A stretch of 64,000 nt of DNA, from contig JAHBVS010000001.1 in assembly GCA_019637445.1 (NCBI GenBank), forward strand, positions 248,001-312,000. The letters run 5' to 3'. Shown piece by piece: positions 1 to 64,000 of this stretch. Origin of the DNA: Gemmatimonadaceae bacterium. GTDB lineage: Bacteria > Gemmatimonadota > Gemmatimonadetes > Gemmatimonadales > Gemmatimonadaceae. Position numbers and translations under genes: made by a program. Each line of letters opens with the position of its first letter. Position 1 is the first letter of the stretch. The notes beneath the pieces were generated by a model. The model did not search any database. It had not been told where the DNA came from and saw only the letters and a list, made by a program, of their open reading frames with translations.

Positions 1-470
1 GCGCATTCTCATCCCAACGCGCGGAGCTCGACGAGAGAGCCCGCATCGGCATCGATCTCGCCGAGGCACTGCGGCGTCCCAGCGGACCCGACAACATCCT
101 GGCGCTTGACGGCGACGAGCTACACGTCCCGGAGCGACTCTATACCGTCGAAATCCGCGGATACGTCAACTCGGCAAACGCCATGACGGTGTCGCCGGGT
201 CGCAACCTAGGATTCTATATCCGCAGCGCGGGAGGAGCATCGAGAGAGGGAGATGCCAGACACGCGTACGTCATCCAGCCGAGTGGGAAGATTGAGTCGA
301 GGAGGCACTTGCTCTGGCTCATTCCGTTCGACCCCACGCCCCTGGCCGGCTCGACCGTGGTCGTGCCGTTGCGTGCGGAGCGTGCGCCGGCGAGCGAACG
401 CATCGCGACCGTGGGCGTCATTGCGCAAACCCTGGCAAGCATCGCGGCAGTCGTTGCGTTGCTTCGCTAG
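1..470 (+). CDS. SLBB-domain polysaccharide export protein (C-terminal part)
   Basis: The frame is open from the left edge, so the 5' end lies outside the window; 155 residues are visible. They include an SLBB-type segment (VEIRGYVNSANAMTVSPG, then a YIRSAGG turn and a V-x-QPSGKI strand), which is the soluble beta-grasp repeat of Wza-like outer-membrane export proteins. The chain ends in a short hydrophobic segment (VGVIAQTLASIAAVVALL) that could be a membrane helix. It sits next to a WecG-family transferase and a ligase/flippase/Wzz run, which supports a role in moving polysaccharide across the envelope. The missing N-terminus would normally carry the signal peptide and Poly_export domain. 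Confidence 0.7.
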   Translation, partial: AFSSQRAELDERARIGIDLAEALRRPSGPDNILALDGDELHVPERLYTVEIRGYVNSANAMTVSPGRNLGFYIRSAGGASREGDARHAYVIQPSGKIESRRHLLWLIPFDPTPLAGSTVVVPLRAERAPASERIATVGVIAQTLASIAAVVALLR

Positions 471-492
471 GCGGTGCGTCCTCGCGCGTGCG

Positions 493-1212
493 CTACCGAC
501 CGGCGGCGAAGTCCACGAGAAACCAGAAGACGCCACGCGGATATGCGATCAGCACGCGGCGAAGGACATATGGTTCCTTCACGATCCGGTAAAAGGCGCG
601 CAGATGCAGGCGATTAATCCACGTCGGGAAGTACTGGCCGCGCCGCGCCGTCTGGTGAATGAATGCTCCGCAAGTAAAGATCGAGCCCTCGAAGCCTTCG
701 GCTCGCAGAGCGAGGGCCAAGCGGTTCTGCCGAGGGAACCCGTTGCCGAGTACCACCGCCGCGGGCTTCGCGGCAATGATTCGCGCCAGAAGGGCCGATC
801 GCTCGGTCTCCCAGTCGAAGAACCCCGACTCGGCAAGGACACAGCGGAGACCCTCGTGACGGCCCTCCATGTACTCCGCCGCCCGACGGGCCTCCTCTGT
901 CGTACCTCCAACCAGTGCCACCGCGCCTCGCCGTTGCGCGATCGCGTCAAAGACGGACGGAGCCAACGAGGTGTAGTCAAACGTGAGGTGCGTTCGGCGC
1001 TTGCGCCCCAGGAGCTTGAGGCACGCAGCAAACAGAATCCCATCGCTCGCGATGTAGTCAGCGCCCGCATACAGCGCGACATCGCGGCGGGCGGCAAGGT
1101 AGCTCTCGGGTCCGATGTAAAAGAACGTGAAGTTGAGCTCGCCGCGGGCGATTGCCGGACGGGGATCAGTCGGAGTCGTTCGCAGCAACTGCACGAGTGC
1201 ACCGCTACGCAT
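493..1212 (-). CDS. WecG/TagA/CpsF-family glycosyltransferase
   Basis: This is a 239-residue GT26-family enzyme. Family signs are the ADYIASDGILFAACLKLLG segment (the usual Asp-Gly acceptor region), VALVGGTTEEARRAAEYM, and VVLGNGFPRQNRLAL, which corresponds to the nucleotide-sugar motif usually written G-x-P-x-Q-E. Such enzymes add the second sugar (often ManNAcA or ManNAc) to an undecaprenyl-linked primer at the inner face of the membrane. I use the ATG at 1212; an upstream in-frame extension to 1329 would run into the divergent ligase gene. The gene converges with the SLBB gene and diverges from the ligase, leaving about 100 bases for two promoters. Confidence 0.78.
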   Translation of the reverse strand: MRSGALVQLLRTTPTDPRPAIARGELNFTFFYIGPESYLAARRDVALYAGADYIASDGILFAACLKLLGRKRRTHLTFDYTSLAPSVFDAIAQRRGAVALVGGTTEEARRAAEYMEGRHEGLRCVLAESGFFDWETERSALLARIIAAKPAAVVLGNGFPRQNRLALALRAEGFEGSIFTCGAFIHQTARRGQYFPTWINRLHLRAFYRIVKEPYVLRRVLIAYPRGVFWFLVDFAAGR

Positions 1213-1316
1213 GGGGGCCGCACGAATGATTGTGCTCGCCGGAGGCGCCCGCAGGCGTACAACCGTTGAAGGCGAGCTTGCTTCGCCGCCCCCCAGCCCC
1301 CGGGGATACAGCGCGT

Positions 1317-2528
1317 GTGGTTGGAGCATTGTTCATCGCGACTCAACTTAATTCGTTCCGCATTCCGGTGGCAGGCGCCGAGGTCGCGCCGCACGACTTT
1401 GCGTCGCTGGCAGTGGTGATCTTCGCCCTGACACGACGCCTGCGCCCCTCGGTTCTGTACGGTCCCGCCAGCGCGATGGTCGCGGTTGTTGGCGCATTCA
1501 CCCTATGGACCCTCGCTGCATTGCTCTGGTCTTCCTCCGCAACCGCCGTCGAGTTCCTCTTCACGCAGCTCCGATTCTTCCTCGTGTACGTTGCGGTGCT
1601 TGCGTTCGCCTCGACGGAGGATGATCCGCTCCTCAGCATCAGCCGCGGTCTCTGGCGCGCAACTGTGGGAGTAGCGGTCGTTGCCCTGGCACTCTATCTG
1701 TGGTCGCTCGCCACGGGAACGACGACCGTGAGCCTCGGACCTTTCCGGGACGTTCGCATCGGTGTCTTCCGGCACCTCGGAGCGCCACGAGCACTCGGCC
1801 TCGCACATGACCCCAACTTCTTCTCCCTCTGGCTCGCGCCCGGGTTGCTCATTGGAATGTCCGGGCGAGTCGCATCGGGATTCTCGAGGATCGCGGGCCT
1901 CGCGGTCATCTCGACCATGATCCTCCTCGCTCTCTCGCGAACGGTACTTGTCGCCGTTCCGGTTGCGCTGGCGGTCAGCGTGCTTTCGTACGCAGTCTTC
2001 AGCAACGAACCGGTACGACTGCGCCGCAGGGCACTCGCCCGACTCGGCATGTCCGCCCTTCTGCTTGTCTCGGTACTCGCCGGAATCGCGGCGGCATCCA
2101 GCACGCTTCGGACACTCGTGCAATCTCGATTTGAGTCCGGAGCGCAGACCCGAGTGGGCCGCTTGCAAGTGATCGCAGATCACGTGTCCCCCACCGACCT
2201 CGTCATCGGACTCGGCCCCCGGGGTGCGCAGCAGCTCCTCTGGGGTCGCTACTCGCACAATACCTACGTAGATGTGCTCGTGGAGTTTGGGATTCCTGGC
2301 CTCGGCCTCTGGCTTGCGGCCCTCGCCTTCGCGGTCATCGCGTTTCTGAAGGGACTGCGGCAGCGCGTGTTGCTCACGCCCTGGCCGGGCATCATGGTCG
2401 TTGCTGGTGCCATGCTCATGACATTCTCCCTGTTGACACATCCAATGCTCGGTGTGCTGTTGGCGATTTCCACCCTTGCGGTCTCACCGCCGCTTCACCT
2501 CGGCGCCATGCCATCGGGCGGGGCGTGA
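1317..2528 (+). CDS. O-antigen ligase / Wzy-type polymerase family membrane protein
   Basis: About 403 residues, almost entirely hydrophobic, with roughly ten membrane helices. The signature periplasmic loop is present near residues 280-345: TRVGRLQVIADHVSP, IGLGPRG, then SHNTYVDVLVEFGIPGLGLW, the PF04932 (Wzy_C/WaaL) pattern with the conserved H-N-x-x. The family either ligates O-polysaccharide to lipid A-core or polymerises repeat units; sequence alone does not decide. I chose the GTG at 1317 with a GGGGA 11 bases upstream; an ATG at 1230 in the same frame adds non-hydrophobic residues and is less likely. The stop overlaps the next ATG by one base. Confidence 0.78.
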   Translation: MVGALFIATQLNSFRIPVAGAEVAPHDFASLAVVIFALTRRLRPSVLYGPASAMVAVVGAFTLWTLAALLWSSSATAVEFLFTQLRFFLVYVAVLAFASTEDDPLLSISRGLWRATVGVAVVALALYLWSLATGTTTVSLGPFRDVRIGVFRHLGAPRALGLAHDPNFFSLWLAPGLLIGMSGRVASGFSRIAGLAVISTMILLALSRTVLVAVPVALAVSVLSYAVFSNEPVRLRRRALARLGMSALLLVSVLAGIAAASSTLRTLVQSRFESGAQTRVGRLQVIADHVSPTDLVIGLGPRGAQQLLWGRYSHNTYVDVLVEFGIPGLGLWLAALAFAVIAFLKGLRQRVLLTPWPGIMVVAGAMLMTFSLLTHPMLGVLLAISTLAVSPPLHLGAMPSGGA

Positions 2529-4105
2529 TGGAGCCTTCCGACACCCAGCACGCATCACACGCGTTTACTCCCCTGCTGGCCGCGCTCCGAGAGTCCGGGG
2601 TTCCGTTCGTCCAATGGAAGAGTTCGTCGTCGCTGCACAGGGCAATGCGGGGCGACACCGACCTCGACCTCCTTATCGCACCGGGCGACTGGCCGAAGCT
2701 CGAGGCCGCCGCTCTCGCCGCAGGCTTTGTCGAGGCTAGAACACGCGACGGATTGGCACAGCGTGCCGCGCGCTACTTCGTCGGACTCCGCGCTGACGAT
2801 GCCGCGCTCGTGCACTTCGACGTCGTCGACGCGGTGGTGACCGGCGGCCATCTGTGGAAGAGCCACCGGTTGCCGTTCGACGACGCGCTGCGCGACCACG
2901 GAAGTTCCATCAACGGCATCCCGATTGCGGCGAGGCATGTCGAACTCGCAGTGCTCGTCGTCCGGCGCGCTCTCGAAACGCTGTCGCTTTTAGAGTTTCT
3001 CCTCGCTATCCGGTCTCGCGAGGACACAGTTCGCGAGGTCAATGAGCTCGCCGACTCGCCTGAGACCTTGGAGCAGGCTATCGACTTGGCACTTCAGCTT
3101 GCACCAACAGGTAATCGTGGGTCCTTCGTCGAGTTTGTGGACTGTCTGCGCACCGGATCCGCGCTGAGGCTCCTCTTGGCAGGCCGGCGTTTGGGCAAGC
3201 ACTTCGAGGCCTTTCGCGTTGTGCGTCAGCCTCGCCTCGGTGCGCTTCGATCCATGGAGCTCGGGCGAAAGCTCTGGGCCCGCGCTCGCGGCACGGGCCA
3301 GGGGTGGAGCACCCAGGCGCCGACGCCTATCATCGCTTTCGTCGGGCCGAAGGCCGTTGGAAAGAGCACTCTGATACGTGCTTCTCGTCGGCTGCTTGGG
3401 CGCTTTTACCGTGTCGAAACGGTTCACCTCGGCAGGCCGCGTGCAACCGCCCTAACGTGGTTTCGGCATCCGTTGCGATTCATCATGTCGGCGCTTCTGC
3501 CGAGGGGACGCAAGCGAGCTCTGACGGCTCTCCCAAAGGAGCAGCTTCTTCGAGACGGGTTTCTTACGCGCTTGGCGTTTGCCACGCAGGCACTGCTGCT
3601 CGCGGTCGAGAAGCGCGCGGCCGTGCGGCGGTGTCGACGGTTGGCCAGCGGCGGCATCGTGGTCATTACCGATAGATATCCGGTGGGCGCCATCGATGGG
3701 AAACGACTCGACGTTTGGGCACTCGATAAAGGGAGCAGCAGCTGGATGCGTCTGGCCGCGCGGCTGGAGGAGCGCCTTTTTGCATCCATCGCTCCGCCCG
3801 ACGTCGTCGTTCGGCTGACCATCGACGAGGAGGAAGCGGTTCGCCGGAACGCCGCGCGCCTTCAGGACAAGGGGCGCATCGATGCCGAGGGGACGATACG
3901 GGCGCGCCACGCCGAAGCACTGCCGGATTTTCCCGCGCCAACACTGGTCGTGGACGTCGATACGTCGGGCTCAATCGACGAAACCGTCAAGGCGTCGCAC
4001 CGAGCGGTCTGGTCCGCCGTTGTGACGCGAGAACGGTGGCACCGGTGGCGGGGGTCAATGCCCGAGAATGCGACGGAGTACGGCGAGTCTGCCGGGTCAG
4101 CATGA
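2528..4105 (+). CDS. Fused nucleotidyltransferase-like / thymidylate-kinase-like protein
   Basis: 525 residues with two parts. Residues 1-240 resemble the uncharacterised nucleotidyltransferase family (PF14907 type): QWKSSSSLHRAMRGDTDLDL carries the G-x-x-D-x-D metal motif, and HFDVVDAV supplies a later acidic strand. Residues 265-525 look like a thymidylate-kinase-fold P-loop enzyme: Walker A GPKAVGKST at about 273, a DRYPVGAIDG segment, and a lid-like RRNAARLQDKG. The substrate is unknown. It is translationally coupled to the ligase (1-base overlap) and to the flippase (ATGA), so it probably acts on a sugar, lipid carrier or nucleotide in polysaccharide assembly. Domain identity is from motifs; function is inference. 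Confidence 0.6.
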   Translation: MEPSDTQHASHAFTPLLAALRESGVPFVQWKSSSSLHRAMRGDTDLDLLIAPGDWPKLEAAALAAGFVEARTRDGLAQRAARYFVGLRADDAALVHFDVVDAVVTGGHLWKSHRLPFDDALRDHGSSINGIPIAARHVELAVLVVRRALETLSLLEFLLAIRSREDTVREVNELADSPETLEQAIDLALQLAPTGNRGSFVEFVDCLRTGSALRLLLAGRRLGKHFEAFRVVRQPRLGALRSMELGRKLWARARGTGQGWSTQAPTPIIAFVGPKAVGKSTLIRASRRLLGRFYRVETVHLGRPRATALTWFRHPLRFIMSALLPRGRKRALTALPKEQLLRDGFLTRLAFATQALLLAVEKRAAVRRCRRLASGGIVVITDRYPVGAIDGKRLDVWALDKGSSSWMRLAARLEERLFASIAPPDVVVRLTIDEEEAVRRNAARLQDKGRIDAEGTIRARHAEALPDFPAPTLVVDVDTSGSIDETVKASHRAVWSAVVTRERWHRWRGSMPENATEYGESAGSA

Positions 4106-5331
4106 CGACGAGACGTCGGCGACTCGCGTTCTTGGGCGCAGGCTTCGTAGACCAAGCGCTGTATGCAGGCACCAATTTCGCGGCGGCGGTGGTCGCAGCG
4201 AGAGTTCTGGGTCCGGACGACTTCGGTGCGTTCTCAGTCGCACTGGGCATCTACACCACGGCGTGGATCCTATCCCGTTCGGTTATCGGCGAACCATTTG
4301 TCCTGCAGTCGGCATCGCTTTCAGCAACCGATGGCGCGCGGGCTGCGGCGCGCGCGTTTGTCGCCACGCTCCTGTTCGCATTGGCGGGAGCACTTGCCGT
4401 GGCCGTCGCCGCGGCGACCGTCGTCGCGGATCCCGTCACCCGGCGAACCCTGCTGTCGCTCTGCGCGTGGCTCCCCATCCTGCTCTTGCAGGACCAGGCC
4501 CGCGTGGTCGCCTTCGCGCAGCGACAGGCGCCAGTCGCAGTGGTGAGCGATGGCATCTGGGCGGTAACGCAGCTGGCGGTACTAGGTGGTCTGGCTGGAC
4601 TTGGACTCCTCACAGCACCCCTCGCCGTCTCCGCCTGGGCCGTAGGCGCGCTGACGGGAGGCTTGTATGCGGCGTGGCGCCTGCGACTGTGGAATGCGGG
4701 GACCCGGGAGGCCGCGCAGTGGCTGCGCGACGCGGCCGCGAATGGCGTCTGGTTCGCATCTGCTCGCGGCATGCTTACCGCTGGGACGCAACTGACGCTC
4801 CCAATCGCGGCCAGCCTAGCCGGCTCAGCCGCCGCCGGAGGGCTTCGGGGGGTGATGACCCTGTTCGGGCCGCTGGGCGTCCTTGCACGTGGCCTGCACC
4901 TCACGGCATTGCCTGAACTCGCGGAGACCGATCCAACGGCAGTTTGGAAGGTCGCCCGCAATCGCTCGCTGTTCCTCGTCGCAGTCTGTGTCGCCTATCT
5001 AGCTGCCGTGGTCGCTGGGGGCGAGACTCTGCTGCGCGCAGTCTTGGGCGTCGAGTTCACTCCGTACGTCGTGTTGTTGCTCCCACTCGCCATCGCGCAG
5101 GCCAGCGAGACCGGCACCTCGCTGCTGACGCTCACACTGCGCCGGATGGGAACCGTGCGCCCGGTGGCCGTCCTGGAAGCGGTGTTCGCTTCCGCGCGCC
5201 TAGCGGGCAGTGCGCTCGTGGCCAGCCATACGGGTCCACTCGGCATTGCCTACGTCCTAGCCGGAACTGGGCTCGCTAGGGCCCTGGTTGTCACCGCGCT
5301 GGCCCGCCGCGCCACGGCAGGACAGACATGA
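4102..5331 (+). CDS. Wzx-like polysaccharide flippase / MOP-superfamily exporter
   Basis: 409 residues with about 12 predicted membrane helices and a short basic N-terminus (MTTRRRRLAF). The opening FVDQALYAGTNFAAAVVAARVLGPDDFGAF matches the helix-1/2 consensus of the polysaccharide-export MOP family, in which a D-F-G-x-F/Y turn follows helix 1. Such proteins flip undecaprenyl-linked oligosaccharide to the periplasm. The start is set by the ATGA overlap with the upstream kinase, rather than a longer frame from 4036 that lies within that gene. Its stop overlaps the next start by four bases, so the whole ligase-to-Wzz stretch is likely one mRNA. Confidence 0.75.
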   Translation: MTTRRRRLAFLGAGFVDQALYAGTNFAAAVVAARVLGPDDFGAFSVALGIYTTAWILSRSVIGEPFVLQSASLSATDGARAAARAFVATLLFALAGALAVAVAAATVVADPVTRRTLLSLCAWLPILLLQDQARVVAFAQRQAPVAVVSDGIWAVTQLAVLGGLAGLGLLTAPLAVSAWAVGALTGGLYAAWRLRLWNAGTREAAQWLRDAAANGVWFASARGMLTAGTQLTLPIAASLAGSAAAGGLRGVMTLFGPLGVLARGLHLTALPELAETDPTAVWKVARNRSLFLVAVCVAYLAAVVAGGETLLRAVLGVEFTPYVVLLLPLAIAQASETGTSLLTLTLRRMGTVRPVAVLEAVFASARLAGSALVASHTGPLGIAYVLAGTGLARALVVTALARRATAGQT

Positions 5332-5918
5332 GCGCCGAGACGAATTTTAGAGTCGTGATCTTCGGCAACAGCGGAGCCGGGAAGACCACGCTCGCACAAC
5401 TGCTCTCGACGCAACTCGGCATCCCGAGAGTCGACCTCGACGACTTGGGAGCGTGGGGACACGGTGGAACCGATGCCGCCGCCTATCACTCTGCGGTTGA
5501 ACGGACGATCGGAGACAGTCGCTGGATTGTTTCCGGCCGCGACCCGCTCGCCGAGCGGATATTGCTGGGGCGCGCGACCCACGCCATCGTCCTCGATCCA
5601 CCGCCAATCCTTTGCGCGTACCGCGGCCTCGTCCGGCGTCCCCTGCGCCGGCTGCTGTTCCGCGAGGACACGCTGGCGCCGGCGGCGCGGACCGCGCGGC
5701 CACGAGTCGCCACGCTCAAGCGTGCGGCCTCGCTTCCACTACTCGTCTGGGACATACTTCTCTGGCGAGTCCGCGAGGGGCGTGCGCTCCGACGGCGGCT
5801 CGCCGAGGCCCCGGAGATCGCGACTCGATGGATCACGACTTCTGATTCCGCCAGCGAACTCTCTCGGTACTTCAAGGAAGAAGCAACCGCGCGCCTGCAT
5901 TCATCACCTCGATCATGA
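5328..5918 (+). CDS. Small P-loop kinase-like protein (FlaR/topology-modulation type)
   Basis: 196 residues. A Walker A motif, GNSGAGKTTLAQLL, lies near residues 13-26, followed by IPRVDLDDL, the acidic substrate strand seen in adenylate-kinase-like 'topology modulation' proteins. The WIVSGRDPLAERILLGRATHAIVLDPP region is the Walker-B-like part. The C-terminal half is Arg-rich, as expected for an anion-binding lid. Homologues are usually annotated as AAA or adenylate-kinase-like ATPases of unknown substrate. This is the second predicted small-molecule kinase in the polysaccharide operon, ATGA-coupled on both sides, which suggests a phosphorylation step linked to the glycan. Function is inferred from position only. 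Confidence 0.6.
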   Translation: MSAETNFRVVIFGNSGAGKTTLAQLLSTQLGIPRVDLDDLGAWGHGGTDAAAYHSAVERTIGDSRWIVSGRDPLAERILLGRATHAIVLDPPPILCAYRGLVRRPLRRLLFREDTLAPAARTARPRVATLKRAASLPLLVWDILLWRVREGRALRRRLAEAPEIATRWITTSDSASELSRYFKEEATARLHSSPRS

Positions 5919-6982
5919 CACCAGAACATCTCGGCGAAGGTAGCAGCGTCAGCGCACGCGTTTCCGGCGGCAACCCATCGCTCGTGTCCCTGCTGGCCCT
6001 CGTCATCGAGCGATGGCGACTTGTGGCGGGCACCGTGGCGGCCGCCGTAGCGTTAGCACTGGTCCTCCGGGTTGTACTTCCGGCACGGTTCACCAGCGAA
6101 GCGCGCTTCACCGCCCGCTCCGCCGAGAGCGGCTCTGCATCCCAACTTTCTGCCCTCGCCGGCCAGTTTGGAATTGCCGTCCCAGGGGCCACTGGAGCTC
6201 CACCGGCTTTCTACGCGGACCTCCTGCTCTCACGTGAGGTCCTCCTCCCCGTGCTTCGTGACACGTTCGAGGTCGCATCCGGGTCAGACGCTCAGCGCGG
6301 CCCCGGCAGCACCTTGCTCGAGCTGAGCGGTGTGAGCGGAGACACGCCGGAGCTTCTGGTGGACGAAGGACTGAAGTGGATGGCGGAACGCGTCCTGCGG
6401 GCCCGAGTCTTCCGCGAAACAGGCGTGATTGCGGTCACGGCAACCACTGCCGTCCCGGACCTGTCAGCGCAGGTGCTGGCGGCCGTACTTGAGAGCTTGA
6501 ATCGCTTCAACCTCGAGTCCCGGCAACAGAGTGCGGCCGACGAGCGCGCCTTCGTCGAATCTCGCGTCGCGGACAGCGAGACTCAGTTGCGGCGCGCCGA
6601 GCAAGCACTCGCCGAGTTTCTCGAGTCGAATCGCGTGATTGCGAACTCTCCGGAACTGCAGGCGGAACGGGACCGTCTGCAGCGCGAGGTCTCGATGCGC
6701 CAGGTTCTGTATACGAACCTGCACACCGCGTGGGATCAGGCGCGTCTGGCGGAGATTCGGGACACACCCGTCTTAACTATCGTCGAGCGACCCTCGACGC
6801 CCGTCAGGCCAGACGGCCTGCCGTTGGTCCTGCTCGTGGCACTGTCGGCCACCGTTGGCGGCGTCGTTGGATCGTTTCTGGTGCTCGCGGGCGCGTTCTT
6901 CAGCGGGCTACTCGAAGACAGCCCGGCCGAACGTCAGCGCCTCAAGGCCGCACTGGAATCACTCCGTCGAAGGGCGCCGTAG
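5915..6982 (+). CDS. Wzz/GNVR-type polysaccharide chain-length determinant
   Basis: 355 residues. An N-terminal helix (residues about 33-52, LVAGTVAAAVALALVLRVVLP) is followed by a periplasmic domain with long coiled coil (residues 195-270, rich in Glu, Arg and Gln). A C-terminal helix follows ERPSTPVRPDG, the proline-rich motif that precedes TM2 in Wzz proteins. There is no Walker motif, so a BY-kinase domain is absent; it is a Wzz-like co-polymerase rather than a Wzc kinase. It is the last gene of the ATGA-coupled operon and its stop abuts the stop of the convergent gene at 6983 with no spacer. The role is setting glycan chain length at the inner membrane. Confidence 0.8.
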   Translation: MTPEHLGEGSSVSARVSGGNPSLVSLLALVIERWRLVAGTVAAAVALALVLRVVLPARFTSEARFTARSAESGSASQLSALAGQFGIAVPGATGAPPAFYADLLLSREVLLPVLRDTFEVASGSDAQRGPGSTLLELSGVSGDTPELLVDEGLKWMAERVLRARVFRETGVIAVTATTAVPDLSAQVLAAVLESLNRFNLESRQQSAADERAFVESRVADSETQLRRAEQALAEFLESNRVIANSPELQAERDRLQREVSMRQVLYTNLHTAWDQARLAEIRDTPVLTIVERPSTPVRPDGLPLVLLVALSATVGGVVGSFLVLAGAFFSGLLEDSPAERQRLKAALESLRRRAP

Positions 6983-7390
6983 TCAGCAGAAGAACTCCAC
7001 CCGGCAAGCGCCGGTCGGGAGTGACGTCGCCGTGAAGTCCGCGATGTGACCAACCACGGCGCCTAGTCCGGAAAGCGTCTCGGCTGCGCTATCGTTAGCG
7101 ACTAGTCGCAGTGCCGGAGCATCTGGCGTTGCGGCGGGCACCATGAGAATGGAGCCCACGCGCGCGCGCCGACGGTTGCCGCGTAGTTCGGGTTCCGGGC
7201 GGTTTAGCAGCTGGTCTGAGTCCGCGCGAATCAACAGGTCGTAGATTCCGTCCTCAGTCGGACCGCTCAACCAAAAGCGTGCACCGCTGGCTACTAGGCC
7301 ACCGATCCACTCGACGCCAAGAGGTGCGTCTCGTTCAAAGAGTTCTGCCTCGACGGAGGCCCCCTCACCTTCGATCACCAGCGTTGCCAT
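6983..7390 (-). CDS. Hypothetical protein, possible cyclophilin-like (DUF3830-type) fold
   Basis: 135 residues, no signal peptide. I place the start at the ATG at 7390 because it has a strong AGGGGCGG ribosome site seven bases upstream. The protein is beta-rich: it opens ATLVIEGEGASVEAELFERD, where an acidic strand-turn-strand resembles the small cyclophilin-like proteins related to DUF3830, and later has VGSILMVPA. This resemblance is weak and I would not assign enzymatic activity. It lies just downstream of the PhoX-like gene on the same strand (46 bases) and may be cotranscribed with it. Confidence 0.5.
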   Translation of the reverse strand: MATLVIEGEGASVEAELFERDAPLGVEWIGGLVASGARFWLSGPTEDGIYDLLIRADSDQLLNRPEPELRGNRRRARVGSILMVPAATPDAPALRLVANDSAAETLSGLGAVVGHIADFTATSLPTGACRVEFFC

Positions 7391-7436
7391 AGCCCGCCCC
7401 TGCGTTACGGTCGTGAGGAATCCATCACGTCTGCGA

Positions 7437-8801
7437 TCAAAGAGGGCCGCGATCCCATGGCCCCCATATGGCCCACGTTCGCGACGGCAATGCACCCGCG
7501 ACGTTCGTCGACCCCTGGCTGTTTACAAACAACACGCGTCCGTCGGGGCTGAAACAAGCCCCCGCCCACTCGGCATCGGACTCGTTGTTCCGCACCAAGT
7601 CAAAGAGAACGCCGTCCCGAGACAAGCCCCGGACATAGCAGTTGCTGTCGCCGTCCTCGCACAACACCAGTCCACCCCGCGGACTCACGCACAAGTTGTC
7701 GGGTGCATCGAGCACCTCGACTCCCGGCGACTCGAACATCAGCGTAAGCAACGACTGCGTCGCTGAGAGCGGCGTGAGCCGAAATACCTGACCGCACGCT
7801 GCATCGCCGCCGCTAGTTGCGTTGACGTACACGCTCCCATTTCCATACCAACACCCCTCGAGTCGAGCGAACCACGCCCCACCGAGCGTGTGGCCTTGAT
7901 TGAACACAAATCCCGAGGAGAGACTCCCCAAGTCAGAGTCTGGAACGGGAATCTCTACCCACTCGCACGTGAGGGTTGACCCCACGGTCTGCCCGACACG
8001 AAGATCGGCCTGCGGAGCACCGACAACCGCGAGCATCTCCAGACGGCCTCCGTTCTGAAGGGTCCCAGGTGTCGCAGGGATGAATCGGTAGAGCCCGCTG
8101 GGATTGCGGTCTTCCGTCTGGTACACGATGCCGCTGTCCGGATCAACGGCCACGGCCTCGTGGGTGAAGCGCCCCATCGCTTTCAGCGGCACAGGAACAA
8201 CCTGCCCATCGCTTGCCGCGGAAACTTCAAAATTGTACCCGTGGTTCTTCTCCCACCCCGAGGCGGTTCCCGAGACGCTCTCCTCGCAGGAGATCCACGA
8301 TCCCCATGGCGTCGGCCCGCCGGCACAGTTCGCGAAAGTCCCCGCGAGTGACACCCACTCACGCACGAGATAGGGGCTTCCGTCAGGGTTGAAGTCGACT
8401 TCGAGCGTCGTGACGCCGCCTGGGCCGAGTGCATCGTAGAGCTGCGTCGGAGACATGGTCGTGCGCCGACTGTCGGTGGCCGTATTGCGGATCTCGTGAT
8501 TCCGAAGCAACCGGATCCTGCCGTTTGCCGCCGGAAACGCAGCCATACCATCCATCCCTTGGGGCACGATATTGCCGTCGGACATCGGGCCTCCGGACGT
8601 ACTGAGCAGCGCAACCCGAAAGCCCGTTGGCACCGAGAGAACAGGGTACCCTCCAAAGGGCGCGAGAGGACCGTATCCGCTCGGGTCAATTGTTGGGCGC
8701 CCGGGGCCGGTTCCTGCGTCTGCACAGGCGGCAAGTCCGGCCAGCGCAGTCCCGCCGACGGCCGCGTGCCAGAGAAACTCTCGACGAGAGGAATTGCTCA
8801 C
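7437..8801 (-). CDS. PhoX-like (DUF839) Tat-exported phosphatase family protein
   Basis: 454 residues. The N-terminus SSRREFLWHAAVGG is a twin-arginine signal followed by AGLAACAD, which could also be a lipobox. Family blocks are present in order: FTHEAVAVDPDSGIVYQTED, GLYRFIP, DNLCVSPRGGLVLCEDGD, GACFSPDGRVLFVNSQ and a terminal TWAIWGPWD. These match the PF05787 (PhoX/DUF839) beta-propeller, whose members use Ca/Fe cofactors and hydrolyse phosphate esters, although many are untested. The start is GTG with an ideal GGAGGA six bases upstream. The periplasm or outer surface is the expected location. Confidence 0.8.
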   Translation of the reverse strand: MSNSSRREFLWHAAVGGTALAGLAACADAGTGPGRPTIDPSGYGPLAPFGGYPVLSVPTGFRVALLSTSGGPMSDGNIVPQGMDGMAAFPAANGRIRLLRNHEIRNTATDSRRTTMSPTQLYDALGPGGVTTLEVDFNPDGSPYLVREWVSLAGTFANCAGGPTPWGSWISCEESVSGTASGWEKNHGYNFEVSAASDGQVVPVPLKAMGRFTHEAVAVDPDSGIVYQTEDRNPSGLYRFIPATPGTLQNGGRLEMLAVVGAPQADLRVGQTVGSTLTCEWVEIPVPDSDLGSLSSGFVFNQGHTLGGAWFARLEGCWYGNGSVYVNATSGGDAACGQVFRLTPLSATQSLLTLMFESPGVEVLDAPDNLCVSPRGGLVLCEDGDSNCYVRGLSRDGVLFDLVRNNESDAEWAGACFSPDGRVLFVNSQGSTNVAGALPSRTWAIWGPWDRGPL

Positions 8802-8831
8802 GGTGAGTCCTCCGAGAAGAAAGAACGATTC

Positions 8832-9440
8832 CTAATGCGTTGCGCCCTGCCTCCGATCGACAGCCGATTGCTCGGAGGCGTCAATGAAATCACATATGGC
8901 GTGTTGGATCGCCAAGTGCAGCTCTTGCGCCCGATCCGTTCGCGACGTCGGCACGACGAGCGTCAGATCGGCCAACAATCGCACTCGCCCACCATCCCCT
9001 GCGGTTAGGGCCATTGAACGCATGCCACGCGCGGCGGCAGCCTGCAATGCCCGAATGCAGTTCGGGGAGTTGCCGCTGGTCGAGTGGACAATCAGGAGGT
9101 CCCCGGGCCGGCCCAACGCCTCTACCTGGCGACTGAACACCTCTTCGAACGAGAAATCGTTCGCCGTAGCCGTCAGCGTTGAGGTGTCCGTCGTCAGGGC
9201 AATGGCGCGAAGGGGCATGCGCCTCCTGAGGTAGCGCACCGTGTACTCTGTGGCGATGTGCTGCGCGTCGGCAGCAGAGCCGCCATTGCCACAGAAGAAG
9301 AGCGTACCACCCTGAGAAAGCGTCTCGCTGACAAGAGTTGTGGCCTGTTCGATAGCAGGTCCGAGGGCCTCGGCGGCCTGCAACGCGATCTCCGCAAGCT
9401 CGCTGAGATGCTCCGTGGCGCTGCGGGCGGGCTGGCTCAC
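8832..9440 (-). CDS. gmhA: Phosphoheptose isomerase (SIS domain)
   Basis: 202 residues, close to the usual 190-200. It carries the SIS-domain GmhA hallmarks: TLFFCGNGGSAADAQHIATE (phosphate-binding loop plus His), STLTATANDFSFEEVF, HSTSGNSPN (the S-T-S-G-N-S loop), and a C-terminal QELHLAIQHAICDFID with the zinc-region His residues. It converts sedoheptulose 7-phosphate to D-glycero-D-manno-heptose 7-phosphate, the first step to ADP-heptose for LPS inner core. Its GTG start overlaps the stop of the small upstream gene (GTGA), so it is coupled to alaS expression. No other heptose gene (gmhB, hldE, hldD) is in the window. Confidence 0.88.
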   Translation of the reverse strand: MSQPARSATEHLSELAEIALQAAEALGPAIEQATTLVSETLSQGGTLFFCGNGGSAADAQHIATEYTVRYLRRRMPLRAIALTTDTSTLTATANDFSFEEVFSRQVEALGRPGDLLIVHSTSGNSPNCIRALQAAAARGMRSMALTAGDGGRVRLLADLTLVVPTSRTDRAQELHLAIQHAICDFIDASEQSAVDRRQGATH

Positions 9441-9747
9441 GATGCCGCCGCCGCGTAGTGCTGCATGGCGGCGGCGGCTCGCGCCGCCAGCGAGTCCGGC
9501 AAGCCAGCTGCGGCCTCAAACGCCCAGGTCACGCACGCATCCGCCGCCAGCAAGTCGAGCGCGACTACGCGTCCCGCCGCGTCGTCAGCGCGCACGACGG
9601 ACTGCAGCAGCCGCTCACCAGCGGCGGCCAGCGCCGCAGCTGTATCCAACTGCGCGAGATCGGCAGACTCGACGAAGACCCTTGCCACCCGCTCGACGAG
9701 CGCAGGAGGCGCCTCCGTCGCGTGCGCCTTGATCCACGCCACGTGGC

Positions 9748-9751
<4 letters not shown>
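9437..9751 (-). CDS. Small Ala-rich hypothetical protein between alaS and gmhA
   Basis: 104 residues, about 30% alanine, predicted all-helical and soluble, with no recognised motif. Both ends overlap neighbours by four bases (GTGA with alaS upstream and with gmhA downstream), which is strong evidence that it is translated. The helices are amphipathic (for example LVERVARVFVESADLAQLDTAAAL), so it may be a helical-bundle partner or regulator. I do not recognise a family. Confidence 0.6.
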
Positions 9752-12465
<2,714 letters not shown>

Positions 12466-12468
12466 ATG

Positions 12469-12474
12469 ATTGTA
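12469..12474 (-). promoter_or_regulatory. Possible -10 element immediately before alaS
   Basis: On the minus strand the alaS leader reads TTATTTTACAATCAT and then ATG. TACAAT is one mismatch from the TATAAT consensus and stands three bases before the start codon, so transcription from it would begin at or inside the ATG (a leaderless message). No convincing -35 is visible 17 bases upstream. The surrounding DNA is much richer in A/T than the genes on either side. Confidence 0.25.
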
Positions 12475-12574
12475 AAATAAGAGCTTGCGAGGCCTTCGAC
12501 CAGCGGCCGTTGCGGGTGTCGTGCAGCTGACGGCTCCCGTGAAATCACCATTTCGTTACCTGATCGTCTCTCCG

Positions 12575-14494
12575 ATGGCCGCCTCCCCGACCCAGTCCGC
12601 AATGCGCAATCGACACTTTCTGATCCTAGACATCCTGGGATTGGCTGTCGTCCCAGCCGTGGTACTTCTTTTGCGCTTTGAGCGCCTGGATTGGCCACCA
12701 GGCTATGCGCAGACCATGCTCATTTATGCGGCTCTGACGCTTCCCGCTCGCGTCTGGATCGCATGGCAACAGGGGATGTACCGAACGCTCTGGCAGCATG
12801 CGAGTGTTGTCGAGCTCGAGCGCGTCCTGGGGGCGGGGGTCAAGATTGCAGGCCTCAATTTTCTCGTCGGTTTCGGATTGCTCCAGTGGGGAGGAATTGC
12901 GCCATTCCGGATGCCGGCGTCCGCGCTGGTGTTGGATGCACTCCTCTCAATCGCTGTTTTGGCTGCACCTCGCTTCGCCGTGCGATTCGCCACCGCGAGC
13001 CGCCGGAGGAGCCGCGATGGGCGCCGGACGATTGTTGTCGGGGCGGGAGCCGCCGGTCAGCTCATCGCGCGGGAATCGATGACCTCGGATCGCGCGATGC
13101 ATCAGGTCGTCGCGTACGTCGACGACGACGATAGCAAGCTTGGGCAGTTTCTCAGTGGCGTTCGCGTCGAAGGACGGATTGATGACCTTCCCCGACTGAT
13201 TCGCGACCTTGGGGCCAAGGACGTCATCATCGCGATGCCGTCCGCGCGCGGGCCGCTGATCCGTCGAATTGTGGAGATGGTCGCCTTGGCGGGAGCTTCC
13301 GCTCGCATCGTGCCATCTCTCTCGGATATCGTCTCCGGACGAGTGGAGATGGCCTCGCTTCGCCCCGTCGAGATTCAAGACTTGCTGCGTCGCGCACCGA
13401 TAATCACGGACTTGAACGCGGTCGGAACGCTCTCTGCCAGCAGGACGGTGATGGTGACGGGAGCAGGCGGATCCATCGGGTCGGAGCTTTGCCGGCAGAT
13501 AGCAGCGCTCGAACCAGAGTTGCTGGTACTACTGGACCATTCAGAGAACCAAGTGTTTGAGATTGAGGGTGAGCTCCGCGTGCTGCACCCAACGCGCCGG
13601 CTGGCACCGGTGATCGCGGACATCCGCGATGCCGCCCGCGTCCGTCAGGTCTTTGAGCGCTATCGACCATTCGCTGTATTCCACGCTGCGGCTCACAAGC
13701 ACGTTCCCCTCATGGAAGAGAACATCGTGGAAGCCATCACGAACAATGTTCTCGGAACGCGCAACGTCGTGGACGCGGCCATCGACACTGGTGTCCAGCA
13801 CTTCGTCCTCATCTCGACGGACAAGGCGGTGCGCCCGACGTCTATTATGGGCGCGACCAAGCGAATAGCGGAGATCGTTGTGCGCCTCGCCGCCGCGAAG
13901 GAGGAACGCCACTTCGTAGCCGTGCGATTCGGCAACGTGCTGGGTTCCCGAGGTTCCGTGGTGCCGACGTTTCTGCGCCAAATTCAGGCAGGCGGCCCCG
14001 TCACGGTCACGCATCCGGAAATGCGTCGCTATTTCATGACGATTCCTGAGGCCGTGCAACTTGTGCTGCAAGCCGGTGCTCTCGGAGCCGGCGGCGAGTT
14101 GTTCGTGCTTGACATGGGTGAGCCCGTGAAGATTGCCGACCTCGCCCGCGACCTCATCCGCCTTTCAGGCCTTGAGGAGGGCGTCGATGTCGAGATCAAG
14201 TACACCGGCATGCGACCCGGCGAGAAGTTGTACGAAGAGGTGCTCTTCGGCGACGAAGACGTTGGAGAGACCTCTCACCCAAAGGTCATCCGCGTGCTTG
14301 CAGACGAGCCGGATCCGGGACTCGAGTCGCGCATCGCCGATTTGATCCGCATGGCGCAGTCCGTGCCTACCGACGACGCCAAGCTGCGGGCCGCACTGAT
14401 CGCCCTCGTCCCGGACTTCGTGGCCAGCGTGCGTGCCCCAGATGTCCTGCCTATCCGACGACGGTCAGGGGACCACGGGCTCGGTTCATCCTGA
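12575..14494 (+). CDS. WbpM/PglF/CapD-type UDP-HexNAc 4,6-dehydratase
   Basis: 639 residues from the ATG at 12575 (no clear ribosome site; 12602 is an alternative). Four hydrophobic helices at the N-terminus are followed by a first Rossmann-like domain (VVGAGAAGQLIARES) and a catalytic SDR domain with TGAGGSIGSELCRQI. The catalytic triad is the S-M-K variant: STDKAVRPTS then M425-G-A-T-K429, Met replacing Tyr as in membrane-bound WbpM/PglF dehydratases. YTGMRPGEKLYEE near the C-terminus is also characteristic. It makes UDP-4-keto-6-deoxy-HexNAc for QuiNAc, FucNAc or bacillosamine. Its last 44 bases overlap the convergent transferase gene. Confidence 0.88.
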   Translation: MAASPTQSAMRNRHFLILDILGLAVVPAVVLLLRFERLDWPPGYAQTMLIYAALTLPARVWIAWQQGMYRTLWQHASVVELERVLGAGVKIAGLNFLVGFGLLQWGGIAPFRMPASALVLDALLSIAVLAAPRFAVRFATASRRRSRDGRRTIVVGAGAAGQLIARESMTSDRAMHQVVAYVDDDDSKLGQFLSGVRVEGRIDDLPRLIRDLGAKDVIIAMPSARGPLIRRIVEMVALAGASARIVPSLSDIVSGRVEMASLRPVEIQDLLRRAPIITDLNAVGTLSASRTVMVTGAGGSIGSELCRQIAALEPELLVLLDHSENQVFEIEGELRVLHPTRRLAPVIADIRDAARVRQVFERYRPFAVFHAAAHKHVPLMEENIVEAITNNVLGTRNVVDAAIDTGVQHFVLISTDKAVRPTSIMGATKRIAEIVVRLAAAKEERHFVAVRFGNVLGSRGSVVPTFLRQIQAGGPVTVTHPEMRRYFMTIPEAVQLVLQAGALGAGGELFVLDMGEPVKIADLARDLIRLSGLEEGVDVEIKYTGMRPGEKLYEEVLFGDEDVGETSHPKVIRVLADEPDPGLESRIADLIRMAQSVPTDDAKLRAALIALVPDFVASVRAPDVLPIRRRSGDHGLGSS

Positions 14495-15437
14495 GAAGGA
14501 CCCAGCCGCATAAGGTGAGCCCGGCGAGGTAGGCTGCCAGCGGCGACCAGCCCGCGTTCGGAACCCACAGGGCGAGCAGGAGCCCGGCAATGCTCGCCAA
14601 CCCGTAGAGCAGCGTCACCGGTGCATGCCCGAAGCGCCCGTTCGCCAGCAGTTGATACACATGGCTCCGGTGGGCCTCACTCAGGCGCTCTCCTCGCGCG
14701 GCACGGCGGACCAGCGTCACGCTGGCGTCGAGGAAGATTGGCGCCAGCGGCAGGAAGGTCGCGAGGAGGCCCACGGCGCCCTCGCGAATGACTAGCGCGC
14801 CGAGGCCGACGAACACGACGCCCAGACCTCCAGAACCCGCGTCGCCGAGGAAGATTCTTGCGGGCGCCCAGTTGAGCAGCAGGAAACCAACGGCCGCCCC
14901 CGCTAGCACCGCAGCCGCATTTGCGAACACGGATTGCGGTACTAGCAGCAGGACGTGCGCGGCGAACACCAGCGCTTGCACGCCGATAATGCCATCGATG
15001 CCGTCAATGAAGTTCACGACGTTGATGCTCGCCGCCGTCCAAAACGTCCACCACGCGAACGCCAGCCAACCAGCGAGGCCGAGACTAGGGGCGATCATCG
15101 CGATGGTCGCACCGGCAACCAAGTGCGCCGCGAATCGTGTGCGCGGGCGGATGCCGCCCATGGAGTCGTCGAGCCATCCGACGATCGCGGTCAGCAGAAC
15201 GGCGAAGCCCAGGAAGCCGGCTACCCGCGCCCCGCTCGCGGCCCCAACTGTGATCGAGAGCAGAACGAGCAGCACCGGCATCAATCCCAGCCCCCCGCCA
15301 CGGGGTGTCGGGACCGTGTGCGAGCTTCGCGCATTCGGCGTGTCGAGTACACCCTTTGCGAGTACATAGCGGCGGACAGCGAGCACGGCGAGAAACGACG
15401 ACGCTGCGGCCACCAAGAACCAGGTAGACCGGTTCAC
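14451..15437 (-). CDS. WbpL/WecA-type undecaprenyl-phosphate glycosyl-1-phosphate transferase
   Basis: 328 residues with about ten membrane helices. The PF00953 motifs are all present: a DD pair in IVGWLDDSMGGIRPRTRF, NFIDGIDGI (cytoplasmic D-x-x-D loop), FLGDAGSGGLG, and a basic His-containing loop, LSEAHRSHVYQLL. It would transfer a HexNAc-1-phosphate to undecaprenyl phosphate, starting the O-unit. The start is GTG at 15437, fixed by a GTGA overlap with the upstream epimerase. In Pseudomonas O-antigen clusters a WbpL enzyme follows wbpV in the same way, which points to QuiNAc/FucNAc-1-P as donor (inference). Confidence 0.82.
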   Translation of the reverse strand: MNRSTWFLVAAASSFLAVLAVRRYVLAKGVLDTPNARSSHTVPTPRGGGLGLMPVLLVLLSITVGAASGARVAGFLGFAVLLTAIVGWLDDSMGGIRPRTRFAAHLVAGATIAMIAPSLGLAGWLAFAWWTFWTAASINVVNFIDGIDGIIGVQALVFAAHVLLLVPQSVFANAAAVLAGAAVGFLLLNWAPARIFLGDAGSGGLGVVFVGLGALVIREGAVGLLATFLPLAPIFLDASVTLVRRAARGERLSEAHRSHVYQLLANGRFGHAPVTLLYGLASIAGLLLALWVPNAGWSPLAAYLAGLTLCGWVLLRMNRARGPLTVVG

Positions 15438-16375
15438 GCGGCCTCCCAATGACGCACCGTGGCCGCGAGTCCGTCGTCGATCGTGTGCGGTGGACGCCAA
15501 CCCAGCTCCGACATTGCGGCACTCGGCATCACTCGGTACTCCTCGAGCAGTCTCGAGGCCTCGGCGCCGCGCCCAAGCATCCCGAACCCGAGTCTGAGCA
15601 GCGATGGCGGCATCGGCACAAGCAGCGCGCGCCCTCCCATCGCGGCGGCGAGCCGCCGAATCAGATCGCTGGTGGTGAAGTCGCTCCCGTCGGTTCCCAA
15701 GTACACGCGACGCGACGCACGCGCATCGGTGAGCACGGTGTCCACCAAGTGCGCGAGGTTGTCCACGTAGACCATGGATCGGACATTGCGCAGTCCACCC
15801 AACGGGATGGGCAGGCGCCGCGAGAGCCTTGCGAGTCCGAGCAGCCTGCGGAAATTGCCGCCAACACCGGGGCCGTAGACCAGCGGGGACCGTATCACGG
15901 TCCACTGCAACGACGCATTGGCCTCGGACAGCACGTGCTCAGCCTCGACCTTGCTCTGTCCGTACGGGTCTTCCGGCGCCAGCGAGGACGTCTCGGAGAT
16001 GGGACCTGCCCCGCCCTCGCCGTGCACCTTGATGCTCGAGAAGAGCACCAGCTTGCCGCCACCGCGGGCGACCAATGCGTCCGCAATTGCCCGCGTGGAC
16101 TCGACGTTGGCGCGGCGGAACTCGGCGAGCGGGTCGCTGGAGATCTCGCGCATGACGTGGACGCGGGCGGCAAGGTGGACCACTGCATCGACGTCGGTCA
16201 GCACGCGCGCCATGGCGGATGCGTCAGAGTAGGCAGGGACCGTGCGCCAGGAGACTGCGTCTGCGTCTGGGTGCGCCCCGCGTGAGAGGCCAACAACCTG
16301 ATGGCCCGCGGCCGTCAGTGTCGCGACAACGCGTGACCCGACAAACCCTGTCGCTCCGGTGATGGCGATTCGCAT
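15434..16375 (-). CDS. NAD-dependent epimerase/reductase (WbpV-like extended SDR)
   Basis: 313 residues. N-terminal GATGFVGSRV is the extended-SDR nucleotide loop; HLAARVHV, LFSSIKVHGE (catalytic Ser) and DPYGQSKVEAE (Y-x-x-x-K) complete the active site. The S-S-I-K-V-x-G-E block is the pattern seen in WbpV-type enzymes that reduce or epimerise UDP-4-keto-6-deoxy-HexNAc. Paired by GTGA with a WbpL-like transferase and close to a WbpM-like dehydratase, it most plausibly completes UDP-QuiNAc or UDP-FucNAc synthesis. A general UDP-sugar 4-epimerase remains possible. Confidence 0.75.
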   Translation of the reverse strand: MRIAITGATGFVGSRVVATLTAAGHQVVGLSRGAHPDADAVSWRTVPAYSDASAMARVLTDVDAVVHLAARVHVMREISSDPLAEFRRANVESTRAIADALVARGGGKLVLFSSIKVHGEGGAGPISETSSLAPEDPYGQSKVEAEHVLSEANASLQWTVIRSPLVYGPGVGGNFRRLLGLARLSRRLPIPLGGLRNVRSMVYVDNLAHLVDTVLTDARASRRVYLGTDGSDFTTSDLIRRLAAAMGGRALLVPMPPSLLRLGFGMLGRGAEASRLLEEYRVMPSAAMSELGWRPPHTIDDGLAATVRHWEAA

Positions 16376-16440
16376 CGCATACAGATATCCCCAGACGCGC
16401 GCGCTGTCACCTGCCCGAGTTGGCCAGCGCGTAGCCTTGC

Positions 16441-17679
16441 CTAGCCACTGAGCAGCGTCAGGCCGAGTAGCCCCGTACTCCCCGGCAACACCCGCTCCAC
16501 CTGCCCCGCCGTCAGGTCAAACACAGGCCCGACCACCCCCGCCAGCACCGCGCGCGTATCCAGCGTCCCCGCCACGTCCCTCCCCTCAAACAGCTCCCGA
16601 GCCCCCAGCCCAGGCCAGTCGGTCACCACCCGCGACCGCCCCACCTTCGGCCCAATCACGAACCCCGCCCCGCCAGTCCCGTGGTCGGTCCCGCGGGTCC
16701 CATTCGGCCGCGCCGTCCGCCCGAACTCCGTCATGACCACCACGGTGGTGTCGGCCCAGTCGCGATCCATCGCCACGCGGAAGCCCGCCAGCCCGTCGCC
16801 GAGCTGCCCGAGCAACCGATCCAGCGCCCCGCCTGCCAGGCCTTGATTGGCGTGGGTGTCCCAACCGGAAAACTCCACGGCCGCGACGTTCGGCCCATCG
16901 GGGGCACGCATCAGCCGCGCCGTGGCCTGAAACAGTGGAGTGATGCCACCCCGCTGTGCCCCGCCACCTGCCATCGCCTCCTCGCCCACGGAGGCCTGTT
17001 GCTGGATGGCCGCCTCGAAGCGCCCCGAGAGCGCGCGGTCCCGGCGATAGAGCGATGCCAGCCGCTCGAGATACGCGTCGTCCACCGCCCCGAGCTGCGC
17101 GGGTGACCAGGTCCGCACCTCGAACGGACCGCTCAGCGATCGCGGCATCCCACTGGCCACGGCGATGCCGCTGCGCTCGCCAGGCATCACCTGCAGCAGG
17201 CGGTTCAGCCAGCCCTCGGCGCTGCCAACCGGGCGGTCGAGGCCCGTCTCCAGCACCGCCTGTCCGTCGAAGTGGCTGCGCGTGCGGTAGGGAATCGCCA
17301 TCGCGTGCAGGGCGACGAGTTCGTTGCGCTCCCAGAACTCGTGTAGCGCACCGAGGCCCGGCGCGAGGCCGAAGGTACCGTCGAGGGGTGTGAGGGTGTC
17401 GGAGTCGAACGCCATCGCGCCGCGCAGCGCGCGATAGGCGGGATCGCCGAAGGGCACCAAGGCCGCCAGGCCGTCCACCCCGCCCCGCAGCAGCACGAAC
17501 ACCAGGCGGCCCTGCTGCCGCAGGTGGGCGAAGCGCACCACCGGCATCCCGAAGGTGGCGATGCCACCCGCGCACATCGTGCCAAGGAACGCACGGCGGT
17601 CCATCGCGGCGATGTCCACGCCCCGCCCCGCGCGCAGCGCCGCGTCCGCGCCGAGTACCGCCTCGAGATGTCCGGTCAT
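16441..17679 (-). CDS. DUF1501 family Tat-exported protein
   Basis: 412 residues from the ATG at 17679, which has GAGGCGG just upstream; a longer frame would overlap the DUF1800 gene. MDRRAFLGTMCAGGIATFG is a Tat-type signal near residue 25, preceded by a short extra N-terminus. The body has LVFVLLRGGVDGLAALVPFG, EFSGWDTHANQG and VVVMTEFGRTARPNGTRGTD, matching DUF1501, a sulfatase/alkaline-phosphatase-fold family of unknown substrate. It lies eight bases after a DUF1800 gene; the two families are very often paired in soil and planctomycete-like bacteria. Export and a cell-surface polymer substrate are plausible but untested. Confidence 0.8.
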   Translation of the reverse strand: MTGHLEAVLGADAALRAGRGVDIAAMDRRAFLGTMCAGGIATFGMPVVRFAHLRQQGRLVFVLLRGGVDGLAALVPFGDPAYRALRGAMAFDSDTLTPLDGTFGLAPGLGALHEFWERNELVALHAMAIPYRTRSHFDGQAVLETGLDRPVGSAEGWLNRLLQVMPGERSGIAVASGMPRSLSGPFEVRTWSPAQLGAVDDAYLERLASLYRRDRALSGRFEAAIQQQASVGEEAMAGGGAQRGGITPLFQATARLMRAPDGPNVAAVEFSGWDTHANQGLAGGALDRLLGQLGDGLAGFRVAMDRDWADTTVVVMTEFGRTARPNGTRGTDHGTGGAGFVIGPKVGRSRVVTDWPGLGARELFEGRDVAGTLDTRAVLAGVVGPVFDLTAGQVERVLPGSTGLLGLTLLSG

Positions 17680-17686
17680 CGCCGCC

Positions 17687-19069
17687 TCACCGCCATTGGA
17701 AGTTGGGACTCGCCAGCGCCAGCGCGACGCGCTCCGCGCGCGGGATGTCGCTGTCATCGAGCAATGCGGCCAGCGCGCGCGCGTCCTCCCCCTCGCCGGG
17801 CACGGTGGAGCCGAGCACGGACGGATCCGCCGCCCGTGCGAACGGACGCCGCGCCAGTGACCGCGCGAACTCCGCTCGGTTGAGCAGCGAGTCGGGATCG
17901 GCCCAGTCGCGCTGCAGGTCGCCGTAGCCCTTCGGACTGCTCGGCGCCCACAGCGGCTGCCGCAGCTGCCGCAGCGGCAACACCAACGCCTCGCCCGCGG
18001 CTGGCGGCAATGCCATCGCCCGCGAAAGCGCCGTCACCCAGTCCTGCGGCGTGCGGAACTTGCGCGCACTCGGCTCCCAGGCCTCCGGCAGCTCGACCAG
18101 CGCCCGCGACACGGCCCGCAGGTCGCCCTCGGTATCGCCGAACACCTTGGCCACGCGATCCACCGCCGAGGCCGGCGGCTCATCGCTCACGAAGTGCCGC
18201 ACCAGCTTGCCGGCGATGAACCGCGCCGTGCTGGGGTGCCGGCAGAGCGCGCGGATCGCCTTCACGCCCTCGGCCTCTCCCTCTGCGTACCGCGCGCCCA
18301 GTACGGTCTTGCGGCCCTGCTCGTGGCGTTCGGCGGCGAAGCGGAACTCCGGCACGCGCGCACCATCGAGCCCATCGGAGGTCCAGCCGGTAAGCAGCCG
18401 GGCCAGCTCGGTGACGTCCTGCTGCGAGTAGCCACCATCGACGCCAAGGGTGTGCAGCTCGAGCAGTTCGCGGGCATAGTTCTCGTTGAGCCCGGCCTGC
18501 GCCGCGCGCTGCACACCCTGTCCACCACGGCCGCGCGAACGCGCCAGCTGCGCGCGCTGCACCACCGGCGACTTGGGCCCGATGCTCTGCGCGTTGTCGA
18601 GATAGGCCAGCATTGCGGGATGCCGCGCGCTGGCCAATACCATCTCATCGAAGCGGCCGAGTACGTGCGCGCGGGCCACGCTGCGCTCATAGCTCCCAGC
18701 CAGCGGGCCGACGATCACCTTGGCGCCGATGCTCACGCAGAGGTGGTCGTTCCAGAAGGCGATGAGGCGCTCGACGAACGGACGCTCGCTCGCGCTGCGT
18801 AGCGCCATCGCACTGCCGGTCTCGCGGCCTACCACCGCGACAAGCCGGCGACGCGCCTCCGCGCGGGCCTGCTCCTGGCCGCGTGCCGCCTGCCGGAAGG
18901 CGCGCAGGGCGGCGGCGATCTCGTCGTTCGAGGCGCCTTGTGGTGTGGGGCGGGCCGGCGGCGGGCCTTCGAGCTGGGCCAGGAGCCAGCCGCGGGGGTC
19001 GCGGTGGCGGGCGGCCTCACCCGGGCGGGCGCCGAGTCCGAAGCGGTTGAGGGCGGCGTGGGCGGACAT
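17687..19069 (-). CDS. DUF1800 family protein
   Basis: 460 residues. The opening LNRFGLGARPGEAARHRDPRGWLLAQLE is the standard DUF1800 start (R-x-x-x-G-P/L-x-x-x). Later blocks LIAFWNDHLCVS, MLAYLDNAQS, LNENYARELLELHTLGVDGG and FVSDEP agree. The family is predicted helical and exported in other organisms, although no clear signal peptide is seen here. It is the first gene of a two-gene unit with the DUF1501 protein. Function is unknown. Confidence 0.8.
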   Translation of the reverse strand: MSAHAALNRFGLGARPGEAARHRDPRGWLLAQLEGPPPARPTPQGASNDEIAAALRAFRQAARGQEQARAEARRRLVAVVGRETGSAMALRSASERPFVERLIAFWNDHLCVSIGAKVIVGPLAGSYERSVARAHVLGRFDEMVLASARHPAMLAYLDNAQSIGPKSPVVQRAQLARSRGRGGQGVQRAAQAGLNENYARELLELHTLGVDGGYSQQDVTELARLLTGWTSDGLDGARVPEFRFAAERHEQGRKTVLGARYAEGEAEGVKAIRALCRHPSTARFIAGKLVRHFVSDEPPASAVDRVAKVFGDTEGDLRAVSRALVELPEAWEPSARKFRTPQDWVTALSRAMALPPAAGEALVLPLRQLRQPLWAPSSPKGYGDLQRDWADPDSLLNRAEFARSLARRPFARAADPSVLGSTVPGEGEDARALAALLDDSDIPRAERVALALASPNFQWR

Positions 19070-19124
19070 ATGTGTAGCCTACGTGGCGCCACTAGCAGCG
19101 TTAAGGCCTGAGCTGAGGTGCGGG

Positions 19125-19143
19125 AACTGCCGGCTCCGCAGTT
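19125..19143 (-). terminator. Weak hairpin downstream of the SDR gene
   Basis: AACTGC and GCAGTT (6-bp stem, 7-base loop) lie 23 bases beyond the SDR stop at 19166. No T-run follows on the minus strand, so this would be an inefficient intrinsic terminator at best. Confidence 0.25.
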
Positions 19144-19165
19144 GCCTGGCGGAGAGAGCGTATCG

Positions 19166-19936
19166 CTACCCCGCCAACACACTCCCTCCATTCACATTCA
19201 CAATCTCCCCCACGATATGCCGCGCCCCCGGCATACACAGCGCCACGACCGCGAAGGCGATATCCGCCGGACTCGCCACCCGCCCCACCGGAATCCCCGC
19301 CTCGATCCGCGCCCGGCCCCCTTCGGCGAACGCATCCGCACACATCTCCGTATCCACCCAGCCCGGCGCCACTGAGTTCACCGTAATCCCCCTGGGCGCC
19401 AACTCAATGGCCTGCGACTTCACGAACGAGATCATCGCGCCCTTGCTGGCCCCGTAGTCCGCGTGGAAGGCCTCGCCGCGCTGACCGGCCGTGGACGCCA
19501 CGTGGACGATGCGGCCGCCATCACCCATCACCCGCGCCGCGGCCCGGGACACATAGAACATGGCGTCCACGTTCTCGCGCATCGTACGCCGCCACCGCGC
19601 GTCGTCCATCGCGTCCACGGCTAGGTCCTCGCTCGGCCAGATGCCGGCGTTGTGGACCAGGATGTCCACGCCGCCGAAGGCATCAGTGGCGGCCCGAATA
19701 AGCGAATCGGCGCCGGAGGCGTCAGCTAGGTCTGCCGCGTGGGCAATCGCCTTGCGGCCGTTCGTGGAGAGCTCCCCCACCAAGGCGTCCGCGTCCGCCT
19801 TCCGCGAGCGGTAGCCGATACACACCGACGCGCCAAGCGCGTGCAGCATCCGTGAGACGGCGGCACCGATGCCACGGCTGCCGCCAGTGACCACCGCGCG
19901 TCGTCCTTCGAGTTCAAAATTTGTGACGTAGGTCAT
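19166..19936 (-). CDS. Short-chain dehydrogenase/reductase (FabG-like)
   Basis: 256 residues from the ATG at 19936. Classical SDR: VVTGGSRGIGAAVSRML (cofactor loop), LVHNAGIWP, catalytic Ser in VHVASTAGQRG, Y-G-A-S-K in DYGASKGAM, and ITVNSVAPGWVDTEM followed by HIVGEIVNVNGGSVLAG at the end. This is the 3-oxoacyl-ACP reductase/generic NAD(P)H reductase group. Genes around it do not point to fatty-acid synthesis, so the substrate is open. A nested dyad upstream (19967-20000) may control it. Confidence 0.8.
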   Translation of the reverse strand: MTYVTNFELEGRRAVVTGGSRGIGAAVSRMLHALGASVCIGYRSRKADADALVGELSTNGRKAIAHAADLADASGADSLIRAATDAFGGVDILVHNAGIWPSEDLAVDAMDDARWRRTMRENVDAMFYVSRAAARVMGDGGRIVHVASTAGQRGEAFHADYGASKGAMISFVKSQAIELAPRGITVNSVAPGWVDTEMCADAFAEGGRARIEAGIPVGRVASPADIAFAVVALCMPGARHIVGEIVNVNGGSVLAG

Positions 19937-19966
19937 TGTTTGAGTCGGCTCAACCCGAGTATTCCG

Positions 19967-20000
19967 GTACCAACCTGACAAAGTCAGGACCAATTGGTAC
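19967..20000. promoter_or_regulatory. Nested inverted repeat in the SDR/sensor-kinase divergent spacer
   Basis: An outer dyad GTACCAA (19967-19973) / TTGGTAC (19994-20000) encloses an inner perfect dyad CCTGAC-AAA-GTCAGG (19974-19988). It lies in the 109-base spacer between the divergent SDR and histidine kinase genes, 30-45 bases from each start, a typical place for a repressor operator. Binding protein unknown. Confidence 0.4.
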
Positions 20001-20045
20001 TAATCTGCCCTAGGGCGGGCTCAGGACGGTAGGGCGCGCCAGCGG

Positions 20046-22199
20046 GTGTCCTTTGCCTCGAGGCATTGGCACGCGATGCTTCCGGAGCTGGTCCCACCGA
20101 TCATATCGAACTTCGGCTGGCTTCTCGCGCTGGCGGTCCTGGCCGACCTGCGGCCCTCGCGGCGTGACGACCGGCGCGTTCGTACCCAACTCGTGCTCGG
20201 CCTCGTGCTCGGTGGGGTCGTCGCCGTCACGATGCTCCAACCGCTGCGTGTTGAACCTGGCCTGGTGCTGGACTCGCGAGGAATCGTCCTCGCCGTCGCA
20301 GGGCTCTGCCTGGGCGCCATCCCGACATTGGTTGCGGCGGTCGTGGGAATCGGAGTCCGTGTCTTCGTGATCGGCGGACCGGCGGCAGCGATTGGCGCCA
20401 TCTATGTCGCAGCAGCCGCCGCCGTCGGTCTCGTCGCGCACCGGCATCGCGCGCGGCGCTCGAGCGATATCTCGGCGGTGCAGTTTGCGACACTCGGTGC
20501 CGCCGTTGGCGCCATCCAATGGGCCCTCGCGTTCTGGCTGCTGCGCAACATTGACACGACGCTGCGCTGGATCTTGCTGCCGGTCCTGGTGCTGGCCAAC
20601 GCCGGCGGCACCCTCGCGCTGGGCCTCCTGCTCCGGCGTCGCGAGCGCCGAGATCGCCAGACGCGCACCCTCATCGAGCGTGAGGCAAGCTTCCGTGCAC
20701 TGGCCGAGGACTTGCCGGGCGTCGTGTATCGTGCCGAGGACGCGGACGCCGGCCACTACACGTACGTCAGTCCGGCCGTGAGTCGTTTTGGCGTTACCCC
20801 GGAGCAGTGGGCCCGCGCTCCCTGGGCCTGGCTGGAGACCGTCCATCCGGACGACCGTGAGTCGGTGCGCGCCACCCTGAGCGAGAACAACGCCAAGGCC
20901 CAGCCAACACGACTGCGGTATCGGCTGCTGGCCGCCGACGGGAGCCCACGAGTCGTCGAGCACGCGGCCCACCGCGTCCTTGACGAGAACGGCGAGCCGC
21001 TGTTCGCGCAGGGCGTGCTGCTTGACGTCACGGAGTCCGTCACGCTCGAGCAGCAGTTTCGCCACGCGCAGAAGATGGAAGGCGTCGCGCGGCTCACCAG
21101 TGGCGTCGCGCACGACCTGAACAACCTGCTCACGGTCATCAACGGCGTGGTCGACCTCAGCCTGCTCGAACCCGCCCTCACCGATCGCACCCGCCAAGAC
21201 CTGCTGGAGTTGCGTCGCACCGCCGGGCGCGCGACGCGCCTGACACGCCAGCTGCTCTCCTTCGCGCGTCCGAAAGCCGCGCAAGCAGGGACCATCGAGA
21301 TCAATGCGGAGCTCACCAATATCCTCGAGCTCCTGACGCGCATCCTTGGGGAGGACGTGCAGGTGGACCGTGAGGGGCACGCGGCGACCGCGCACGTCCG
21401 AATGGACGCGGGTCACTTCGAGCAGGTCGTGATGAACCTCGCGGTCAATGCACGCGATGCGATGCCAGGCGGAGGACGGCTCACCATCCGGACGCGACTC
21501 GGGTCCGCGAACGAGAACGGGTCCGGCGACGGGGTCGGTGCGCCCGTGCTTCTCGAGGTCTCCGATACCGGCCACGGCATGGACGAAGCCACGCAATCAA
21601 GGGTCTTCGAACCGTTCTTTACCACGAAGACGGCGGACAAGGGCACTGGCCTCGGACTGTCCACGGTGGCCAGCCTCGTGCGGGAAGCGGGCGGCAGCAT
21701 CGCCGTGTCCTCCACTCTAGGGAGCGGCACAACCTTCAAGATCATCTTTCCGACCGTCGCCGCACCGCACCGGCGCGCGGCTGCATCGCGCGCGCCGACG
21801 CCAGCTCACTCCGGTGGCCGCGGCACCGTCCTGCTGGTGGATGACGAGGACTCGATCCGTACCGTCGCCACGCGCGTCCTTACCCATCACGGCTTCCACG
21901 TCATCGCGGCCGCGGACGGCGTCGAGGCGCTCCGGGTGGCCGAATCCTGCGGCGAATCGCTCGACCTCCTCCTGACGGACCTCGTGATGCCAGGCGTGAC
22001 GGGGCCGGAACTCGCGGCGCAGCTCGGTCTGTCAAGGCCAGGACTGCGGATCCTGTTCACGTCCGGCTACGCGGAGGACTCGATCACACAGCAGTTCGGA
22101 CTGACACCCGGCCCTTGGCGATTCCTCCCAAAGCCCTACGGCATGGACGAGCTGCTCGCCGCAGTCGGCGACTCGATGACACCGCGAACGGCGGCCTAG
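20046..22199 (+). CDS. Hybrid sensor histidine kinase (5TMR-LYT, PAS, HisKA, HATPase, receiver)
   Basis: 717 residues from GTG 20046 (ATG 20076 is an alternative). Residues 10-190 hold five or six helices like the LytS-type 5TM sensor (LDSRGIVLAVAGLCLGAIPT, VRVFVIGGPAAAIG). A PAS domain (about 215-335) contains VYRAEDADAGHYTYVSPAV and HPDDRESV. HisKA has VAHDLNN with His356; the ATPase has NLAVNARDAMPGG, DTGHGMD, FEPFFTTK and GTGLGLSTV. A receiver domain (about 595-715) has DDED, phospho-acceptor D645 in LLTDLVMPG, and PKPY. No DNA-binding partner is adjacent, so output may pass to a distant regulator. The stop overlaps recX by four bases, tail to tail. Confidence 0.88.
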   Translation: MSFASRHWHAMLPELVPPIISNFGWLLALAVLADLRPSRRDDRRVRTQLVLGLVLGGVVAVTMLQPLRVEPGLVLDSRGIVLAVAGLCLGAIPTLVAAVVGIGVRVFVIGGPAAAIGAIYVAAAAAVGLVAHRHRARRSSDISAVQFATLGAAVGAIQWALAFWLLRNIDTTLRWILLPVLVLANAGGTLALGLLLRRRERRDRQTRTLIEREASFRALAEDLPGVVYRAEDADAGHYTYVSPAVSRFGVTPEQWARAPWAWLETVHPDDRESVRATLSENNAKAQPTRLRYRLLAADGSPRVVEHAAHRVLDENGEPLFAQGVLLDVTESVTLEQQFRHAQKMEGVARLTSGVAHDLNNLLTVINGVVDLSLLEPALTDRTRQDLLELRRTAGRATRLTRQLLSFARPKAAQAGTIEINAELTNILELLTRILGEDVQVDREGHAATAHVRMDAGHFEQVVMNLAVNARDAMPGGGRLTIRTRLGSANENGSGDGVGAPVLLEVSDTGHGMDEATQSRVFEPFFTTKTADKGTGLGLSTVASLVREAGGSIAVSSTLGSGTTFKIIFPTVAAPHRRAAASRAPTPAHSGGRGTVLLVDDEDSIRTVATRVLTHHGFHVIAAADGVEALRVAESCGESLDLLLTDLVMPGVTGPELAAQLGLSRPGLRILFTSGYAEDSITQQFGLTPGPWRFLPKPYGMDELLAAVGDSMTPRTAA

Positions 22200-22846
22200 G
22201 CCTGGCCGCCGAGCCGGCGCAGTTCTGCGGCAATCGCAGAGGTGCTGAACCCGCGCCGCGAAAGGAATCCAATCAGCCGCCGCCGTGCGACCTGCGGCTC
22301 CAGCTCCGCAAGCGTCCGCCACTTCCGCTGCGCCACCGCCGCGATCGAGGTCGCCTCGTCGGCCAGTCCCTCGTCGCGCAGTTCGGCGAGTACCTCATCC
22401 ACCAGCTCACGTGCGACCCCTCGCCGAGCAAGCTCGGCCGCGACGCGGCGCGGCCCTTGTCCCCGTCCCACCGCGAGCCGCGAGCGCGCAAACCCGTGTG
22501 CGTACTCCCGATCGTTGAGCAAGCCGAGGGCCTCGAGCTTGTCGAGCGTCGGTTCGATCTCCACCGCGGAGAACTCCCGCTGTTTCAGCCAGCGCGACAG
22601 CTCGACGCGCGAGCGGGCGCGGCGCGCCAACCCATCCGTGGCGCGATCGTAGCAGGCGACCGCGCGGGCCGCCTCCTCCAAGCGAGCGCGGAGCGCGTCG
22701 TCCACCGCCGAGCCAACGCGCAGCCCTAGGTCGGCGAGCCGATCCACCGACACCGCCCCGACGGCCTCACCGTCAACTTCTACGACATAGCGCCCCGCCC
22801 TCCGCGGGTGTTCGCGCAGCGCCGTGACACGTCCGATACCAGCCAT
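22196..22846 (-). CDS. recX: Regulatory protein RecX
   Basis: 216 residues from ATG 22846. After an N-terminal strand-rich part (VTALREHPRRAGRYVVEVDG), the three-helix RecX repeats follow: LARRARSRVELSRWLKQREF, LEALGLLNDREYAHGFARSRL, and LIGFLSRRGFSTSAIAAEL. RecX binds RecA filaments and limits them; recA lies 1.8 kb away on the same strand, separated by a plus-strand porin gene, so the usual recA-recX adjacency is broken here. Confidence 0.88.
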   Translation of the reverse strand: MAGIGRVTALREHPRRAGRYVVEVDGEAVGAVSVDRLADLGLRVGSAVDDALRARLEEAARAVACYDRATDGLARRARSRVELSRWLKQREFSAVEIEPTLDKLEALGLLNDREYAHGFARSRLAVGRGQGPRRVAAELARRGVARELVDEVLAELRDEGLADEATSIAAVAQRKWRTLAELEPQVARRRLIGFLSRRGFSTSAIAAELRRLGGQA

Positions 22847-22984
22847 CAGCGGAATCTGTATGACGTCCGTAAGCGTGAGCAATGACGCGGCTTGACCCGT
22901 CGCGTTCCGGTATCTATCTCGCAGGCTTCCCAGCGCGGTGCATCACCATCGCGCCGCCACCAGTGTCGGAGAATCTCGAGCTTG

Positions 22985-24271
22985 ATGTCCCGCCTGACCC
23001 TGCGCCATACGGCGCTCGCGTCCAGCCTGTGCTGTGCCCTCGCCGCCCCCGCCGCCGCCCAAGAGCGGCCTGATCCCTCGGCCATTGGCAACGGCCCCAG
23101 AGCCCTCGGGATGGCCCAGGCCGTCACGGCCGTCGTCGATGACATCACGGCGATTGGCTGGAACCCCGCCGGCCTGACGTTCCTCGAGCGCCCGGAGTAC
23201 GGCTTCGTCAGCCGTGTGATGGTGATGGCCACAGGTGTCACCGCGACCACGAACCGAGTCACGCCCAGCGGTTTCCCGCGCTTCACCGGTGACGGTGAAC
23301 TCGCGGGCACCTTGGACGCGCTCGAGTTTGCTGGCATTGCCGTGCCCTTCCAACTGGCTGGCCGAACCGTGGCCGTCGGGGTCGCCTACCGGCGCTTCGC
23401 CGAGACCCCGCGAGTGGGCGCGTTCAAGGTGAACCGCCTCGAGAGCAACGGACGCTATTTCAGCACCACGCGGTATTTCGTCGAGGAGGGCCTGCGGGCG
23501 ATCTCGCCCACGGTGGCCGTCGCCCTCAGCGACCGCCTGCGCCTCGGCGTGACCGCGAACCTGCTCGGCGGCGAGGAGAAGTACGTGGTCGACGGGCCCA
23601 TCGCATTCAGCGGTTCCGAGGCCACGCGGCGGGTGCGAAGGACGCTCATCGATCGCGACATCTCCGGTCTGGCCCTCGACGTCGGCGCGATGTTCCAGGC
23701 CACCGAGCGCCTGCGTATCGGCGTTCACGCGACGCTTCCCCACGACCGGCAGTTCACCCGGGTGGACTCCACCGGAGAGATTGCCGCGACGCGGCAGGCA
23801 CCTCTACAACTGAACGTGGGCGTGGCGCGGAAGATGGGCACGAAGTCCGTGTTGAGCGCGGATGTCCACTTGGCGCCCTGGGCCGCCATGGACCTCACCT
23901 CCGACGCGGACGGCTCCGACATCCCGACCCGCACGGGCGTCGGCGATGCCACGGGCGTCCACGTTGGCTGGGAGCGGGACTTCACGAACTACGACCGCAA
24001 GTCCGCCATCCGACTCGGCGCCTTCGTCCGCCGCACCAGCTTCGTCTCCTTCGACGACAAGCAGGTCAGCGCCTACGGCGCCACCATCGGCCAGAGCTGG
24101 TACTACGACTCCTGGAGCTTCGACGGCGGTGTCCTGCTCGGGCGCTCGACGCGCTGGCTGCGGTCCCAGGCCACGGACACGGACGTTTCGCTACAGAACA
24201 CGGATCTGGTCGTGTCGCTTGGGCTGCGGTGGCACATCGGCAAGCCTCGCGGTTCGGACGGAACCAACTGA
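22985..24271 (+). CDS. FadL/OMPP1-like outer-membrane protein
   Basis: 428 residues from ATG 22985, which begins a clean signal peptide (ALASSLCCALAAPAAAQE). The mature N-terminus has GPRALGMAQAVTAVVDDITA then IGWNPAGL, the sequence typical of FadL/PorV-type barrels (N-P-A-G). The rest alternates polar and aromatic strands and ends in LGLRWHIGKPRG. Likely a 14-strand transporter for a hydrophobic compound, or a PorV-type scaffold. An inverted-repeat element begins right after its stop. Confidence 0.72.
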   Translation: MSRLTLRHTALASSLCCALAAPAAAQERPDPSAIGNGPRALGMAQAVTAVVDDITAIGWNPAGLTFLERPEYGFVSRVMVMATGVTATTNRVTPSGFPRFTGDGELAGTLDALEFAGIAVPFQLAGRTVAVGVAYRRFAETPRVGAFKVNRLESNGRYFSTTRYFVEEGLRAISPTVAVALSDRLRLGVTANLLGGEEKYVVDGPIAFSGSEATRRVRRTLIDRDISGLALDVGAMFQATERLRIGVHATLPHDRQFTRVDSTGEIAATRQAPLQLNVGVARKMGTKSVLSADVHLAPWAAMDLTSDADGSDIPTRTGVGDATGVHVGWERDFTNYDRKSAIRLGAFVRRTSFVSFDDKQVSAYGATIGQSWYYDSWSFDGGVLLGRSTRWLRSQATDTDVSLQNTDLVVSLGLRWHIGKPRGSDGTN

Positions 24272-24462
24272 TTACCACGGAGACACGGAGACACGGAGAA
24301 CTACAGCCCGCCTGATGTACTCCGTGCCTGCTCTAGGGGTTATCTGAAGGGGGCTCGGCGGACAGATCTGTCCGCCGAGCCCCCTCAGTACTTGCCCCCG
24401 AGTCGAGCAGCGATGCCTCCGCGCGTCCCGACAGACTCCGTGTCTCCGTGTCTCCGTGGTAA
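24272..24462. repeat. Inverted-repeat element with perfect 27-bp ends and a central 38-bp palindrome
   Basis: The element starts at the base after the porin stop. Its ends (24272-24298 and 24436-24462) are perfect inverted repeats built from TTACCACGGAGA then ACACGGAG units. In the middle, 24348-24385 is a perfect palindrome with 19-bp arms (AGGGGGCTCGGCGGACAGA and its complement), extended by CTGA/TCAG with one bulge. No coding capacity. It lies between convergent genes and could act as a bidirectional terminator or be a non-autonomous mobile element. Copies of the end sequence recur at 27251-27342 and 36421-36512. Confidence 0.85.
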
Positions 24463-24613
24463 ACCCAGCCGACTCAGCCCAACGACAGAGCCAGAAGGCC
24501 CAAACAAAGGCCAGGAAAGCAGTCGAGGGCGGACCCACAGTGGAACGCTGGGGATTCCGGGCCCCATCGACTCACCGCAAATCACGCCCTCGACAACCTA
24601 CCTCTCGTCCCGC
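24463..24613. other. Intergenic, no feature seen
   Basis: These 151 bases between the repeat element and the recA stop have no convincing open frame, hairpin or promoter. With the element they make a 342-base gap between convergent genes. Confidence 0.6.
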
Positions 24614-25660
24614 CTACTTCTCGTCCTCCGCGTCCTCGGCGACCACCTGCTTGTTGATGCCGAGCACCGCCTTGACCTTCTCCTCGATCTCCGCCATCAC
24701 GGCCGGGTTGTCCTTCAGGAACAGCTTCGCATTCTCGCGGCCCTGCCCGATCCGCTGCGACCCGTAGCTGTACCAGGCCCCCGACTTCTCGATGATCCCC
24801 GAGTCCGCGCCGATATCCACCAGCAAGGACACGTGCGAGATCCCTTCCGCGTACATGATGTCGAACTCCGCCTGACGGAACGGCGGTGCCACCTTGTTCT
24901 TCACCACCTTCACCCGGACGTGCGAACCCACCACGTCCTCCTTGTCCTTCACCGGGCCGATGCGGCGGATGTCGAGCCGCAGCGACGCGTAGAACTTCAG
25001 GGCCTTGCCGCCGGTGGTCGTCTCGGGACTGCCGAACATCACCCCGATCTTCTCACGCAGCTGGTTGATGAACACCACCGAGCAGTTCGAACGGGCAATC
25101 GCACCGGTCAGCTTCCGGAGCGCCTGGCTCATCAGGCGGGCCTGCAGGCCCACGTGCGAGTCGCCCATCTCCCCCTCGATCTCGGCCTTCGGCACCAGCG
25201 CCGCCACCGAGTCCACCACGATCACATCAACCGCCCCACTCCGTACCAGGATCTCGCAGATCTCGAGCGCCTGTTCGCCGGTGTCCGGCTGCGACACCAG
25301 CAGCTTCTCGACGTCAACGCCCAACTTCGCAGCGTAGTCCGTATCCAGCGCGTGCTCCGCGTCAATGAACGCCGCGGTGCCGCCCAACTTCTGCGCATTG
25401 GCCACGACGTGCAGACAGACCGTCGTCTTGCCGCTGCTTTCCGGTCCGTAGATCTCGGTGATGCGGCCCCGCGGGAATCCGCCGACGCCAATCGCGGCAT
25501 CGAGGTTGATCGCTCCCGTCGGAATCGCGTCCACCTTCACCTTCGCGCCATCCTTCCCCATCTGCATGATGGCGCCCTTCCCGAACGACTTCTCGATCTG
25601 CGACACCGCAAGGCCCAATGCCTTCTTGCGATCGTCCTGCGCTGCCACGGTCGTAGCCAT
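24614..25660 (-). CDS. recA: Recombinase A
   Basis: 348 residues. The ATG at 25660 has a GAGG site six bases upstream. Features: N-terminal helix with [20 protein letters not shown], Walker [29 protein letters not shown] (loop 1 region), [16 protein letters not shown] (loop 2 region) and an acidic tail [10 protein letters not shown]. It forms filaments on single-stranded DNA for recombination and SOS induction. I did not find a match to the E. coli or B. subtilis LexA box in the 300-base leader, so SOS control cannot be claimed. Confidence 0.98.
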
Positions 25661-25963
25661 CGTGTACCTCGGGGAGGTGAAAGGGAATCTACCTGCTGGG
25701 GGGCGAGGGGCTACCCCCGAAAGAACGTCGAACTTTCCGGGTGTCTCCCGGACACCGAACAAATGGCGAATCGCCACGCGGTCCGCAAGGCCCAATTTTG
25801 CTCAGTTTCGCAGTCTCAACAGCTGCCGGATACTTTCTGAACAGCACTATGTAGATTTTTGATATCGCTATGCTCTGTAATGTTTTAAGTGGTATTGGAG
25901 GCGTGGATTATCTGAGGAAAATCTGTTGACTGACACAAGTTTTCCACACTTTTCCACAGCCGG
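25661..25963. other. AT-rich recA/yraN spacer with two DnaA-box-like repeats
   Basis: A 303-base gap. The half next to recA is ordinary GC-rich leader. From about 25845 the DNA is markedly AT-rich for this genome (GATTTTTGATATCGC, TGTAATGTTTTAAG) and ends in two direct copies of TTTTCCACA at 25940-25948 and 25950-25958, exactly ten bases apart. This motif fits the DnaA box (TTWTNCACA). The yraN stop follows five bases later. It could hold the recA promoter, a DnaA-responsive site, or both. Confidence 0.45.
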
Positions 25964-26365
25964 CTAGCGGACTTCGAAGGCATTCTTCACGTGCTTCACC
26001 AGAACCCGATTGTCACCGAAAAGGATGCCGACGACATCGAACTGATACGTCTCGCCGGACCGCCCGTGTCGGTCGATCCAAACGCGCGCGCTACGCGCGA
26101 GTTCACGCTGCTTTCGATGGTTCACTGCCTCGACCGGATCACCGAAGTCCGCACCAATCCGCGCCTTCACCTCGACGAACGCGATGCAGTCCTCACGGGC
26201 CGCGACGAGGTCGATATCGCGCCGTCCATTCCGGAATCGGCGCGCCAGGATGCGGTAGCCCTGCTTGAGCAACCAGCGCTCCGCGATGCGCTCACCAAGC
26301 GCACCGAGACGCTGGTTGTGCGTCGGCTTCCGCTCAGGCGTTGTGGAGGCAGTGGGCGCAGTCAT
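25964..26365 (-). CDS. yraN: YraN/UPF0102 family endonuclease-like protein
   Basis: 133 residues from ATG 26365 (TAGG nine bases upstream; ATG 26404 is an alternative). The family core is plain: NQRLGALGERIAERWLLKQG, RRDIDLVAAREDCIAFVEVK (the D...E-x-K nuclease-like motif), and AVNHRKQRELARSARVW. The fold is Holliday-junction-resolvase-like; the biological substrate is not established. It follows a lipoprotein gene by 55 bases on the same strand. Confidence 0.88.
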   Translation of the reverse strand: MTAPTASTTPERKPTHNQRLGALGERIAERWLLKQGYRILARRFRNGRRDIDLVAAREDCIAFVEVKARIGADFGDPVEAVNHRKQRELARSARVWIDRHGRSGETYQFDVVGILFGDNRVLVKHVKNAFEVR

Positions 26366-26420
26366 CGGCAGCGAACCTACGGCTGCCGGCGGCCGCGATG
26401 TCATCGCGGCATTGCGGGTG

Positions 26421-27212
26421 CTACCGATTCCTGACGGTATCCACGCTCACGAGCGCCCCGGGCTTCCGGCCGAAGATGATGCCCCCGCCGATGACCAGCG
26501 AGTTCAGCGTGTGTTTCTCGCGGTACACACGAAACTGCTCGTGCCGGAACCCAACCATCGCCGTGATTGGCAAGCGCGACGCCGTCCACGCCAGCGACTC
26601 CTCGATGTGCCAGCCCCAGAGCTGCGGCTTTGGAGTCCGCGACTCCGGCAGTCCGAAGTAGCGCACGAGGCGCGACGCGAGCGAGAACCCGCCATCGCCG
26701 AGGTTCACGCGCGAGCGGATGGACGGACTGAAGAACGCGAAGGTCGAGTCGTAGGCCCGGTGGTTCGTGAGATCCAGTCCCTGGCGGTAGCCGAGTCCGA
26801 GCCCCACGGCCAGCTCGCGCTGCCCCAAGAGCAGCTCGATGTCGCTGTAGGCCGGCGTGGACTGCCCCGCCGAGATCACGCGCCCGCCGACGCCGAGCCC
26901 GCGACCATGCAGCGGTTGGATGCTGCCCTCGACGCCAACCATCGCTCCCTTGTAGGTGGGCGTCTCGAAGAACCCGGACCCCCTGATGCTGTTGGTCGTG
27001 ATGTGGCTGCTCACCAACGCCTGCACGAAGTACGGGCTCTCATTCTCCGCACTAGTCGGCACGATGACCTGCGGCCGCGGCCCGCTGTCGGCCTGCACGA
27101 CGGGCGTCCCATCCGGCAACGTGGCGTCGGGGATGGTCTCCGGCGGCTTTCGCTTCAGGCAGCCGGATAGGGCGGCAGCCAATATCAGCAACGGCAGAGA
27201 GAATCTGGTCAT
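26421..27212 (-). CDS. Lipoprotein, predicted outer-membrane beta-rich
   Basis: 263 residues. A lipoprotein signal with lipobox LSGC (Cys18) opens the chain (FSLPLLILAAALSGC). The mature protein is rich in alternating hydrophobic strands with glycine turns (GRGLGVGGRVISAGQS, ELAVGLGLGYRQGLDL) and ends in LVIGGGIIFGRKPGALVSV, the look of a small barrel or beta-sandwich tethered to the outer membrane. No family recognised. Confidence 0.65.
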   Translation of the reverse strand: MTRFSLPLLILAAALSGCLKRKPPETIPDATLPDGTPVVQADSGPRPQVIVPTSAENESPYFVQALVSSHITTNSIRGSGFFETPTYKGAMVGVEGSIQPLHGRGLGVGGRVISAGQSTPAYSDIELLLGQRELAVGLGLGYRQGLDLTNHRAYDSTFAFFSPSIRSRVNLGDGGFSLASRLVRYFGLPESRTPKPQLWGWHIEESLAWTASRLPITAMVGFRHEQFRVYREKHTLNSLVIGGGIIFGRKPGALVSVDTVRNR

Positions 27213-27250
27213 CGTGAACAGAACCTAGCGTCGTGTTATTGAAAGTATGA

Positions 27251-27342
27251 AACAGCATTTGCCACGGAGACACGGAGACACGGAGAACGGCAATGCTGGT
27301 GCTGTTCTCCGTGTCTCCGTGTCTCCGTGGTTTAAAGCTGTT
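27251..27342. repeat. CACGGAGA-type hairpin element, copy 2
   Basis: Perfect 27-bp inverted repeats (27262-27288 and 27304-27330) made of CCACGGAGA and CACGGAGA units flank a 15-base loop. Outside them AACAGC (27251-27256) and GCTGTT (27337-27342) add a second stem after short unpaired spacers. It lies between the ftsK stop and the start of the downstream lipoprotein, so as RNA it would form a very stable hairpin at an intra-operon boundary. Confidence 0.85.
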
Positions 27343-27369
27343 GACCTTACCGAGCCGAGGGCCGATGCG

Positions 27370-29961
27370 TCACGCCGCGCTGCGCTCTCCGGCAATCCGG
27401 TCCAGATCCTCGAGGCCAACCAGGACATCACGCGGCTTGGACCCATCCGGCGGTCCCAGTACCCCGGCCAGGTGCAGCTGGTCGATGATCCGCGCCGCCC
27501 GCCCGTACCCGATCTTGAGCCGGCGCTGCAGCAACGACGTCGACCCACCCTGGTGCTGGATGCACACCTCGGCCGCCTCGCGGAACAGCTTGTCGCGGTC
27601 GCCAATCTCCTCGGCGCTCTCCTCCCCGCCCCCAGCCTCCGCAGCCTCCAGCGCCTTCACGCGCTCGAGGATGTCCCCCTCGCTGGCGAACTCGTCCGTC
27701 GCAATCAGCCCCTCGGCTTCCATCGCCTGCTTGCGGGCTTCCTTGCGGTCCGTGTACCAGCCCATCAGGCGCTCCGTGTCCTCGTTCGACAGGAACGCAC
27801 CCTGCAGCCGGTTCGGTTCACTCTTGCCCGGCGGGATGAACAGCATGTCGCCGTTGCCGAGCAGGGACTCGGCACCCATGCCGTCGATGATCGTGCGGCT
27901 GTCGATCTGCGAGGCCACCCGGAACGCGATGCGGCTCGGGAAGTTCGCCTTGATCAGGCCCGTGATGACGTTCACCGACGGCCGCTGCGTCGCCAGGATC
28001 AGGTGGATGCCGATCGCGCGCGCCTTCTGCGCCAGCATCGCCAGTGGCGTCTCGACCTCGGCGGCCACCGTCATCATCAGGTCCGCCAGCTCGTCGATCA
28101 CCACCACGATGTACGGCAACACGCCGCCCGTGTACGTGCGGTCCTCGAAGCCTACGTTCGGGTCCTTCGGCTTCTTGAGCTCGGCCCCGTCACGCACCTT
28201 CGTGTTGAAGTCCTGGATGTTGCGCGCGCCATTCTCCGCCAGCAGCGCGTAGCGATCCTGCATCTCCAGCACCGCCCACTTGAGCACGGAGGCAGCGTCG
28301 CGGTTGTCCGTCACCACCTTGTGCCGCAGGTGCGGCAGCACGTTGTAGACCGAGAGCTCGACCATCTTCGGGTCCACCATCAGGAAGCGCAGCGTCTTCG
28401 GCGTGTGCCGGTAGATCAACGACGTGATGATGGTGTTCACGCAGACCGACTTGCCCGAGCCCGTCGCGCCGGCGATCAGCAGGTGCGGCATCTTCGCCAG
28501 GTCGGCGATGACCGGCTTGCCCTCAAGGTCGCGGCCCAGGCCGATGGGCAGCGCCATCGGCTTGTTCTGGTACTCGCGGCTTTCGATCATGTCGCGGAAG
28601 GCCACCATCTCCGGCGAGGGGTTGGGCACCTCGATGCCCACCGCGCCCTTGCCCGGGATCGGCGCCACCACGCGGATGCTCGGCGCGCGCATCGCCAGCG
28701 CCAGGTCGTTCGAGAGATTCGCGAACTGGCGCACCTTCACGCCCGGCGCGGGCTCGATCTCGAACTGCGTCACCGTCGGCCCGCTGGTGCGGCCACTCAG
28801 CGTGCCGTCGACCTTGAAGGTCTTCAGTGACTCGATGAGCTTGGCGCCCATCGCGTCCAGTTGCGCGCGATTGGCTTCCTCGTTTGTCGGCGGGGCCGGC
28901 GTGAGGAGGTCGGGGGCTGGGAGGGCGTGCTCTTCTTCCTTGGACGAAGAACGGAGAACAGAGGACGGAGGCTGGTGGCCTTCGTCGTCCGGCTCGGCCT
29001 TCTCCTTCTTTCCCTTCTTTCCCTTTCCCTTCAGGGCGAGCTGCGGGTTCTCCGGCGTCTCGTCCACCAGCGTGATGAACGGCGCCTTGTCGCCAGCACT
29101 GCTGTCGCTTTCGTCCTCCGTCCTCCGTCGTTCGTCCTTCTTCGCGGCCAGCCCCATCAGCGAGTAGTCCGCCGAGGGCATCTCGTCCGCGTCGGGCTCC
29201 AACTCCTCGGCCTTGGTGACCGTGTCGCCCGCGGCGGCAACCTTCGGCGCGCGTCGCCCGATGTTGAGCAGCGCCCGCACCGGATTCCAGCCGAGCGTGA
29301 CGGCGGCCAGCGCCGAGAAGGCGATGGCGATGGCGATCCAGGCGCCGGCGGTGCCGAGCACGCTCTGGATGTAGAAGGCGGCAAAGGAACCCCAGAGGCC
29401 GGCGAGCACGTCGGGCGTGCCGGCCGGGATGGTGCCGAGCCGCGCGAGGCCGGCGGCCACGGGGATGACACCCGCCAGGCCGATGGTGAACACGAGGAAG
29501 CGTTGGTCATCGCTCTGCTCGAGGCGGCCGAGCAGGCGCAGGCCGTGGACCGCCGGGATTAGCGGCACCACCGCGGCAGCGATCGCGCCGACGAGCCCCA
29601 GCACGGACCAGCGGATGCAGCCGCCCACGGGTCCGAACGCTCCACCGGCAGCCGCACAGGACTCGGTGTAGTCGGGCGTGCGGCCGAAGACCAAGGCCCC
29701 GGCGATGAACAACGCGCCGAGCAGGAGGGCGATGCCGGAGGTCTCGCGCAGCACGAAGCGCTTGCGGGCGTCGCGGGCGATGGCCTGTTGCTCGTGCTCG
29801 GCCTCGTTTGCGATGCCCTTGGCGCCCTTTGTCGGGGTCGGCTCCTCGGCGGCCTTACGGATACGGGACCGCCGCGGCTGGGGGGCCAGCGGGGAGTCGG
29901 CAGGGGGGAGGTCTTCGAGGGCCGGCTTTCGGGGCATTCGTCTCGAGGGGTCGGGGGACAA
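27370..29961 (-). CDS. ftsK: DNA translocase FtsK/SpoIIIE
   Basis: 863 residues. A basic N-terminus is followed by four membrane helices (about 70-235), a charged linker (about 240-345), the alpha/beta core (GTLSGRTSGPTVTQFEIEPA), the motor with Walker A GATGSGKSVCVN and Walker B VVVIDELADL, and a C-terminal winged-helix gamma domain (AEVCIQHQGGSTSLLQRRLKIGY) that reads KOPS-like sites. It pumps DNA at the division septum. The linker is interrupted by an inverted pair of 29-nt repeats. ATG 29937 is an alternative start. Confidence 0.95.
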   Translation of the reverse strand: MSPDPSRRMPRKPALEDLPPADSPLAPQPRRSRIRKAAEEPTPTKGAKGIANEAEHEQQAIARDARKRFVLRETSGIALLLGALFIAGALVFGRTPDYTESCAAAGGAFGPVGGCIRWSVLGLVGAIAAAVVPLIPAVHGLRLLGRLEQSDDQRFLVFTIGLAGVIPVAAGLARLGTIPAGTPDVLAGLWGSFAAFYIQSVLGTAGAWIAIAIAFSALAAVTLGWNPVRALLNIGRRAPKVAAAGDTVTKAEELEPDADEMPSADYSLMGLAAKKDERRRTEDESDSSAGDKAPFITLVDETPENPQLALKGKGKKGKKEKAEPDDEGHQPPSSVLRSSSKEEEHALPAPDLLTPAPPTNEEANRAQLDAMGAKLIESLKTFKVDGTLSGRTSGPTVTQFEIEPAPGVKVRQFANLSNDLALAMRAPSIRVVAPIPGKGAVGIEVPNPSPEMVAFRDMIESREYQNKPMALPIGLGRDLEGKPVIADLAKMPHLLIAGATGSGKSVCVNTIITSLIYRHTPKTLRFLMVDPKMVELSVYNVLPHLRHKVVTDNRDAASVLKWAVLEMQDRYALLAENGARNIQDFNTKVRDGAELKKPKDPNVGFEDRTYTGGVLPYIVVVIDELADLMMTVAAEVETPLAMLAQKARAIGIHLILATQRPSVNVITGLIKANFPSRIAFRVASQIDSRTIIDGMGAESLLGNGDMLFIPPGKSEPNRLQGAFLSNEDTERLMGWYTDRKEARKQAMEAEGLIATDEFASEGDILERVKALEAAEAGGGEESAEEIGDRDKLFREAAEVCIQHQGGSTSLLQRRLKIGYGRAARIIDQLHLAGVLGPPDGSKPRDVLVGLEDLDRIAGERSAA
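28942..29137. repeat. Inverted pair of 29-nt repeats inside ftsK
   Basis: A copy of GGACGAAGAACGGAGAACAG... at 28942-28970 and a reverse-oriented copy at 29109-29137 (built of GGACGAACGA, CGGAGGACG and GAGGACGAA) match each other at 23 of 29 positions. Both stay in frame and encode the charged linker (SSVLRSSSKEE and KKDERRRTEDESDSS). A third copy, 26 of 29 identical to the second, is at 35813-35841. Confidence 0.7.
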
Positions 29962-30004
29962 CTATGAGACGATTCGGGAGCCTTTCGGGAAACGTCCCGG
30001 AAGG

Positions 30005-30140
30005 CGATGCGGGATGCGAACTACGATGCGGGCCAACGGCGCAGAGGGCAGCGGGAACGGAATGCGGGATGATGCGGGGCTCGGGACCTGATGCGGGAGA
30101 GGATGCGGGGGTGGATGCGGGGCGGATGCGGGATGCGGGA
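30005..30140. repeat. Degenerate array of nine ATGCGGG units
   Basis: ATGCGGG occurs at 30007, 30026, 30062, 30072, 30091, 30103, 30114, 30126 and 30133, with irregular spacers of 0-29 bases. Located between ftsK and the nested hairpin. The spacing is too short and irregular for CRISPR. The same heptamer appears in and around the hairpin at 42.86-42.95 kb. Confidence 0.7.
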
Positions 30141-30148
30141 TACGGGGA

Positions 30149-30271
30149 GGGGGTGGCTCCCAACCCCCGAGCGAAGGGCCCTACTGCCGTAGCAAGAGAC
30201 TCATCGCAACGCGATGAGGCTCGCAGCGTGTAAGGCAGAGGGCCCGCAGCCGGGGGTTGGAAGCCACCCCC
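30149..30271. repeat. Nested inverted-repeat element downstream of accC
   Basis: Outer arms 30149-30168 and 30252-30271 are 20 bp with one mismatch (GGGGGTGGCTCCCAACCCCC and its complement). Inside are AGGGCCC copies (30175-30181 and 30239-30245) and a perfect central hairpin CTCATCGC-AAC-GCGATGAG (30200-30218). With the ATGCGGG array it fills the 374-base gap between accC and ftsK. It may terminate the acc transcript, or be a retained palindromic element. The remaining 64 bases to the accC stop show nothing recognisable. Confidence 0.75.
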
Positions 30272-30335
30272 GTCCGCGGGCCCAATCTCAAACCAGCCCA
30301 ATCTCAATCAGAACACTCCAAGACCAGCAGGACAC

Positions 30336-31685
30336 TCAGGAAAAGAGGTCCGCCCCTTCCTGCTCCAGAAACTTCGTGTGCACATCGCCTTCCACGAACT
30401 TCGGATGATTCATCAACGTGCCAAGGAACGGAATCGTCGTCGTCACGCCCTCGACCACGAAGGTCTCCAACGCAAGCTTCATCTTGGCAATCGCCTCGGG
30501 CCGATCGCGCCCGTGCACGATCAACTTGGCGATCATCGAGTCGTAGAACGGCGGCACCGTGTAGCCCGCATATGTGTGCGTATCCACGCGCACGCCGTTC
30601 CCGCCCGGCATGTGGAACACCTCCACCTTGCCCGGGCTCGGCTGGAAGTTACGCTTCGGGTCCTCGGCGTTCACGCGGCACTCGATCACGTGCCCGTTCA
30701 GCGTCGGCGTGCCGCGCACCGAGAGCGGCAGGCCCGCGGCCACGCGGATCTGTTCCTTCACGAGGTCCACGCCCGTGAGCATCTCCGTCACCGGATGCTC
30801 CACCTGGATGCGCGTGTTCATCTCCATGAAGTAGTACGAGCCGTCCTCGTCGAGCAGCATCTCGATCGTGCCGGCACCGACGTAGTCGATCGCCTTGGCA
30901 CCCTTGACCGCCGCCGAGCCCATCTTGGCGCGGAGTTCGGTGGTCATCACCGGGCAGGGGGCCTCTTCCACCAGCTTTTGGTGGCGGCGCTGCACCGAAC
31001 AGTCGCGCTCGCCGAGGTGGATCACGTTGCCGTGCTTGTCACCGAAGATCTGGAACTCGACGTGGCGCGGGCGCGTGAGATACTTCTCGACGTACACGCT
31101 GCCGTTGCCGAAGGCGGAGAGGGCCTCTGAGCGGGCGAGCTGGAACGAGCGCGCGAAGTCGTCTGAGTCCTTCGCCACGCGCATACCCTTCCCGCCCCCG
31201 CCGGCGGCGGCCTTGATGATCACCGGGAAGCCCATCTTCTCGGCGATGGCCAATGCCTCGTCGACGTCCTCCACCGGGCCCGGTGAGCCGGGCACCACCG
31301 GCACGTCATTGGCGATCATCGCCGCACGGGCCGCGGCCTTGTCGCCCATCGTGCGGATCTGCTGCGGCGTCGGCCCGATGAACGCGATGCCGCTGGCCGC
31401 GCAGGTCTCGGCGAACTCGGCGTTCTCGGCGAGGAAGCCGTAGCCCGGATGGATGGCGTCGGCGCCGGTGATCTCGGCGGCGGCAATCAGGCGCGGGATC
31501 TTGAGATACGACTCGCGCGCCGGCGCGGGGCCGATGCAGACGTCGTCATCGGCGAAGCGCACGTGCAGCGACTCGCGGTCGGCCTCGGAGTACACCGCGA
31601 CCGTCTCCACGCCCAGCTCACGGCAGGCGCGGATGATGCGCAGGGCAATCTCGCCCCGGTTGGCAATCAGGACGCGCTTGAACAC
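30336..31685 (-). CDS. accC: Acetyl-CoA carboxylase, biotin carboxylase subunit
   Basis: 449 residues, the normal length. [44 protein letters not shown] (ATP-grasp glycine loop), [17 protein letters not shown], and [14 protein letters not shown] (catalytic/metal region) are diagnostic. It carboxylates the biotin of AccB with ATP and bicarbonate, the first half of malonyl-CoA synthesis. The start abuts the pilT stop directly. Carboxyltransferase genes accA/accD are not in the window. Confidence 0.97.
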
Positions 31686-32873
31686 TTAGGTGGCGTCCTG
31701 CTGCAGGGAGTTCCAGTCGCCGCCGTCGGAGGTGCCGGCCACGCCCTGCACCTTGAGCGCGAACTCGGAGGGACTCGTCGAGGCGAACATCGCCGCCTCG
31801 TAGGAGATGACGCCCTTCTGGTACCAGTTCATCAGGGATTGGTCGAACGACTGCATCCCGTACTGCACCGTGCCCTCACGGATCAGGTCGGGGATGTTGA
31901 GCGCCTTGCTCGCGTCGCGGATGTTGTCGGCGACGGCCGCGGAGTTCACGAGGACCTCGCAGGCCGGGATACGGCCCGGGCGGTCGGCGCGCGGCACGAG
32001 GCGCAGCGAGACCACCGCCTGCAGGGCCGTCGAGAGCTGGAAGCGGATGTCCGCCTGCTCGTTGGGCGGATAGAACGACAGCACGCGGTTGATCGTCTGC
32101 GCCGCGTCCATCGTGTGCAGCGTGGAGAACACCATGTGGCCCGTGTCCGCGGCCTTGAGCGCGATCTCCAGCGTCTCGATGTCGCGGATCTCACCGATCA
32201 TGATGATGTCCGGGTCCTGACGCAGCACGCGACGCAGCGCCTGCGAGAACGACGTCGTGTCCGTCCCCACCTCGCGCTGGTTGATGTGGCAGTTGATGTC
32301 GCGGTGCAGGAACTCGATCGGGTCCTCGATCGAGATGATGTTCGCGTGCCGGTTCTCGTTGACGTAGTGGATCATCGAGGCCAGCGCCGTCGACTTGCCG
32401 GAGCCCGTGATGCCGGTGACCAGCACGAGGCCGCGCGGCTTGAGCGCGATCTCCTTGAGCTTGGTCGGCAGGTTGAGCTCTTCCATGGTCATCGCCTGGA
32501 AGGCGATGGCGCGGAAGGCGTAGGCCAGCGAGCCGCGCTGTTGGTACACGTTCACGCGGAAGCGGCCGATGCCCGGCACGCCGATGGCGAAGTCGGCGTC
32601 CTTGGATTCGTCGAACTCACGCCGCTGCTTGGGCGGGATGATCTGCTCGCCGATGGAGCGCAGGTCCTCCGGCTTGAGCGCCGGCAGTTCCATCGGCACG
32701 AGTTCGCCGTTCAGGCGCATGGTGGGCGGCCGACCGATCTTGAGGTGCAGGTCGGAGCCGCCGCCCTGCACCATGTTCTGCAGCACGGCCTTAAAGTTGT
32801 ACGGCGGTGCCGCAGGCGCAGCGGCCTTGGGGGCCGCCGCAGCTGCCGCCGGGGCCGCCTTCGGCTCAGCCAT
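31686..32873 (-). CDS. pilT: PilT-type twitching motility ATPase
   Basis: 395 residues. Residues 1-24 are an Ala/Pro/Lys tail not usual for PilT; then the N-terminal domain (GSDLHLKIGRPPTMRLNGEL) and the core with Walker A GITGSGKST, Asp box (IISIEDPIEFLH), Walker B IGEIRDIET and His box (FSTLHTMDAAQTINR), ending in a PilT-like IPDLIREGTVQYGMQSFDQS. PilT is the hexameric retraction motor of type IV pili. No pilus gene is nearby; it lies between accB (8-base start overlap) and accC (0-base gap). Confidence 0.92.
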   Translation of the reverse strand: MAEPKAAPAAAAAAPKAAAPAAPPYNFKAVLQNMVQGGGSDLHLKIGRPPTMRLNGELVPMELPALKPEDLRSIGEQIIPPKQRREFDESKDADFAIGVPGIGRFRVNVYQQRGSLAYAFRAIAFQAMTMEELNLPTKLKEIALKPRGLVLVTGITGSGKSTALASMIHYVNENRHANIISIEDPIEFLHRDINCHINQREVGTDTTSFSQALRRVLRQDPDIIMIGEIRDIETLEIALKAADTGHMVFSTLHTMDAAQTINRVLSFYPPNEQADIRFQLSTALQAVVSLRLVPRADRPGRIPACEVLVNSAAVADNIRDASKALNIPDLIREGTVQYGMQSFDQSLMNWYQKGVISYEAAMFASTSPSEFALKVQGVAGTSDGGDWNSLQQDAT

Positions 32874-33357
32874 TGGGGTCCACGCGGAACAGCACCTGGC
32901 CGAACTCCACCGGATGTGCGTCCGAGGCCAGCACCTCGACGATCTTGCCCGAGACCTCGGACTCGATCTCGTTCATGATCTTCATCGCCTCGATGATGCA
33001 GAGCACCTGGCCCTTCTTCACCGACTGGCCCACGCTCACATAGGCCTTGGCGCCGGGCTCGGGCGCGCCGTAGAACGTGCCCACCATCGGCGACTTCACG
33101 TCCACGGTGTTGCTCGCGGCGGCCGGGGCAGCCGCCGCGGGTGCGGCCGCTGCCGGCGCGGCCGGAGCGGCAGCGGGCGCCGCGGCCATCGCCGGGGCGG
33201 GCGCCGCCATCGGCGCGGCCACCTGCATCGTGCCGCGCGCCACCGGCGTCTTGTTGAGCCGGATGCGCATGCCCTTGTCCGACGAGATCTCCAGCGAGTC
33301 CACGGTGGACTCGTCGAGCATCTCCAGCAGCTTCTTCACGTAGCGAAGGTCAATCAT
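32866..33357 (-). CDS. accB: Acetyl-CoA carboxylase biotin carboxyl carrier protein
   Basis: 163 residues. The N-terminal helix pair (LRYVKKLLEMLDESTVDSLE) leads to a 36-residue Ala/Pro linker (47-82) and the biotinyl domain with MVGTFYGAPEPGAK and the biotinylation motif EAMKIMNE, Lys126 being the modified residue. It carries carboxybiotin between AccC and the carboxyltransferase. The last eight bases overlap the pilT start. It follows an M24 peptidase by 37 bases, similar to the Bacillus peptidase-efp-accB-accC neighbourhood but without efp. Confidence 0.95.
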   Translation of the reverse strand: MIDLRYVKKLLEMLDESTVDSLEISSDKGMRIRLNKTPVARGTMQVAAPMAAPAPAMAAAPAAAPAAPAAAAPAAAAPAAASNTVDVKSPMVGTFYGAPEPGAKAYVSVGQSVKKGQVLCIIEAMKIMNEIESEVSGKIVEVLASDAHPVEFGQVLFRVDPNG

Positions 33358-33394
33358 CTATGGCGATGTAAGTGGTGAACCGGCGGTCCAACCG

Positions 33395-34492
33395 TCAGCC
33401 CAACTGGATCAGCGCGCGCTCGAACGACGTCAGCAGCTCCGGACCCTCGGTCGTGAGCACCACGTCATCCTCGATGCGGACGCCTCCCCAACCTTCCAGG
33501 TAGATCCCAGGTTCGATGGTCACCACCGCACCCGGCGGCAGCGGGGACTCCGCCGACTTGGCCAATCGTGGCGCCTCGTGGATCTCCAAGCCGATCCCGT
33601 GCCCCAGCGAGTGGCCAAACGCGTCCCCGTAACCGCGGCGGTCAATGTACTGCCGAGCGAGCGCATCGGCATCCCGTCCGCGCATTCCGGCCCGAACACC
33701 GGCCGAAGCGCTCCCGTTGGCTTCCCGAACCACGTCGTGAACTTCCTGCTGGCGACCATCGGCGGCCCGCCCCACCACGAAGGTGCGCGTGATGTCCGAG
33801 CAGTAGCCCGCGCTGATGGCACCAAAATCGAAGAGCAACAGCTCGCCCTTCTTGATCACGGCCGCGCTGGCCCGCGCGTGTGGCAGCGCCGAGCGGGCGC
33901 CGCTGGCGATGATGGTCTCGAAGGGAAAGCCCTCGCTCCCCGCGTTCCGCAGTTCGTGCTCGAGAATGCCCGCGACGGCGAGCTCCGTCATCCCGCTGCG
34001 CACCTGCGGCAGCGTGGCCCCCAGGGCCTGCTCGGCGATGGCCACGGCGTCACGGATGTGGGCGATCTCGCCCTGGTCCTTCGACTCGCGCAGGATCTCG
34101 ACGAGGTTGAGCGCGGGACGCCAACGCCAGCGCGTGGCCGCGGAGCCCTCACCGACCAATCGCGCGGCATCCTGGTGCGTGAGGTGCGCGCTCTCGAAGG
34201 CCACGACCTCGACGCCGGCCATCGCCTGCATCTCGGTCCAGCAGCGCGTCCACAGCGAGCTCGACTCAATCACCACGCGCACGGCCTCGGACACCTCGTG
34301 CTTCACCTGTGCGGCGTAACGGAAATCCGTCAGCAGCAGCGCATCCGTGTGCGTGACGACCACCAGCCCATTGGAGCCGCTGAAGCCCGTCAGGTAGCGG
34401 ACGTTTGGCAGCGCCGAGACGAGCATGGCATCGAGTTCACTGGCCGCGAGCGAGGCGCGGAGCCGCTCCAGGCGGCCGGCGTGTGCGCTCAC
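33395..34492 (-). CDS. Xaa-Pro aminopeptidase / M24B family metallopeptidase
   Basis: 365 residues. Creatinase-type N-terminal domain (LDAMLVSALPNVRYLTGFSGSNG) then a pita-bread catalytic domain with the metal ligands visible: LLFDFGAISAGYCSDITRTF (two Asp), GHSLGHGIGLEIHE (His), VTIEPGIY (Glu) and GGVRIEDDV (Glu). It would remove an N-terminal residue before proline or act as a prolidase. Start is GTG at 34492 in a GTGA overlap with hflX. Confidence 0.9.
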   Translation of the reverse strand: MSAHAGRLERLRASLAASELDAMLVSALPNVRYLTGFSGSNGLVVVTHTDALLLTDFRYAAQVKHEVSEAVRVVIESSSLWTRCWTEMQAMAGVEVVAFESAHLTHQDAARLVGEGSAATRWRWRPALNLVEILRESKDQGEIAHIRDAVAIAEQALGATLPQVRSGMTELAVAGILEHELRNAGSEGFPFETIIASGARSALPHARASAAVIKKGELLLFDFGAISAGYCSDITRTFVVGRAADGRQQEVHDVVREANGSASAGVRAGMRGRDADALARQYIDRRGYGDAFGHSLGHGIGLEIHEAPRLAKSAESPLPPGAVVTIEPGIYLEGWGGVRIEDDVVLTTEGPELLTSFERALIQLG

Positions 34493-35769
34493 GGGGCGGA
34501 GGGGGCGCGCTGGGCCCCGTCGCGCTCGAGGCGCGCCAGCGCGCCAGGTTCGAAGCGGCCGCGTACGCGCATCACGCCAGCGTCGGCGTCGGCGACTGCG
34601 GTCACGGCGTCGCCGAGGCGATGCGCGTCGGCGAGCAGCTTGCCCTGGGTCATGGGGATGGCGAGCTCAACTTCCGGGCGGCGGTCGCGCAGCGCCTCGC
34701 GCAGCAGATCGCGCATCGGTTCGAGGCCCGACGCCGAACCCGATTCCTCCTCGCGCGCCGAGACGAAGATCGAGCCCGGCGCCAGATTCTCGATGCGCTC
34801 GCGCAGCGCCTGCCGCTGCTCCTCCGGCAGCGCATCCATCTTGTTGAACACGTACCGCATCGGCGTCTCGGCCACGCCCAGGTCGGCCAGCACATCGTCC
34901 ACGACGAGTCGCTGTTCCTCCCACGAGGGATGGCTCGCGTCGATTACGTGCAGCAGCAGGTCGGCCTCGCGCACTTCTTCCAGGGTGGCGCGAAAGCTCG
35001 CCACGAGATGGTGGGGCAGCTTGCGGATGAACCCGACCGTGTCCGTGAGCAGCACGGACTCGTGGTCGTCGAGTACGACCTCGCGCGTGAGCGGATCCAG
35101 CGTGGCGAAGAGTCGGTCCTCGACGAAGACCTCCCCCGCGCGGCTGATTGCGCGCAGGATCGAGCTCTTGCCCGCATTCGTGTAGCCCACGAGTGCGGCG
35201 CGGAAGCTGCCCACGCGACCCGCGCGCTGCACCTCGCGTGCCTTGGCCACGTCGGCGAGCCGTTCCTTGAGCAGGCGAATGCGATGGCCAACGAGTCGCC
35301 GGTCGGTCTCCAGCTGCGTCTCACCTGGACCACGCACGCCGATGCCGCCGCGGAACTTCTCCAGGTGCGTCCACATCCGGATGAGCCGCGGCAGCGAGTA
35401 CTCGAGCTGCGCCAGCTCCACCTGCATCCGCGCCTCCGCCGAACGCGCGCGCACGGCGAAGATGTCGAGGATGAGCTCGGCGCGGTCGATCACCCGCTTG
35501 CCCAACTCGCCCTCGAGATTCTTGCCCTGGGCCGGCGATAGCTCGTCGTCGAAGATGACCAGCGTCGCTTCCTTCTCGCCAATGAGCGTCTTCAGTTCCT
35601 CGACCTTGCCGCGGCCGATGTACGTGGCCGGATCCGGGCGGTCGAGCTGCTGCGTGAGCACGCCGACAACCACGGCGCCCGCGGTGTCCGTGAGCCTCGC
35701 GAGTTCCTCGAGGTGCTCGTTGACGTGGTGCCGCGCATTGGACCGCTTCACGGGCGCACCGACGAGCAC
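34489..35769 (-). CDS. hflX: Ribosome-associated GTPase HflX
   Basis: 426 residues from a GTG at 35769 with AGGA seven bases upstream, giving the E. coli length. N-terminal domain LEELARLTDTAGAVVVGVLTQ and PATYIGRGKVEELKTLI; the G domain has GYTNAGKSSIL (G1), DRLFATLDP (G2), LTDTVGFIRKLP (G3) and NKMDALPEE (G4). HflX rescues stalled or heat-damaged ribosomes by splitting them. A much longer open frame extends upstream but only as a shadow of the lipoprotein gene, beyond a terminator. Confidence 0.93.
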   Translation of the reverse strand: MLVGAPVKRSNARHHVNEHLEELARLTDTAGAVVVGVLTQQLDRPDPATYIGRGKVEELKTLIGEKEATLVIFDDELSPAQGKNLEGELGKRVIDRAELILDIFAVRARSAEARMQVELAQLEYSLPRLIRMWTHLEKFRGGIGVRGPGETQLETDRRLVGHRIRLLKERLADVAKAREVQRAGRVGSFRAALVGYTNAGKSSILRAISRAGEVFVEDRLFATLDPLTREVVLDDHESVLLTDTVGFIRKLPHHLVASFRATLEEVREADLLLHVIDASHPSWEEQRLVVDDVLADLGVAETPMRYVFNKMDALPEEQRQALRERIENLAPGSIFVSAREEESGSASGLEPMRDLLREALRDRRPEVELAIPMTQGKLLADAHRLGDAVTAVADADAGVMRVRGRFEPGALARLERDGAQRAPSAP

Positions 35770-35812
35770 GGCGCGTTCCTGGGGCGGTTGGAGGTCGATG
35801 AGGTCGCGGATA

Positions 35813-35841
35813 GGACGAAGGTCGGAGGACGCAGGACGAAA
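35813..35841. repeat. 29-nt GGACGAAG repeat upstream of hflX
   Basis: Sequence GGACGAAGGTCGGAGGAC followed by GCAGGACGAAA. It matches the second ftsK-internal copy at 26 of 29 positions. It lies between the lipoprotein terminator and the hflX start. Confidence 0.65.
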
Positions 35842-35844
35842 GCA

Positions 35845-35875
35845 AAGGGCCAACTGCGCGAGGCGGTTGGCCCTT
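35845..35875 (-). terminator. Intrinsic terminator after the LEA-type lipoprotein gene
   Basis: Perfect 10-bp stem AAGGGCCAAC / GTTGGCCCTT with an 11-base loop; read on the minus strand it is followed by TGCTTT. It is 46 bases past the lipoprotein stop and about 75 bases before hflX, so it separates the two units. Confidence 0.65.
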
Positions 35876-35921
35876 GAATCTAACGTTGGCTCTGGTGGTA
35901 CAGCGGGGAACGGCCGCTCCC

Positions 35922-36383
35922 TCAGGGCATCCCTTCCACCCTCCCCCTCCCCGAGTACGGCCGCGTCACGCTGCCAAACGGCGTCACCAGCGTGAACTGC
36001 CCGATGACGCGGTAGTCGAGCGCGCCCTTCTTCGTGTACTCGCGCATCGCGATGTTGAGCTCGTTGAAGCCGAAGTTCACGGGGACGACGAGCGTCGCGA
36101 CGCCGCGCTCCTCCAATGTCACGAGGCGATCGATCTCGCCGGTCACGACCCGCGTGGTGTCCACGAAGAACTCGTAGGTGATCTTGCGCGCGTCGATCCG
36201 ATACTCGTTCGGATTCTGGATGTCGAGCGTGACGTCGAGCGTGCCGCCCGCAAGGCCGATATTGCGGACCTTCACATCGCGCACCTCGACCGTCGGCGCG
36301 GTGAAGGCCTGGCGCGCCAGCGTGGCGCAGCCAGCGGTCATCAACAGTGCCGCGCTCAGGGCGGCGATGGTCTTCGTGCGCAT
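35922..36383 (-). CDS. LEA type 2 (WHy-domain) lipoprotein
   Basis: 153 residues from ATG 36383. Signal peptide with lipobox MTAGC (Cys19), then a single LEA2/WHy-type beta domain: VRNIGLAGGTLDVTLDIQNP, with the N-P-N-E motif and VPVNFGFNEL. Bacterial proteins of this type are small envelope lipoproteins linked to desiccation or stress; the function here is unproven. The downstream terminator suggests it is transcribed alone or at the end of the rarA unit. Confidence 0.75.
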   Translation of the reverse strand: MRTKTIAALSAALLMTAGCATLARQAFTAPTVEVRDVKVRNIGLAGGTLDVTLDIQNPNEYRIDARKITYEFFVDTTRVVTGEIDRLVTLEERGVATLVVPVNFGFNELNIAMREYTKKGALDYRVIGQFTLVTPFGSVTRPYSGRGRVEGMP

Positions 36384-36420
36384 TGGATGCTTTCGCTGGT
36401 TGGTGAGTTTCTTGTCTTTG

Positions 36421-36512
36421 CCACAGAGGCACAGAGACACGGAGAATGCATCACTCAGGTTCGCTGGAGCCTCTCCGTCAGCCGAACCCTCTGTGCCTCT
36501 GTGTCTCTGTGG
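36421..36512. repeat. CACGGAGA-type hairpin element, copy 3
   Basis: Arms 36421-36444 (CCACAGAGGCACAGAGACAC, then GGAG) and 36489-36512 are inverted repeats matching at 21 of 24 positions. Inside, GGTTCG (36458-36463) pairs with CGAACC (36483-36488), continuing with CTG/CAG around one bulge. It is a diverged relative of the elements at 24.3 and 27.3 kb and ends seven bases before the rarA stop codon. Confidence 0.75.
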
Positions 36513-36518
36513 CCGCAG

Positions 36519-37877
36519 TTACCGATCTGGCCGAGAACCGGAATCAGACTCGCGCACACGGTCCCGCAACTCCTGCCACCACGCGAGCCGCTTGGCAATC
36601 TCCTTCTCCGTTCCGAACGCCGACGGCTCGTAGAACACGCGGGCCCGGACCTCGTCGGGAAGATAGTCCTGCGGCACGTACGCCTCGGGCGCATCGTGCG
36701 CGTACTGGTACCCATCGCCATAGCCCAGTTCCTTCATTAGGGCCGTCGGTGCATTGCGGATGTGCAGCGGGACGCCAGCAGCGGGCGTCTCCTGCGCGGC
36801 CGCCTGCGCCGCCTTCCACGCCAGATACACGCGATTGCTCTTGGGCGCCGTCGCGCAGTACAGCGCCGCCTCGGCCAGCGCGAGATGCCCCTCCGGCGAG
36901 CCGAGGAAGTGATAGGCATCCCGCGCGGCGATGGCGAGTTCCAGCGCCCGGGGATCGGCGAGCCCGATGTCCTCCGTCGCAAAGCGCACCGTGCGCCGCG
37001 CGATGTACAGCGGGTCCTCGCCGCCCTCGATCATGCGCGCCAGCCAATACAGCGAGGCCTGCGGATCCGACCCGCGCAGCGACTTGTGATAGGCCGAGAT
37101 GAGATTGAAGTGCTGTTCGCCTGACTTGTCGTAGTGCGCCACGCGCGTCTGCAGCGCCTCGGCCAGCACGGCAGCGCCGATCTCGATGTTCGCCGCGCCC
37201 TCTCCGAGCAGCACGGTGGCCGCCTCAAGCACCGTCAGCGCACGTCGTGCGTCGCCATCGGACTCGCGCAGCAGCAGGGCCTCGGCGTCCGCCGCCAACG
37301 ACAGCCCGCGCGCGCCGAGTCCGCGGTCGGCATCCGTCAGTGCGCGACGCAGCACGGCCGCCAACGCATCCTCGGACAGCGCCTCGAGCACGAACACGCG
37401 GAGGCGCGAGAGCAATGCACCGTTCAACTCGAAGCTGGGATTCTCCGTCGTCGCGCCGATCAGCGTGAGCAGGCCGCTCTCCACGTGCGGCAGCAGCGCA
37501 TCCTGCTGCGCGCGGTTGAAACGATGGATCTCATCCACGAACAGCACCGTGCGGCGCCCGAGGGCGCGGCGCTTCTCTGCGTCAGCCACGACCTCACGCA
37601 GGCGAGGCACACCGTCGGTGACCGCGCTGAAGGGCACGAACTCGGCGTCGACGTGCCGCGCGACCAAGCGCGCGATGGTCGTCTTGCCCGTGCCCGGCGG
37701 GCCCCACAGCAAGATCGATCCCGTGTCGCCGCGCTCGATGGCGACGCGCAGTGGTCGCCCGGGACCGAGCAGGTGCTCCTGCCCGGCGACTTCGTCGAGA
37801 TCGCGTGGCCGCAATCGAGCGGCGAGTGGCGCCTGCAGGGGTCGTTCGAAGAGGCTAGGGCTCGGCGAGGTGGGCAC
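36519..37877 (-). CDS. rarA: Replication-associated recombination protein A (MgsA/WRIP1 AAA ATPase)
   Basis: 452 residues. LAARLRPRDLDEVAGQEHLL, Walker A GPPGTGKTTIARL, FVDEIHRFNRAQQDALLPHVE (Walker B and sensor), GATTENPSFELNGALLSR, and the C-terminal MgsA domain (HYDKSGEQHFNLISAYHKSL, RGSDPQASLYWLARMIEGGE, LPIE-like YVPQDYLP) are the RarA signature. It acts at stalled forks. It follows aroQ by 14 bases in a TPR-aroQ-rarA unit. Confidence 0.95.
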   Translation of the reverse strand: MPTSPSPSLFERPLQAPLAARLRPRDLDEVAGQEHLLGPGRPLRVAIERGDTGSILLWGPPGTGKTTIARLVARHVDAEFVPFSAVTDGVPRLREVVADAEKRRALGRRTVLFVDEIHRFNRAQQDALLPHVESGLLTLIGATTENPSFELNGALLSRLRVFVLEALSEDALAAVLRRALTDADRGLGARGLSLAADAEALLLRESDGDARRALTVLEAATVLLGEGAANIEIGAAVLAEALQTRVAHYDKSGEQHFNLISAYHKSLRGSDPQASLYWLARMIEGGEDPLYIARRTVRFATEDIGLADPRALELAIAARDAYHFLGSPEGHLALAEAALYCATAPKSNRVYLAWKAAQAAAQETPAAGVPLHIRNAPTALMKELGYGDGYQYAHDAPEAYVPQDYLPDEVRARVFYEPSAFGTEKEIAKRLAWWQELRDRVRESDSGSRPDR

Positions 37878-37891
37878 GCCCCAATCTACCG

Positions 37892-38341
37892 CTAGACGGC
37901 GGCGTCGCCCCCGCCAAGGGCCCGCACGAGTCCGCGAAGGCCCAGCTCGTAGCTATCGGGGCCGAAGCCTGCGACCACAGCCAGCGCACCCGGCGCCAGG
38001 TGCGAGATGCGACGTTCGGGCTCGCGCGCGTAGATGTTCGAGAGATGCACCTCGACGTATGGCAGCTGCACGCCGACCAGCGCGTCGCGCAGCGCCAGCG
38101 ACGTGTGCGTCCAGGCTCCGGCGTTCACCAGCGCGCCGGCCACCACGCCGCGGCAGTTGTGGATCGCTTCCAGCAGCCGCCCTTCCTCGTTGAACTGCGA
38201 GAAGAGCAGCGTCACACCCAGCTCCTGCCCTACGCGTTCGAGGTGCGCCTCGATCTGTTCCAGCGTCGTCGTGCCGTAGATCTCCGGCTCACGAATGCCG
38301 AGCAGGTTGAGGTTCGGCCCGTTCAGGACCGCAATCCTCAC
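37892..38341 (-). CDS. aroQ: Type II 3-dehydroquinate dehydratase
   Basis: 149 residues, typical length. IAVLNGPNLNLLGIREPEIYG (Asn/Arg/Tyr active-site loop), FSQFNEEGRLLEAIHNC, ALVNAGAWTHTSLALRDAL and VEVHLSNIYAREPERRISHL (His/Arg) are all intact. Third shikimate-pathway step. Its GTG start overlaps the stop of the large TPR gene (GTGA), an unusual coupling for a metabolic enzyme. Confidence 0.95.
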   Translation of the reverse strand: MRIAVLNGPNLNLLGIREPEIYGTTTLEQIEAHLERVGQELGVTLLFSQFNEEGRLLEAIHNCRGVVAGALVNAGAWTHTSLALRDALVGVQLPYVEVHLSNIYAREPERRISHLAPGALAVVAGFGPDSYELGLRGLVRALGGGDAAV

Positions 38342-40824
38342 GGCTTGAGCCCGTGCAGCCAGTCCTGGAACTGGCCGAGGTCGTCGTCGCCCGGCGGTTC
38401 CTGCGGCGCCGCGGCGTCGCCGGTGGGTGCGGTGGGCGAGAAGAACTGGTCGAACTTGAGCGACTGGGAGATGCGCGGCACCGACTTGCGCGGCGCACTC
38501 GGCGGCTCGGCGACCGGGTCGGTCGCGGCTCCGGCACCATCGAACAAGGCATCCAGTCCGGTCCCGCCGGACGGGCCCTCGAAGGTCGCGACGCTGGCGA
38601 GCACCTGGCCGGCGGATTCGTCGGCCGGGTCGCCGGGCTCGCCGAGCAGGGCGTCGAACGGCCAGCCGGTGTCGGCGGCGGAGCTTGACGCCGGCGCGGC
38701 CTCGGCACTCGCAGCTGCAGGTGCCGGCGCGACCTCGGGATCGGCAGCGGGCTCCGCCGCAGCAATCTCTGGTTGCGGCTCGGCGCCAGCTTCCACAATC
38801 GCCGCCGCTGGCGGCGGCTCAACGACAATCGGCGCAGGTGCTGCGGCAGCCGCCGCTCCGCGACGCGCGAACATCCCGAAGAACTCGCGCGCACTCGGCC
38901 CAACCGCCGCCGGAAGCTGCACGCCCTTGGCCGGCGTCGGGGTGCGCAGGCCAACCTCGCCGAAGTGCACATCGGCGAGCACGGCGTTGGCCGGAGCCGG
39001 TTCGGGCGGCGGCTCGTCGGCGGAGGGCGCCTCGAAGTCCGGCATCTCCTGCGCCTCGAGCGCGCTCAGCTTGGCGCGCAGCTCCGCGTCGTCCGGACTC
39101 TGCTCCAACAGTTGGCGATACACGTCGATGGCCTGCTGCCGGTGCCCCTGCTGCAGGTACAGCGTGGCCATCGTCTCGGTCGCGATGCTCGGCGTGCGCT
39201 TCGACTCCCGCGAGGCGGGCGTCTCAGTCGGGGTCGGGGTCGGGATCGGCGTCGCGGCGGCCGACTCGTCGGGGCCATCCTCAAGGCCATAGTCCGCCAG
39301 CAGCGGCAGCGACGCCATCGACGCCTTCGTCATGCGTGGCCGCGGCGCGGAGCCTCGCTCGGAGAGCGACGGGGGCTCCTCTTCTGGCGGAAGCTCGTCC
39401 AGCACAACCGGCGTCTCGGGCTCCGCTGACGCGGCCAGAGCGGTCGGTGGATCAGAGTCGACTGACGCGGCCGGCGTGGTAGGGGGCTCAGACTCCGCTG
39501 ACGCGGCTGGGGCGGTCGGGGGCTCAGGCTCGATCGCCGGCTCCAGCTCACGAGCGGCCTCGGGCTCCACGACCGGTTCCGGCGCGAGGTCCGCGATCGG
39601 CGGGATGTCGTCCACTGCAGCTGGCTCCGCTTCGCTCGTGGCTGCCGGTGCATCCACTTCCATTGGCAGTTCGAGACCGGCAAGCGGCTCGGATGCGCCG
39701 TCGACAAACTCCGTCGACTCAAGGCCCGCCAGCGGAGCCGCGTCGGAGCTGAACTCCGCCAGCTCGAGCCCGTCCATCTCGCCGGAAGGCTCTGACAGCG
39801 ACTCGCCCGCCCCCGTTGACTCAACTATCAACGCGCCTGCCGCATCGTTTGAGGGAGCTGACGGAACCGACTCCACCGTTGGGGCATCAGACACGTCTGG
39901 GGCACCCGACACGTCAAGGTCGCTGATGTCCAGAAGGTCGTCATCGCTGCCGGCGGCGTCGGCCGAGGTCATCGCATCGGGTGCGGGCCCGGCCTTCGGT
40001 TCGGCCATCGGCGTCGCCGTCGCGGCCAGCAGATTGACGTCGTCGTCGGTGCCGGTGCCCGGATCATCAAACGCGAACTCGACATCGATAAGCGAACCCG
40101 CGCCCGGCGAGTCCGCCGCGCCGGCGTCAGCCTCTGCTTCCGCGCGGTCGCGGTCCGCCAGGGACTGCGCATCGATGACCGCGGTCTTGCCCGGGCCGGC
40201 CGCCGTCTTCTTCGGCGGCGGTGCAGTCGGGAGATCGGCGTCAAGCATTCGCACGTCGACCGAAGCATCGCCGCGCGTCACGCGCACACTGTTGGTGACC
40301 GACAGGATCGAGGACGCCTCGGGCAGGGCCGGCGGAGGCTCCACATCGCCGATATCCATCAAGGTCACATCCGCGCCGAGAGTGTCGGCGGCGGACGCGG
40401 CGGGCGGCTGGCCCTCGGGAGTTGGCGCGCTACCGAGCTCCGCAACCAACGCGATGACTTCGTCATTGCGGCGGTCGAGCTCGAGCACGCGCTCGTACCA
40501 CTTTCTGGCCTCGTCTCGCTCGCCGAGCAGCCGCGCCACGTCGCCAAGGTGGCGCAGGGCGATCAGGTTCTCGGGGTCGAGTTCGAGGGCCCGCTCGAAT
40601 GGATCGCGCGCGTCCGCCGCGCGGCCGCCCTCATAGAGCGTCTGTCCGTAGACCACGAGACCGTTCAGGTTGCCCGGCTGCTCCCCCAAGTGCTTTTCGC
40701 ACAGCAGGATGGCGCGATCCAAGAAGCCCGCCTTGCGGTACTCATTGGCGAGCGGCGCGAAGAACCGGCGGGGGTTCTCGTGGTAGCGCTTTCGGAGGTC
40801 CTCGATGCGCGCGTTGTCAGCCAT
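38338..40824 (-). CDS. Large TPR protein with acidic low-complexity linker (1)
   Basis: 828 residues from ATG 40824. Residues 1-125 form TPR-like helices (RIEDLRKRYHENPRRFFAPL, RAILLCEKHLGEQPGNLNGL, ARKWYERVLELDRRNDEV). The middle 400 residues are Asp/Glu/Ala/Pro-rich and include three 12-residue repeats. A second TPR (about 545-590: ATLYLQQGHRQQAIDVYRQ) follows, then more linker and a conserved-looking end, FQDWLHGLKP. No signal peptide, so probably a cytoplasmic scaffold. Same architecture as the protein at 44542-47400. Confidence 0.7.
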   Translation of the reverse strand: MADNARIEDLRKRYHENPRRFFAPLANEYRKAGFLDRAILLCEKHLGEQPGNLNGLVVYGQTLYEGGRAADARDPFERALELDPENLIALRHLGDVARLLGERDEARKWYERVLELDRRNDEVIALVAELGSAPTPEGQPPAASAADTLGADVTLMDIGDVEPPPALPEASSILSVTNSVRVTRGDASVDVRMLDADLPTAPPPKKTAAGPGKTAVIDAQSLADRDRAEAEADAGAADSPGAGSLIDVEFAFDDPGTGTDDDVNLLAATATPMAEPKAGPAPDAMTSADAAGSDDDLLDISDLDVSGAPDVSDAPTVESVPSAPSNDAAGALIVESTGAGESLSEPSGEMDGLELAEFSSDAAPLAGLESTEFVDGASEPLAGLELPMEVDAPAATSEAEPAAVDDIPPIADLAPEPVVEPEAARELEPAIEPEPPTAPAASAESEPPTTPAASVDSDPPTALAASAEPETPVVLDELPPEEEPPSLSERGSAPRPRMTKASMASLPLLADYGLEDGPDESAAATPIPTPTPTETPASRESKRTPSIATETMATLYLQQGHRQQAIDVYRQLLEQSPDDAELRAKLSALEAQEMPDFEAPSADEPPPEPAPANAVLADVHFGEVGLRTPTPAKGVQLPAAVGPSAREFFGMFARRGAAAAAAPAPIVVEPPPAAAIVEAGAEPQPEIAAAEPAADPEVAPAPAAASAEAAPASSSAADTGWPFDALLGEPGDPADESAGQVLASVATFEGPSGGTGLDALFDGAGAATDPVAEPPSAPRKSVPRISQSLKFDQFFSPTAPTGDAAAPQEPPGDDDLGQFQDWLHGLKP
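39422..39529. repeat. Three tandem 36-bp coding repeats
   Basis: Three copies of a 36-bp unit (core GCTGACGCGGCC, then GGNGGNTCAGA) in the linker of the TPR gene, each giving 12 residues of a Ser/Pro/Ala/Glu pattern (like AASAESEPPTTP). Copies differ at several sites, so this is old or under drift. Confidence 0.65.
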
Positions 40825-41017
40825 CCGGAGGGGTCGGGATACGAGGGAAAACGGCGGGGTGCGGCCGCAGCGCGAAGATACCACGCGCGCGGAGCCCCAG
40901 TCAATCAGAAGTCTGCGTGTCGCTTGATTTTAGGCCTACTCGGCGGGTACGTTTCGAGGCTATTCCCTGCCCCTCTCCGGGCCCACTTTTCTACCGTTCG
41001 CGCAAGGATCGTCCGTC

Positions 41018-42853
41018 GTGCTGCAACAGATGCGTGGTGGTGTTGCGAAGTACATCTGGGTCGTGCTCTTCGTCGCCTTCGTCGGCGGCTTCCTGCTCGC
41101 CGACATGTCCGGCCTTGTCGGGATGACCGGCGTCACGCCGAACACCGTGGTTGCCAAGGTGAACGGCGAGGAAATTCCCTACCTGACCTGGGAGAACCTC
41201 ACCCGGCAGCTGGTGCAGCAGCAGGAGCAGCAGACGGGACGCGCCACGACGATGGACGAGCGCCTGCAGCTGGAGCAGCAGGCATTCGACCAACTCGTGA
41301 CGGAGATCCTCCTCCGTCAGGAATACGAGAGGCGGGGCATCCACGTCACGGACGCAGAGATCGTCACGGCGGCGCGCAACGCGCCGCCGCCGCAGTTCCT
41401 TCAGGCGCCGGAACTGCTGACCGAGGGCCGTTTCGACCCCGACAAGTACCAGCGCTTCCTGAACTCGCCGGTGGCCCGCCAACAGGGCCTGCTCGCGCAG
41501 CTCGAGGCGTACTACCGCTCCGAGATCCCGCGCGCCAAGCTGTTCTCGCAGCTGGCGGCGGAGACCTGGATCTCCGACGACGCCCTCTTCCAGGTCTACC
41601 GCGACGAGCGCGACACCGCGCGCGTGGCCTACGTGTCCTTCCGCCCGTCGCCGGCGCAGGTCGAGGCCGCACAGGTCAGCGACGCCGAGGCGCGGCGCTA
41701 CTACGAACAATACAAGGGTCGCTGGAACCGCCCCGGCCGCGCGCTGGCCTCGGTGATCAGCGTGACCCGCATCCCGGCCGCCTCCGACTCGGCGCGCGTA
41801 CTCGCCCGGGCGCGGGCGCTGCGCCAGGAGATCGTGAGCGGGGCCGCGAGCTTCGCCGACGTCGCGCGCCGTGAGTCGGAGGACTCCGTCTCGGCAGCCG
41901 ACGGTGGCTCGCTGGGCCGTGGCCCGCGCGGGCGCTTCGTGGCCTCGTTCGAGAACGCGGCGTTCAACCTGCGGCTGAACGAAGTCTCGCAGCCGGTGCT
42001 CACGGAGTTTGGCTACCACCTCATCCAGCCCACCGAGCGGAAGGGCGACACGCTCGCGGTGCGGCATATCCTGCTTCGCGTGGCGCAGGGTGACTCGACG
42101 GCGACGATGTCGGACCGCGCGGCGGACCGCCTCGCGGCTATCGCGGCCGGCGCCAGCGACCCCGCCAAGTTTGACCAGGCCGCGCAGGAGCTCAACCTGC
42201 TCGTGACGCAGGTGCCGTTGCAGGAAGGCCAGACAGCGGCCTACCAGGCCCGCGGCGTGCGGGGAATCAGCGGCTGGGCCTTCTCGGGCTCCCGCGTTGG
42301 CGAGATCAGCGACCTGATCGACGACGAGAGCGGCTACTACCTCGTGCGCCTCGACTCGCTCACCCGCGGCGGCGACCAGCCCTTCGAGGCGGTGCGGGCC
42401 GACATCATCCAGGCACTCAAGGAGCGCAAGTCGGTCGAGGGCCTGCAGGCGCAGGCCGAGGCCTTCCTGGCCGAGGCGCGCGCGACCTCGCTGGCCGACG
42501 CCGCCCGCAAGTCCAGCTTCGAGCTCGACACCACGCGCGCCTTCAACCGCGCGAGTTTCGTCGAGGGCCTCGGCTTCTCGAACCAGGCCGTGGGCGCCGC
42601 CTTCGGCCTGCCGGTCGGTGACGTGGCCCTGGTAAAGACGGTCGACGCCATCTTCGTGATGCAGGTGGTGGAGCGTCGCGAGGCCGCGCGCGGCCCCTTC
42701 GAGGAACAGAAGGCGGACCTGCGCCGACAGCTGATGGCGAATGCCCGCGAGGATCGCTTGCGCCAGTGGCTGGAGTACCTGCGCCGGGATGCGGAGATCG
42801 TCGACCGGCGGATTGAGGTCAATGCGCAGCTCAGGCAGCAGGTGATTGAATAG
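41018..42853 (+). CDS. ppiD: PpiD-like membrane-anchored peptidyl-prolyl isomerase/chaperone
   Basis: 611 residues. GTG start at 41018 restores the PpiD-type N-terminus MLQQMRGGVAKYIWVVLF, then one membrane anchor (about 12-35), a SurA-like chaperone module (VNGEEIPYLTWENLTRQLVQ to about 200), and a parvulin domain (about 235-335: ASFADVARRESEDSVSAADG, NEVSQPVLTEFGYHLIQ). A second, degenerate parvulin-like copy starts at AVRHILLRV. It assists folding of exported proteins at the inner membrane. It diverges from the TPR gene and converges with tatA across a large hairpin. Confidence 0.85.
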   Translation: MLQQMRGGVAKYIWVVLFVAFVGGFLLADMSGLVGMTGVTPNTVVAKVNGEEIPYLTWENLTRQLVQQQEQQTGRATTMDERLQLEQQAFDQLVTEILLRQEYERRGIHVTDAEIVTAARNAPPPQFLQAPELLTEGRFDPDKYQRFLNSPVARQQGLLAQLEAYYRSEIPRAKLFSQLAAETWISDDALFQVYRDERDTARVAYVSFRPSPAQVEAAQVSDAEARRYYEQYKGRWNRPGRALASVISVTRIPAASDSARVLARARALRQEIVSGAASFADVARRESEDSVSAADGGSLGRGPRGRFVASFENAAFNLRLNEVSQPVLTEFGYHLIQPTERKGDTLAVRHILLRVAQGDSTATMSDRAADRLAAIAAGASDPAKFDQAAQELNLLVTQVPLQEGQTAAYQARGVRGISGWAFSGSRVGEISDLIDDESGYYLVRLDSLTRGGDQPFEAVRADIIQALKERKSVEGLQAQAEAFLAEARATSLADAARKSSFELDTTRAFNRASFVEGLGFSNQAVGAAFGLPVGDVALVKTVDAIFVMQVVERREAARGPFEEQKADLRRQLMANAREDRLRQWLEYLRRDAEIVDRRIEVNAQLRQQVIE

Positions 42854-42875
42854 CGGAATGCGGGACTTACAACTG

Positions 42876-42994
42876 CAGTTGTGAGTTGTGAGTCGTGAGT
42901 GATGAGTGAACAACGGATGCGGGGGAGCTGGCACCAAGCCGGCTCCCCCGCATCCATTGTTCACTCATCACTTACAACTCACAACTCACCACTG
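42876..42994. repeat. Hairpin element with 53-bp arms between ppiD and tatA
   Basis: Arms 42876-42928 and 42942-42994 match at 49 of 53 positions as inverted repeats, loop 13 bases. Each arm is a run of GTGAGT/GTTGTGA-type units followed by GGATGCGGGGGAGC. Just outside, ACTTACAACTG mirrors the arm start as a near-palindrome. It lies between convergent genes; unlike the CACGGAGA family its arm units are different. Confidence 0.85.
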
Positions 42995-42997
42995 CCG

Positions 42998-43249
42998 TTA
43001 GAGCAGCCTCTTCGGCTCCTTCTCCACCGAATCATCATGCTTCACGGTCCGCTCGCCCCGATCCCCCTGAGGCAGGCTCCCCTGATCCGCCGGCGCGCTG
43101 ATCTCGCGCTGCACCTCATTCATGTTCTTCTTGAATTCCTTGATGCCCTTGCCGAACGATCCGGCAATCTCCGGAATGCGCTTGGCCCCGAAGAGCAGCA
43201 GTACCACGATGAGACCGATAAAGAGTTCGGTCGGTCCGAGCCCAAACAT
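42998..43249 (-). CDS. tatA: Sec-independent translocase subunit TatA/E
   Basis: 83 residues. FGLGPTELFIGLIVVLLLFG is the single membrane helix with the conserved F-G hinge, followed by the amphipathic AKRIPEIAGSFGKGIKEFKK and a polar charged tail. It forms the pore-like assembly of the twin-arginine pathway; Tat substrates predicted here include the PhoX-like and DUF1501 proteins. tatC is 13 kb away, and no tatB is seen. Confidence 0.93.
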   Translation of the reverse strand: MFGLGPTELFIGLIVVLLLFGAKRIPEIAGSFGKGIKEFKKNMNEVQREISAPADQGSLPQGDRGERTVKHDDSVEKEPKRLL

Positions 43250-43259
43250 CCCAACCTCC

Positions 43260-43541
43260 TTAGAACAGCGAACGCGCTACGAGATAGGCGGCGAGGACCC
43301 CGACCAGACTCAGCAACGAGACGTCGAGCGCGATGGGTCCAAGTCCGAACTTGATGATTACTAGATCCACCGACAAGGGGCCGAGGCTTGGCGTCACCCC
43401 CGTCGTCAAAAACTCCTTCACCGCGCCGGCCGGCAGGAAGATTCGCGCGAACTGCGTCAGGAACCCCCCCACCACGAATCCGATGGCGAGTACAATGGCG
43501 TGGTACCCCGGCCGATGCTTGGCAGACCCTTGGAGCGCCAT
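43260..43541 (-). CDS. DUF4321 membrane protein
   Basis: 93 residues from ATG 43541, one-base overlap with the polyprenyl synthase stop. Two hydrophobic stretches (AIVLAIGFVVGGFLTQFARI and LDVSLLSLVGVLAAYLVARS) with LGPLSVDLVIIKFGLGPIAL between them fit DUF4321, small integral membrane proteins of unknown role found in several phyla. Context (tatA, isoprenoid carrier) suggests an envelope role. Confidence 0.7.
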   Translation of the reverse strand: MALQGSAKHRPGYHAIVLAIGFVVGGFLTQFARIFLPAGAVKEFLTTGVTPSLGPLSVDLVIIKFGLGPIALDVSLLSLVGVLAAYLVARSLF

Positions 43542-44545
43542 CAGGCCCGCCGGTCGATCACGTACGCCAGCGCATCCGACAACGAGCGCTTGACCTCGGA
43601 GCTCGGAAGGTCGCGCAAGGCTTCCTCCGCCTCCGCCGCATAGCGCTCGCCCTGCGCGCGGGCCACGTCCAGTCCCCCGCACTCCGTCACGATGCCGACG
43701 ACCTCGGCGATCGCCGCGTCACCCGGCGTCGGGTCCGCGAACAGCGCGTCTACACGCGCGCGCTGGCTGCGCGACATCCGAGGCAGCGCCGCGATCAGCG
43801 GCAGCGTCACCTTGTGCTCCTTCAGGTCGTTGCCCGTGGGCTTCCCCGTCACGGCCTCCTGCTCCGTGTAGTCGATCAGGTCGTCCGCCACCTGGAAGGC
43901 CATCCCGAGGCGCTCGCCGAAGGTGCGCATCTGCTGGCGGAACCGTGGGGCGCCGGCCAGCGCCCCCATCTCACACGCCGCGCCCACCAACGAGGCCGTC
44001 TTGGCGCGGATCAAGCGCGTGTAGTCGTCCTCCCCGAAGCTCAGCGCGTCGAAGCTGGCCAGTTGGCGCAGTTCGCCGACGGTCATCTCGTTCGAGGCTT
44101 CGGTGAAGATGCGCAACGGCTCCAGGTCCCCGAGCCGCACGAGTTCAGCGATGGCCTTGGAGAAGAGGAAGTCGCCCATCAGCACGGCGACCTGATGACT
44201 GAAGATCGCGTTGATGGTCGGCTGTCCACGCCGCAACACCGAATGGTCCACGGAGTCGTCGTGCACGACGCTGGTGAGGTGCACCAACTCCGCCACCGCT
44301 GCCAGCGGCACCGAGCGCGGCTCCGGCTTGCCTTCGATGCCCGAGGCCAGCAACAGCAGCGTCGGACGGAACAGCTTGCCACGCATCCCTTTGAGGTGCT
44401 GGTTGGCCGCGTCGATGATCGCGAGGTCCGCCTGGATGATGCGCCACATCTCCGCCGGCACCTGCTCGAGGCGCTCGCGAATCGGCGCCTGGATCTCCAG
44501 CAGCGCCGCCGCGACGGGCATCCGAAGATGGGAATCCAACGTCAC
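43541..44545 (-). CDS. Polyprenyl diphosphate synthase
   Basis: 334 residues. First Asp-rich motif HDDSVDHSVLRRGQPT, KTASLVGAACEMGA, and second motif FQVADDLIDYT with KPTGNDLKEHKVTLPLI: a trans-long-chain prenyl synthase such as octaprenyl/heptaprenyl diphosphate synthase (IspB-like), making quinone side chains. Small residues upstream of the first motif argue for a long product. GTG start overlaps the TPR gene stop (GTGA). Confidence 0.88.
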   Translation of the reverse strand: MTLDSHLRMPVAAALLEIQAPIRERLEQVPAEMWRIIQADLAIIDAANQHLKGMRGKLFRPTLLLLASGIEGKPEPRSVPLAAVAELVHLTSVVHDDSVDHSVLRRGQPTINAIFSHQVAVLMGDFLFSKAIAELVRLGDLEPLRIFTEASNEMTVGELRQLASFDALSFGEDDYTRLIRAKTASLVGAACEMGALAGAPRFRQQMRTFGERLGMAFQVADDLIDYTEQEAVTGKPTGNDLKEHKVTLPLIAALPRMSRSQRARVDALFADPTPGDAAIAEVVGIVTECGGLDVARAQGERYAAEAEEALRDLPSSEVKRSLSDALAYVIDRRA

Positions 44546-47400
44546 GAGATCTGTTGCTCCACCGCGTTCAGGCGCTCGCCTACGTCACGGAACTGGATGT
44601 CCACCGCAAACACGCGCTCATAGTACTTCTTGGCGTCGGCAAACTTCTGTTGCTCCTCGGCAATCGCGCCGAGCAGGTAGAGCACCCCAACCAGCGACTC
44701 GTCGCCCACGCCCTTTTCCGCCAGCGCGCGTAGCAGGATCGTCGCGGCCACGGGCAGCTGTCCCTTCTCCACGAAGCAATGGCCCAGCGACTCATAGGTG
44801 CGCACGCGATGCGCACTGCCGCGCAAGGCCTTCTGGAACTCCGCGATGGCCTCGTCCAGCAGCCCCATCTCCTTGTACGCGACGCCGAGGTCGTAGTGGG
44901 CCTCGTGGTCCTCGTCCTCGACGTTGGCCGACACGCCCTCCTTGAATTTCTTGAGCATGTCCTCGAAGTCGGCCTGCTCGTCGCCGGTGGGCTCCTTTTC
45001 CTCGACGACCATCCGGGTGCTCTTCGGCGCGTCGTCCTCACGCAGCCAGTCTCCGAGCGAGATATAGTCGTCGCCGCCCGCGCCATCGCTCTCCGCACTG
45101 GGCGTGGCCGCCGACGCCGGTGTGGGTGCCGACGACGGAGTTGGTGCCGAGGGGTGCTCGTCCTTCGTGCCGGAGGCCCGCGCCGAGACGGTCGTCGAGG
45201 CGCGCGGTGTCGCCTCCTCCTCCGGGATGGCTTCGATGGCCGCCTGCGCCCGCAGGTCGTCGGGGTTGATGTCCAGCACTCGCTGGTAGACCGAGCGCGC
45301 CTTTTGCGCCTGGCCGTCCGCCAGCAGTGCGTCGGCCAACTCCACGTAGGCCTCGGCGAGGCGTTCGCGGTGATTCGCGCGGAATGCGTACTCCACGCGC
45401 ATCTTGTGGTAGCGAATGGACGTCGGCTCGAGCCGCACGATCTCCTCGGCAATCGCGCCGGCGCTGTCGAGATCGCCCTCCTGCTCGTAACCGGCCATCG
45501 CGATCGCCAACTCCTCGATCGCATCGGCGCGCGGCCCCTGCTCGAGCAGCAGCTCCGCGTACAGTCGGCGCACCCCCCAGTTCTCCGGCTCCTGCACGAC
45601 GCGCTCGCGCAGTTCCACCAAGCTCACCGCGGTGCTGGGCTCCTCGACCGAGGGCGCCTCGTCCTCAGGCGCGTCGCCGTCGGTGTGTTCTTCCGCGCTC
45701 GGCGGCTCCGCCGAGAACGGCTCGACGGACGACTGGTCGAGCAGTTCGTACTCACCACCGACGCCGTCCGGGGTATCGGAGAAGAACGACGTCGAGGGCA
45801 CCGACGGTTCGACCTCGAGCTGGCCACTCCCTGGCTCGCCCATCTCCGATTCGGACTCGATCAGCGGGATCGAGTTATCGGCGGCGGCCTGCGCCGGCGC
45901 TGAGGGCTGCTCCGTGTCCGCGTCGGCCTCGCGCTCAGCATCGACCGCCTCATCACCGGAGGGCCCTGCGTCAGTTGACGCAGCCTCCGCCGGTTCAGCG
46001 CTGGCGTTGGCCTCGCTCTCGGCCTCTGCCGCTTCCTCGGCCTCGGCGAGATCCTCCGCCAAGACCTGCGCGGAGAGCCGCTCGGCCATCGCCCGCGCCG
46101 CCAAGGTCGCGCGCGACGGAACGGTCGGCGGCTCCTCGACCGGCTCCGTGTCCTCGTCGCCCTCGTCATCCTGATCGGCGTCCGCGGCGCCCACCTCGGG
46201 CTCGGCGACCGGAACCGGCGACTCGGCCGTCGCCTGGATCTCAATCAGTTCGATCTCGTCCGCGGCGTCGGCCGACTCAGCGTGTGCCGTCGGCTCGACC
46301 TCCAGAACGGGGATCTCCACATCATCAGCGACTTCTCCGATGGAGGTTGCCTCAACCTCGAGCGACTCCACCTCGATTTCCTCGACTGACACATCCTCGC
46401 CAAGGCTCGTCGCCTGGAGATCCGAGCGCGTGGTGCGCGGCGCGGGGATATCCTCTTCGCTGACCGTGGGCTCGATCTCCAGCACCGGCGCTTCGTCAGC
46501 CGGCGGCGCAGCAGCCGCTGGAGGCTCCACGACGGGCGGCTCCGCGGCGGGCGGTTCCGGCTCGGGCGGCTCGACTGCCGGCTGCGGCGCGGCTGGTGTC
46601 GGCGTGGCGCGAGCGGCCGGCGGAGGCGCGAGCGTCTCCGGCGTCAGCAACTGCAGGCCCTCGACCGCCTTGGTGACGCGCTGGAGTTCCTGCTTTGACT
46701 GCTTGCGGGGCTTCGGCTCGTCGACATCGAGGAAGACCAAGCCGCCGCCACCGCCCCCCGACGAGGCATCGCCTGCCTTGGGCTCCACCGTCGGGTCAAT
46801 CTCCTTCATCTTCGAGGCAAACTTCTCGGACTCGTCCTCGAGGCCGTCCGCCGTCGCCTGCGTGAACCCAAGCTGCAACTGCTCGATCGCCTCATCCTTG
46901 CGGTCGGCCTTGACCAACTGGTCTGCGAGCATCAAGCGGACGTCGTGTTGGTCCGGCACCAACTCGGCGAATTCCTTCAGGGCCTTGAAGGCATCATTGA
47001 GATTCCCGGCCTTCTGCTGGCGACTCGCGTACTCCAGGAAGTTCTGGCGTGCGTCGCCCTTGAAGCCCTTCTCCGCGTGGATCTTCCCGAGCTTGTAGTA
47101 GACCAGGGTGCGCCCGGGCGACTGCCGGAGAATCTTGTTGCAGAGGGCGATTGCCGGGTTGAAGAAGCCACCGTCCGTGTAGTGGTCGACCGCCCGCTCC
47201 CAAATGGAGACGGCCTCCGGCAAGTTGCCGGACTTCTGCATCATGTCCCCCACGCGGTTGTACAGGGGGATATCGATGGGGTCTTCGTCGCCCGCCTCGT
47301 ACGCCTCGATAATCTCGCGATAGACGTCGAGCGCCTTGTCGAGTTGCTTCTTGGCCTCGAGGTCGGCCGCCTTCTTCTTGAGCTTGACGATATCGGCCAT
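44542..47400 (-). CDS. Large TPR protein with acidic low-complexity linker (2)
   Basis: 952 residues from ATG 47400. N-terminal TPRs (1-185: DLEAKKQLDKALDVYREIIE, LPEAVSIWERAVDHY, NAIALCNK-type helices), an acidic Glu/Pro/Ala-rich stretch (about 250-640, many E-V-E and A-E-S runs), central TPRs (LRERVVQEPENWGVRRLYAE, KARSVYQRVLDINPDD) and C-terminal TPRs (AHYDLGVAYKEMGLLDEAIA). Cytoplasmic by lack of a signal. Coupled to polyprenyl synthase by GTGA. Probably a protein-interaction scaffold; TPR-type proteins with similar linkers occur in motility and envelope systems, but I cannot assign a partner. Confidence 0.72.
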   Translation of the reverse strand: MADIVKLKKKAADLEAKKQLDKALDVYREIIEAYEAGDEDPIDIPLYNRVGDMMQKSGNLPEAVSIWERAVDHYTDGGFFNPAIALCNKILRQSPGRTLVYYKLGKIHAEKGFKGDARQNFLEYASRQQKAGNLNDAFKALKEFAELVPDQHDVRLMLADQLVKADRKDEAIEQLQLGFTQATADGLEDESEKFASKMKEIDPTVEPKAGDASSGGGGGGLVFLDVDEPKPRKQSKQELQRVTKAVEGLQLLTPETLAPPPAARATPTPAAPQPAVEPPEPEPPAAEPPVVEPPAAAAPPADEAPVLEIEPTVSEEDIPAPRTTRSDLQATSLGEDVSVEEIEVESLEVEATSIGEVADDVEIPVLEVEPTAHAESADAADEIELIEIQATAESPVPVAEPEVGAADADQDDEGDEDTEPVEEPPTVPSRATLAARAMAERLSAQVLAEDLAEAEEAAEAESEANASAEPAEAASTDAGPSGDEAVDAEREADADTEQPSAPAQAAADNSIPLIESESEMGEPGSGQLEVEPSVPSTSFFSDTPDGVGGEYELLDQSSVEPFSAEPPSAEEHTDGDAPEDEAPSVEEPSTAVSLVELRERVVQEPENWGVRRLYAELLLEQGPRADAIEELAIAMAGYEQEGDLDSAGAIAEEIVRLEPTSIRYHKMRVEYAFRANHRERLAEAYVELADALLADGQAQKARSVYQRVLDINPDDLRAQAAIEAIPEEEATPRASTTVSARASGTKDEHPSAPTPSSAPTPASAATPSAESDGAGGDDYISLGDWLREDDAPKSTRMVVEEKEPTGDEQADFEDMLKKFKEGVSANVEDEDHEAHYDLGVAYKEMGLLDEAIAEFQKALRGSAHRVRTYESLGHCFVEKGQLPVAATILLRALAEKGVGDESLVGVLYLLGAIAEEQQKFADAKKYYERVFAVDIQFRDVGERLNAVEQQIS

Positions 47401-47494
47401 TCGGGAAGACAGCGGGGAGACGGGGGCGGCCACCATAAAGCGCCAACGGCGCAAGTCCGTAAAACTACGCGCCAAACCCGTGCGGTGACAAGCG

Positions 47495-48775
47495 TTAGGC
47501 CCTGTCGGCGAGCCCCACGGCCGTCTTGCCGCCAACCCAGGTCGCGACACAGTGCCTATCCCCGTACCAATACGGGATTTCGCGATGGTCGCGGACGTCG
47601 AACAAGGCGAGGTCGGCGCAGTACCCGGGAGCGATTTGACCCAACTCCCCGGCCAGCCCAAGCGCGGCGGCCCCATTCACCGTCGCGGCCACGAAGGCCT
47701 CGGCCACACTCAGCCGCAACTGGCTCACGCCCAGCGTGAGCACGAGCGGCAGGTTGCCGGAGGGGCTGGTGCCCGGATTGAAATCCGAGGCGAGCGCCAC
47801 GGCGCAACCTGCGTCCAGCAGCGCCCGCGCAGGCGCCTGCTTCGGCCTGCCGAGAAAGAGCATCGTGCCCGGCAGCAGAGTCGCCACCGTGTCGGCGGCC
47901 GCCAGAGCCTTGATGCCGTCGGGCGAGATCGCCGCCAAGTGGTCAGCCGAGGTCGCGCCGAGCTCGGCGGCGAGTTCTGCGGCCGCCGCGTGTTCGAGCT
48001 CATCTGCGTGCAGCTTGAGCAGCAGCCCATGTCCGCGGGCCGCGGTCAGCAGGCGCCGCGCTTCATCGGCCGTGTAGACCCCGGGCTCGCAGAACACATC
48101 GCAGAAGCGCGCCAGACCCTTGCGCGCCACGGCCGGCAGCATCTCGTTGATGACCAGGCCCAAATAGTCCTCGCGACTGCGCGGCGCCTCGCGGTACTCC
48201 AACGGGATCTCGTGTGCGCCAAGGAACGTGGGCACGAGGCGGATCGGCAGTTCCTGTTGCAGGCGCCGGATCGCACGCAGCGTGGTGAGCTCGGAGTCGA
48301 GCGAGAGACCGTAGCCCGACTTCACCTCGACGGTCGTGGTGCCGTGCGCCGCGAGGCGCATCAACCGCGGTCGCGCGAGGGCGACGAGTTCGTCCTCGCT
48401 CCGCTGGCGCAGGTCGCGCACCGAGCTGTGGATCCCGCCGCCGCGCTTGGCGATCTCGAGATAGCCCACACCCGCCGCGCGCAGCTCCTGTTCCTCGTAG
48501 CGCGGCCGTCCAAAGATCGCGTGCGTGTGCGAGTCCACGAATCCCGGCGCCAGCACGCCGCCGCTGCAGTCCACCTCGTGTGCACCACGATGCGTTGCAC
48601 GAAGCTCTGCATCCGCCGCCACGTCGAGAACCTTGCCACCGGCATCGACCGCGACCCCGACCCCCTTTCGCACCACGGCGTCCCGCATCTCGGGGCCACG
48701 CCGCGCGCGTCCGGGGCCCGCGCAGGTCAGGACCTCGGCGGCGTTCACAAACAGCTGCGTTGCGGAAACACTCAC
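47495..48775 (-). CDS. hutI: Imidazolonepropionase
   Basis: 426 residues. GFVDSHTHAIFGRPRYEEQE (metal His pair), HGTTTVEVKSGYGL, PTFLGAHEIP, KLHADELEH, TSADHLAAIS and ASDFNPGTSPSGNLPLVL are intact and diagnostic. Hydrolyses imidazolonepropionate to N-formimino-glutamate, the third step of histidine breakdown. GTG start, GTGA overlap with the radical SAM gene. No hutG or hutF is in the window, so how formiminoglutamate is processed is not visible. Confidence 0.96.
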   Translation of the reverse strand: MSVSATQLFVNAAEVLTCAGPGRARRGPEMRDAVVRKGVGVAVDAGGKVLDVAADAELRATHRGAHEVDCSGGVLAPGFVDSHTHAIFGRPRYEEQELRAAGVGYLEIAKRGGGIHSSVRDLRQRSEDELVALARPRLMRLAAHGTTTVEVKSGYGLSLDSELTTLRAIRRLQQELPIRLVPTFLGAHEIPLEYREAPRSREDYLGLVINEMLPAVARKGLARFCDVFCEPGVYTADEARRLLTAARGHGLLLKLHADELEHAAAAELAAELGATSADHLAAISPDGIKALAAADTVATLLPGTMLFLGRPKQAPARALLDAGCAVALASDFNPGTSPSGNLPLVLTLGVSQLRLSVAEAFVAATVNGAAALGLAGELGQIAPGYCADLALFDVRDHREIPYWYGDRHCVATWVGGKTAVGLADRA

Positions 48776-49746
48776 GGGGATGCCACCAGGTCTTGAAAGC
48801 GATTCAACCGCAGCGGCGCCTGCGCCTCGCCGCGACAGGCGTAGAAGCAGCGATCACAGTCGATCGGTGCATAGCCGTCGTACGTGGACCAGTGCCCGTC
48901 CGCGGGAAAGTCCGGACAGCGCCGCACCTGCCCAAACGGGTTGATGTGGATCGTGTCCTGCCCCGAGCGGCAGGGCTCATTGAGCTCGCCGCGGAGATAG
49001 TGCGGGATCTGCCCGATGTAGTGGTCCGAATTCGAGATCGTGCCGCGTCGCCCGCGCTTGAAGGCCAGCAGCTCGCGCACCAGCTCGTCCACGCGCGCCA
49101 ATTGCTCGGGACGCACCAGGTGCTCGCGATTGCCGTTCTTGAAGTCCGTGTACACGCTGAGGTTCACACCCACACGCATCCGCTCGGCCTCGCGCACCAG
49201 CGGCATCACCTCGTCGAGGTTGTCGTCCTTGATGACCGTGTTGAAGCGCACGGTCATTCCTTCGGCGCGCATCGCCGGGGCGACGGCGAGGATCTTCTTG
49301 GTGAGGCCGGGAATTCCGCGCGCCGCATCGTGGCGCCCATCGAGATAGTCCAACGAGATGTTGAACTGCCCGATGCCAGCCGCCCACAGCGAGCGCGCGC
49401 GATCGACCGAAAGCATCGCCCCGTGCGTGATGATCGTCGTGTACTTGGTGCGAATCGCGCGGTCCACGGCGGAGACCAGATCCTCGAGGTCGCTGCGCAG
49501 CAGCGGCTCGCCGCCGGTCCAGGTGATGAGCATCGGATTGAAATGCCGCGCCGCATCCACGAACGAGCGCAACTCCTGCGCCTTCTCCTCCGCCGGCGTC
49601 TTCCAGTAGTCGCAGAAGCCGCAGCGCGCGTTGCAGCGCATCGTGACCTCGAAGTGCACGAGCACCGGCCGACGCTGCAGGCGGAGCTTCGCGTACTTGT
49701 AGCTGAAGGGAACGAGGTCCCAGGGCTTGAAGCGGGTGCTCAGCAC
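48772..49746 (-). CDS. Radical SAM protein with SPASM/twitch-like C-terminus, in the hut operon
   Basis: 324 residues from GTG 49746 (seven bases after the hutU stop). C38-x3-C42-x2-C45 (CNARCGFC) is the [4Fe-4S]/SAM site; ITWTGGEPLLR is the G-G-E motif. The C-terminus has C259-x12-G-x4-C277 and C297-x2-C300-x3-C304, a partial SPASM/twitch arrangement able to bind an extra cluster. Residues before C38 are basic. Position between hutU and hutI suggests a task linked to histidine or a peptide, but no precursor gene is evident. Function unknown. Confidence 0.82.
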   Translation of the reverse strand: MLSTRFKPWDLVPFSYKYAKLRLQRRPVLVHFEVTMRCNARCGFCDYWKTPAEEKAQELRSFVDAARHFNPMLITWTGGEPLLRSDLEDLVSAVDRAIRTKYTTIITHGAMLSVDRARSLWAAGIGQFNISLDYLDGRHDAARGIPGLTKKILAVAPAMRAEGMTVRFNTVIKDDNLDEVMPLVREAERMRVGVNLSVYTDFKNGNREHLVRPEQLARVDELVRELLAFKRGRRGTISNSDHYIGQIPHYLRGELNEPCRSGQDTIHINPFGQVRRCPDFPADGHWSTYDGYAPIDCDRCFYACRGEAQAPLRLNRFQDLVASP

Positions 49747-49753
49747 GCCGCGC

Positions 49754-51424
49754 TCAGGCCGTGCCCAGCATCGGCAGCTTGAGGCCCGTACGCCTCGCCG
49801 TCTCGATGGCGATGTCGTAGCCCGCATCCGCGTGACGTGCCACGCCCATCCCGGGATCGTTGGTCAGCACCCGCTCGAGTCGCTGACGCATCTCGTCCGT
49901 GCCGTCCGCGACGATCACCTGCCCCGCGTGCAGCGAATTGCCGATGCCCACACCGCCGCCGTGGTGGAAGCTCACCCAGCTCGCACCGCCCGCCACGTTC
50001 ACGAGGGCGTTGAGGATGGCCCAATCGGCGACGGCATCGGTGCCATCCTTCATCCCCTCGGTCTCGCGGAAGGGCGAGGCCACGGAGCCCGTGTCGAGGT
50101 GGTCGCGCCCGATCGCGATTGGCGCCTTCAACTCGCCCGTGGCCACGAGGTCATTGAGCGCGACGCCGAACTTCGCGCGATCACCCTGCCCCAGCCAGCA
50201 GATTCGCGCGGGCAGCCCCTGGAAGTGGATGCGTTCGCGCGCCATCGTGATCCAGCGCTTGAGGTGTTCGTCGTGGGGGAACATCGACAGCACCAGTTCA
50301 TCCGTCCGCGCGATGTCGGCCGGGTCGCCGGAGAGGGCGGCCCACCGGAACGGGCCCTTGCCTTCGCAAAACAGCGGCCGGATGTACGCCGGCACGAAGC
50401 CGGGGATCTCGAACGCGTCCTTCAAGCCAGCGTCAAAGGCCACCGTGCGGATGTTGTTGCCGTAGTCGAAGGCGATCGCGCCCGCCTGCTGCATCGCACG
50501 CATAGCGCGCACGTGCGCCACTGCGCTGGCCGTCGAGCGCTTCACATACTCGTTCGGATCGCTCTCACGCAGTGCCGCCGCGGCCTCCAACGACATGCCG
50601 TGCGGCACATAGCCGTTCAGCATGTCGTGCGCCGAGGTCTGGTCGGTGACCACGTCCGGTGTGATGCCCCGCTCCACCATCAGCGGCAGCACCTCCGCCG
50701 CATTGCCGACGAGGCCAACGGAGAGCCCGCGCTTGGCCTGTTGCGCCTCGCGGATCCAAGTCATCGCCTCGTCGAGATCCTCCGTCATCCGGTCGCAGTA
50801 GCCCGTGTCGAGCCGCTTCTGGATGCGCGTGGGATCCACGTCCACGCCAAGGATGGCAGCGTCGTTCATCGTCGCTGCCAAAGGCTGTGCGCCACCCATG
50901 CCGCCGAGCCCGGCGGTGAGCACGAAGCGGCCGGCGAGCGATCCGCCGAAGTGCTTGCGCGCCACGGCGCCAAAGGTCTCATAGGTGCCCTGCACAATGC
51001 CCTGCGAGCCAATGTAGATCCACGAGCCCGCCGTCATCTGGCCGTACATCATCAGGCCCTGGCGCTCGAGTTCGCGAAAGTGCTCCCAGGTGGCGAAGCG
51101 GCCGACGAGGTTGGAGTTCGCGATCAACACGCGCGGCGCGTGCACGCTGGTGCGGAACACCGCCACCGGCTTGCCGCTCTGCACGAGCAGCGTCTCGTCG
51201 TGCTCCAGCACGCGCAGGCTGGCCACGATGGCGTCGAAGGCCTCCCAGCTGCGCGCTGCCTTGCCGGTGCCGCCGTAGACCACGAGGTCGTCAGGGCGCT
51301 CGGCGACCTCGGGGTCGAGGTTGTTCATCAGCATGCGCAGGGCGGCCTCCTGCTGCCAACCCTTGCAGGAGATGGTCGTGCCGCGCGGCGCGCGAACGGT
51401 GCGGGGGGATGCGGTCGTGGCCAT
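49754..51424 (-). CDS. hutU: Urocanate hydratase
   Basis: 556 residues, the usual length. Tightly bound NAD+ region [67 protein letters not shown] (active Cys), and [20 protein letters not shown] are all conserved. Converts urocanate to imidazolonepropionate. 110 bases downstream of hutH in the operon direction. Confidence 0.97.
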
Positions 51425-51501
51425 CCGTGCAATCTACTCGCCCGATGGCTGACAGGCGGTGCGGTCGCGGCGGCTGGCGCTCGTCCGCGTGCACGCGCTG
51501 C

Positions 51502-51533
51502 GCGGCTGCGCGGGTGCGCGGGTGCGCGGGTGC
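51502..51533. repeat. Tandem octamer repeat between hutU and hutH
   Basis: Four tandem GCGGGTGC units (the first with one mismatch, GCGGCTGC), ending two bases before the hutH stop codon. It gives a purine-poor hairpin-free run; possible slippage site. Confidence 0.7.
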
Positions 51534-51534
51534 G

Positions 51535-53037
51535 CTAGGCGAACTCGCCCTGCGCGATCCCCTCGGCCAGCGTCTCGATATCCGGCCCCAGCACGCGATC
51601 CGCCTCGAGCTTCGCCACACGCGCGCGCACGGCGGCGTGCGCCCGCTCCACACCCGCGCCGGACTTGAGCGGACGCCGCGACTCCAGGCCCTGCGCCGCG
51701 CACATCAGCTCCACGGCGAGCACGTGCCGCAGGTTGTGCAGGATGCGTCGCAGTTTGATGGCCGCACCCATCGCCATCGGCACGACGTCTTCCTTGCTGC
51801 CGTCGGTGGGGATCGTATCCACGCTCGCCGGATGCGCGAGCACCTTGCACTCGCTCGTCATCGCCGCAGCGGTCACCTGCGCCATCATGAATCCGGAACT
51901 CACGCCGGCCGTGGCCGTGAGGAACGGCGGCAGGCCCTCGTTGAGGTCGGGATGCACCAGGCGATCCGAGCGCCGCTCGCTCATCACGGCGAGGTTGGTC
52001 ATCGCGATGGCAAGGACATCCAGCGCCATCGCGGCAGCCTGACCGTGGAAGTTGCCGCCCGAAAGCATCGTGCCGTCGTCGAAGACCAGCGGGTTGTCGG
52101 TCGCCGCATTCAGCTCCGGCGTCACCAACGATTCGGCGAACTCCAGCGCCTGCAGCACCGGGCCGTGCACCTGCGGCATGCAGCGAAGCGCGTAGGCGTC
52201 CTGCACGCGCGGATCGTTGCTGCGATGCGACTCGCGGATCTCGCTGTTGGCGAGCAGTTCGAGAAAGCGCGCCGCCGAAGCCTGCTGGCCCGGCTGGCCA
52301 CGTGCGGCGTGGATCCGCGCGTCGAACGCGGTCGGGGTCCCGAGCAGGGCCTCGAGCGTCATCGCGCCCGCGACGTGCGCGGCATCCCAACAGCGCCGCG
52401 CCTCGACCAGCGCCAGCGACGCCACCGCCGTGTGCGCCTGCGTGCCGTTGATCAGCGCCAAGCCTTCCTTCGGCCCCAGGGTCACTGGCGACAGACCGTG
52501 CGCCTTGAGCACCTCCGCCGCCACACCACTACCCTTGGCGTGCTGCAGCCGCCCTTCCCCGATCAACGACAGGGCGAGATGCGCCAGCGGTGCGAGGTCC
52601 CCACTGGCTCCGACCGAGCCCTGCTCCGGCACCTCCGGCCACAAGCCGGCGTTGAGCATCGCACACAGCAGTTCGGCCAGCTCCGGTCGTGCACCACTGA
52701 AGCCCTTGGCCAGGACATTCGCGCGCAGCAGCATCATCGCGCGCACCTCGCGCTCGGGCAGCCGCGGCCCCACACCCGCCGCGTGCGAACGCACGAGGTT
52801 CACCTGCAGCTGCACCAGCTGGTCCGCCGGAATGGCCACGTCTGAGAGTTTGCCGAATCCCGTGGTCACGCCGTAGACGGCGGCACCCTCGGCCGCGAGG
52901 CGCTCGACAATCTGACGCGTGCCGCCCATCCGCGCGCGCGCGGACTCGGACAGCCGCACCGTCCGCCGACCATCCGCCACATCGGCCACGTCGGCGATGC
53001 GCAGGCCCTGCCCCGTCAGTTCAAGAGTGTCCGCCAC
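51535..53037 (-). CDS. hutH: Histidine ammonia-lyase
   Basis: 500 residues. YGVTTGFGKLSDVAIP (substrate loop), SVGASGDLAPLAHLAL (A-S-G triad that cyclises to MIO, about residues 143-145), and QDAYALRCMPQVHG-type segments show a catalytically complete enzyme. First step: histidine to urocanate plus ammonia. GTG start nine bases after the lptD stop, so hut genes are likely read from an envelope-gene transcript. Confidence 0.97.
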   Translation of the reverse strand: MADTLELTGQGLRIADVADVADGRRTVRLSESARARMGGTRQIVERLAAEGAAVYGVTTGFGKLSDVAIPADQLVQLQVNLVRSHAAGVGPRLPEREVRAMMLLRANVLAKGFSGARPELAELLCAMLNAGLWPEVPEQGSVGASGDLAPLAHLALSLIGEGRLQHAKGSGVAAEVLKAHGLSPVTLGPKEGLALINGTQAHTAVASLALVEARRCWDAAHVAGAMTLEALLGTPTAFDARIHAARGQPGQQASAARFLELLANSEIRESHRSNDPRVQDAYALRCMPQVHGPVLQALEFAESLVTPELNAATDNPLVFDDGTMLSGGNFHGQAAAMALDVLAIAMTNLAVMSERRSDRLVHPDLNEGLPPFLTATAGVSSGFMMAQVTAAAMTSECKVLAHPASVDTIPTDGSKEDVVPMAMGAAIKLRRILHNLRHVLAVELMCAAQGLESRRPLKSGAGVERAHAAVRARVAKLEADRVLGPDIETLAEGIAQGEFA

Positions 53038-53046
53038 GTACGATGC

Positions 53047-56000
53047 TCAGCGATTGGGAAGCGAGGTGGGCTGCCGGTAGGTCTGGCGATCGTAGTCGAG
53101 CTTGATCTCCGGCTGCGCCTTCAGCGAGATGAAGAAGGTAAACGCGAAGTTGCCGTTCGGCGCCTGCGTGAATCCGAAGATCGCACGCCAGTCGTGCAGG
53201 TCGCGCTGCAGCGTCACCACCTGCGCCGCGAACTGGCTGCGCTCCACGTCGTACGTCGTGTTCCACGACGCCGCCCACTTGGGCGTGAGGTTGAAGCTCG
53301 TGCGCATTCCCACCGATGTCGTGGCGGGCACGCGATAGAACGTGCCGCCGCCAGTGCCTTGGCTCTGGTCAAGATCCGTCGGACGTTGCCGCTCCGCCTG
53401 CGCCAGGCAGAACTCGTAGGTCGGCAGCCCAATCAGATCAGCGCACTCGGCGCGGGGATCGAAGGTGACCACGCGTCCACCGACGGGCGGGCGCTGCCGC
53501 TGCTGGCTCACGGAAAAGTTCGCCTGGAAGCCCTGCCCCGTCTGGATCTGCTGCACCGCGCCGCGCCCGCGCGTTCCCGTGATGCCGCCACGGCCCATCT
53601 GGTTCGGATTCAGGCCCGAGACCATTCCGCCACCCATGGCGTCGGGGCCGCTCTGATCGTTCGTGGACGCGACGGCACCCGGCGTCAGATCCGCCCCAAA
53701 CAGCTTGGCCACGCCGCGCACGATCGCCGAGTTGCGGTTGAGGTTGAAGCCGAAGCGCACCGCCTCGCGATACGGCTTGAAGACGGCCGTATCGCTGAGC
53801 ACGCTGCCCTGGAACAGCGAGTAGTCCACGCCGAGGTCGAAGCCTGGCAACAGGTCGGAGCGGAAGGTGTAGCCGGCGCGGTCGGTGGCGAAGCCCGTAC
53901 GTCCGGTCTGTCGCTGCAGCTCGAAGTCGTAGACCAGGGGCGTGAACTGCAGCGAGGCGAGGCGAATCTTCTGCGACGCCTTCGTGGTGTCCGCGTTGCG
54001 CATCTTCGCTTCGAAATTCGTGTTGAACCCAAGCGTGAGTCGGTTCTGCGCCAGTCCGCCCAAGTAGCCCACGGTGGACTTGCCCAGCGCCTCGAGGTAC
54101 TCCGGGTTCACCTCCGCCTCCGGCGAGTAGCTCCAGGAAAGGGTCGGCGAGATCGCGTGGCGAATCCGCTCGACCGGCCCGATGCCGGGCAACAGCCGGT
54201 AGAGCGTCGGGGATACGCCGGCGCCGTAGCTGACGCGCTTGGACTGCGTGACCCAGGCCCCGTTGGTGCGCTCCGAGCGCACGAAGGTGCCCGAGGGGTC
54301 CACGTTCGAGAGGGCGACCAGCGGCGCGAAGTTCCAGGTGCCCTTCAGAAACTGCGGCAGGCCGACACTCAGGTTGTAGTCCGCGGTGGACTTGAACGTG
54401 CGCGCATAGACGCGATCAATCGACCGCGTGGGATCCAGCGGATCGGGCACGGTCTTGATCTCGGGGAACTCGTTGGCTTGGTCGTTGAGCCGGAAATCCG
54501 CCTGTACCTGGAAGTCCCAGACCTTGAACGGCAGGCCCATCTGCAGGGTCGTGGTGCGCGAGTCGCGGCGCAGCCGCGTCGAGTCGAGACCAGCCGGCGT
54601 GTTCTGATACGCCCAGGTGAAGTCACCGACCGCATCCAGCTTCAACCGTTCGGAGGTGGAAAAGGCGAGCGACGGCGTGACCACGAAGTTCTCGCCAAGT
54701 GTCAGCGGCTTCGAGGCGACGTTCACCGAGGGGAAGTCGCGATCGATCTGGTCGCGCCCCAGGTATTGCCGCTGCGTCCCACCGACGTTGATGGCGAAGG
54801 GTCCCTGCTGCCGGGACAGGTTGGCCTGCGACGAGATGGTCGCCAGCGCCATCATCGGATTGATGGTCGTCTGCCGGCCCACCTGCGTGTTGGTCATGTA
54901 GTTCATGTTCGTCGTGAAGCGCGTCCTCGACGAGAACTCCTGCTGGTGCGACCAACTCAGGGCGAGGTTGCGCGAGCCCGACGAGATCGAGTTGCGCGAG
55001 ACCGCGATCCCGCCGCTGAGGAAGCGATCGAGCCAGCGATAGCGCAGCTCTCCATTCAACCGTACCCAGCCCGGATCCTGCGCGGTGGCGCGGGCCGCCG
55101 AGCGCCAATCCATCGAGACCTGCGCGTCCACGTAGTCGCTGAGCGCGAAGTAGTAGCCGAGGTTCTCGATCGTGCGGCGGTAGGTCGGCGAGTTGCGCAC
55201 GACTTCCGAGAAGCCCGCCCGCGGCGTGAGCAGGCCGGAGCGCCGTCCCGTGCGGATGTCCTGGAAGATGAACGGCAACCAGGCCACCGGCACGTCGCCG
55301 ATGTAGAGGATCGCCGGCCGCGCCACGATCACGCTGTTGCTGACCCGCTTCAGTTCCTTGGCGAGAAAGTGGTAGTGCGGGACCGAGTCCAGACAGCTGG
55401 TGATCAAGCCGTCACGCCCGTAGACCGTGCTGCGGTCGCTGGCGGAGTCGGAGGCGAAGGCCGCGCGATGCGCCTGCACCTTCCAGTCCTCGCCCGAGTT
55501 GGCCGTCGTCGAGAAGTCCTGGGTGCGCCCCTCGCGGTTCACGAGGTCGTAGGTCATCTCCTTGAGCCCGACAATGTCATCGCCGCGCTCGGGGTCGCGC
55601 ATGGTGATGGTGTCGCCCCGCGCGGCAATCATCTTGGTGCTGTCGTTGTACTGGATGGTTTTCGCCACCAGCATCGTCGAGTCGCGCTTGACGGCGGCGC
55701 GCGCGCTATCGCCGACCAGCGACATCGTGCGCGTGGCCGCCTCGAATCCCACGGTGTCGCCCTGGTAGCGCACCACGCCGTAGCCGGCACGTTGCAGCAA
55801 CGCGGTCATCACGGAGTCGTCGGGGATCCAATTCACCAGCGGGGCACGCTCGCGGACGCCGCTGCTGTCGCGGCCCTGCGCGCGCTTGCTGGTGTCGGCC
55901 TGCTGCCGCGGCGTTGGTGGGGGCGGCGTCACGACGCGCTCCGAGGGCGGCGGCCGGCGCGGCTGCCCCGGTTGCTGCGCTCCCAACAGCGCCGGCCCGA

Positions 56001-56103
56001 GCAGCGACAACGCAAGGACGACAGTCAGCGTCTGCGTGAGTGTAGCCGCCCACCCCGCATCCAGCGCGCCCGCCGCGGCGGGGCGCCACGGCAGGTTCCT
56101 CAC
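53047..56103 (-). CDS. lptD: LptD-like LPS assembly outer-membrane protein
   Basis: 1018 residues from GTG 56103, overlapping the tatC stop (GTGA). Signal peptide (VLALSLLGPALLGAQQ), a Pro/Gln-rich stretch, an LptA-type (OstA) beta-jellyroll (about 90-235: VGFEAATRTMSLVGDSARAA, YNDSTKMIAARGDTITM), a transition with HYHFLAKELKRVSNSVIVAR and YIGDVPVAWLPFIFQD, then a long barrel ending in aromatic strands. Cysteines near residues 230 and 905-915 could pair, but not in the E. coli register. Inserts LPS in the outer leaflet together with an LptE-like partner not seen here. Confidence 0.85.
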   Translation of the reverse strand: MRNLPWRPAAAGALDAGWAATLTQTLTVVLALSLLGPALLGAQQPGQPRRPPPSERVVTPPPPTPRQQADTSKRAQGRDSSGVRERAPLVNWIPDDSVMTALLQRAGYGVVRYQGDTVGFEAATRTMSLVGDSARAAVKRDSTMLVAKTIQYNDSTKMIAARGDTITMRDPERGDDIVGLKEMTYDLVNREGRTQDFSTTANSGEDWKVQAHRAAFASDSASDRSTVYGRDGLITSCLDSVPHYHFLAKELKRVSNSVIVARPAILYIGDVPVAWLPFIFQDIRTGRRSGLLTPRAGFSEVVRNSPTYRRTIENLGYYFALSDYVDAQVSMDWRSAARATAQDPGWVRLNGELRYRWLDRFLSGGIAVSRNSISSGSRNLALSWSHQQEFSSRTRFTTNMNYMTNTQVGRQTTINPMMALATISSQANLSRQQGPFAINVGGTQRQYLGRDQIDRDFPSVNVASKPLTLGENFVVTPSLAFSTSERLKLDAVGDFTWAYQNTPAGLDSTRLRRDSRTTTLQMGLPFKVWDFQVQADFRLNDQANEFPEIKTVPDPLDPTRSIDRVYARTFKSTADYNLSVGLPQFLKGTWNFAPLVALSNVDPSGTFVRSERTNGAWVTQSKRVSYGAGVSPTLYRLLPGIGPVERIRHAISPTLSWSYSPEAEVNPEYLEALGKSTVGYLGGLAQNRLTLGFNTNFEAKMRNADTTKASQKIRLASLQFTPLVYDFELQRQTGRTGFATDRAGYTFRSDLLPGFDLGVDYSLFQGSVLSDTAVFKPYREAVRFGFNLNRNSAIVRGVAKLFGADLTPGAVASTNDQSGPDAMGGGMVSGLNPNQMGRGGITGTRGRGAVQQIQTGQGFQANFSVSQQRQRPPVGGRVVTFDPRAECADLIGLPTYEFCLAQAERQRPTDLDQSQGTGGGTFYRVPATTSVGMRTSFNLTPKWAASWNTTYDVERSQFAAQVVTLQRDLHDWRAIFGFTQAPNGNFAFTFFISLKAQPEIKLDYDRQTYRQPTSLPNR

Positions 56104-56882
56104 GCCGTCTCTCCGCCGATGCTGTTCTGCGCCAACCGCTCGCGCTTCTTCCGCGAGCGCTCCACGAACCAACTCAGCACGATGCTGACCTCGTACAGCC
56201 CATACAGCGGCACGCCCAGCATCAGCGTCACGATGATGAGGTCGCCCGGCGTGATGATGGCGCCCAGCAGGAAGCTCCCCACCAAGGCGTGCCGCCGAAA
56301 CTTCGCCAGCAGACGCGGATTCACGAGCCCGAGCGCGCTCAGCGCGAGGATCACGATCGGCAGCTGGAACGACCCACCAAAGGCCAGGCACAGCGTCACG
56401 GCAAAGCCGAAGTAGTCCGCCGCCGAGATCATCTGCTCCAACGTGTTGCTCTGGAACGAGAGCAACACCCCGAACATCGCCGGCAGCACGAACTGCACGC
56501 AGAGATACACGCCTGCGACGAAGAGCAGCGTGGAGCCCATCAGGACCGGCACCACGACCTTTTTCTCGTGCGGATGCAGCGCCGGCGAGAGGAAGGCCCA
56601 CACGTGGTACACGATCACCGGCGACGCCGCGACGAGGCCGAGCCCGAACGACACCTTGAGCACGATGGCCATCGGGTCCATCGGATGCGTGTAGACCAGC
56701 TTGCCGCTCGGCAGAAAGGGCAGGATCGGCTGCGCCAACAGGCCAATCACATCGTACTGCCAGACGATGGCGAAGGCCGTGAGCATGCACAGCACCAGCG
56801 CGCCAAGCGCCCAGAAGAGCCGCACGCGCAGCTCTTCCAGGTGGTCCAGAAATGGCATCTCGGCCGGTGTCTTCTTGCTCAT
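56100..56882 (-). CDS. tatC: Sec-independent translocase subunit TatC
   Basis: 260 residues, six helices. FLDHLEELRVRLFWAL (the conserved H-L-x-E-L-R-x-R), VIVYHVWAFLSPALHPHEKK, QFVLPAMFGVLLSF and AIITPGDLIIVTLMLGVPLYGLYEVSI match the family. It recognises twin-arginine signals. Coupled to lptD rather than to tatA/tatB. Confidence 0.96.
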   Translation of the reverse strand: MSKKTPAEMPFLDHLEELRVRLFWALGALVLCMLTAFAIVWQYDVIGLLAQPILPFLPSGKLVYTHPMDPMAIVLKVSFGLGLVAASPVIVYHVWAFLSPALHPHEKKVVVPVLMGSTLLFVAGVYLCVQFVLPAMFGVLLSFQSNTLEQMISAADYFGFAVTLCLAFGGSFQLPIVILALSALGLVNPRLLAKFRRHALVGSFLLGAIITPGDLIIVTLMLGVPLYGLYEVSIVLSWFVERSRKKRERLAQNSIGGETA

Positions 56883-56917
56883 CCGTCGGCTATGGGGCGG
56901 CCGGGCCGCCCTCCCTC

Positions 56918-57742
56918 CTACGGTCTACGGGACCGGAGGAACTCCTGCGCGAGGAGCGCGGCATCGGACCGCGGATACTGGTCCACGATCTGGCGATACA
57001 ACGACTCGGCCTGGTCATTCTGCCCGATGCTCCGGTACGCCGTCGCGCGCTTGTAGAGGGCGTTGGGCGCCTGATCCGACCGCGGATACCGCTGCACCAC
57101 CAACGCGTATACCGAGTCCGCAGCGACGCCGTTCCCCTCGTCCGCCCAGGTCTCGGCCACGCCATAGAGCGCGGGAGGGGCAAGGTCGGAGGTCGGATGC
57201 GCCGTCAGGAGCTGCAGGAAGGCCGCGCGCGCCGACGAACTCGAACCGCGTCGCAGCTGGTCCTGCCCCATCTGGTACAGTTGGGCCGGTCCCGGAGGCG
57301 CGCTCGGACGCGTGGCCATCGTGGAGTCGGGCCGCGCACCGCGCGTCGTATCCGGCGGCGGCGGCGCCGCCAACTCGGCCGCCCGCGCCTCGAGCTCCGA
57401 GCGCAGATCCATGATGCGCCGCTGGCTCTGGCCGGTGAGCTCCTGAATCATGATCAACTGCTGCCGCACCGAGCGCATTTCCTCGCCGAGGTCACCGCGC
57501 AGGCGGTTCAGCTGGACATTGGCCTGGTGCGCGGTGTCCGCGAGCTCGGCCAACAGCGCCGTCACGCGGGCGAGGTCCTTCTCCATCTGCGCGCGAAGGG
57601 CGGAATCGCCGGCCGCGCGCTCGGCCCGGATGACCTGCAGGTCCTGCTGGAGGATCCGGACATCATTGCGGGTCGCGAAGCACGCGCCGGCCGTCAGGAT
57701 GACGACCGGCGCGAGCCACGGACGGAAAGTGCGACCGATCAC
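56918..57742 (-). CDS. cpoB: CpoB/YbgF-like Tol-Pal associated protein
   Basis: 274 residues. Lipobox-like LTAGAC (Cys21) follows a short signal, unlike periplasmic E. coli CpoB. Coiled coil (about 26-125: ILQQDLQVIRAERAAGDSAL, LSELADTAHQANVQLNRLRG-type heptads), then three TPR-like repeats (AAFLQLLTAHPTSDLAPPAL, DSVYALVVQRYPRSDQAPNA, ESLYRQIVDQYPRSD) of the outer-membrane assembly type. It couples peptidoglycan synthesis with Tol constriction in model species. GTGA overlap with pal. Confidence 0.88.
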   Translation of the reverse strand: MIGRTFRPWLAPVVILTAGACFATRNDVRILQQDLQVIRAERAAGDSALRAQMEKDLARVTALLAELADTAHQANVQLNRLRGDLGEEMRSVRQQLIMIQELTGQSQRRIMDLRSELEARAAELAAPPPPDTTRGARPDSTMATRPSAPPGPAQLYQMGQDQLRRGSSSSARAAFLQLLTAHPTSDLAPPALYGVAETWADEGNGVAADSVYALVVQRYPRSDQAPNALYKRATAYRSIGQNDQAESLYRQIVDQYPRSDAALLAQEFLRSRRP

Positions 57743-58362
57743 GGGAGGCGAAGCGTCTCCCCACCCACGATGATCTCGAACTCGTCACGACGATTGCGCG
57801 ACCAGTTGTCCTCACCCATGCCCATCATCGCCGGGCGATCCTCGCCGAACGAGACGGTCTCGATGCGGTCGGCGGCGATGCCCTGGTCCACCAGGTACTG
57901 CTTGGCGGCGGCGGCGCGACGCTGGCCGAGGGCCATGTTGTAGGCGTCGGACCCGCGGTCGTCGGTGTGGCCGGCGATGCGGATGCGGACGTTCATGTTC
58001 GCGCGGAGCAGCGGCAGCTTGGCGTCCAGCACGGCACGCGCATCCGTGCTCAGCGACGACTGGTCGTAGCCGAAGTAGATCACCGTCGCGAAAGCGGTGC
58101 GGGCGGCGGCGATGGCGGCAGCGCGCTCACGGGCGGCACGCTCCTCGGCCTCGCGGCGGGCACGCTCAGCGGCCTCACGCTCGGCGCGGGCACGGGCCTC
58201 GGCCTCGGCGCGGGCGCGCTCCTCGGCGGCACGACGCGCGGCGTCGATGGAATCCTGGTTGATGACCGGCGCCGGCGGCGGCGGCGGCTCAGGCTGGCGG
58301 CAAGCGGCCGACACAACGGCCGCAACGGCCAGGGCGGCGACTACGGAGATACGAGCGTTCAT
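57739..58362 (-). CDS. pal: Peptidoglycan-associated lipoprotein Pal
   Basis: 207 residues, longer than E. coli Pal (173). Lipobox VSAAC (Cys21), a Pro patch, a 50-residue Glu/Arg/Ala helix (about 42-90, AEERARAEAEARARAERE...), then the OmpA-like domain with VIYFGYDQSSLSTDA, IRIAGHTDDRGSDAYN and ALGQRRAAAAKQYL, which binds diaminopimelate peptidoglycan. The charged helix is unusual for Pal and looks like a TolA arm. Anchors the outer membrane to the wall. Confidence 0.95.
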   Translation of the reverse strand: MNARISVVAALAVAAVVSAACRQPEPPPPPAPVINQDSIDAARRAAEERARAEAEARARAEREAAERARREAEERAARERAAAIAAARTAFATVIYFGYDQSSLSTDARAVLDAKLPLLRANMNVRIRIAGHTDDRGSDAYNMALGQRRAAAAKQYLVDQGIAADRIETVSFGEDRPAMMGMGEDNWSRNRRDEFEIIVGGETLRLP

Positions 58363-58422
58363 GGGTGTCCTCGAAAGGAGTGCTGGTGAGGGAGGGTATC
58401 CTGCTAAGGACGAGCGGAGGGA

Positions 58423-59715
58423 CTACTTCGGCACGGCCAGACGCGGTGACCACGAACCCTGGCGCGCCATCGCGCCGAAGGTCAGCTGCCGCATCCGACC
58501 GGACTCGGTGTCGAGGACCCACAACTGCCGGCTCCCCGAGCGATTGGACGTGAAGACCAGATGTCGTGCATCGGGTGCCCACGTCGGTTGTTCATTGATG
58601 CCTTCGATCGTGTGCTGCTTCACGCTCCGGTCGCGCAGGTTGATCGTCGCGACCTGGAAGCGTCCTTCAATCTGCGTCTGGAATGCCACGTAGCGTCCAT
58701 CGGGTGCCCACGACGGATCCGAGCGGTACGACTGGTCGCCGAAGCCCGTCGTGGTCAGCCACTGCGGGTTCGCCCCGTCAGCATCAGTAATATATATCTC
58801 GGGACGGCCGAGGCGACCACTTGCGAAGGCGATACGCCGCCCATCGGGTGAGAAACTCGGCGAGATGTTGTCGGTGCCCCGACCCACGGTCACACGGCGG
58901 GGCCCATCACCGCCCTGCACCTGCACGGCCCAGAGATCGGTGCCGTCCGTGCCGTGCGAGAAGACGAGGCTGCGCCCGTCCGGCGAGAACGCGGGCGTCG
59001 CGTTCATGCCATCGCTGAACGACACGCGGCGCGCCGTGTTGGCCTCGAGGTCACGCAGCAGGATGTGCGAGCCATCGTCGGCCTGCTCCATGTAGGCAAT
59101 CATCCGCCCGCTGGGATGCCAGGCCGGGTAGTTGGCATTGCCCACGCCAGGGACGGGCCGCGCATTGGCGCCATCCGAGTCGACCATCCACAACGTGCCC
59201 GCGCGGTTGAACAACACACGCGTGGCCGCGACGCCCGGTACACCGGTCACCCAGCGTTCGACCTCGTCGCTCACGGCGTGTAGCGCCAGCCGCCACTCGG
59301 CGGACAGCGGCGCGCCGTCGAGTACGAAATCCTTCTGCTGCATCACCCGTGCGGCGCCCACTTCGTGCACGGTGACCGACAGGACACCGCCCATCTTCTC
59401 CGACAGCTCGAGGACGGCCGCCGCTCCCAGTTGCGCATACAGCGGATAGTTCAGCGCACCGGGCTGTCTCACGCCGGAGTCGGGCACGATCACCGAGATG
59501 CGGTCGCCGAAGTCGAGGTCGCGGGAGATGATGGTGCGGATCGAGTCCGCGAGCCCACCGGTCATCGGCAGGACGTAGAGCCCCGGGCGCGTCCCGGCAG
59601 CGTAGGTCAGCCCAATGCGCACACCTTCTTGCGCGTCGGTGACGATGGGTGCGAGCGCGCCGGCAGCGAGCACGACGGCCGTAACAAGATGTCGGGCGGC
59701 GAGGCGATGGGTCAT
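58423..59715 (-). CDS. tolB: Tol-Pal system beta-propeller TolB
   Basis: 430 residues. Signal peptide (VVLAAGALAPIVTDAQ), a D1 domain (RTIISRDLDFGDRISVIVP), then a six-bladed propeller with repeated S-P-D-G turns (AFSPDGRSLVFSHGTDG, SFSPDGRRIAFASGRLG, SWAPDGRYVAFQTQ). ATGA overlap with tolA. Periplasmic partner of Pal and TolA. Confidence 0.93.
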   Translation of the reverse strand: MTHRLAARHLVTAVVLAAGALAPIVTDAQEGVRIGLTYAAGTRPGLYVLPMTGGLADSIRTIISRDLDFGDRISVIVPDSGVRQPGALNYPLYAQLGAAAVLELSEKMGGVLSVTVHEVGAARVMQQKDFVLDGAPLSAEWRLALHAVSDEVERWVTGVPGVAATRVLFNRAGTLWMVDSDGANARPVPGVGNANYPAWHPSGRMIAYMEQADDGSHILLRDLEANTARRVSFSDGMNATPAFSPDGRSLVFSHGTDGTDLWAVQVQGGDGPRRVTVGRGTDNISPSFSPDGRRIAFASGRLGRPEIYITDADGANPQWLTTTGFGDQSYRSDPSWAPDGRYVAFQTQIEGRFQVATINLRDRSVKQHTIEGINEQPTWAPDARHLVFTSNRSGSRQLWVLDTESGRMRQLTFGAMARQGSWSPRLAVPK

Positions 59716-60422
59716 CGCAGGCGCGCCGGGTCGAACGCGAAGGTCACGGGCAGGATGTCGTCGGAGAAACCCGTCGGCAACGGGCCAAATGCGCGCGCGG
59801 CGGCCTCCACGGCCCCCTGCGCCTCGAGATCAAATGCAAAATTGCCGCTTGGCGTGATGAACCGGAAACCGGTCATCGAACCGTCGCGGCGGATGAAGAA
59901 GAACACCTCGGCCTTGAGCGCACCCGGGTTGCGTGGGTTGAAGTTCTGCGCCACCTGGCGGACGATGTTCTGTAAGTACCCAGGGAACGGGAATTCGATG
60001 CCTTCCGTGCGCACCGTCGCCACGTCAGTCCCGGTGCTCCCCATCTCGCCGCCACCGGCCGTCGGTGCCTTCGTGGCGTCCACGCGCTCTGTGCTCTTCT
60101 GCGAGATGTTCGGCGTGGCGCGGGTGGTCGGTCGCGCGGCACGCGTCGGCGGCTTGATGGGCGCAGCCTTTACCGGATCCGGCGCCTCTGCCTTCGGCGG
60201 CGCCTTCGCGGTGGGCTCGGCGGCGGGTGGCGTCTCTCGTACCACACCCGACTGACGAGGGCCCGGAGGGGCCGCGACCAGATCCACGCGATACATCGGA
60301 GGCAGCGCCGGCGCCGGCGCAGCCTTGTAGATCACGAACGGCACGGCGACCGCTGCGTGCAGCAGCAGCGACAGGGCAAAGGCACCGCCGAGCCCCGAAC
60401 GCGGGCGCACGGCGGCACTCAC
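59712..60422 (-). CDS. tolA: TolA/TonB-like energy-transducing protein
   Basis: 236 residues. One membrane helix (LGGAFALSLLLHAAVAVPFV, with the His near the end as in TonB/TolA), a Pro/Ala/Lys-rich stretch (about 40-130) and a TolA/TonB C-terminal domain (FPFPGYLQNIVRQVAQNFNP, AEVFFFIRRDGSMTGFRF). It is short and has no long helical arm. GTGA coupled to tolR. By position it is TolA, by size closer to TonB. Confidence 0.85.
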   Translation of the reverse strand: MSAAVRPRSGLGGAFALSLLLHAAVAVPFVIYKAAPAPALPPMYRVDLVAAPPGPRQSGVVRETPPAAEPTAKAPPKAEAPDPVKAAPIKPPTRAARPTTRATPNISQKSTERVDATKAPTAGGGEMGSTGTDVATVRTEGIEFPFPGYLQNIVRQVAQNFNPRNPGALKAEVFFFIRRDGSMTGFRFITPSGNFAFDLEAQGAVEAAARAFGPLPTGFSDDILPVTFAFDPARLR

Positions 60423-60835
60423 CGTGCGACGTCCTCCGGCTCGGCGACGAGACCGATATTCCCCACGCCCGCCCCGCGCATGATCGCCAGCACCTCCACG
60501 ACGCGTCCGTACGGGACGCCTTGGTCCGCCCGGAGATAGACACCCTCGCGCCCGGCCTGGTTGGCCAGCGTCCGGAACGTCCCGCGGAATTCGCTGAGGG
60601 AAAGCTGCACGTCGTCGGCGAAGATGCGCCCGTCGCGGGTCACCGAGACCACCAGCGCGCTACGTGCGTTCAGCGGACGCGCCTCGGCCCGCGGCAGCGA
60701 CACGTCCACCCCGCCCTGCATCATCGGCGCCGTGATCATGAAGATGATCATCAGCAGCATCATCACGTCGATCAGCGAGACGACGTTGATCTCTGCCTGC
60801 AGGGGCGTGCGCTCCCCGCGCCCGCGGCGACGCAT
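60419..60835 (-). CDS. tolR: TolR/ExbD biopolymer transport protein
   Basis: 138 residues. Membrane helix with the essential Asp: INVVSLIDVMMLLMIIFMIT, then MMQGGVDVSLPRAEARP and a C-terminal periplasmic domain (VYLRADQGVPYGRVVEVLAI). One-base spacer after tolQ stop. Converts proton-motive force into motion of TolA. Confidence 0.95.
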   Translation of the reverse strand: MRRRGRGERTPLQAEINVVSLIDVMMLLMIIFMITAPMMQGGVDVSLPRAEARPLNARSALVVSVTRDGRIFADDVQLSLSEFRGTFRTLANQAGREGVYLRADQGVPYGRVVEVLAIMRGAGVGNIGLVAEPEDVAR

Positions 60836-60836
60836 G

Positions 60837-61547
60837 CTAGAGCCGTCCTTCGCGTGCCATCAGCGCGATGACCTCGGAGCCGAAGCCGTCGAGGTCGCCG
60901 TCAAAGCGGTTGAGTCGCGCCGCGAAGATGTTGTAGCCGAAGTAGGCCGGGATCGCGACCGCCAGCGCCGTCGCCGTGGCGATGAGCGCCTCGGCGACAC
61001 CCGGCGCAATGGCCGCAAGGTTTCCCGAGCCGCCGCGGGCCACGCCGAGGAACGCCTCGATGATGCCCAACACGGTGCCGAGCAGGCCGAGCAGCGGGCT
61101 CACGGACCCGATCATCGCCAAAGTCGGGATGTAGGTGCCGAGGCGATCACGTTCCGTGTTCGTCTCGGCGTCGAGCACGAGGCGCAATGCCTGCACCTGC
61201 GAGGCGCTGAGCTGCGCCGGCGCCCCGTCCTGCCCCTTCACCATTCCCGTCTCGGTGAGGAACTGCAGCGCGCGCTGGAGGACGCGCGTGTGCGCGCTTG
61301 GCTTGGAGCGCTTGGCCAGCGTCGCCACCGACTCGAGGCGCGATCCCTTGTGGAACTCCTTCATGAAGTCCGCGGCCGACTTCTCCGCGCGCCGGAAGGC
61401 CAGCCACTTGGCCAGCATCACCGACCACGAGAGCAGCGACAGCACGAGGAGCACGACGAGGACGACCTTGGTCTCGTCGGACGCGTTCAGGACAAGGTCC
61501 AAACGCGTGGACGGGATGGCGGAGCGGACCTGCAGGAGGAAGATCAC
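60837..61547 (-). CDS. tolQ: TolQ/ExbB proton channel protein
   Basis: 236 residues, three helices: VVLVVLLVLSLLSWSVMLAK, then IPTLAMIGSVSPLLGLLGTVLGII (the conserved G-L-L-G-T-V-x-G), and VAEALIATATALAVAIPAYFGYN. Uses GTG at 61547 in a GTGA overlap with the upstream epimerase gene. Forms the stator with TolR. Confidence 0.95.
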   Translation of the reverse strand: MIFLLQVRSAIPSTRLDLVLNASDETKVVLVVLLVLSLLSWSVMLAKWLAFRRAEKSAADFMKEFHKGSRLESVATLAKRSKPSAHTRVLQRALQFLTETGMVKGQDGAPAQLSASQVQALRLVLDAETNTERDRLGTYIPTLAMIGSVSPLLGLLGTVLGIIEAFLGVARGGSGNLAAIAPGVAEALIATATALAVAIPAYFGYNIFAARLNRFDGDLDGFGSEVIALMAREGRL

Positions 61548-62494
61548 CGGGATGCGAACCAGGAATAGGTCTGGGCGAGGCCGTCCTCGAGCGGCACCTT
61601 CGGCGTCCAGCCGAGGCCGCTCGCGGCCTTCGCGATACTCACGACCGAGCGCTGCTGTTCCCCGGGTCGCGCGGGCGCGTGTTCGAGCCCGACCTTCTTG
61701 CCCGACGCCCGCATCAGCGACTCGGCCAGCTCGACCACCGAGGTCTCGCGTCCGGTCCCGATGTTGAAGGCACGGTCATCGACGCGGCCCGCCGGGATGG
61801 TCGGCAGCGCGGCCGCCAGCACGTGCGCCTGGGCGACATCGCCCACGTAGACGTAGTCGCGGGTCTGCTTGCCGTCGCCGAACACCTTGAGGTCGGTGCC
61901 GTCGATGATGCGCTGGCAGAAGATGGCAACCACGCCGGCCTCGCCGTGCGGGTCCTGCCGCGGCCCGAACACGTTCGCGAAGCGCAGCGCGATGTAGTCG
62001 AGCCCGTGGATCCGCGCGTAGTACGAGAGGTAGAGCTCGGTCGAGAACTTGGCGATCCCGTAGGGGCTCTCGGGATCCTTGGGATACGTCTCGACGTTTG
62101 GCGGCTCCACGAAGTCGCCGTAGACGGCGCCGCCGGTGGACGCGAAGACGAACCGCGTCGCGCGACCCGACTGACGGATGGCCTCGACGAGATTCAGCGT
62201 GCCCCGGATGTTGACGTCGACGTCGAAGCCGGGATCGGCCACGGACTTGCGCACGTCGATCTGCGCCGCGAGGTGGCAGACGAGGTCGAAGTTGCCGTCA
62301 CGGATGAGCTCGGCGGCCTCTTCGGAGCGGATGTCGGCCCAGACGAAGCGTGCGCCGGCGGGAACCTGGTCCTGCTTACCGCTCGAGAGGTTGTCGAGCA
62401 CGGTCACCGACCAGCCGGCCGCGAGCAACGCGTCCGTGACGTGCGAGCCAATGAATCCAGCACCACCGGTGACGAGGGCGTGTTTGGGAGTCAT
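61544..62494 (-). CDS. NAD-dependent UDP-sugar epimerase/dehydratase (GalE/WbpP-like)
   Basis: 316 residues from ATG 62494. GGAGFIGSHVTDALLAAGW (NAD loop), HLAAQIDVRKSVADP, FASTGGAVYGD (Ser), ESPYGIAKFSTELYL (Y-x-x-x-K), FANVFGPRQDP and an end with GWTPKVPLEDGL fit the UDP-glucose 4-epimerase group. It lies directly upstream of tolQ with a four-base overlap, so sugar supply and Tol are coexpressed. Confidence 0.85.
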   Translation of the reverse strand: MTPKHALVTGGAGFIGSHVTDALLAAGWSVTVLDNLSSGKQDQVPAGARFVWADIRSEEAAELIRDGNFDLVCHLAAQIDVRKSVADPGFDVDVNIRGTLNLVEAIRQSGRATRFVFASTGGAVYGDFVEPPNVETYPKDPESPYGIAKFSTELYLSYYARIHGLDYIALRFANVFGPRQDPHGEAGVVAIFCQRIIDGTDLKVFGDGKQTRDYVYVGDVAQAHVLAAALPTIPAGRVDDRAFNIGTGRETSVVELAESLMRASGKKVGLEHAPARPGEQQRSVVSIAKAASGLGWTPKVPLEDGLAQTYSWFASR

Positions 62495-62534
62495 CCCTCG
62501 AAGATATCCGGTGGCGCGGCCGCTTCCTACTCCG

Positions 62535-63656
62535 TCAGGGCATCTTCCCGGTGACGACCGCCGTCGTCCCCGCACCGACACCACCATCGGACTGGCTGAT
62601 GATGATGGCGCTGGCCCCCCACTGCGTGACACGGACCACCTGCGCCACCGCGATACGCTGCGGCGCCAGTGACGCACCGGTCTCCCGGGCAGCCCGCGGC
62701 CGCAGCAGGGTGAGTTGGTCGCCCGGCACCAAGCCGTCGCTGGCCCCCGCGGCGAGAATCAGCTGATGGCCGACCGGCGGTAGGACGGGGTCGCTGTAGA
62801 CGTAGGCGACGCGAGTCTCGAGGCCGAACTCGACGTGCTGCGGCGTCGCGCCCTCGGCAATGACCAGCGTGTCCAGGGGCATCAGGCCGTGCGTCTCGAA
62901 GACATCCTCGAACTTGTTGAGCAGCACGCCCCGAGCGACTCCATCGGCGGCGTCGGCGCTCAACCGTACGATGCCGGTGGGGACCACGACGCGTCCTTCG
63001 TTCTCAATCGTGGGGCCGTAGCGGAAGACGAGATACCGTTCGTCCTTGAGGCCTTGTGCGCCCTGAGGAGGCCGGACAATCACGGTCTCGAAGAGCTGGA
63101 TGGGTCGTTCCGTCAAGTCGACGCGCACGCCCGCCGCCTCGCTCGAGGTCTCGATCCGACCCGCGCCCTGGACCCCGTTGGCATCCCACAAGAACGGCGC
63201 CTGCATGAAGTCGCCGCTCCGAACGGCCGCGGGTGCTGAGCGTAACAGCAGCGACGTGCGCTCCCCGCGCACGACGCGATAGCGCTCAGGATTGAAGATC
63301 GTCATCGCCGGCGGCTCGGCATCCGGCATAGGGGTCGGCATAGGGGCCGTGGTGTCAGGCATCTGGGCCACCGGCGCGGCTTCATCCGGCGGGGTCCCCG
63401 GCGTCGGCATCACATCGCCATCGACCACCAGCACCTGGTCCGGATAGATCCAGTGCGGATCGGCGACCGTGCCCGTGTTGCGGCGGTAGATCTCGGGCCA
63501 CTTGAACGGGTCGCCAAGATAGGTCTGCGCGAGGTCCCAGAGGGTATCGCCGGGCTTCACGGTATGCGTCCGGCCCGTGCCCTGTGCCTCGATCGCCAGA
63601 GGCGAGAGGGCCAGGCCGAGCAGGACGGTCGCGAGGGTCGGTCGGAGGGCACGCAT
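62535..63656 (-). CDS. LysM-domain periplasmic protein
   Basis: 373 residues from ATG 63656. Signal peptide (ATVLLGLALSPLAIEAQ), one LysM domain (about 30-76: HTVKPGDTLWDLAQTYLGDP, ending in IYPDQVLVV), a Pro/Met/Asp linker (80-115) and a long C-terminal beta region without a recognised catalytic motif. LysM binds peptidoglycan glycan chains. Lies 40 bases before the epimerase on the same strand. A protein of this shape may serve as a wall-bound scaffold. Confidence 0.8.
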   Translation of the reverse strand: MRALRPTLATVLLGLALSPLAIEAQGTGRTHTVKPGDTLWDLAQTYLGDPFKWPEIYRRNTGTVADPHWIYPDQVLVVDGDVMPTPGTPPDEAAPVAQMPDTTAPMPTPMPDAEPPAMTIFNPERYRVVRGERTSLLLRSAPAAVRSGDFMQAPFLWDANGVQGAGRIETSSEAAGVRVDLTERPIQLFETVIVRPPQGAQGLKDERYLVFRYGPTIENEGRVVVPTGIVRLSADAADGVARGVLLNKFEDVFETHGLMPLDTLVIAEGATPQHVEFGLETRVAYVYSDPVLPPVGHQLILAAGASDGLVPGDQLTLLRPRAARETGASLAPQRIAVAQVVRVTQWGASAIIISQSDGGVGAGTTAVVTGKMP

Positions 63657-63834
63657 CGGACTACTCTCGGGTGTGGGATACGGCAGCGCCCCCGGCGCGG
63701 GGGCGCGCTGGGGCGGTCTCAGGGGTGGACGACCGGACCGGCGGTGGTGCAACACGGCCCGAGGGCCACCCCAGGCCGACCGCCCCCGCGGGGCTCGTCC
63801 TTCAAATACTGAGTCGAACCGCCCCAGACGGAAA

Positions 63835-63858
63835 GGGCGGCCCCGGATGGGGCCGCCC
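63835..63858 (-). terminator. Intrinsic terminator after ssb
   Basis: Perfect 10-bp stem GGGCGGCCCC / GGGGCCGCCC with a four-base loop, 28 bases beyond the ssb stop, followed by TTTCC on the minus strand. It should separate ssb from the LysM gene. Confidence 0.6.
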
Positions 63859-63885
63859 AAACCGCCGAGATAGTGAGTCGCGGGC

Positions 63886-64000
63886 TCAGAACGGCAGGTC
63901 GTCGTCCCCGTCCATCGCCTCGGGGAAGTCCGAGAAGCCGGCGTCCCCGCCCTTGCCACCGGCGGCCGCCTTGGACGGACGCGGGGCATCGAAGCCCTCG
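63886..64000 (-). CDS. ssb: Single-stranded DNA-binding protein (C-terminal tail only)
   Basis: Only the last 37 codons are in the window, reading on the minus strand. They are Gly/Ala/Lys-rich and end MDGDDDLPF, the acidic D-D-D-L-P-F tip through which SSB recruits repair and replication proteins. The OB-fold lies outside the window to the right. Confidence 0.85.
   Translation of the reverse strand, partial: EGFDAPRPSKAAAGGKGGDAGFSDFPEAMDGDDDLPF

Follow-up and report, generated by a model that had tools for sequence, protein, structure and literature searches.

Bacterial MITEs are short, gene-less sequences with terminal inverted repeats that derive by deletion from gene-bearing elements. 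In REPIN-RAYT systems, short inverted motifs form intergenic hairpins in many copies, and their single-gene partner is believed to work in trans and to evolve along with the repeats (PMC3116915, PMC8266576). The 191-bp hairpin element described here, from a Gemmatimonadaceae genome (G000), is itself MITE- or REPIN-like, and its novelty lies in the partner enzyme. As in REPIN-RAYT pairs, short inverted motifs build multi-copy intergenic hairpins with a single-gene partner; unlike in those pairs, whose enzyme is of the HuH/Y1 type, the partner is a predicted PD-(D/E)XK nuclease of the GxxExxY family, the arms are tandem CRCRRAG octamers, and the gene sits between the arms. Like bacterial MITEs, the family is short and gene-less, has terminal inverted repeats and, in one related genome (G015), includes deletion derivatives; unlike them, it comes with no classical transposase that we could find, shows target duplication only in G015, and has arms that are octamer arrays of variable unit number. 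We put the probability at roughly 60% that the 191-bp feature is a non-autonomous, MITE-like miniature of a mobile-element family with the form arm, GxxExxY gene, arm.

The element occupies positions 24272-24462 of the window, the whole 64,000-nt stretch that was analysed, in the order arm, spacer, central palindrome, spacer, arm, as delimited by a repeat search and aligned with 21 other copies of ~185 bp. Its left arm (24272-24298, plus strand), made up of TTAC, two tandem CACGGAGA octamers and CACGGAG, and its right arm (24436-24462, minus strand) are 27 nt each and 100% complementary, with CACRGAGR as the general form of the octamer. The center holds two 19-nt halves (24348-24366 and 24367-24385) with 0 nt between them, that is, a perfect 38-bp palindrome at 24348-24385, which is present in other ~185-bp copies, some of them with paired changes on both sides. 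Upstream, the TGA stop of a 459-codon ORF (22892-24271, plus strand, 459 aa) ends at 24271 and the element begins at the next base; downstream lies the convergent recA gene (24614-25795, minus strand), identified by eye from its translation. The ORFs listed within the element all cross its arms and none is a plausible gene. The perfect 27-bp terminal repeats, the perfect palindrome, the start directly behind a stop codon and the lack of coding capacity had all been pointed out in a sequence-only reading of this DNA, and each is borne out here. At -128.4 kcal/mol, the predicted RNA fold of the element is much too stable for a chance hairpin (z = -11.5), and none of 200 shuffled sequences equals it. 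Searches for a known RNA led nowhere, the Rfam matches all being sub-threshold chance hits, mostly of miRNA models on the palindrome, and no sigma-70 promoter was found at the element. The central-palindrome class also occurs in congeners (L170 and L171; G086 and G203), in G086 without octamer arms, and may represent a separable terminator-like module.

Within the window, the 15-mer CACGGAGACACGGAG has 20 matches with up to 3 mismatches, against 4.6 expected, and exposes two further elements: one of ~69 bp at 27262-27330 with CACGGAG arms, the subfamily of the 191-bp element, and one of ~92 bp at 36421-36512 with CACAGAG-type arms. Genome-wide, CCACRGAGRCACRGAG has 63+66 exact matches versus 1+0 for its reversed control. 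We read 65 places, comprising 60 fetched stretches, the three in the window, L156 and L031; a script paired arms at 57 of them, and after removal of one spurious pairing (L172) 56 copies with paired arms remain, 52-430 bp long, the eight places without paired arms being L178, L188, L193, L194, L209, L212, L217 and L219. The genome-wide copy count proposed in the sequence-only reading thus returns 56 paired copies for a feature that could have been unique. By their arms, the 55 copies that measure 60 bp or more fall into a CCACAG subfamily of 45 and a CCACGG subfamily of 10, the latter including the 191-bp element. Lengths cluster at 170-200 bp (27 of 56 copies), and all copies except one are no longer than 314 bp. 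The motifs GAACTGC and GGATCTGTGCGCTGAG, found directly outside the arms on either side, are common to the G000 copies; they are not paired within a copy, and other genomes have other motifs (L232-L251).

The copies favor the 3' ends of genes: by a crude ORF rule applied to the 56 copies, 33 lie between convergent, 20 between tandem and 3 between divergent genes, with 23 nt as the median gap between stop codon and arm. An alignment of 22 of the 27 copies in the 170-200-bp class, including the 191-bp element (L184, L185, L186, L203 and L204 were excluded for a different interior), further reveals that at 11 of 39 consensus pairs at least one copy is altered on both sides with pairing kept. It is this placement, together with the compensatory changes and the very stable fold, that could speak for selection by the host, with the hairpin kept as a bidirectional terminator or at mRNA 3' ends and its spread incidental. 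We consider this improbable as the whole explanation: no intrinsic terminator with a GC-rich stem and T tract was detected on either strand between 24000 and 24800, the double-sided arm changes mostly reflect the difference between the two subfamilies, and more than 50 family copies would be left unexplained, as would the gene-bearing relative that shares their ends. Of the strong two-way terminator previously suggested, what stands is a possible effect of the hairpin, given the 33 of 56 convergent settings under the crude ORF rule, and what falls away is the T-tract terminator. A terminator role for the host is moreover compatible with either nuclease-driven or transposase-driven movement. 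Concerted evolution of the two arms within the genome was also considered and is not claimed, as the overall permutation result (0 of 5000) gives way to 1909 of 5000 and 195 of 5000 within the subfamilies; inside each subfamily the arms of one copy are hardly more alike than the arms of different copies, which counts against the miniature-element reading.

A profile search finds a sole GxxExxY (TIGR04256/PF13366) match in the genome, at C1:1771227-1771565, and the gene sits exactly between arms at 1771194-1771216 and 1771599-1771613, with its ORF starting in or near one arm and ending near the other, in an arm-gene-arm unit of ~440 bp (C1:1771189-1771628). The left end of this element (L031), TTACCACGGAGACACGGAGACACGGAGAACT, is identical over 31 nt to that of the 191-bp element counted from 24272, and its arms belong to the same subfamily; the 191-bp element therefore has a gene-bearing relative within its own genome. 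With scores of 131.3 bits against a curated cut-off of 35 for TIGR04256 (E 2.1e-38) and 128.9 against 22 for PF13366 PDDEXK_3 (E 1.6e-37), the gene between the arms is assigned as a full-length member of the GxxExxY family. D64, E74 and K76 are invariant across 79 GxxExxY sequences and fit the D...ExK catalytic residues in the core of the fold. In an AlphaFold2 model (pLDDT 97), the closest structures by VIA-align are Cas4 SSO0001 (4ic1; Z 9.7 over 100 residues), a restriction-like protein (7.9) and the archaeal resolvase Hjc (7.0), while Foldseek returns nothing below E 0.001, its best match (0.013) again being SSO0001, which we take to be a Cas4. The likeness to Cas4/RecB-type PD-(D/E)XK nucleases and to Hjc is one of fold class alone; unlike these, the GxxExxY protein measures only ~120 residues and matches no solved chain by sequence. 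Profile and model together define it as a predicted PD-(D/E)XK nuclease with a Cas4-like fold.

The search for a gene with matching ends, suggested earlier with a transposase or RAYT in mind, has thus turned up GxxExxY rather than RAYT. That the repeats are REPs or REPINs moved by a RAYT (TnpA_REP, an HuH/Y1 transposase) is very improbable: their short inverted repeats, folded as intergenic hairpins in many copies, look similar to REPINs (compare PMC3116915), but the genome holds no match to Y1_Tnp (PF01797), where the same search is positive in 5 of 14 control genomes, and the partner gene encodes a predicted nuclease of another class. The REP-like half of the earlier interpretation is accordingly abandoned. 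Its MITE-like half gains ground from the many copies with the same arms, the gene-carrying relative with the same ends and the deletion derivatives in a relative.

The arm-gene-arm arrangement extends well beyond this genome. We collected 81 GxxExxY loci across many phyla, among them archaeal ones (L088, L134) and one on a viral contig. With L072 and L121 dropped for lying at contig edges, 79 were scored. Inverted repeats scoring at least 13 flank the gene on both sides within 250 bp at 57 of the 79, whereas windows shifted along these loci give 2 of 264. The 22 loci that lack a clear flanking repeat weigh against the miniature-element reading. In the phylum sample, the same score is reached at 14 of 30 GxxExxY loci versus 1 of 150 control windows. 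Arm variants include CACAGAG, CACGGAG, CGCAGAG, CACGAAG and others. Most share CRCRRAG, in many cases preceded by TTNACC, but at a few of the 57 loci (L075 and L139, for example) the inverted repeat is of another kind. A rough tree of the 79 proteins was built from few columns, and many of its forks are unresolved. On it, the arm types GAG/AAG and CAC/CGC each require 12 changes. For GAG/AAG, shuffling gives a mean of 17.5 and a value as low in 0 of 500 runs, and again in 0 of 500 when confined to phyla; for CAC/CGC the mean is 15.9, with a value as low in 6 of 500 runs and in 40 of 500 when confined to phyla. Arm type thus clusters on the nuclease tree, and arms and gene tend toward joint inheritance. 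Phylum labels change 42 times on that tree (minimum 17, shuffled mean 54), a spread compatible with, though no proof of, much transfer. Overall, it is well supported that arms and gene form one mobile unit.

Among viral sequences, IMG/VR contigs contain at least 120 stretches with three arm units in tandem and no mismatch (L292-L411), while GxxExxY occurs in no record of the phages collection and in 8 plasmid records. In two near-identical viral contigs (L343, L368), one arm differs by one 8-nt unit at each of two elements, so arrays change by gain or loss of units. At one site shared by related viral contigs, CACAGAG octamer arms (L376:4792-4871) are found in one and GGAGAAGG/GGAGATGG arms (L297:8286-8397) in another, which may point to sister families whose arms use different units.

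Gene and repeats are likewise associated across the phylum, where GxxExxY is present in 61 of 200 genomes. Those with at least 10 matches of CRCRRAGRCRCRRAG, a cut-off chosen after inspection of the table, number 33 of 200, and GxxExxY occurs in 30 of these 33 versus 31 of the 167 others (counts made by hand; Fisher p 1.7e-15, uncorrected for relatedness). Among 50 genomes behind GxxExxY loci chosen for flanking repeats, 35 have at least 10 matches, with controls that are partly inflated in this set because tandem octamers also fit the reversed pattern. Two groups of genomes count against the miniature-element reading: three repeat-rich ones (G174, G048, G115) have no GxxExxY match even at E 10, and the 31 named above carry the gene and few of these repeats.

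The gene-less genomes could also be read the other way, with hairpin repeats that were there first, spread by another route and were invaded by GxxExxY as a nuclease gene of homing or parasitic type. PD-(D/E)XK homing endonucleases are known, one of them, I-Bth0305I, is among the fold matches, and hairpins of 50-190 bp without the gene are many. What makes this account doubtful is, besides the tracking of the nuclease tree by arm type, the recurrence in G015 of internally deleted GxxExxY forms: several copies retain just the first 28-50 codons of the gene between arms, and with such remnants inside, elements that once held the gene have turned miniature. In each of G065 and G079, one copy keeps both gene ends with the middle of GxxExxY missing. 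As judged from their sequences, the G015 copies are miniature elements that arose from an element with the gene and multiplied afterwards.

These G015 copies also provide the case for the main competing explanation, a MITE of a conventional transposase, where a DDE enzyme encoded elsewhere recognizes the ends and GxxExxY is a frequent passenger. Their common outer ends, GTAGTGGGTCAGTTT, lie ~50 nt farther out than the octamer arms, so that another enzyme could have moved the G015 copies, which counts against the nuclease-based account. In 5 of 7 paired elements, 8-9-bp direct repeats of the kind made by many IS lie at, or no more than 2 nt from, these ends (by eye). Yet the 8 end pairs span only 176-389 bp, which leaves an ordinary transposase no room; all of the ends viewed, 7 pairs and the single ones, belong to arm-bearing elements; GxxExxY is the only known gene between arms in the 56 G000 copies, 55 of them no longer than 314 bp; and the pairing of arms and GxxExxY holds over many phyla. 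We therefore regard the conventional transposase as unlikely, if less so than the other alternatives. As a separate matter, an IS110-family element (PF01548, PF02371) lies within the right arm of the G128 GxxExxY element (L035, after ~1900; L257), and a similar-looking IS end adjoins an arm in G015 (L429). Some IS110 members target REPs, and by analogy IS110 members may target octamer arms.

Insertion at defined sites is harder to trace. In the G000 copies target duplication is not above control at fixed or free offsets, and no empty site was found at the locus of the 191-bp element, where congeners do not conserve the upstream gene next to recA; both results count against the miniature-element reading, and both deprive the earlier suggestion that this copy is young of its backing. 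Arms are present at 0 of 12 recA loci of congeners, and the viral contigs contain no clean empty site. The site of the GxxExxY element itself, between the terminator-like hairpin of a 97-codon gene and the next gene (DinB-like, by eye), is filled in the same orientation with different arms in G000, G200, G204 and G128, lacks the element in G072, G125, G086, G182 and G188, and has an arm without the gene in G202. Two histories would fit this pattern, one ancient insertion with arms that changed later or several separate insertions behind the T tract, the spacers being too diverged for exact junctions. Two pairs of gene copies, each pair from a single genome (L070/L105, L110/L127), are not near-identical in their DNA and give no sign of recent doubling.

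In light of these data, the reading of the 191-bp element as a miniature of a GxxExxY element draws on observations of shared ends in one genome, a cross-phyla arm-gene-arm unit, a copy-number association, deletion derivatives, arm type tracking the tree, conserved catalytic residues and the fold class. From these we infer that the GxxExxY nuclease is the mobility enzyme, with the cutting, the intermediate and the reinsertion proposed as follows. The gene-carrying form measures about 430-520 bp overall, and its arms are inverted arrays of a 7-8-nt unit, CRCRRAG(R), usually with TTNACC ahead. The small Cas4/RecB-like PD-(D/E)XK nuclease would recognize and cut the octamer arms of its own element, perhaps extruded as a hairpin or cruciform, and would act in trans on gene-less copies such as the 191-bp element, whereupon the excised or copied hairpin would be reinserted with the help of host repair. 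Surviving copies would be those placed where a hairpin does least harm or is of help, just past stop codons and mostly between convergent genes.

In the literature covered, mostly papers open without subscription, neither GxxExxY as part of a mobile element nor these repeat strings are described, and the portions of text that name GxxExxY do so only in passing. Elements carrying a single small nuclease gene turn up in some archaea as well as in numerous bacterial phyla, which suggests a type of mobile DNA that has largely escaped attention. More tentatively, and with somewhat less than even confidence, we propose that GxxExxY elements constitute a distinct prokaryote-wide class: ~450 bp in length, with one Cas4-like PD-(D/E)XK nuclease gene, CRCRRAG octamer arms and no known transposase or recombinase, and with hairpin miniatures moved in trans. 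If the nuclease does move the repeats, these elements would be among the smallest known self-moving units, a family annotated only by its motif name would acquire a function, and the presence of a common repeat motif in very distant phyla would be accounted for; furthermore, a 120-residue protein and a ~70-bp hairpin would suffice to test how a lone PD-(D/E)XK enzyme can mobilize DNA. Should the mobility enzyme be another, gene and arms are still coupled across phyla, a regularity that is strong and easy to check.

Follow-up and report, generated by a model that had tools for sequence, protein, structure and literature searches.

Organization of the locus

The window (the whole 64,000-nucleotide stretch of Gemmatimonadaceae DNA that was analyzed) was found to carry on its minus strand a run of genes in the order tolQ-tolR-tolA-tolB-pal-cpoB-tatC-lptD-hutH-hutU-rSAM-hutI-TPR-polyprenyl synthase-DUF4321-tatA, with mostly small gaps between them. 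The names given to tol, pal, cpoB and tatA rest on sequence and position. The enzymes of histidine utilization, namely histidine ammonia-lyase (hutH, 51535-53037; TIGR01225, 632.8 bits, cut-off 539.15), urocanate hydratase (hutU, 49754-51424; TIGR01228, 953.6 bits, cut-off 375) and imidazolonepropionase (hutI, 47495-48775; TIGR01224, 405.9 bits, cut-off 298.15), all scored above the NCBIfam equivalog cut-offs. They had been described in the first-pass annotation as a self-sufficient set; the enzyme identities hold, but the set is not free-standing and lies within a larger envelope cluster on the same strand. On its upstream side are lptD (53047-56106, start approximate), which stands immediately upstream of rSAM where hut is absent, and tatC (56103-56891; 48% in tblastn with a TatC-like protein from locus L070). 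On the downstream side are the gene for a TPR protein (44542-47400), which follows rSAM where hutI is absent, a polyprenyl diphosphate synthase gene (pps, 43541-44545) and, at the cluster end, a tatA-like gene in conserved position (42998-43249). All of these genes lie on the minus strand, and the tol-to-tatA cluster recurs in the relatives inspected. The hut genes are thus built into a tol-pal-tatC-lptD-...-TPR-polyprenyl synthase-tatA cluster (42998-61547) without obvious functional reason, an arrangement common to three families of the order.

Between hutU and hutI lies rSAM (48772-49746, minus strand), encoding a radical SAM enzyme, probably of twitch type, of 324 amino acids with a GTG start, which is supported because homologues start at the same point (MLSxRF...). 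A 7-base gap separates it from hutU, whose stop is at 49754, and a GTGA overlap of 4 bases joins it to hutI. The motif CNARCGFCDYWK contains a CX3CX2C site (C38-x3-C42-x2-C45; 49612-49635, minus strand), a GGEP sequence is also present, and the putative auxiliary-cluster cysteines are found near the C-terminus as C259-x12-G272-x4-C277 and C297-x2-C300-x3-C304-RGE (48835-48972, minus strand). CX3CX2C is the ligand site of the SAM-binding [4Fe-4S] cluster in radical SAM enzymes. The reading frame, the gap, the overlap and the cysteine motifs, as first reported for this gene, are all exact in the sequence. In an alignment of 28 homologues with identity down to 30%, all eight cysteines (8/8) were invariant, five of them being C-terminal. 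Among distinct Gemmatimonadaceae rSAM sequences, CX3CX2C and C-x12-G-x4-C were both present in 102 of 102 and CX2CX3CRGE in 101 of 102.

Enzyme class and predicted fold

The protein belongs to the radical SAM superfamily, scoring 65.6 bits against PF04055 (Radical_SAM, cut-off 29.5), which was the sole Pfam match of the window copy. It fell well under the cut-off of every NCBIfam radical SAM equivalog (MoaA, PqqE, NirJ, HpnH, BlsE and mycofactocin among them), and no NCBIfam subfamily claims it. The top NCBIfam score was to the PTO1314 family radical SAM protein (TIGR03961) at 88.3 bits, far from the cut-off of 306 bits for membership of a family that is likewise uncharacterized.

The AlphaFold model (pLDDT 88, pTM 0.88) aligns with twitch and SPASM enzymes across most of its length, and the putative auxiliary-cluster cysteines are conserved. 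Among solved structures it matched BlsE (Z 23.5), SkfB (21.3), SuiB (20.1), MoaA (19.9), PqqE (19.1) and BtrN (15.6), and Foldseek agreed on the same group. A twitch/SPASM radical SAM fold is therefore predicted with confidence. The full SPASM domain has seven cysteines, two more than are found here, and the SPASM family was absent among the Pfam matches of 28 rSAM members at E ≤ 1, in which the protein differs from PqqE and other SPASM proteins; its C259-x12-G-x4-C277 part, however, aligns with the C-x(n)-G-x4-C of PqqE. The five auxiliary cysteines would thus appear a better fit to a twitch-type domain, and the earlier label "SPASM-like", while supported as regards the radical SAM class and the auxiliary-cluster domain, is slightly too strong.

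The top solved match, BlsE (cytosylglucuronate decarboxylase, PDB 7vob; matched over 278 residues at rmsd 3.0 and 20% identity), is of comparable length and likewise carries CX3CX2C and GGEP in its radical SAM core. However, rSAM scored just 41.6 bits against TIGR04466 (cut-off 400) and has no nucleoside antibiotic cluster at its locus. Like BtrN and MoaA it has a radical SAM core, followed here by a putative short C-terminal auxiliary-cluster (twitch) domain; twitch domains hold one auxiliary [4Fe-4S] cluster, a likely electron acceptor in BtrN and a substrate ligand in MoaA (PMC9012708). Unlike these two it conserves five auxiliary cysteines and has the CxxCxxxCRGE end, and it is far under the moaA cut-off; C304, within CRGE, is the fifth and thus one beyond the four cysteine ligands of the BtrN auxiliary cluster (PMC9012708). 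A literature search found no publication on this enzyme, which represents an uncharacterized and unclassified radical SAM subfamily, probably of twitch type.

Distribution and gene order

The family set comprised 108 Gemmatimonadaceae genomes at least 90% complete, of which 104 carry rSAM, practically always as a single copy. True absence was rejected for three genomes (G028, G102 and G110), in which the contig ends at the expected place, beside hutU or hutI. The only clean absence is in G027, a complete genome (100%) with the gene order lptD-hutH-hutU-hutI-TPR (L113). Extra copies in G057 were rejected as paralogs, as they belong to two more occurrences of the cluster, each on a short contig (L239 and L240), probably from contaminating strains. 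The Gemmatimonadaceae cluster was also seen on contigs labeled Vicinamibacterales and Kuenenia; these and the three copies in G057 (L054, L069, L239 and L240 for the two cases together) are probably misbinned metagenome contigs.

Recurrence of the order hutU-rSAM-hutI, which had been proposed as a check, was found widely: the genome scan gave 72 loci of Gemmatimonadaceae type, and in 67 of them rSAM lies beside hut genes, a count based on tblastn, ORF calling having skipped some neighbors. This is the commonest order in the family, and its recurrence is that of an inherited gene order within one family. The sister families have the same envelope cluster with hutU followed directly by hutI and no rSAM (L217, L218, L220, L221, L224 and L227), and therefore the hut genes are older at this site and rSAM was inserted later. 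No homologue of the rSAM group was detected in the sampled genomes of the order's two other families, where weaker matches in a few genomes belong to another twitch group, one with a CxxCYxSxR end.

An extra gene of ~310-410 amino acids lies between lptD and hutH/hutU in sister families (L217, L218, L221, L222, L224, L227 and L228). The two copies tested (L222 and L224) had no NCBIfam match, and in some loci this ORF may conceal hutH, the hutH ORF possibly having been passed over in ORF calling.

Distant homologues that share the CxxCxxxCRGE end have no hut genes alongside; they come from Phycisphaerae, the L108 lineage and family f8. Among the Phycisphaerae the neighbors vary. Two genomes of the L108 lineage (L197 and L199) pair the homologue with a GMC oxidoreductase and an unassigned small protein, and in family f8 it adjoins a large HMPTM zinc-ribbon radical SAM protein among UDP-sugar dehydrogenase and FtsK genes (L160:5174-8647).

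Separation of rSAM from the hut genes

Ten genomes (G019, G037, G045, G046, G051, G117, G118, G121, G122 and G123) have rSAM without adjacent hutU-hutI, and in all ten it is still found within the envelope cluster, with lptD (or hutH) on one side and the TPR gene on the other. In G037 hutH is retained beside rSAM while hutU and hutI are elsewhere. Some Gemmatimonadaceae have relocated the old hut set or swapped it for a different operon (L121-L127): hutU of the moved orthologous set is 78-79% identical to that of the window (L122, L125 and L127), and hutU of the different operon is 61-64% identical (L121, L123, L124 and L126). A maximum-likelihood tree built from 107 rSAM proteins required six changes between the hut-flanked and the separated state; in about six separate Gemmatimonadaceae lineages hut departed the site with rSAM remaining. 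The dN/dS of rSAM was 0.046-0.098 in five hut-less pairs. In the eight pairs used for comparison, seven wholly hut-flanked and one (L112/L093) mixed, it was 0.063-0.16. Purifying selection on rSAM is unchanged with or without hut alongside.

Separation in the other direction is seen in G027, whose hutU nests among the rSAM-bearing rows of a quick tree (SH-aLRT 94); this genome lost rSAM and retained hutHUI. Obligate linkage or co-retention of rSAM with hut was not observed across these genomes, the ten separated genomes departing from it one way and G027 and the sister families the other. A tight and widely recurring gene order (a 7-base gap and a stop-start overlap, in dozens of genomes) can mean inherited position and not shared function, and the genomes in which either hut or rSAM is gone provide a natural control set for telling the two apart.

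Proposed role and alternatives

On the evidence above it is highly probable that rSAM encodes a twitch-type (truncated-SPASM) enzyme whose gene entered the hutU-hutI junction in the Gemmatimonadaceae ancestor and was kept for a function apart from histidine degradation. An older tol-pal-tatC-lptD-hut-TPR-pps-tatA cluster would have received the gene, which would have been retained ever since for this other job. Judging from the fold, the [4Fe-4S] cluster at C38/C42/C45 would cleave SAM, the resulting 5'-deoxyadenosyl radical would abstract a hydrogen from the substrate, and an auxiliary [4Fe-4S] cluster, with ligands from among C259, C277, C297, C300 and C304, may accept an electron or bind substrate. 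By comparison with BtrN, BlsE and MoaA, a small metabolite would most likely be oxidized, decarboxylated or rearranged. As the subfamily is conserved and nearly universal in one bacterial family, deletion of the gene could reveal a family-specific pathway.

A possible, though rather unlikely, substrate is to be sought among the fixed neighbors (lptD, TPR, polyprenyl synthase, Tat and Tol-Pal), with rSAM modifying an LPS sugar, a lipid, a polyprenyl compound or an envelope protein. Such a role is compatible with the preferred explanation and would supply the substrate that it lacks. The gene lies inside the lptD...TPR-pps-tatA cluster in every Gemmatimonadaceae genome inspected, and several hut-less genomes have it right after lptD, with zero or few bases between. 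Distant radical SAM relatives (group b) often adjoin VTT/DedA-like membrane proteins, or else LolA together with an ABC ATPase; the family f8 homologue is near UDP-sugar dehydrogenases and, in L160, also the zinc-ribbon HMPTM protein; and BlsE uses a glucuronate nucleoside as its substrate (PMC3715490). However, the whole cluster is very stable, and a fixed position is therefore expected of any resident gene. In the sister families and in G027 the envelope cluster is complete but has no rSAM, so that the argument which weakens a link to hut weakens this one too, and the Phycisphaerae homologues have no stable envelope neighbor. The more specific proposal, that this ancestrally gained, family-wide enzyme carries out a new kind of radical modification on a sugar, lipid or isoprenoid of the outer membrane made by the lptD-TPR-polyprenyl synthase cluster, is considered improbable.

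Modification of a small peptide by rSAM as a RiPP maturase is suggested by SkfB, SuiB and PqqE being among the top fold matches, but it is very doubtful, as the 324-residue protein has just a short N-terminal helix ahead of the core with no space for a PqqD/RRE-like region, and its scores stayed below cut-off for all peptide-maturase models of NCBIfam. A precursor gene adjoining rSAM was excluded by lack of space in the hut-less loci L115 and L120, where the gap upstream is as little as 3 bases and the one downstream 52-63 bases.

Also very improbable is a part in histidine utilization, in which a Hut protein or one of histidine, urocanate and imidazolonepropionate would be the substrate of rSAM: the tightly coupled hutU-rSAM-hutI order seen in most of the family favors such a role, and the presence of hutU somewhere in rSAM-bearing genomes of the family set makes co-occurrence compatible with one at a distance, but rSAM and hut have separated in both directions, homologues in other phyla have no hut neighbors, and rSAM is kept at its old site in genomes with a different hut operon (that of L123 carrying HutC, HutF and HutG). 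The suggestion that rSAM modifies histidine, urocanate or a hut-linked peptide is thus disfavored, and the reading offered beside it, a stable neighbor with another role, is the better one given the repeated separation. The reported lack of hutG and hutF is true of the window, but the source genome encodes elsewhere an FtcD fused to methenyl-THF cyclohydrolase; this fusion can serve the last histidine step, and therefore no gap is left in the pathway for rSAM to fill, by which its candidacy as a substitute for that step was ruled out. An arginase-family match proved to be an arginase.

The second twitch radical SAM group, with the CxxCYxSxR end, was found beside a VTT/DedA-like membrane protein in many loci (within L162-L179), and in other loci it adjoins LolA and an ABC ATPase. 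It is possible that this group and its membrane-protein neighbor form a conserved pair in Gemmatimonadota.
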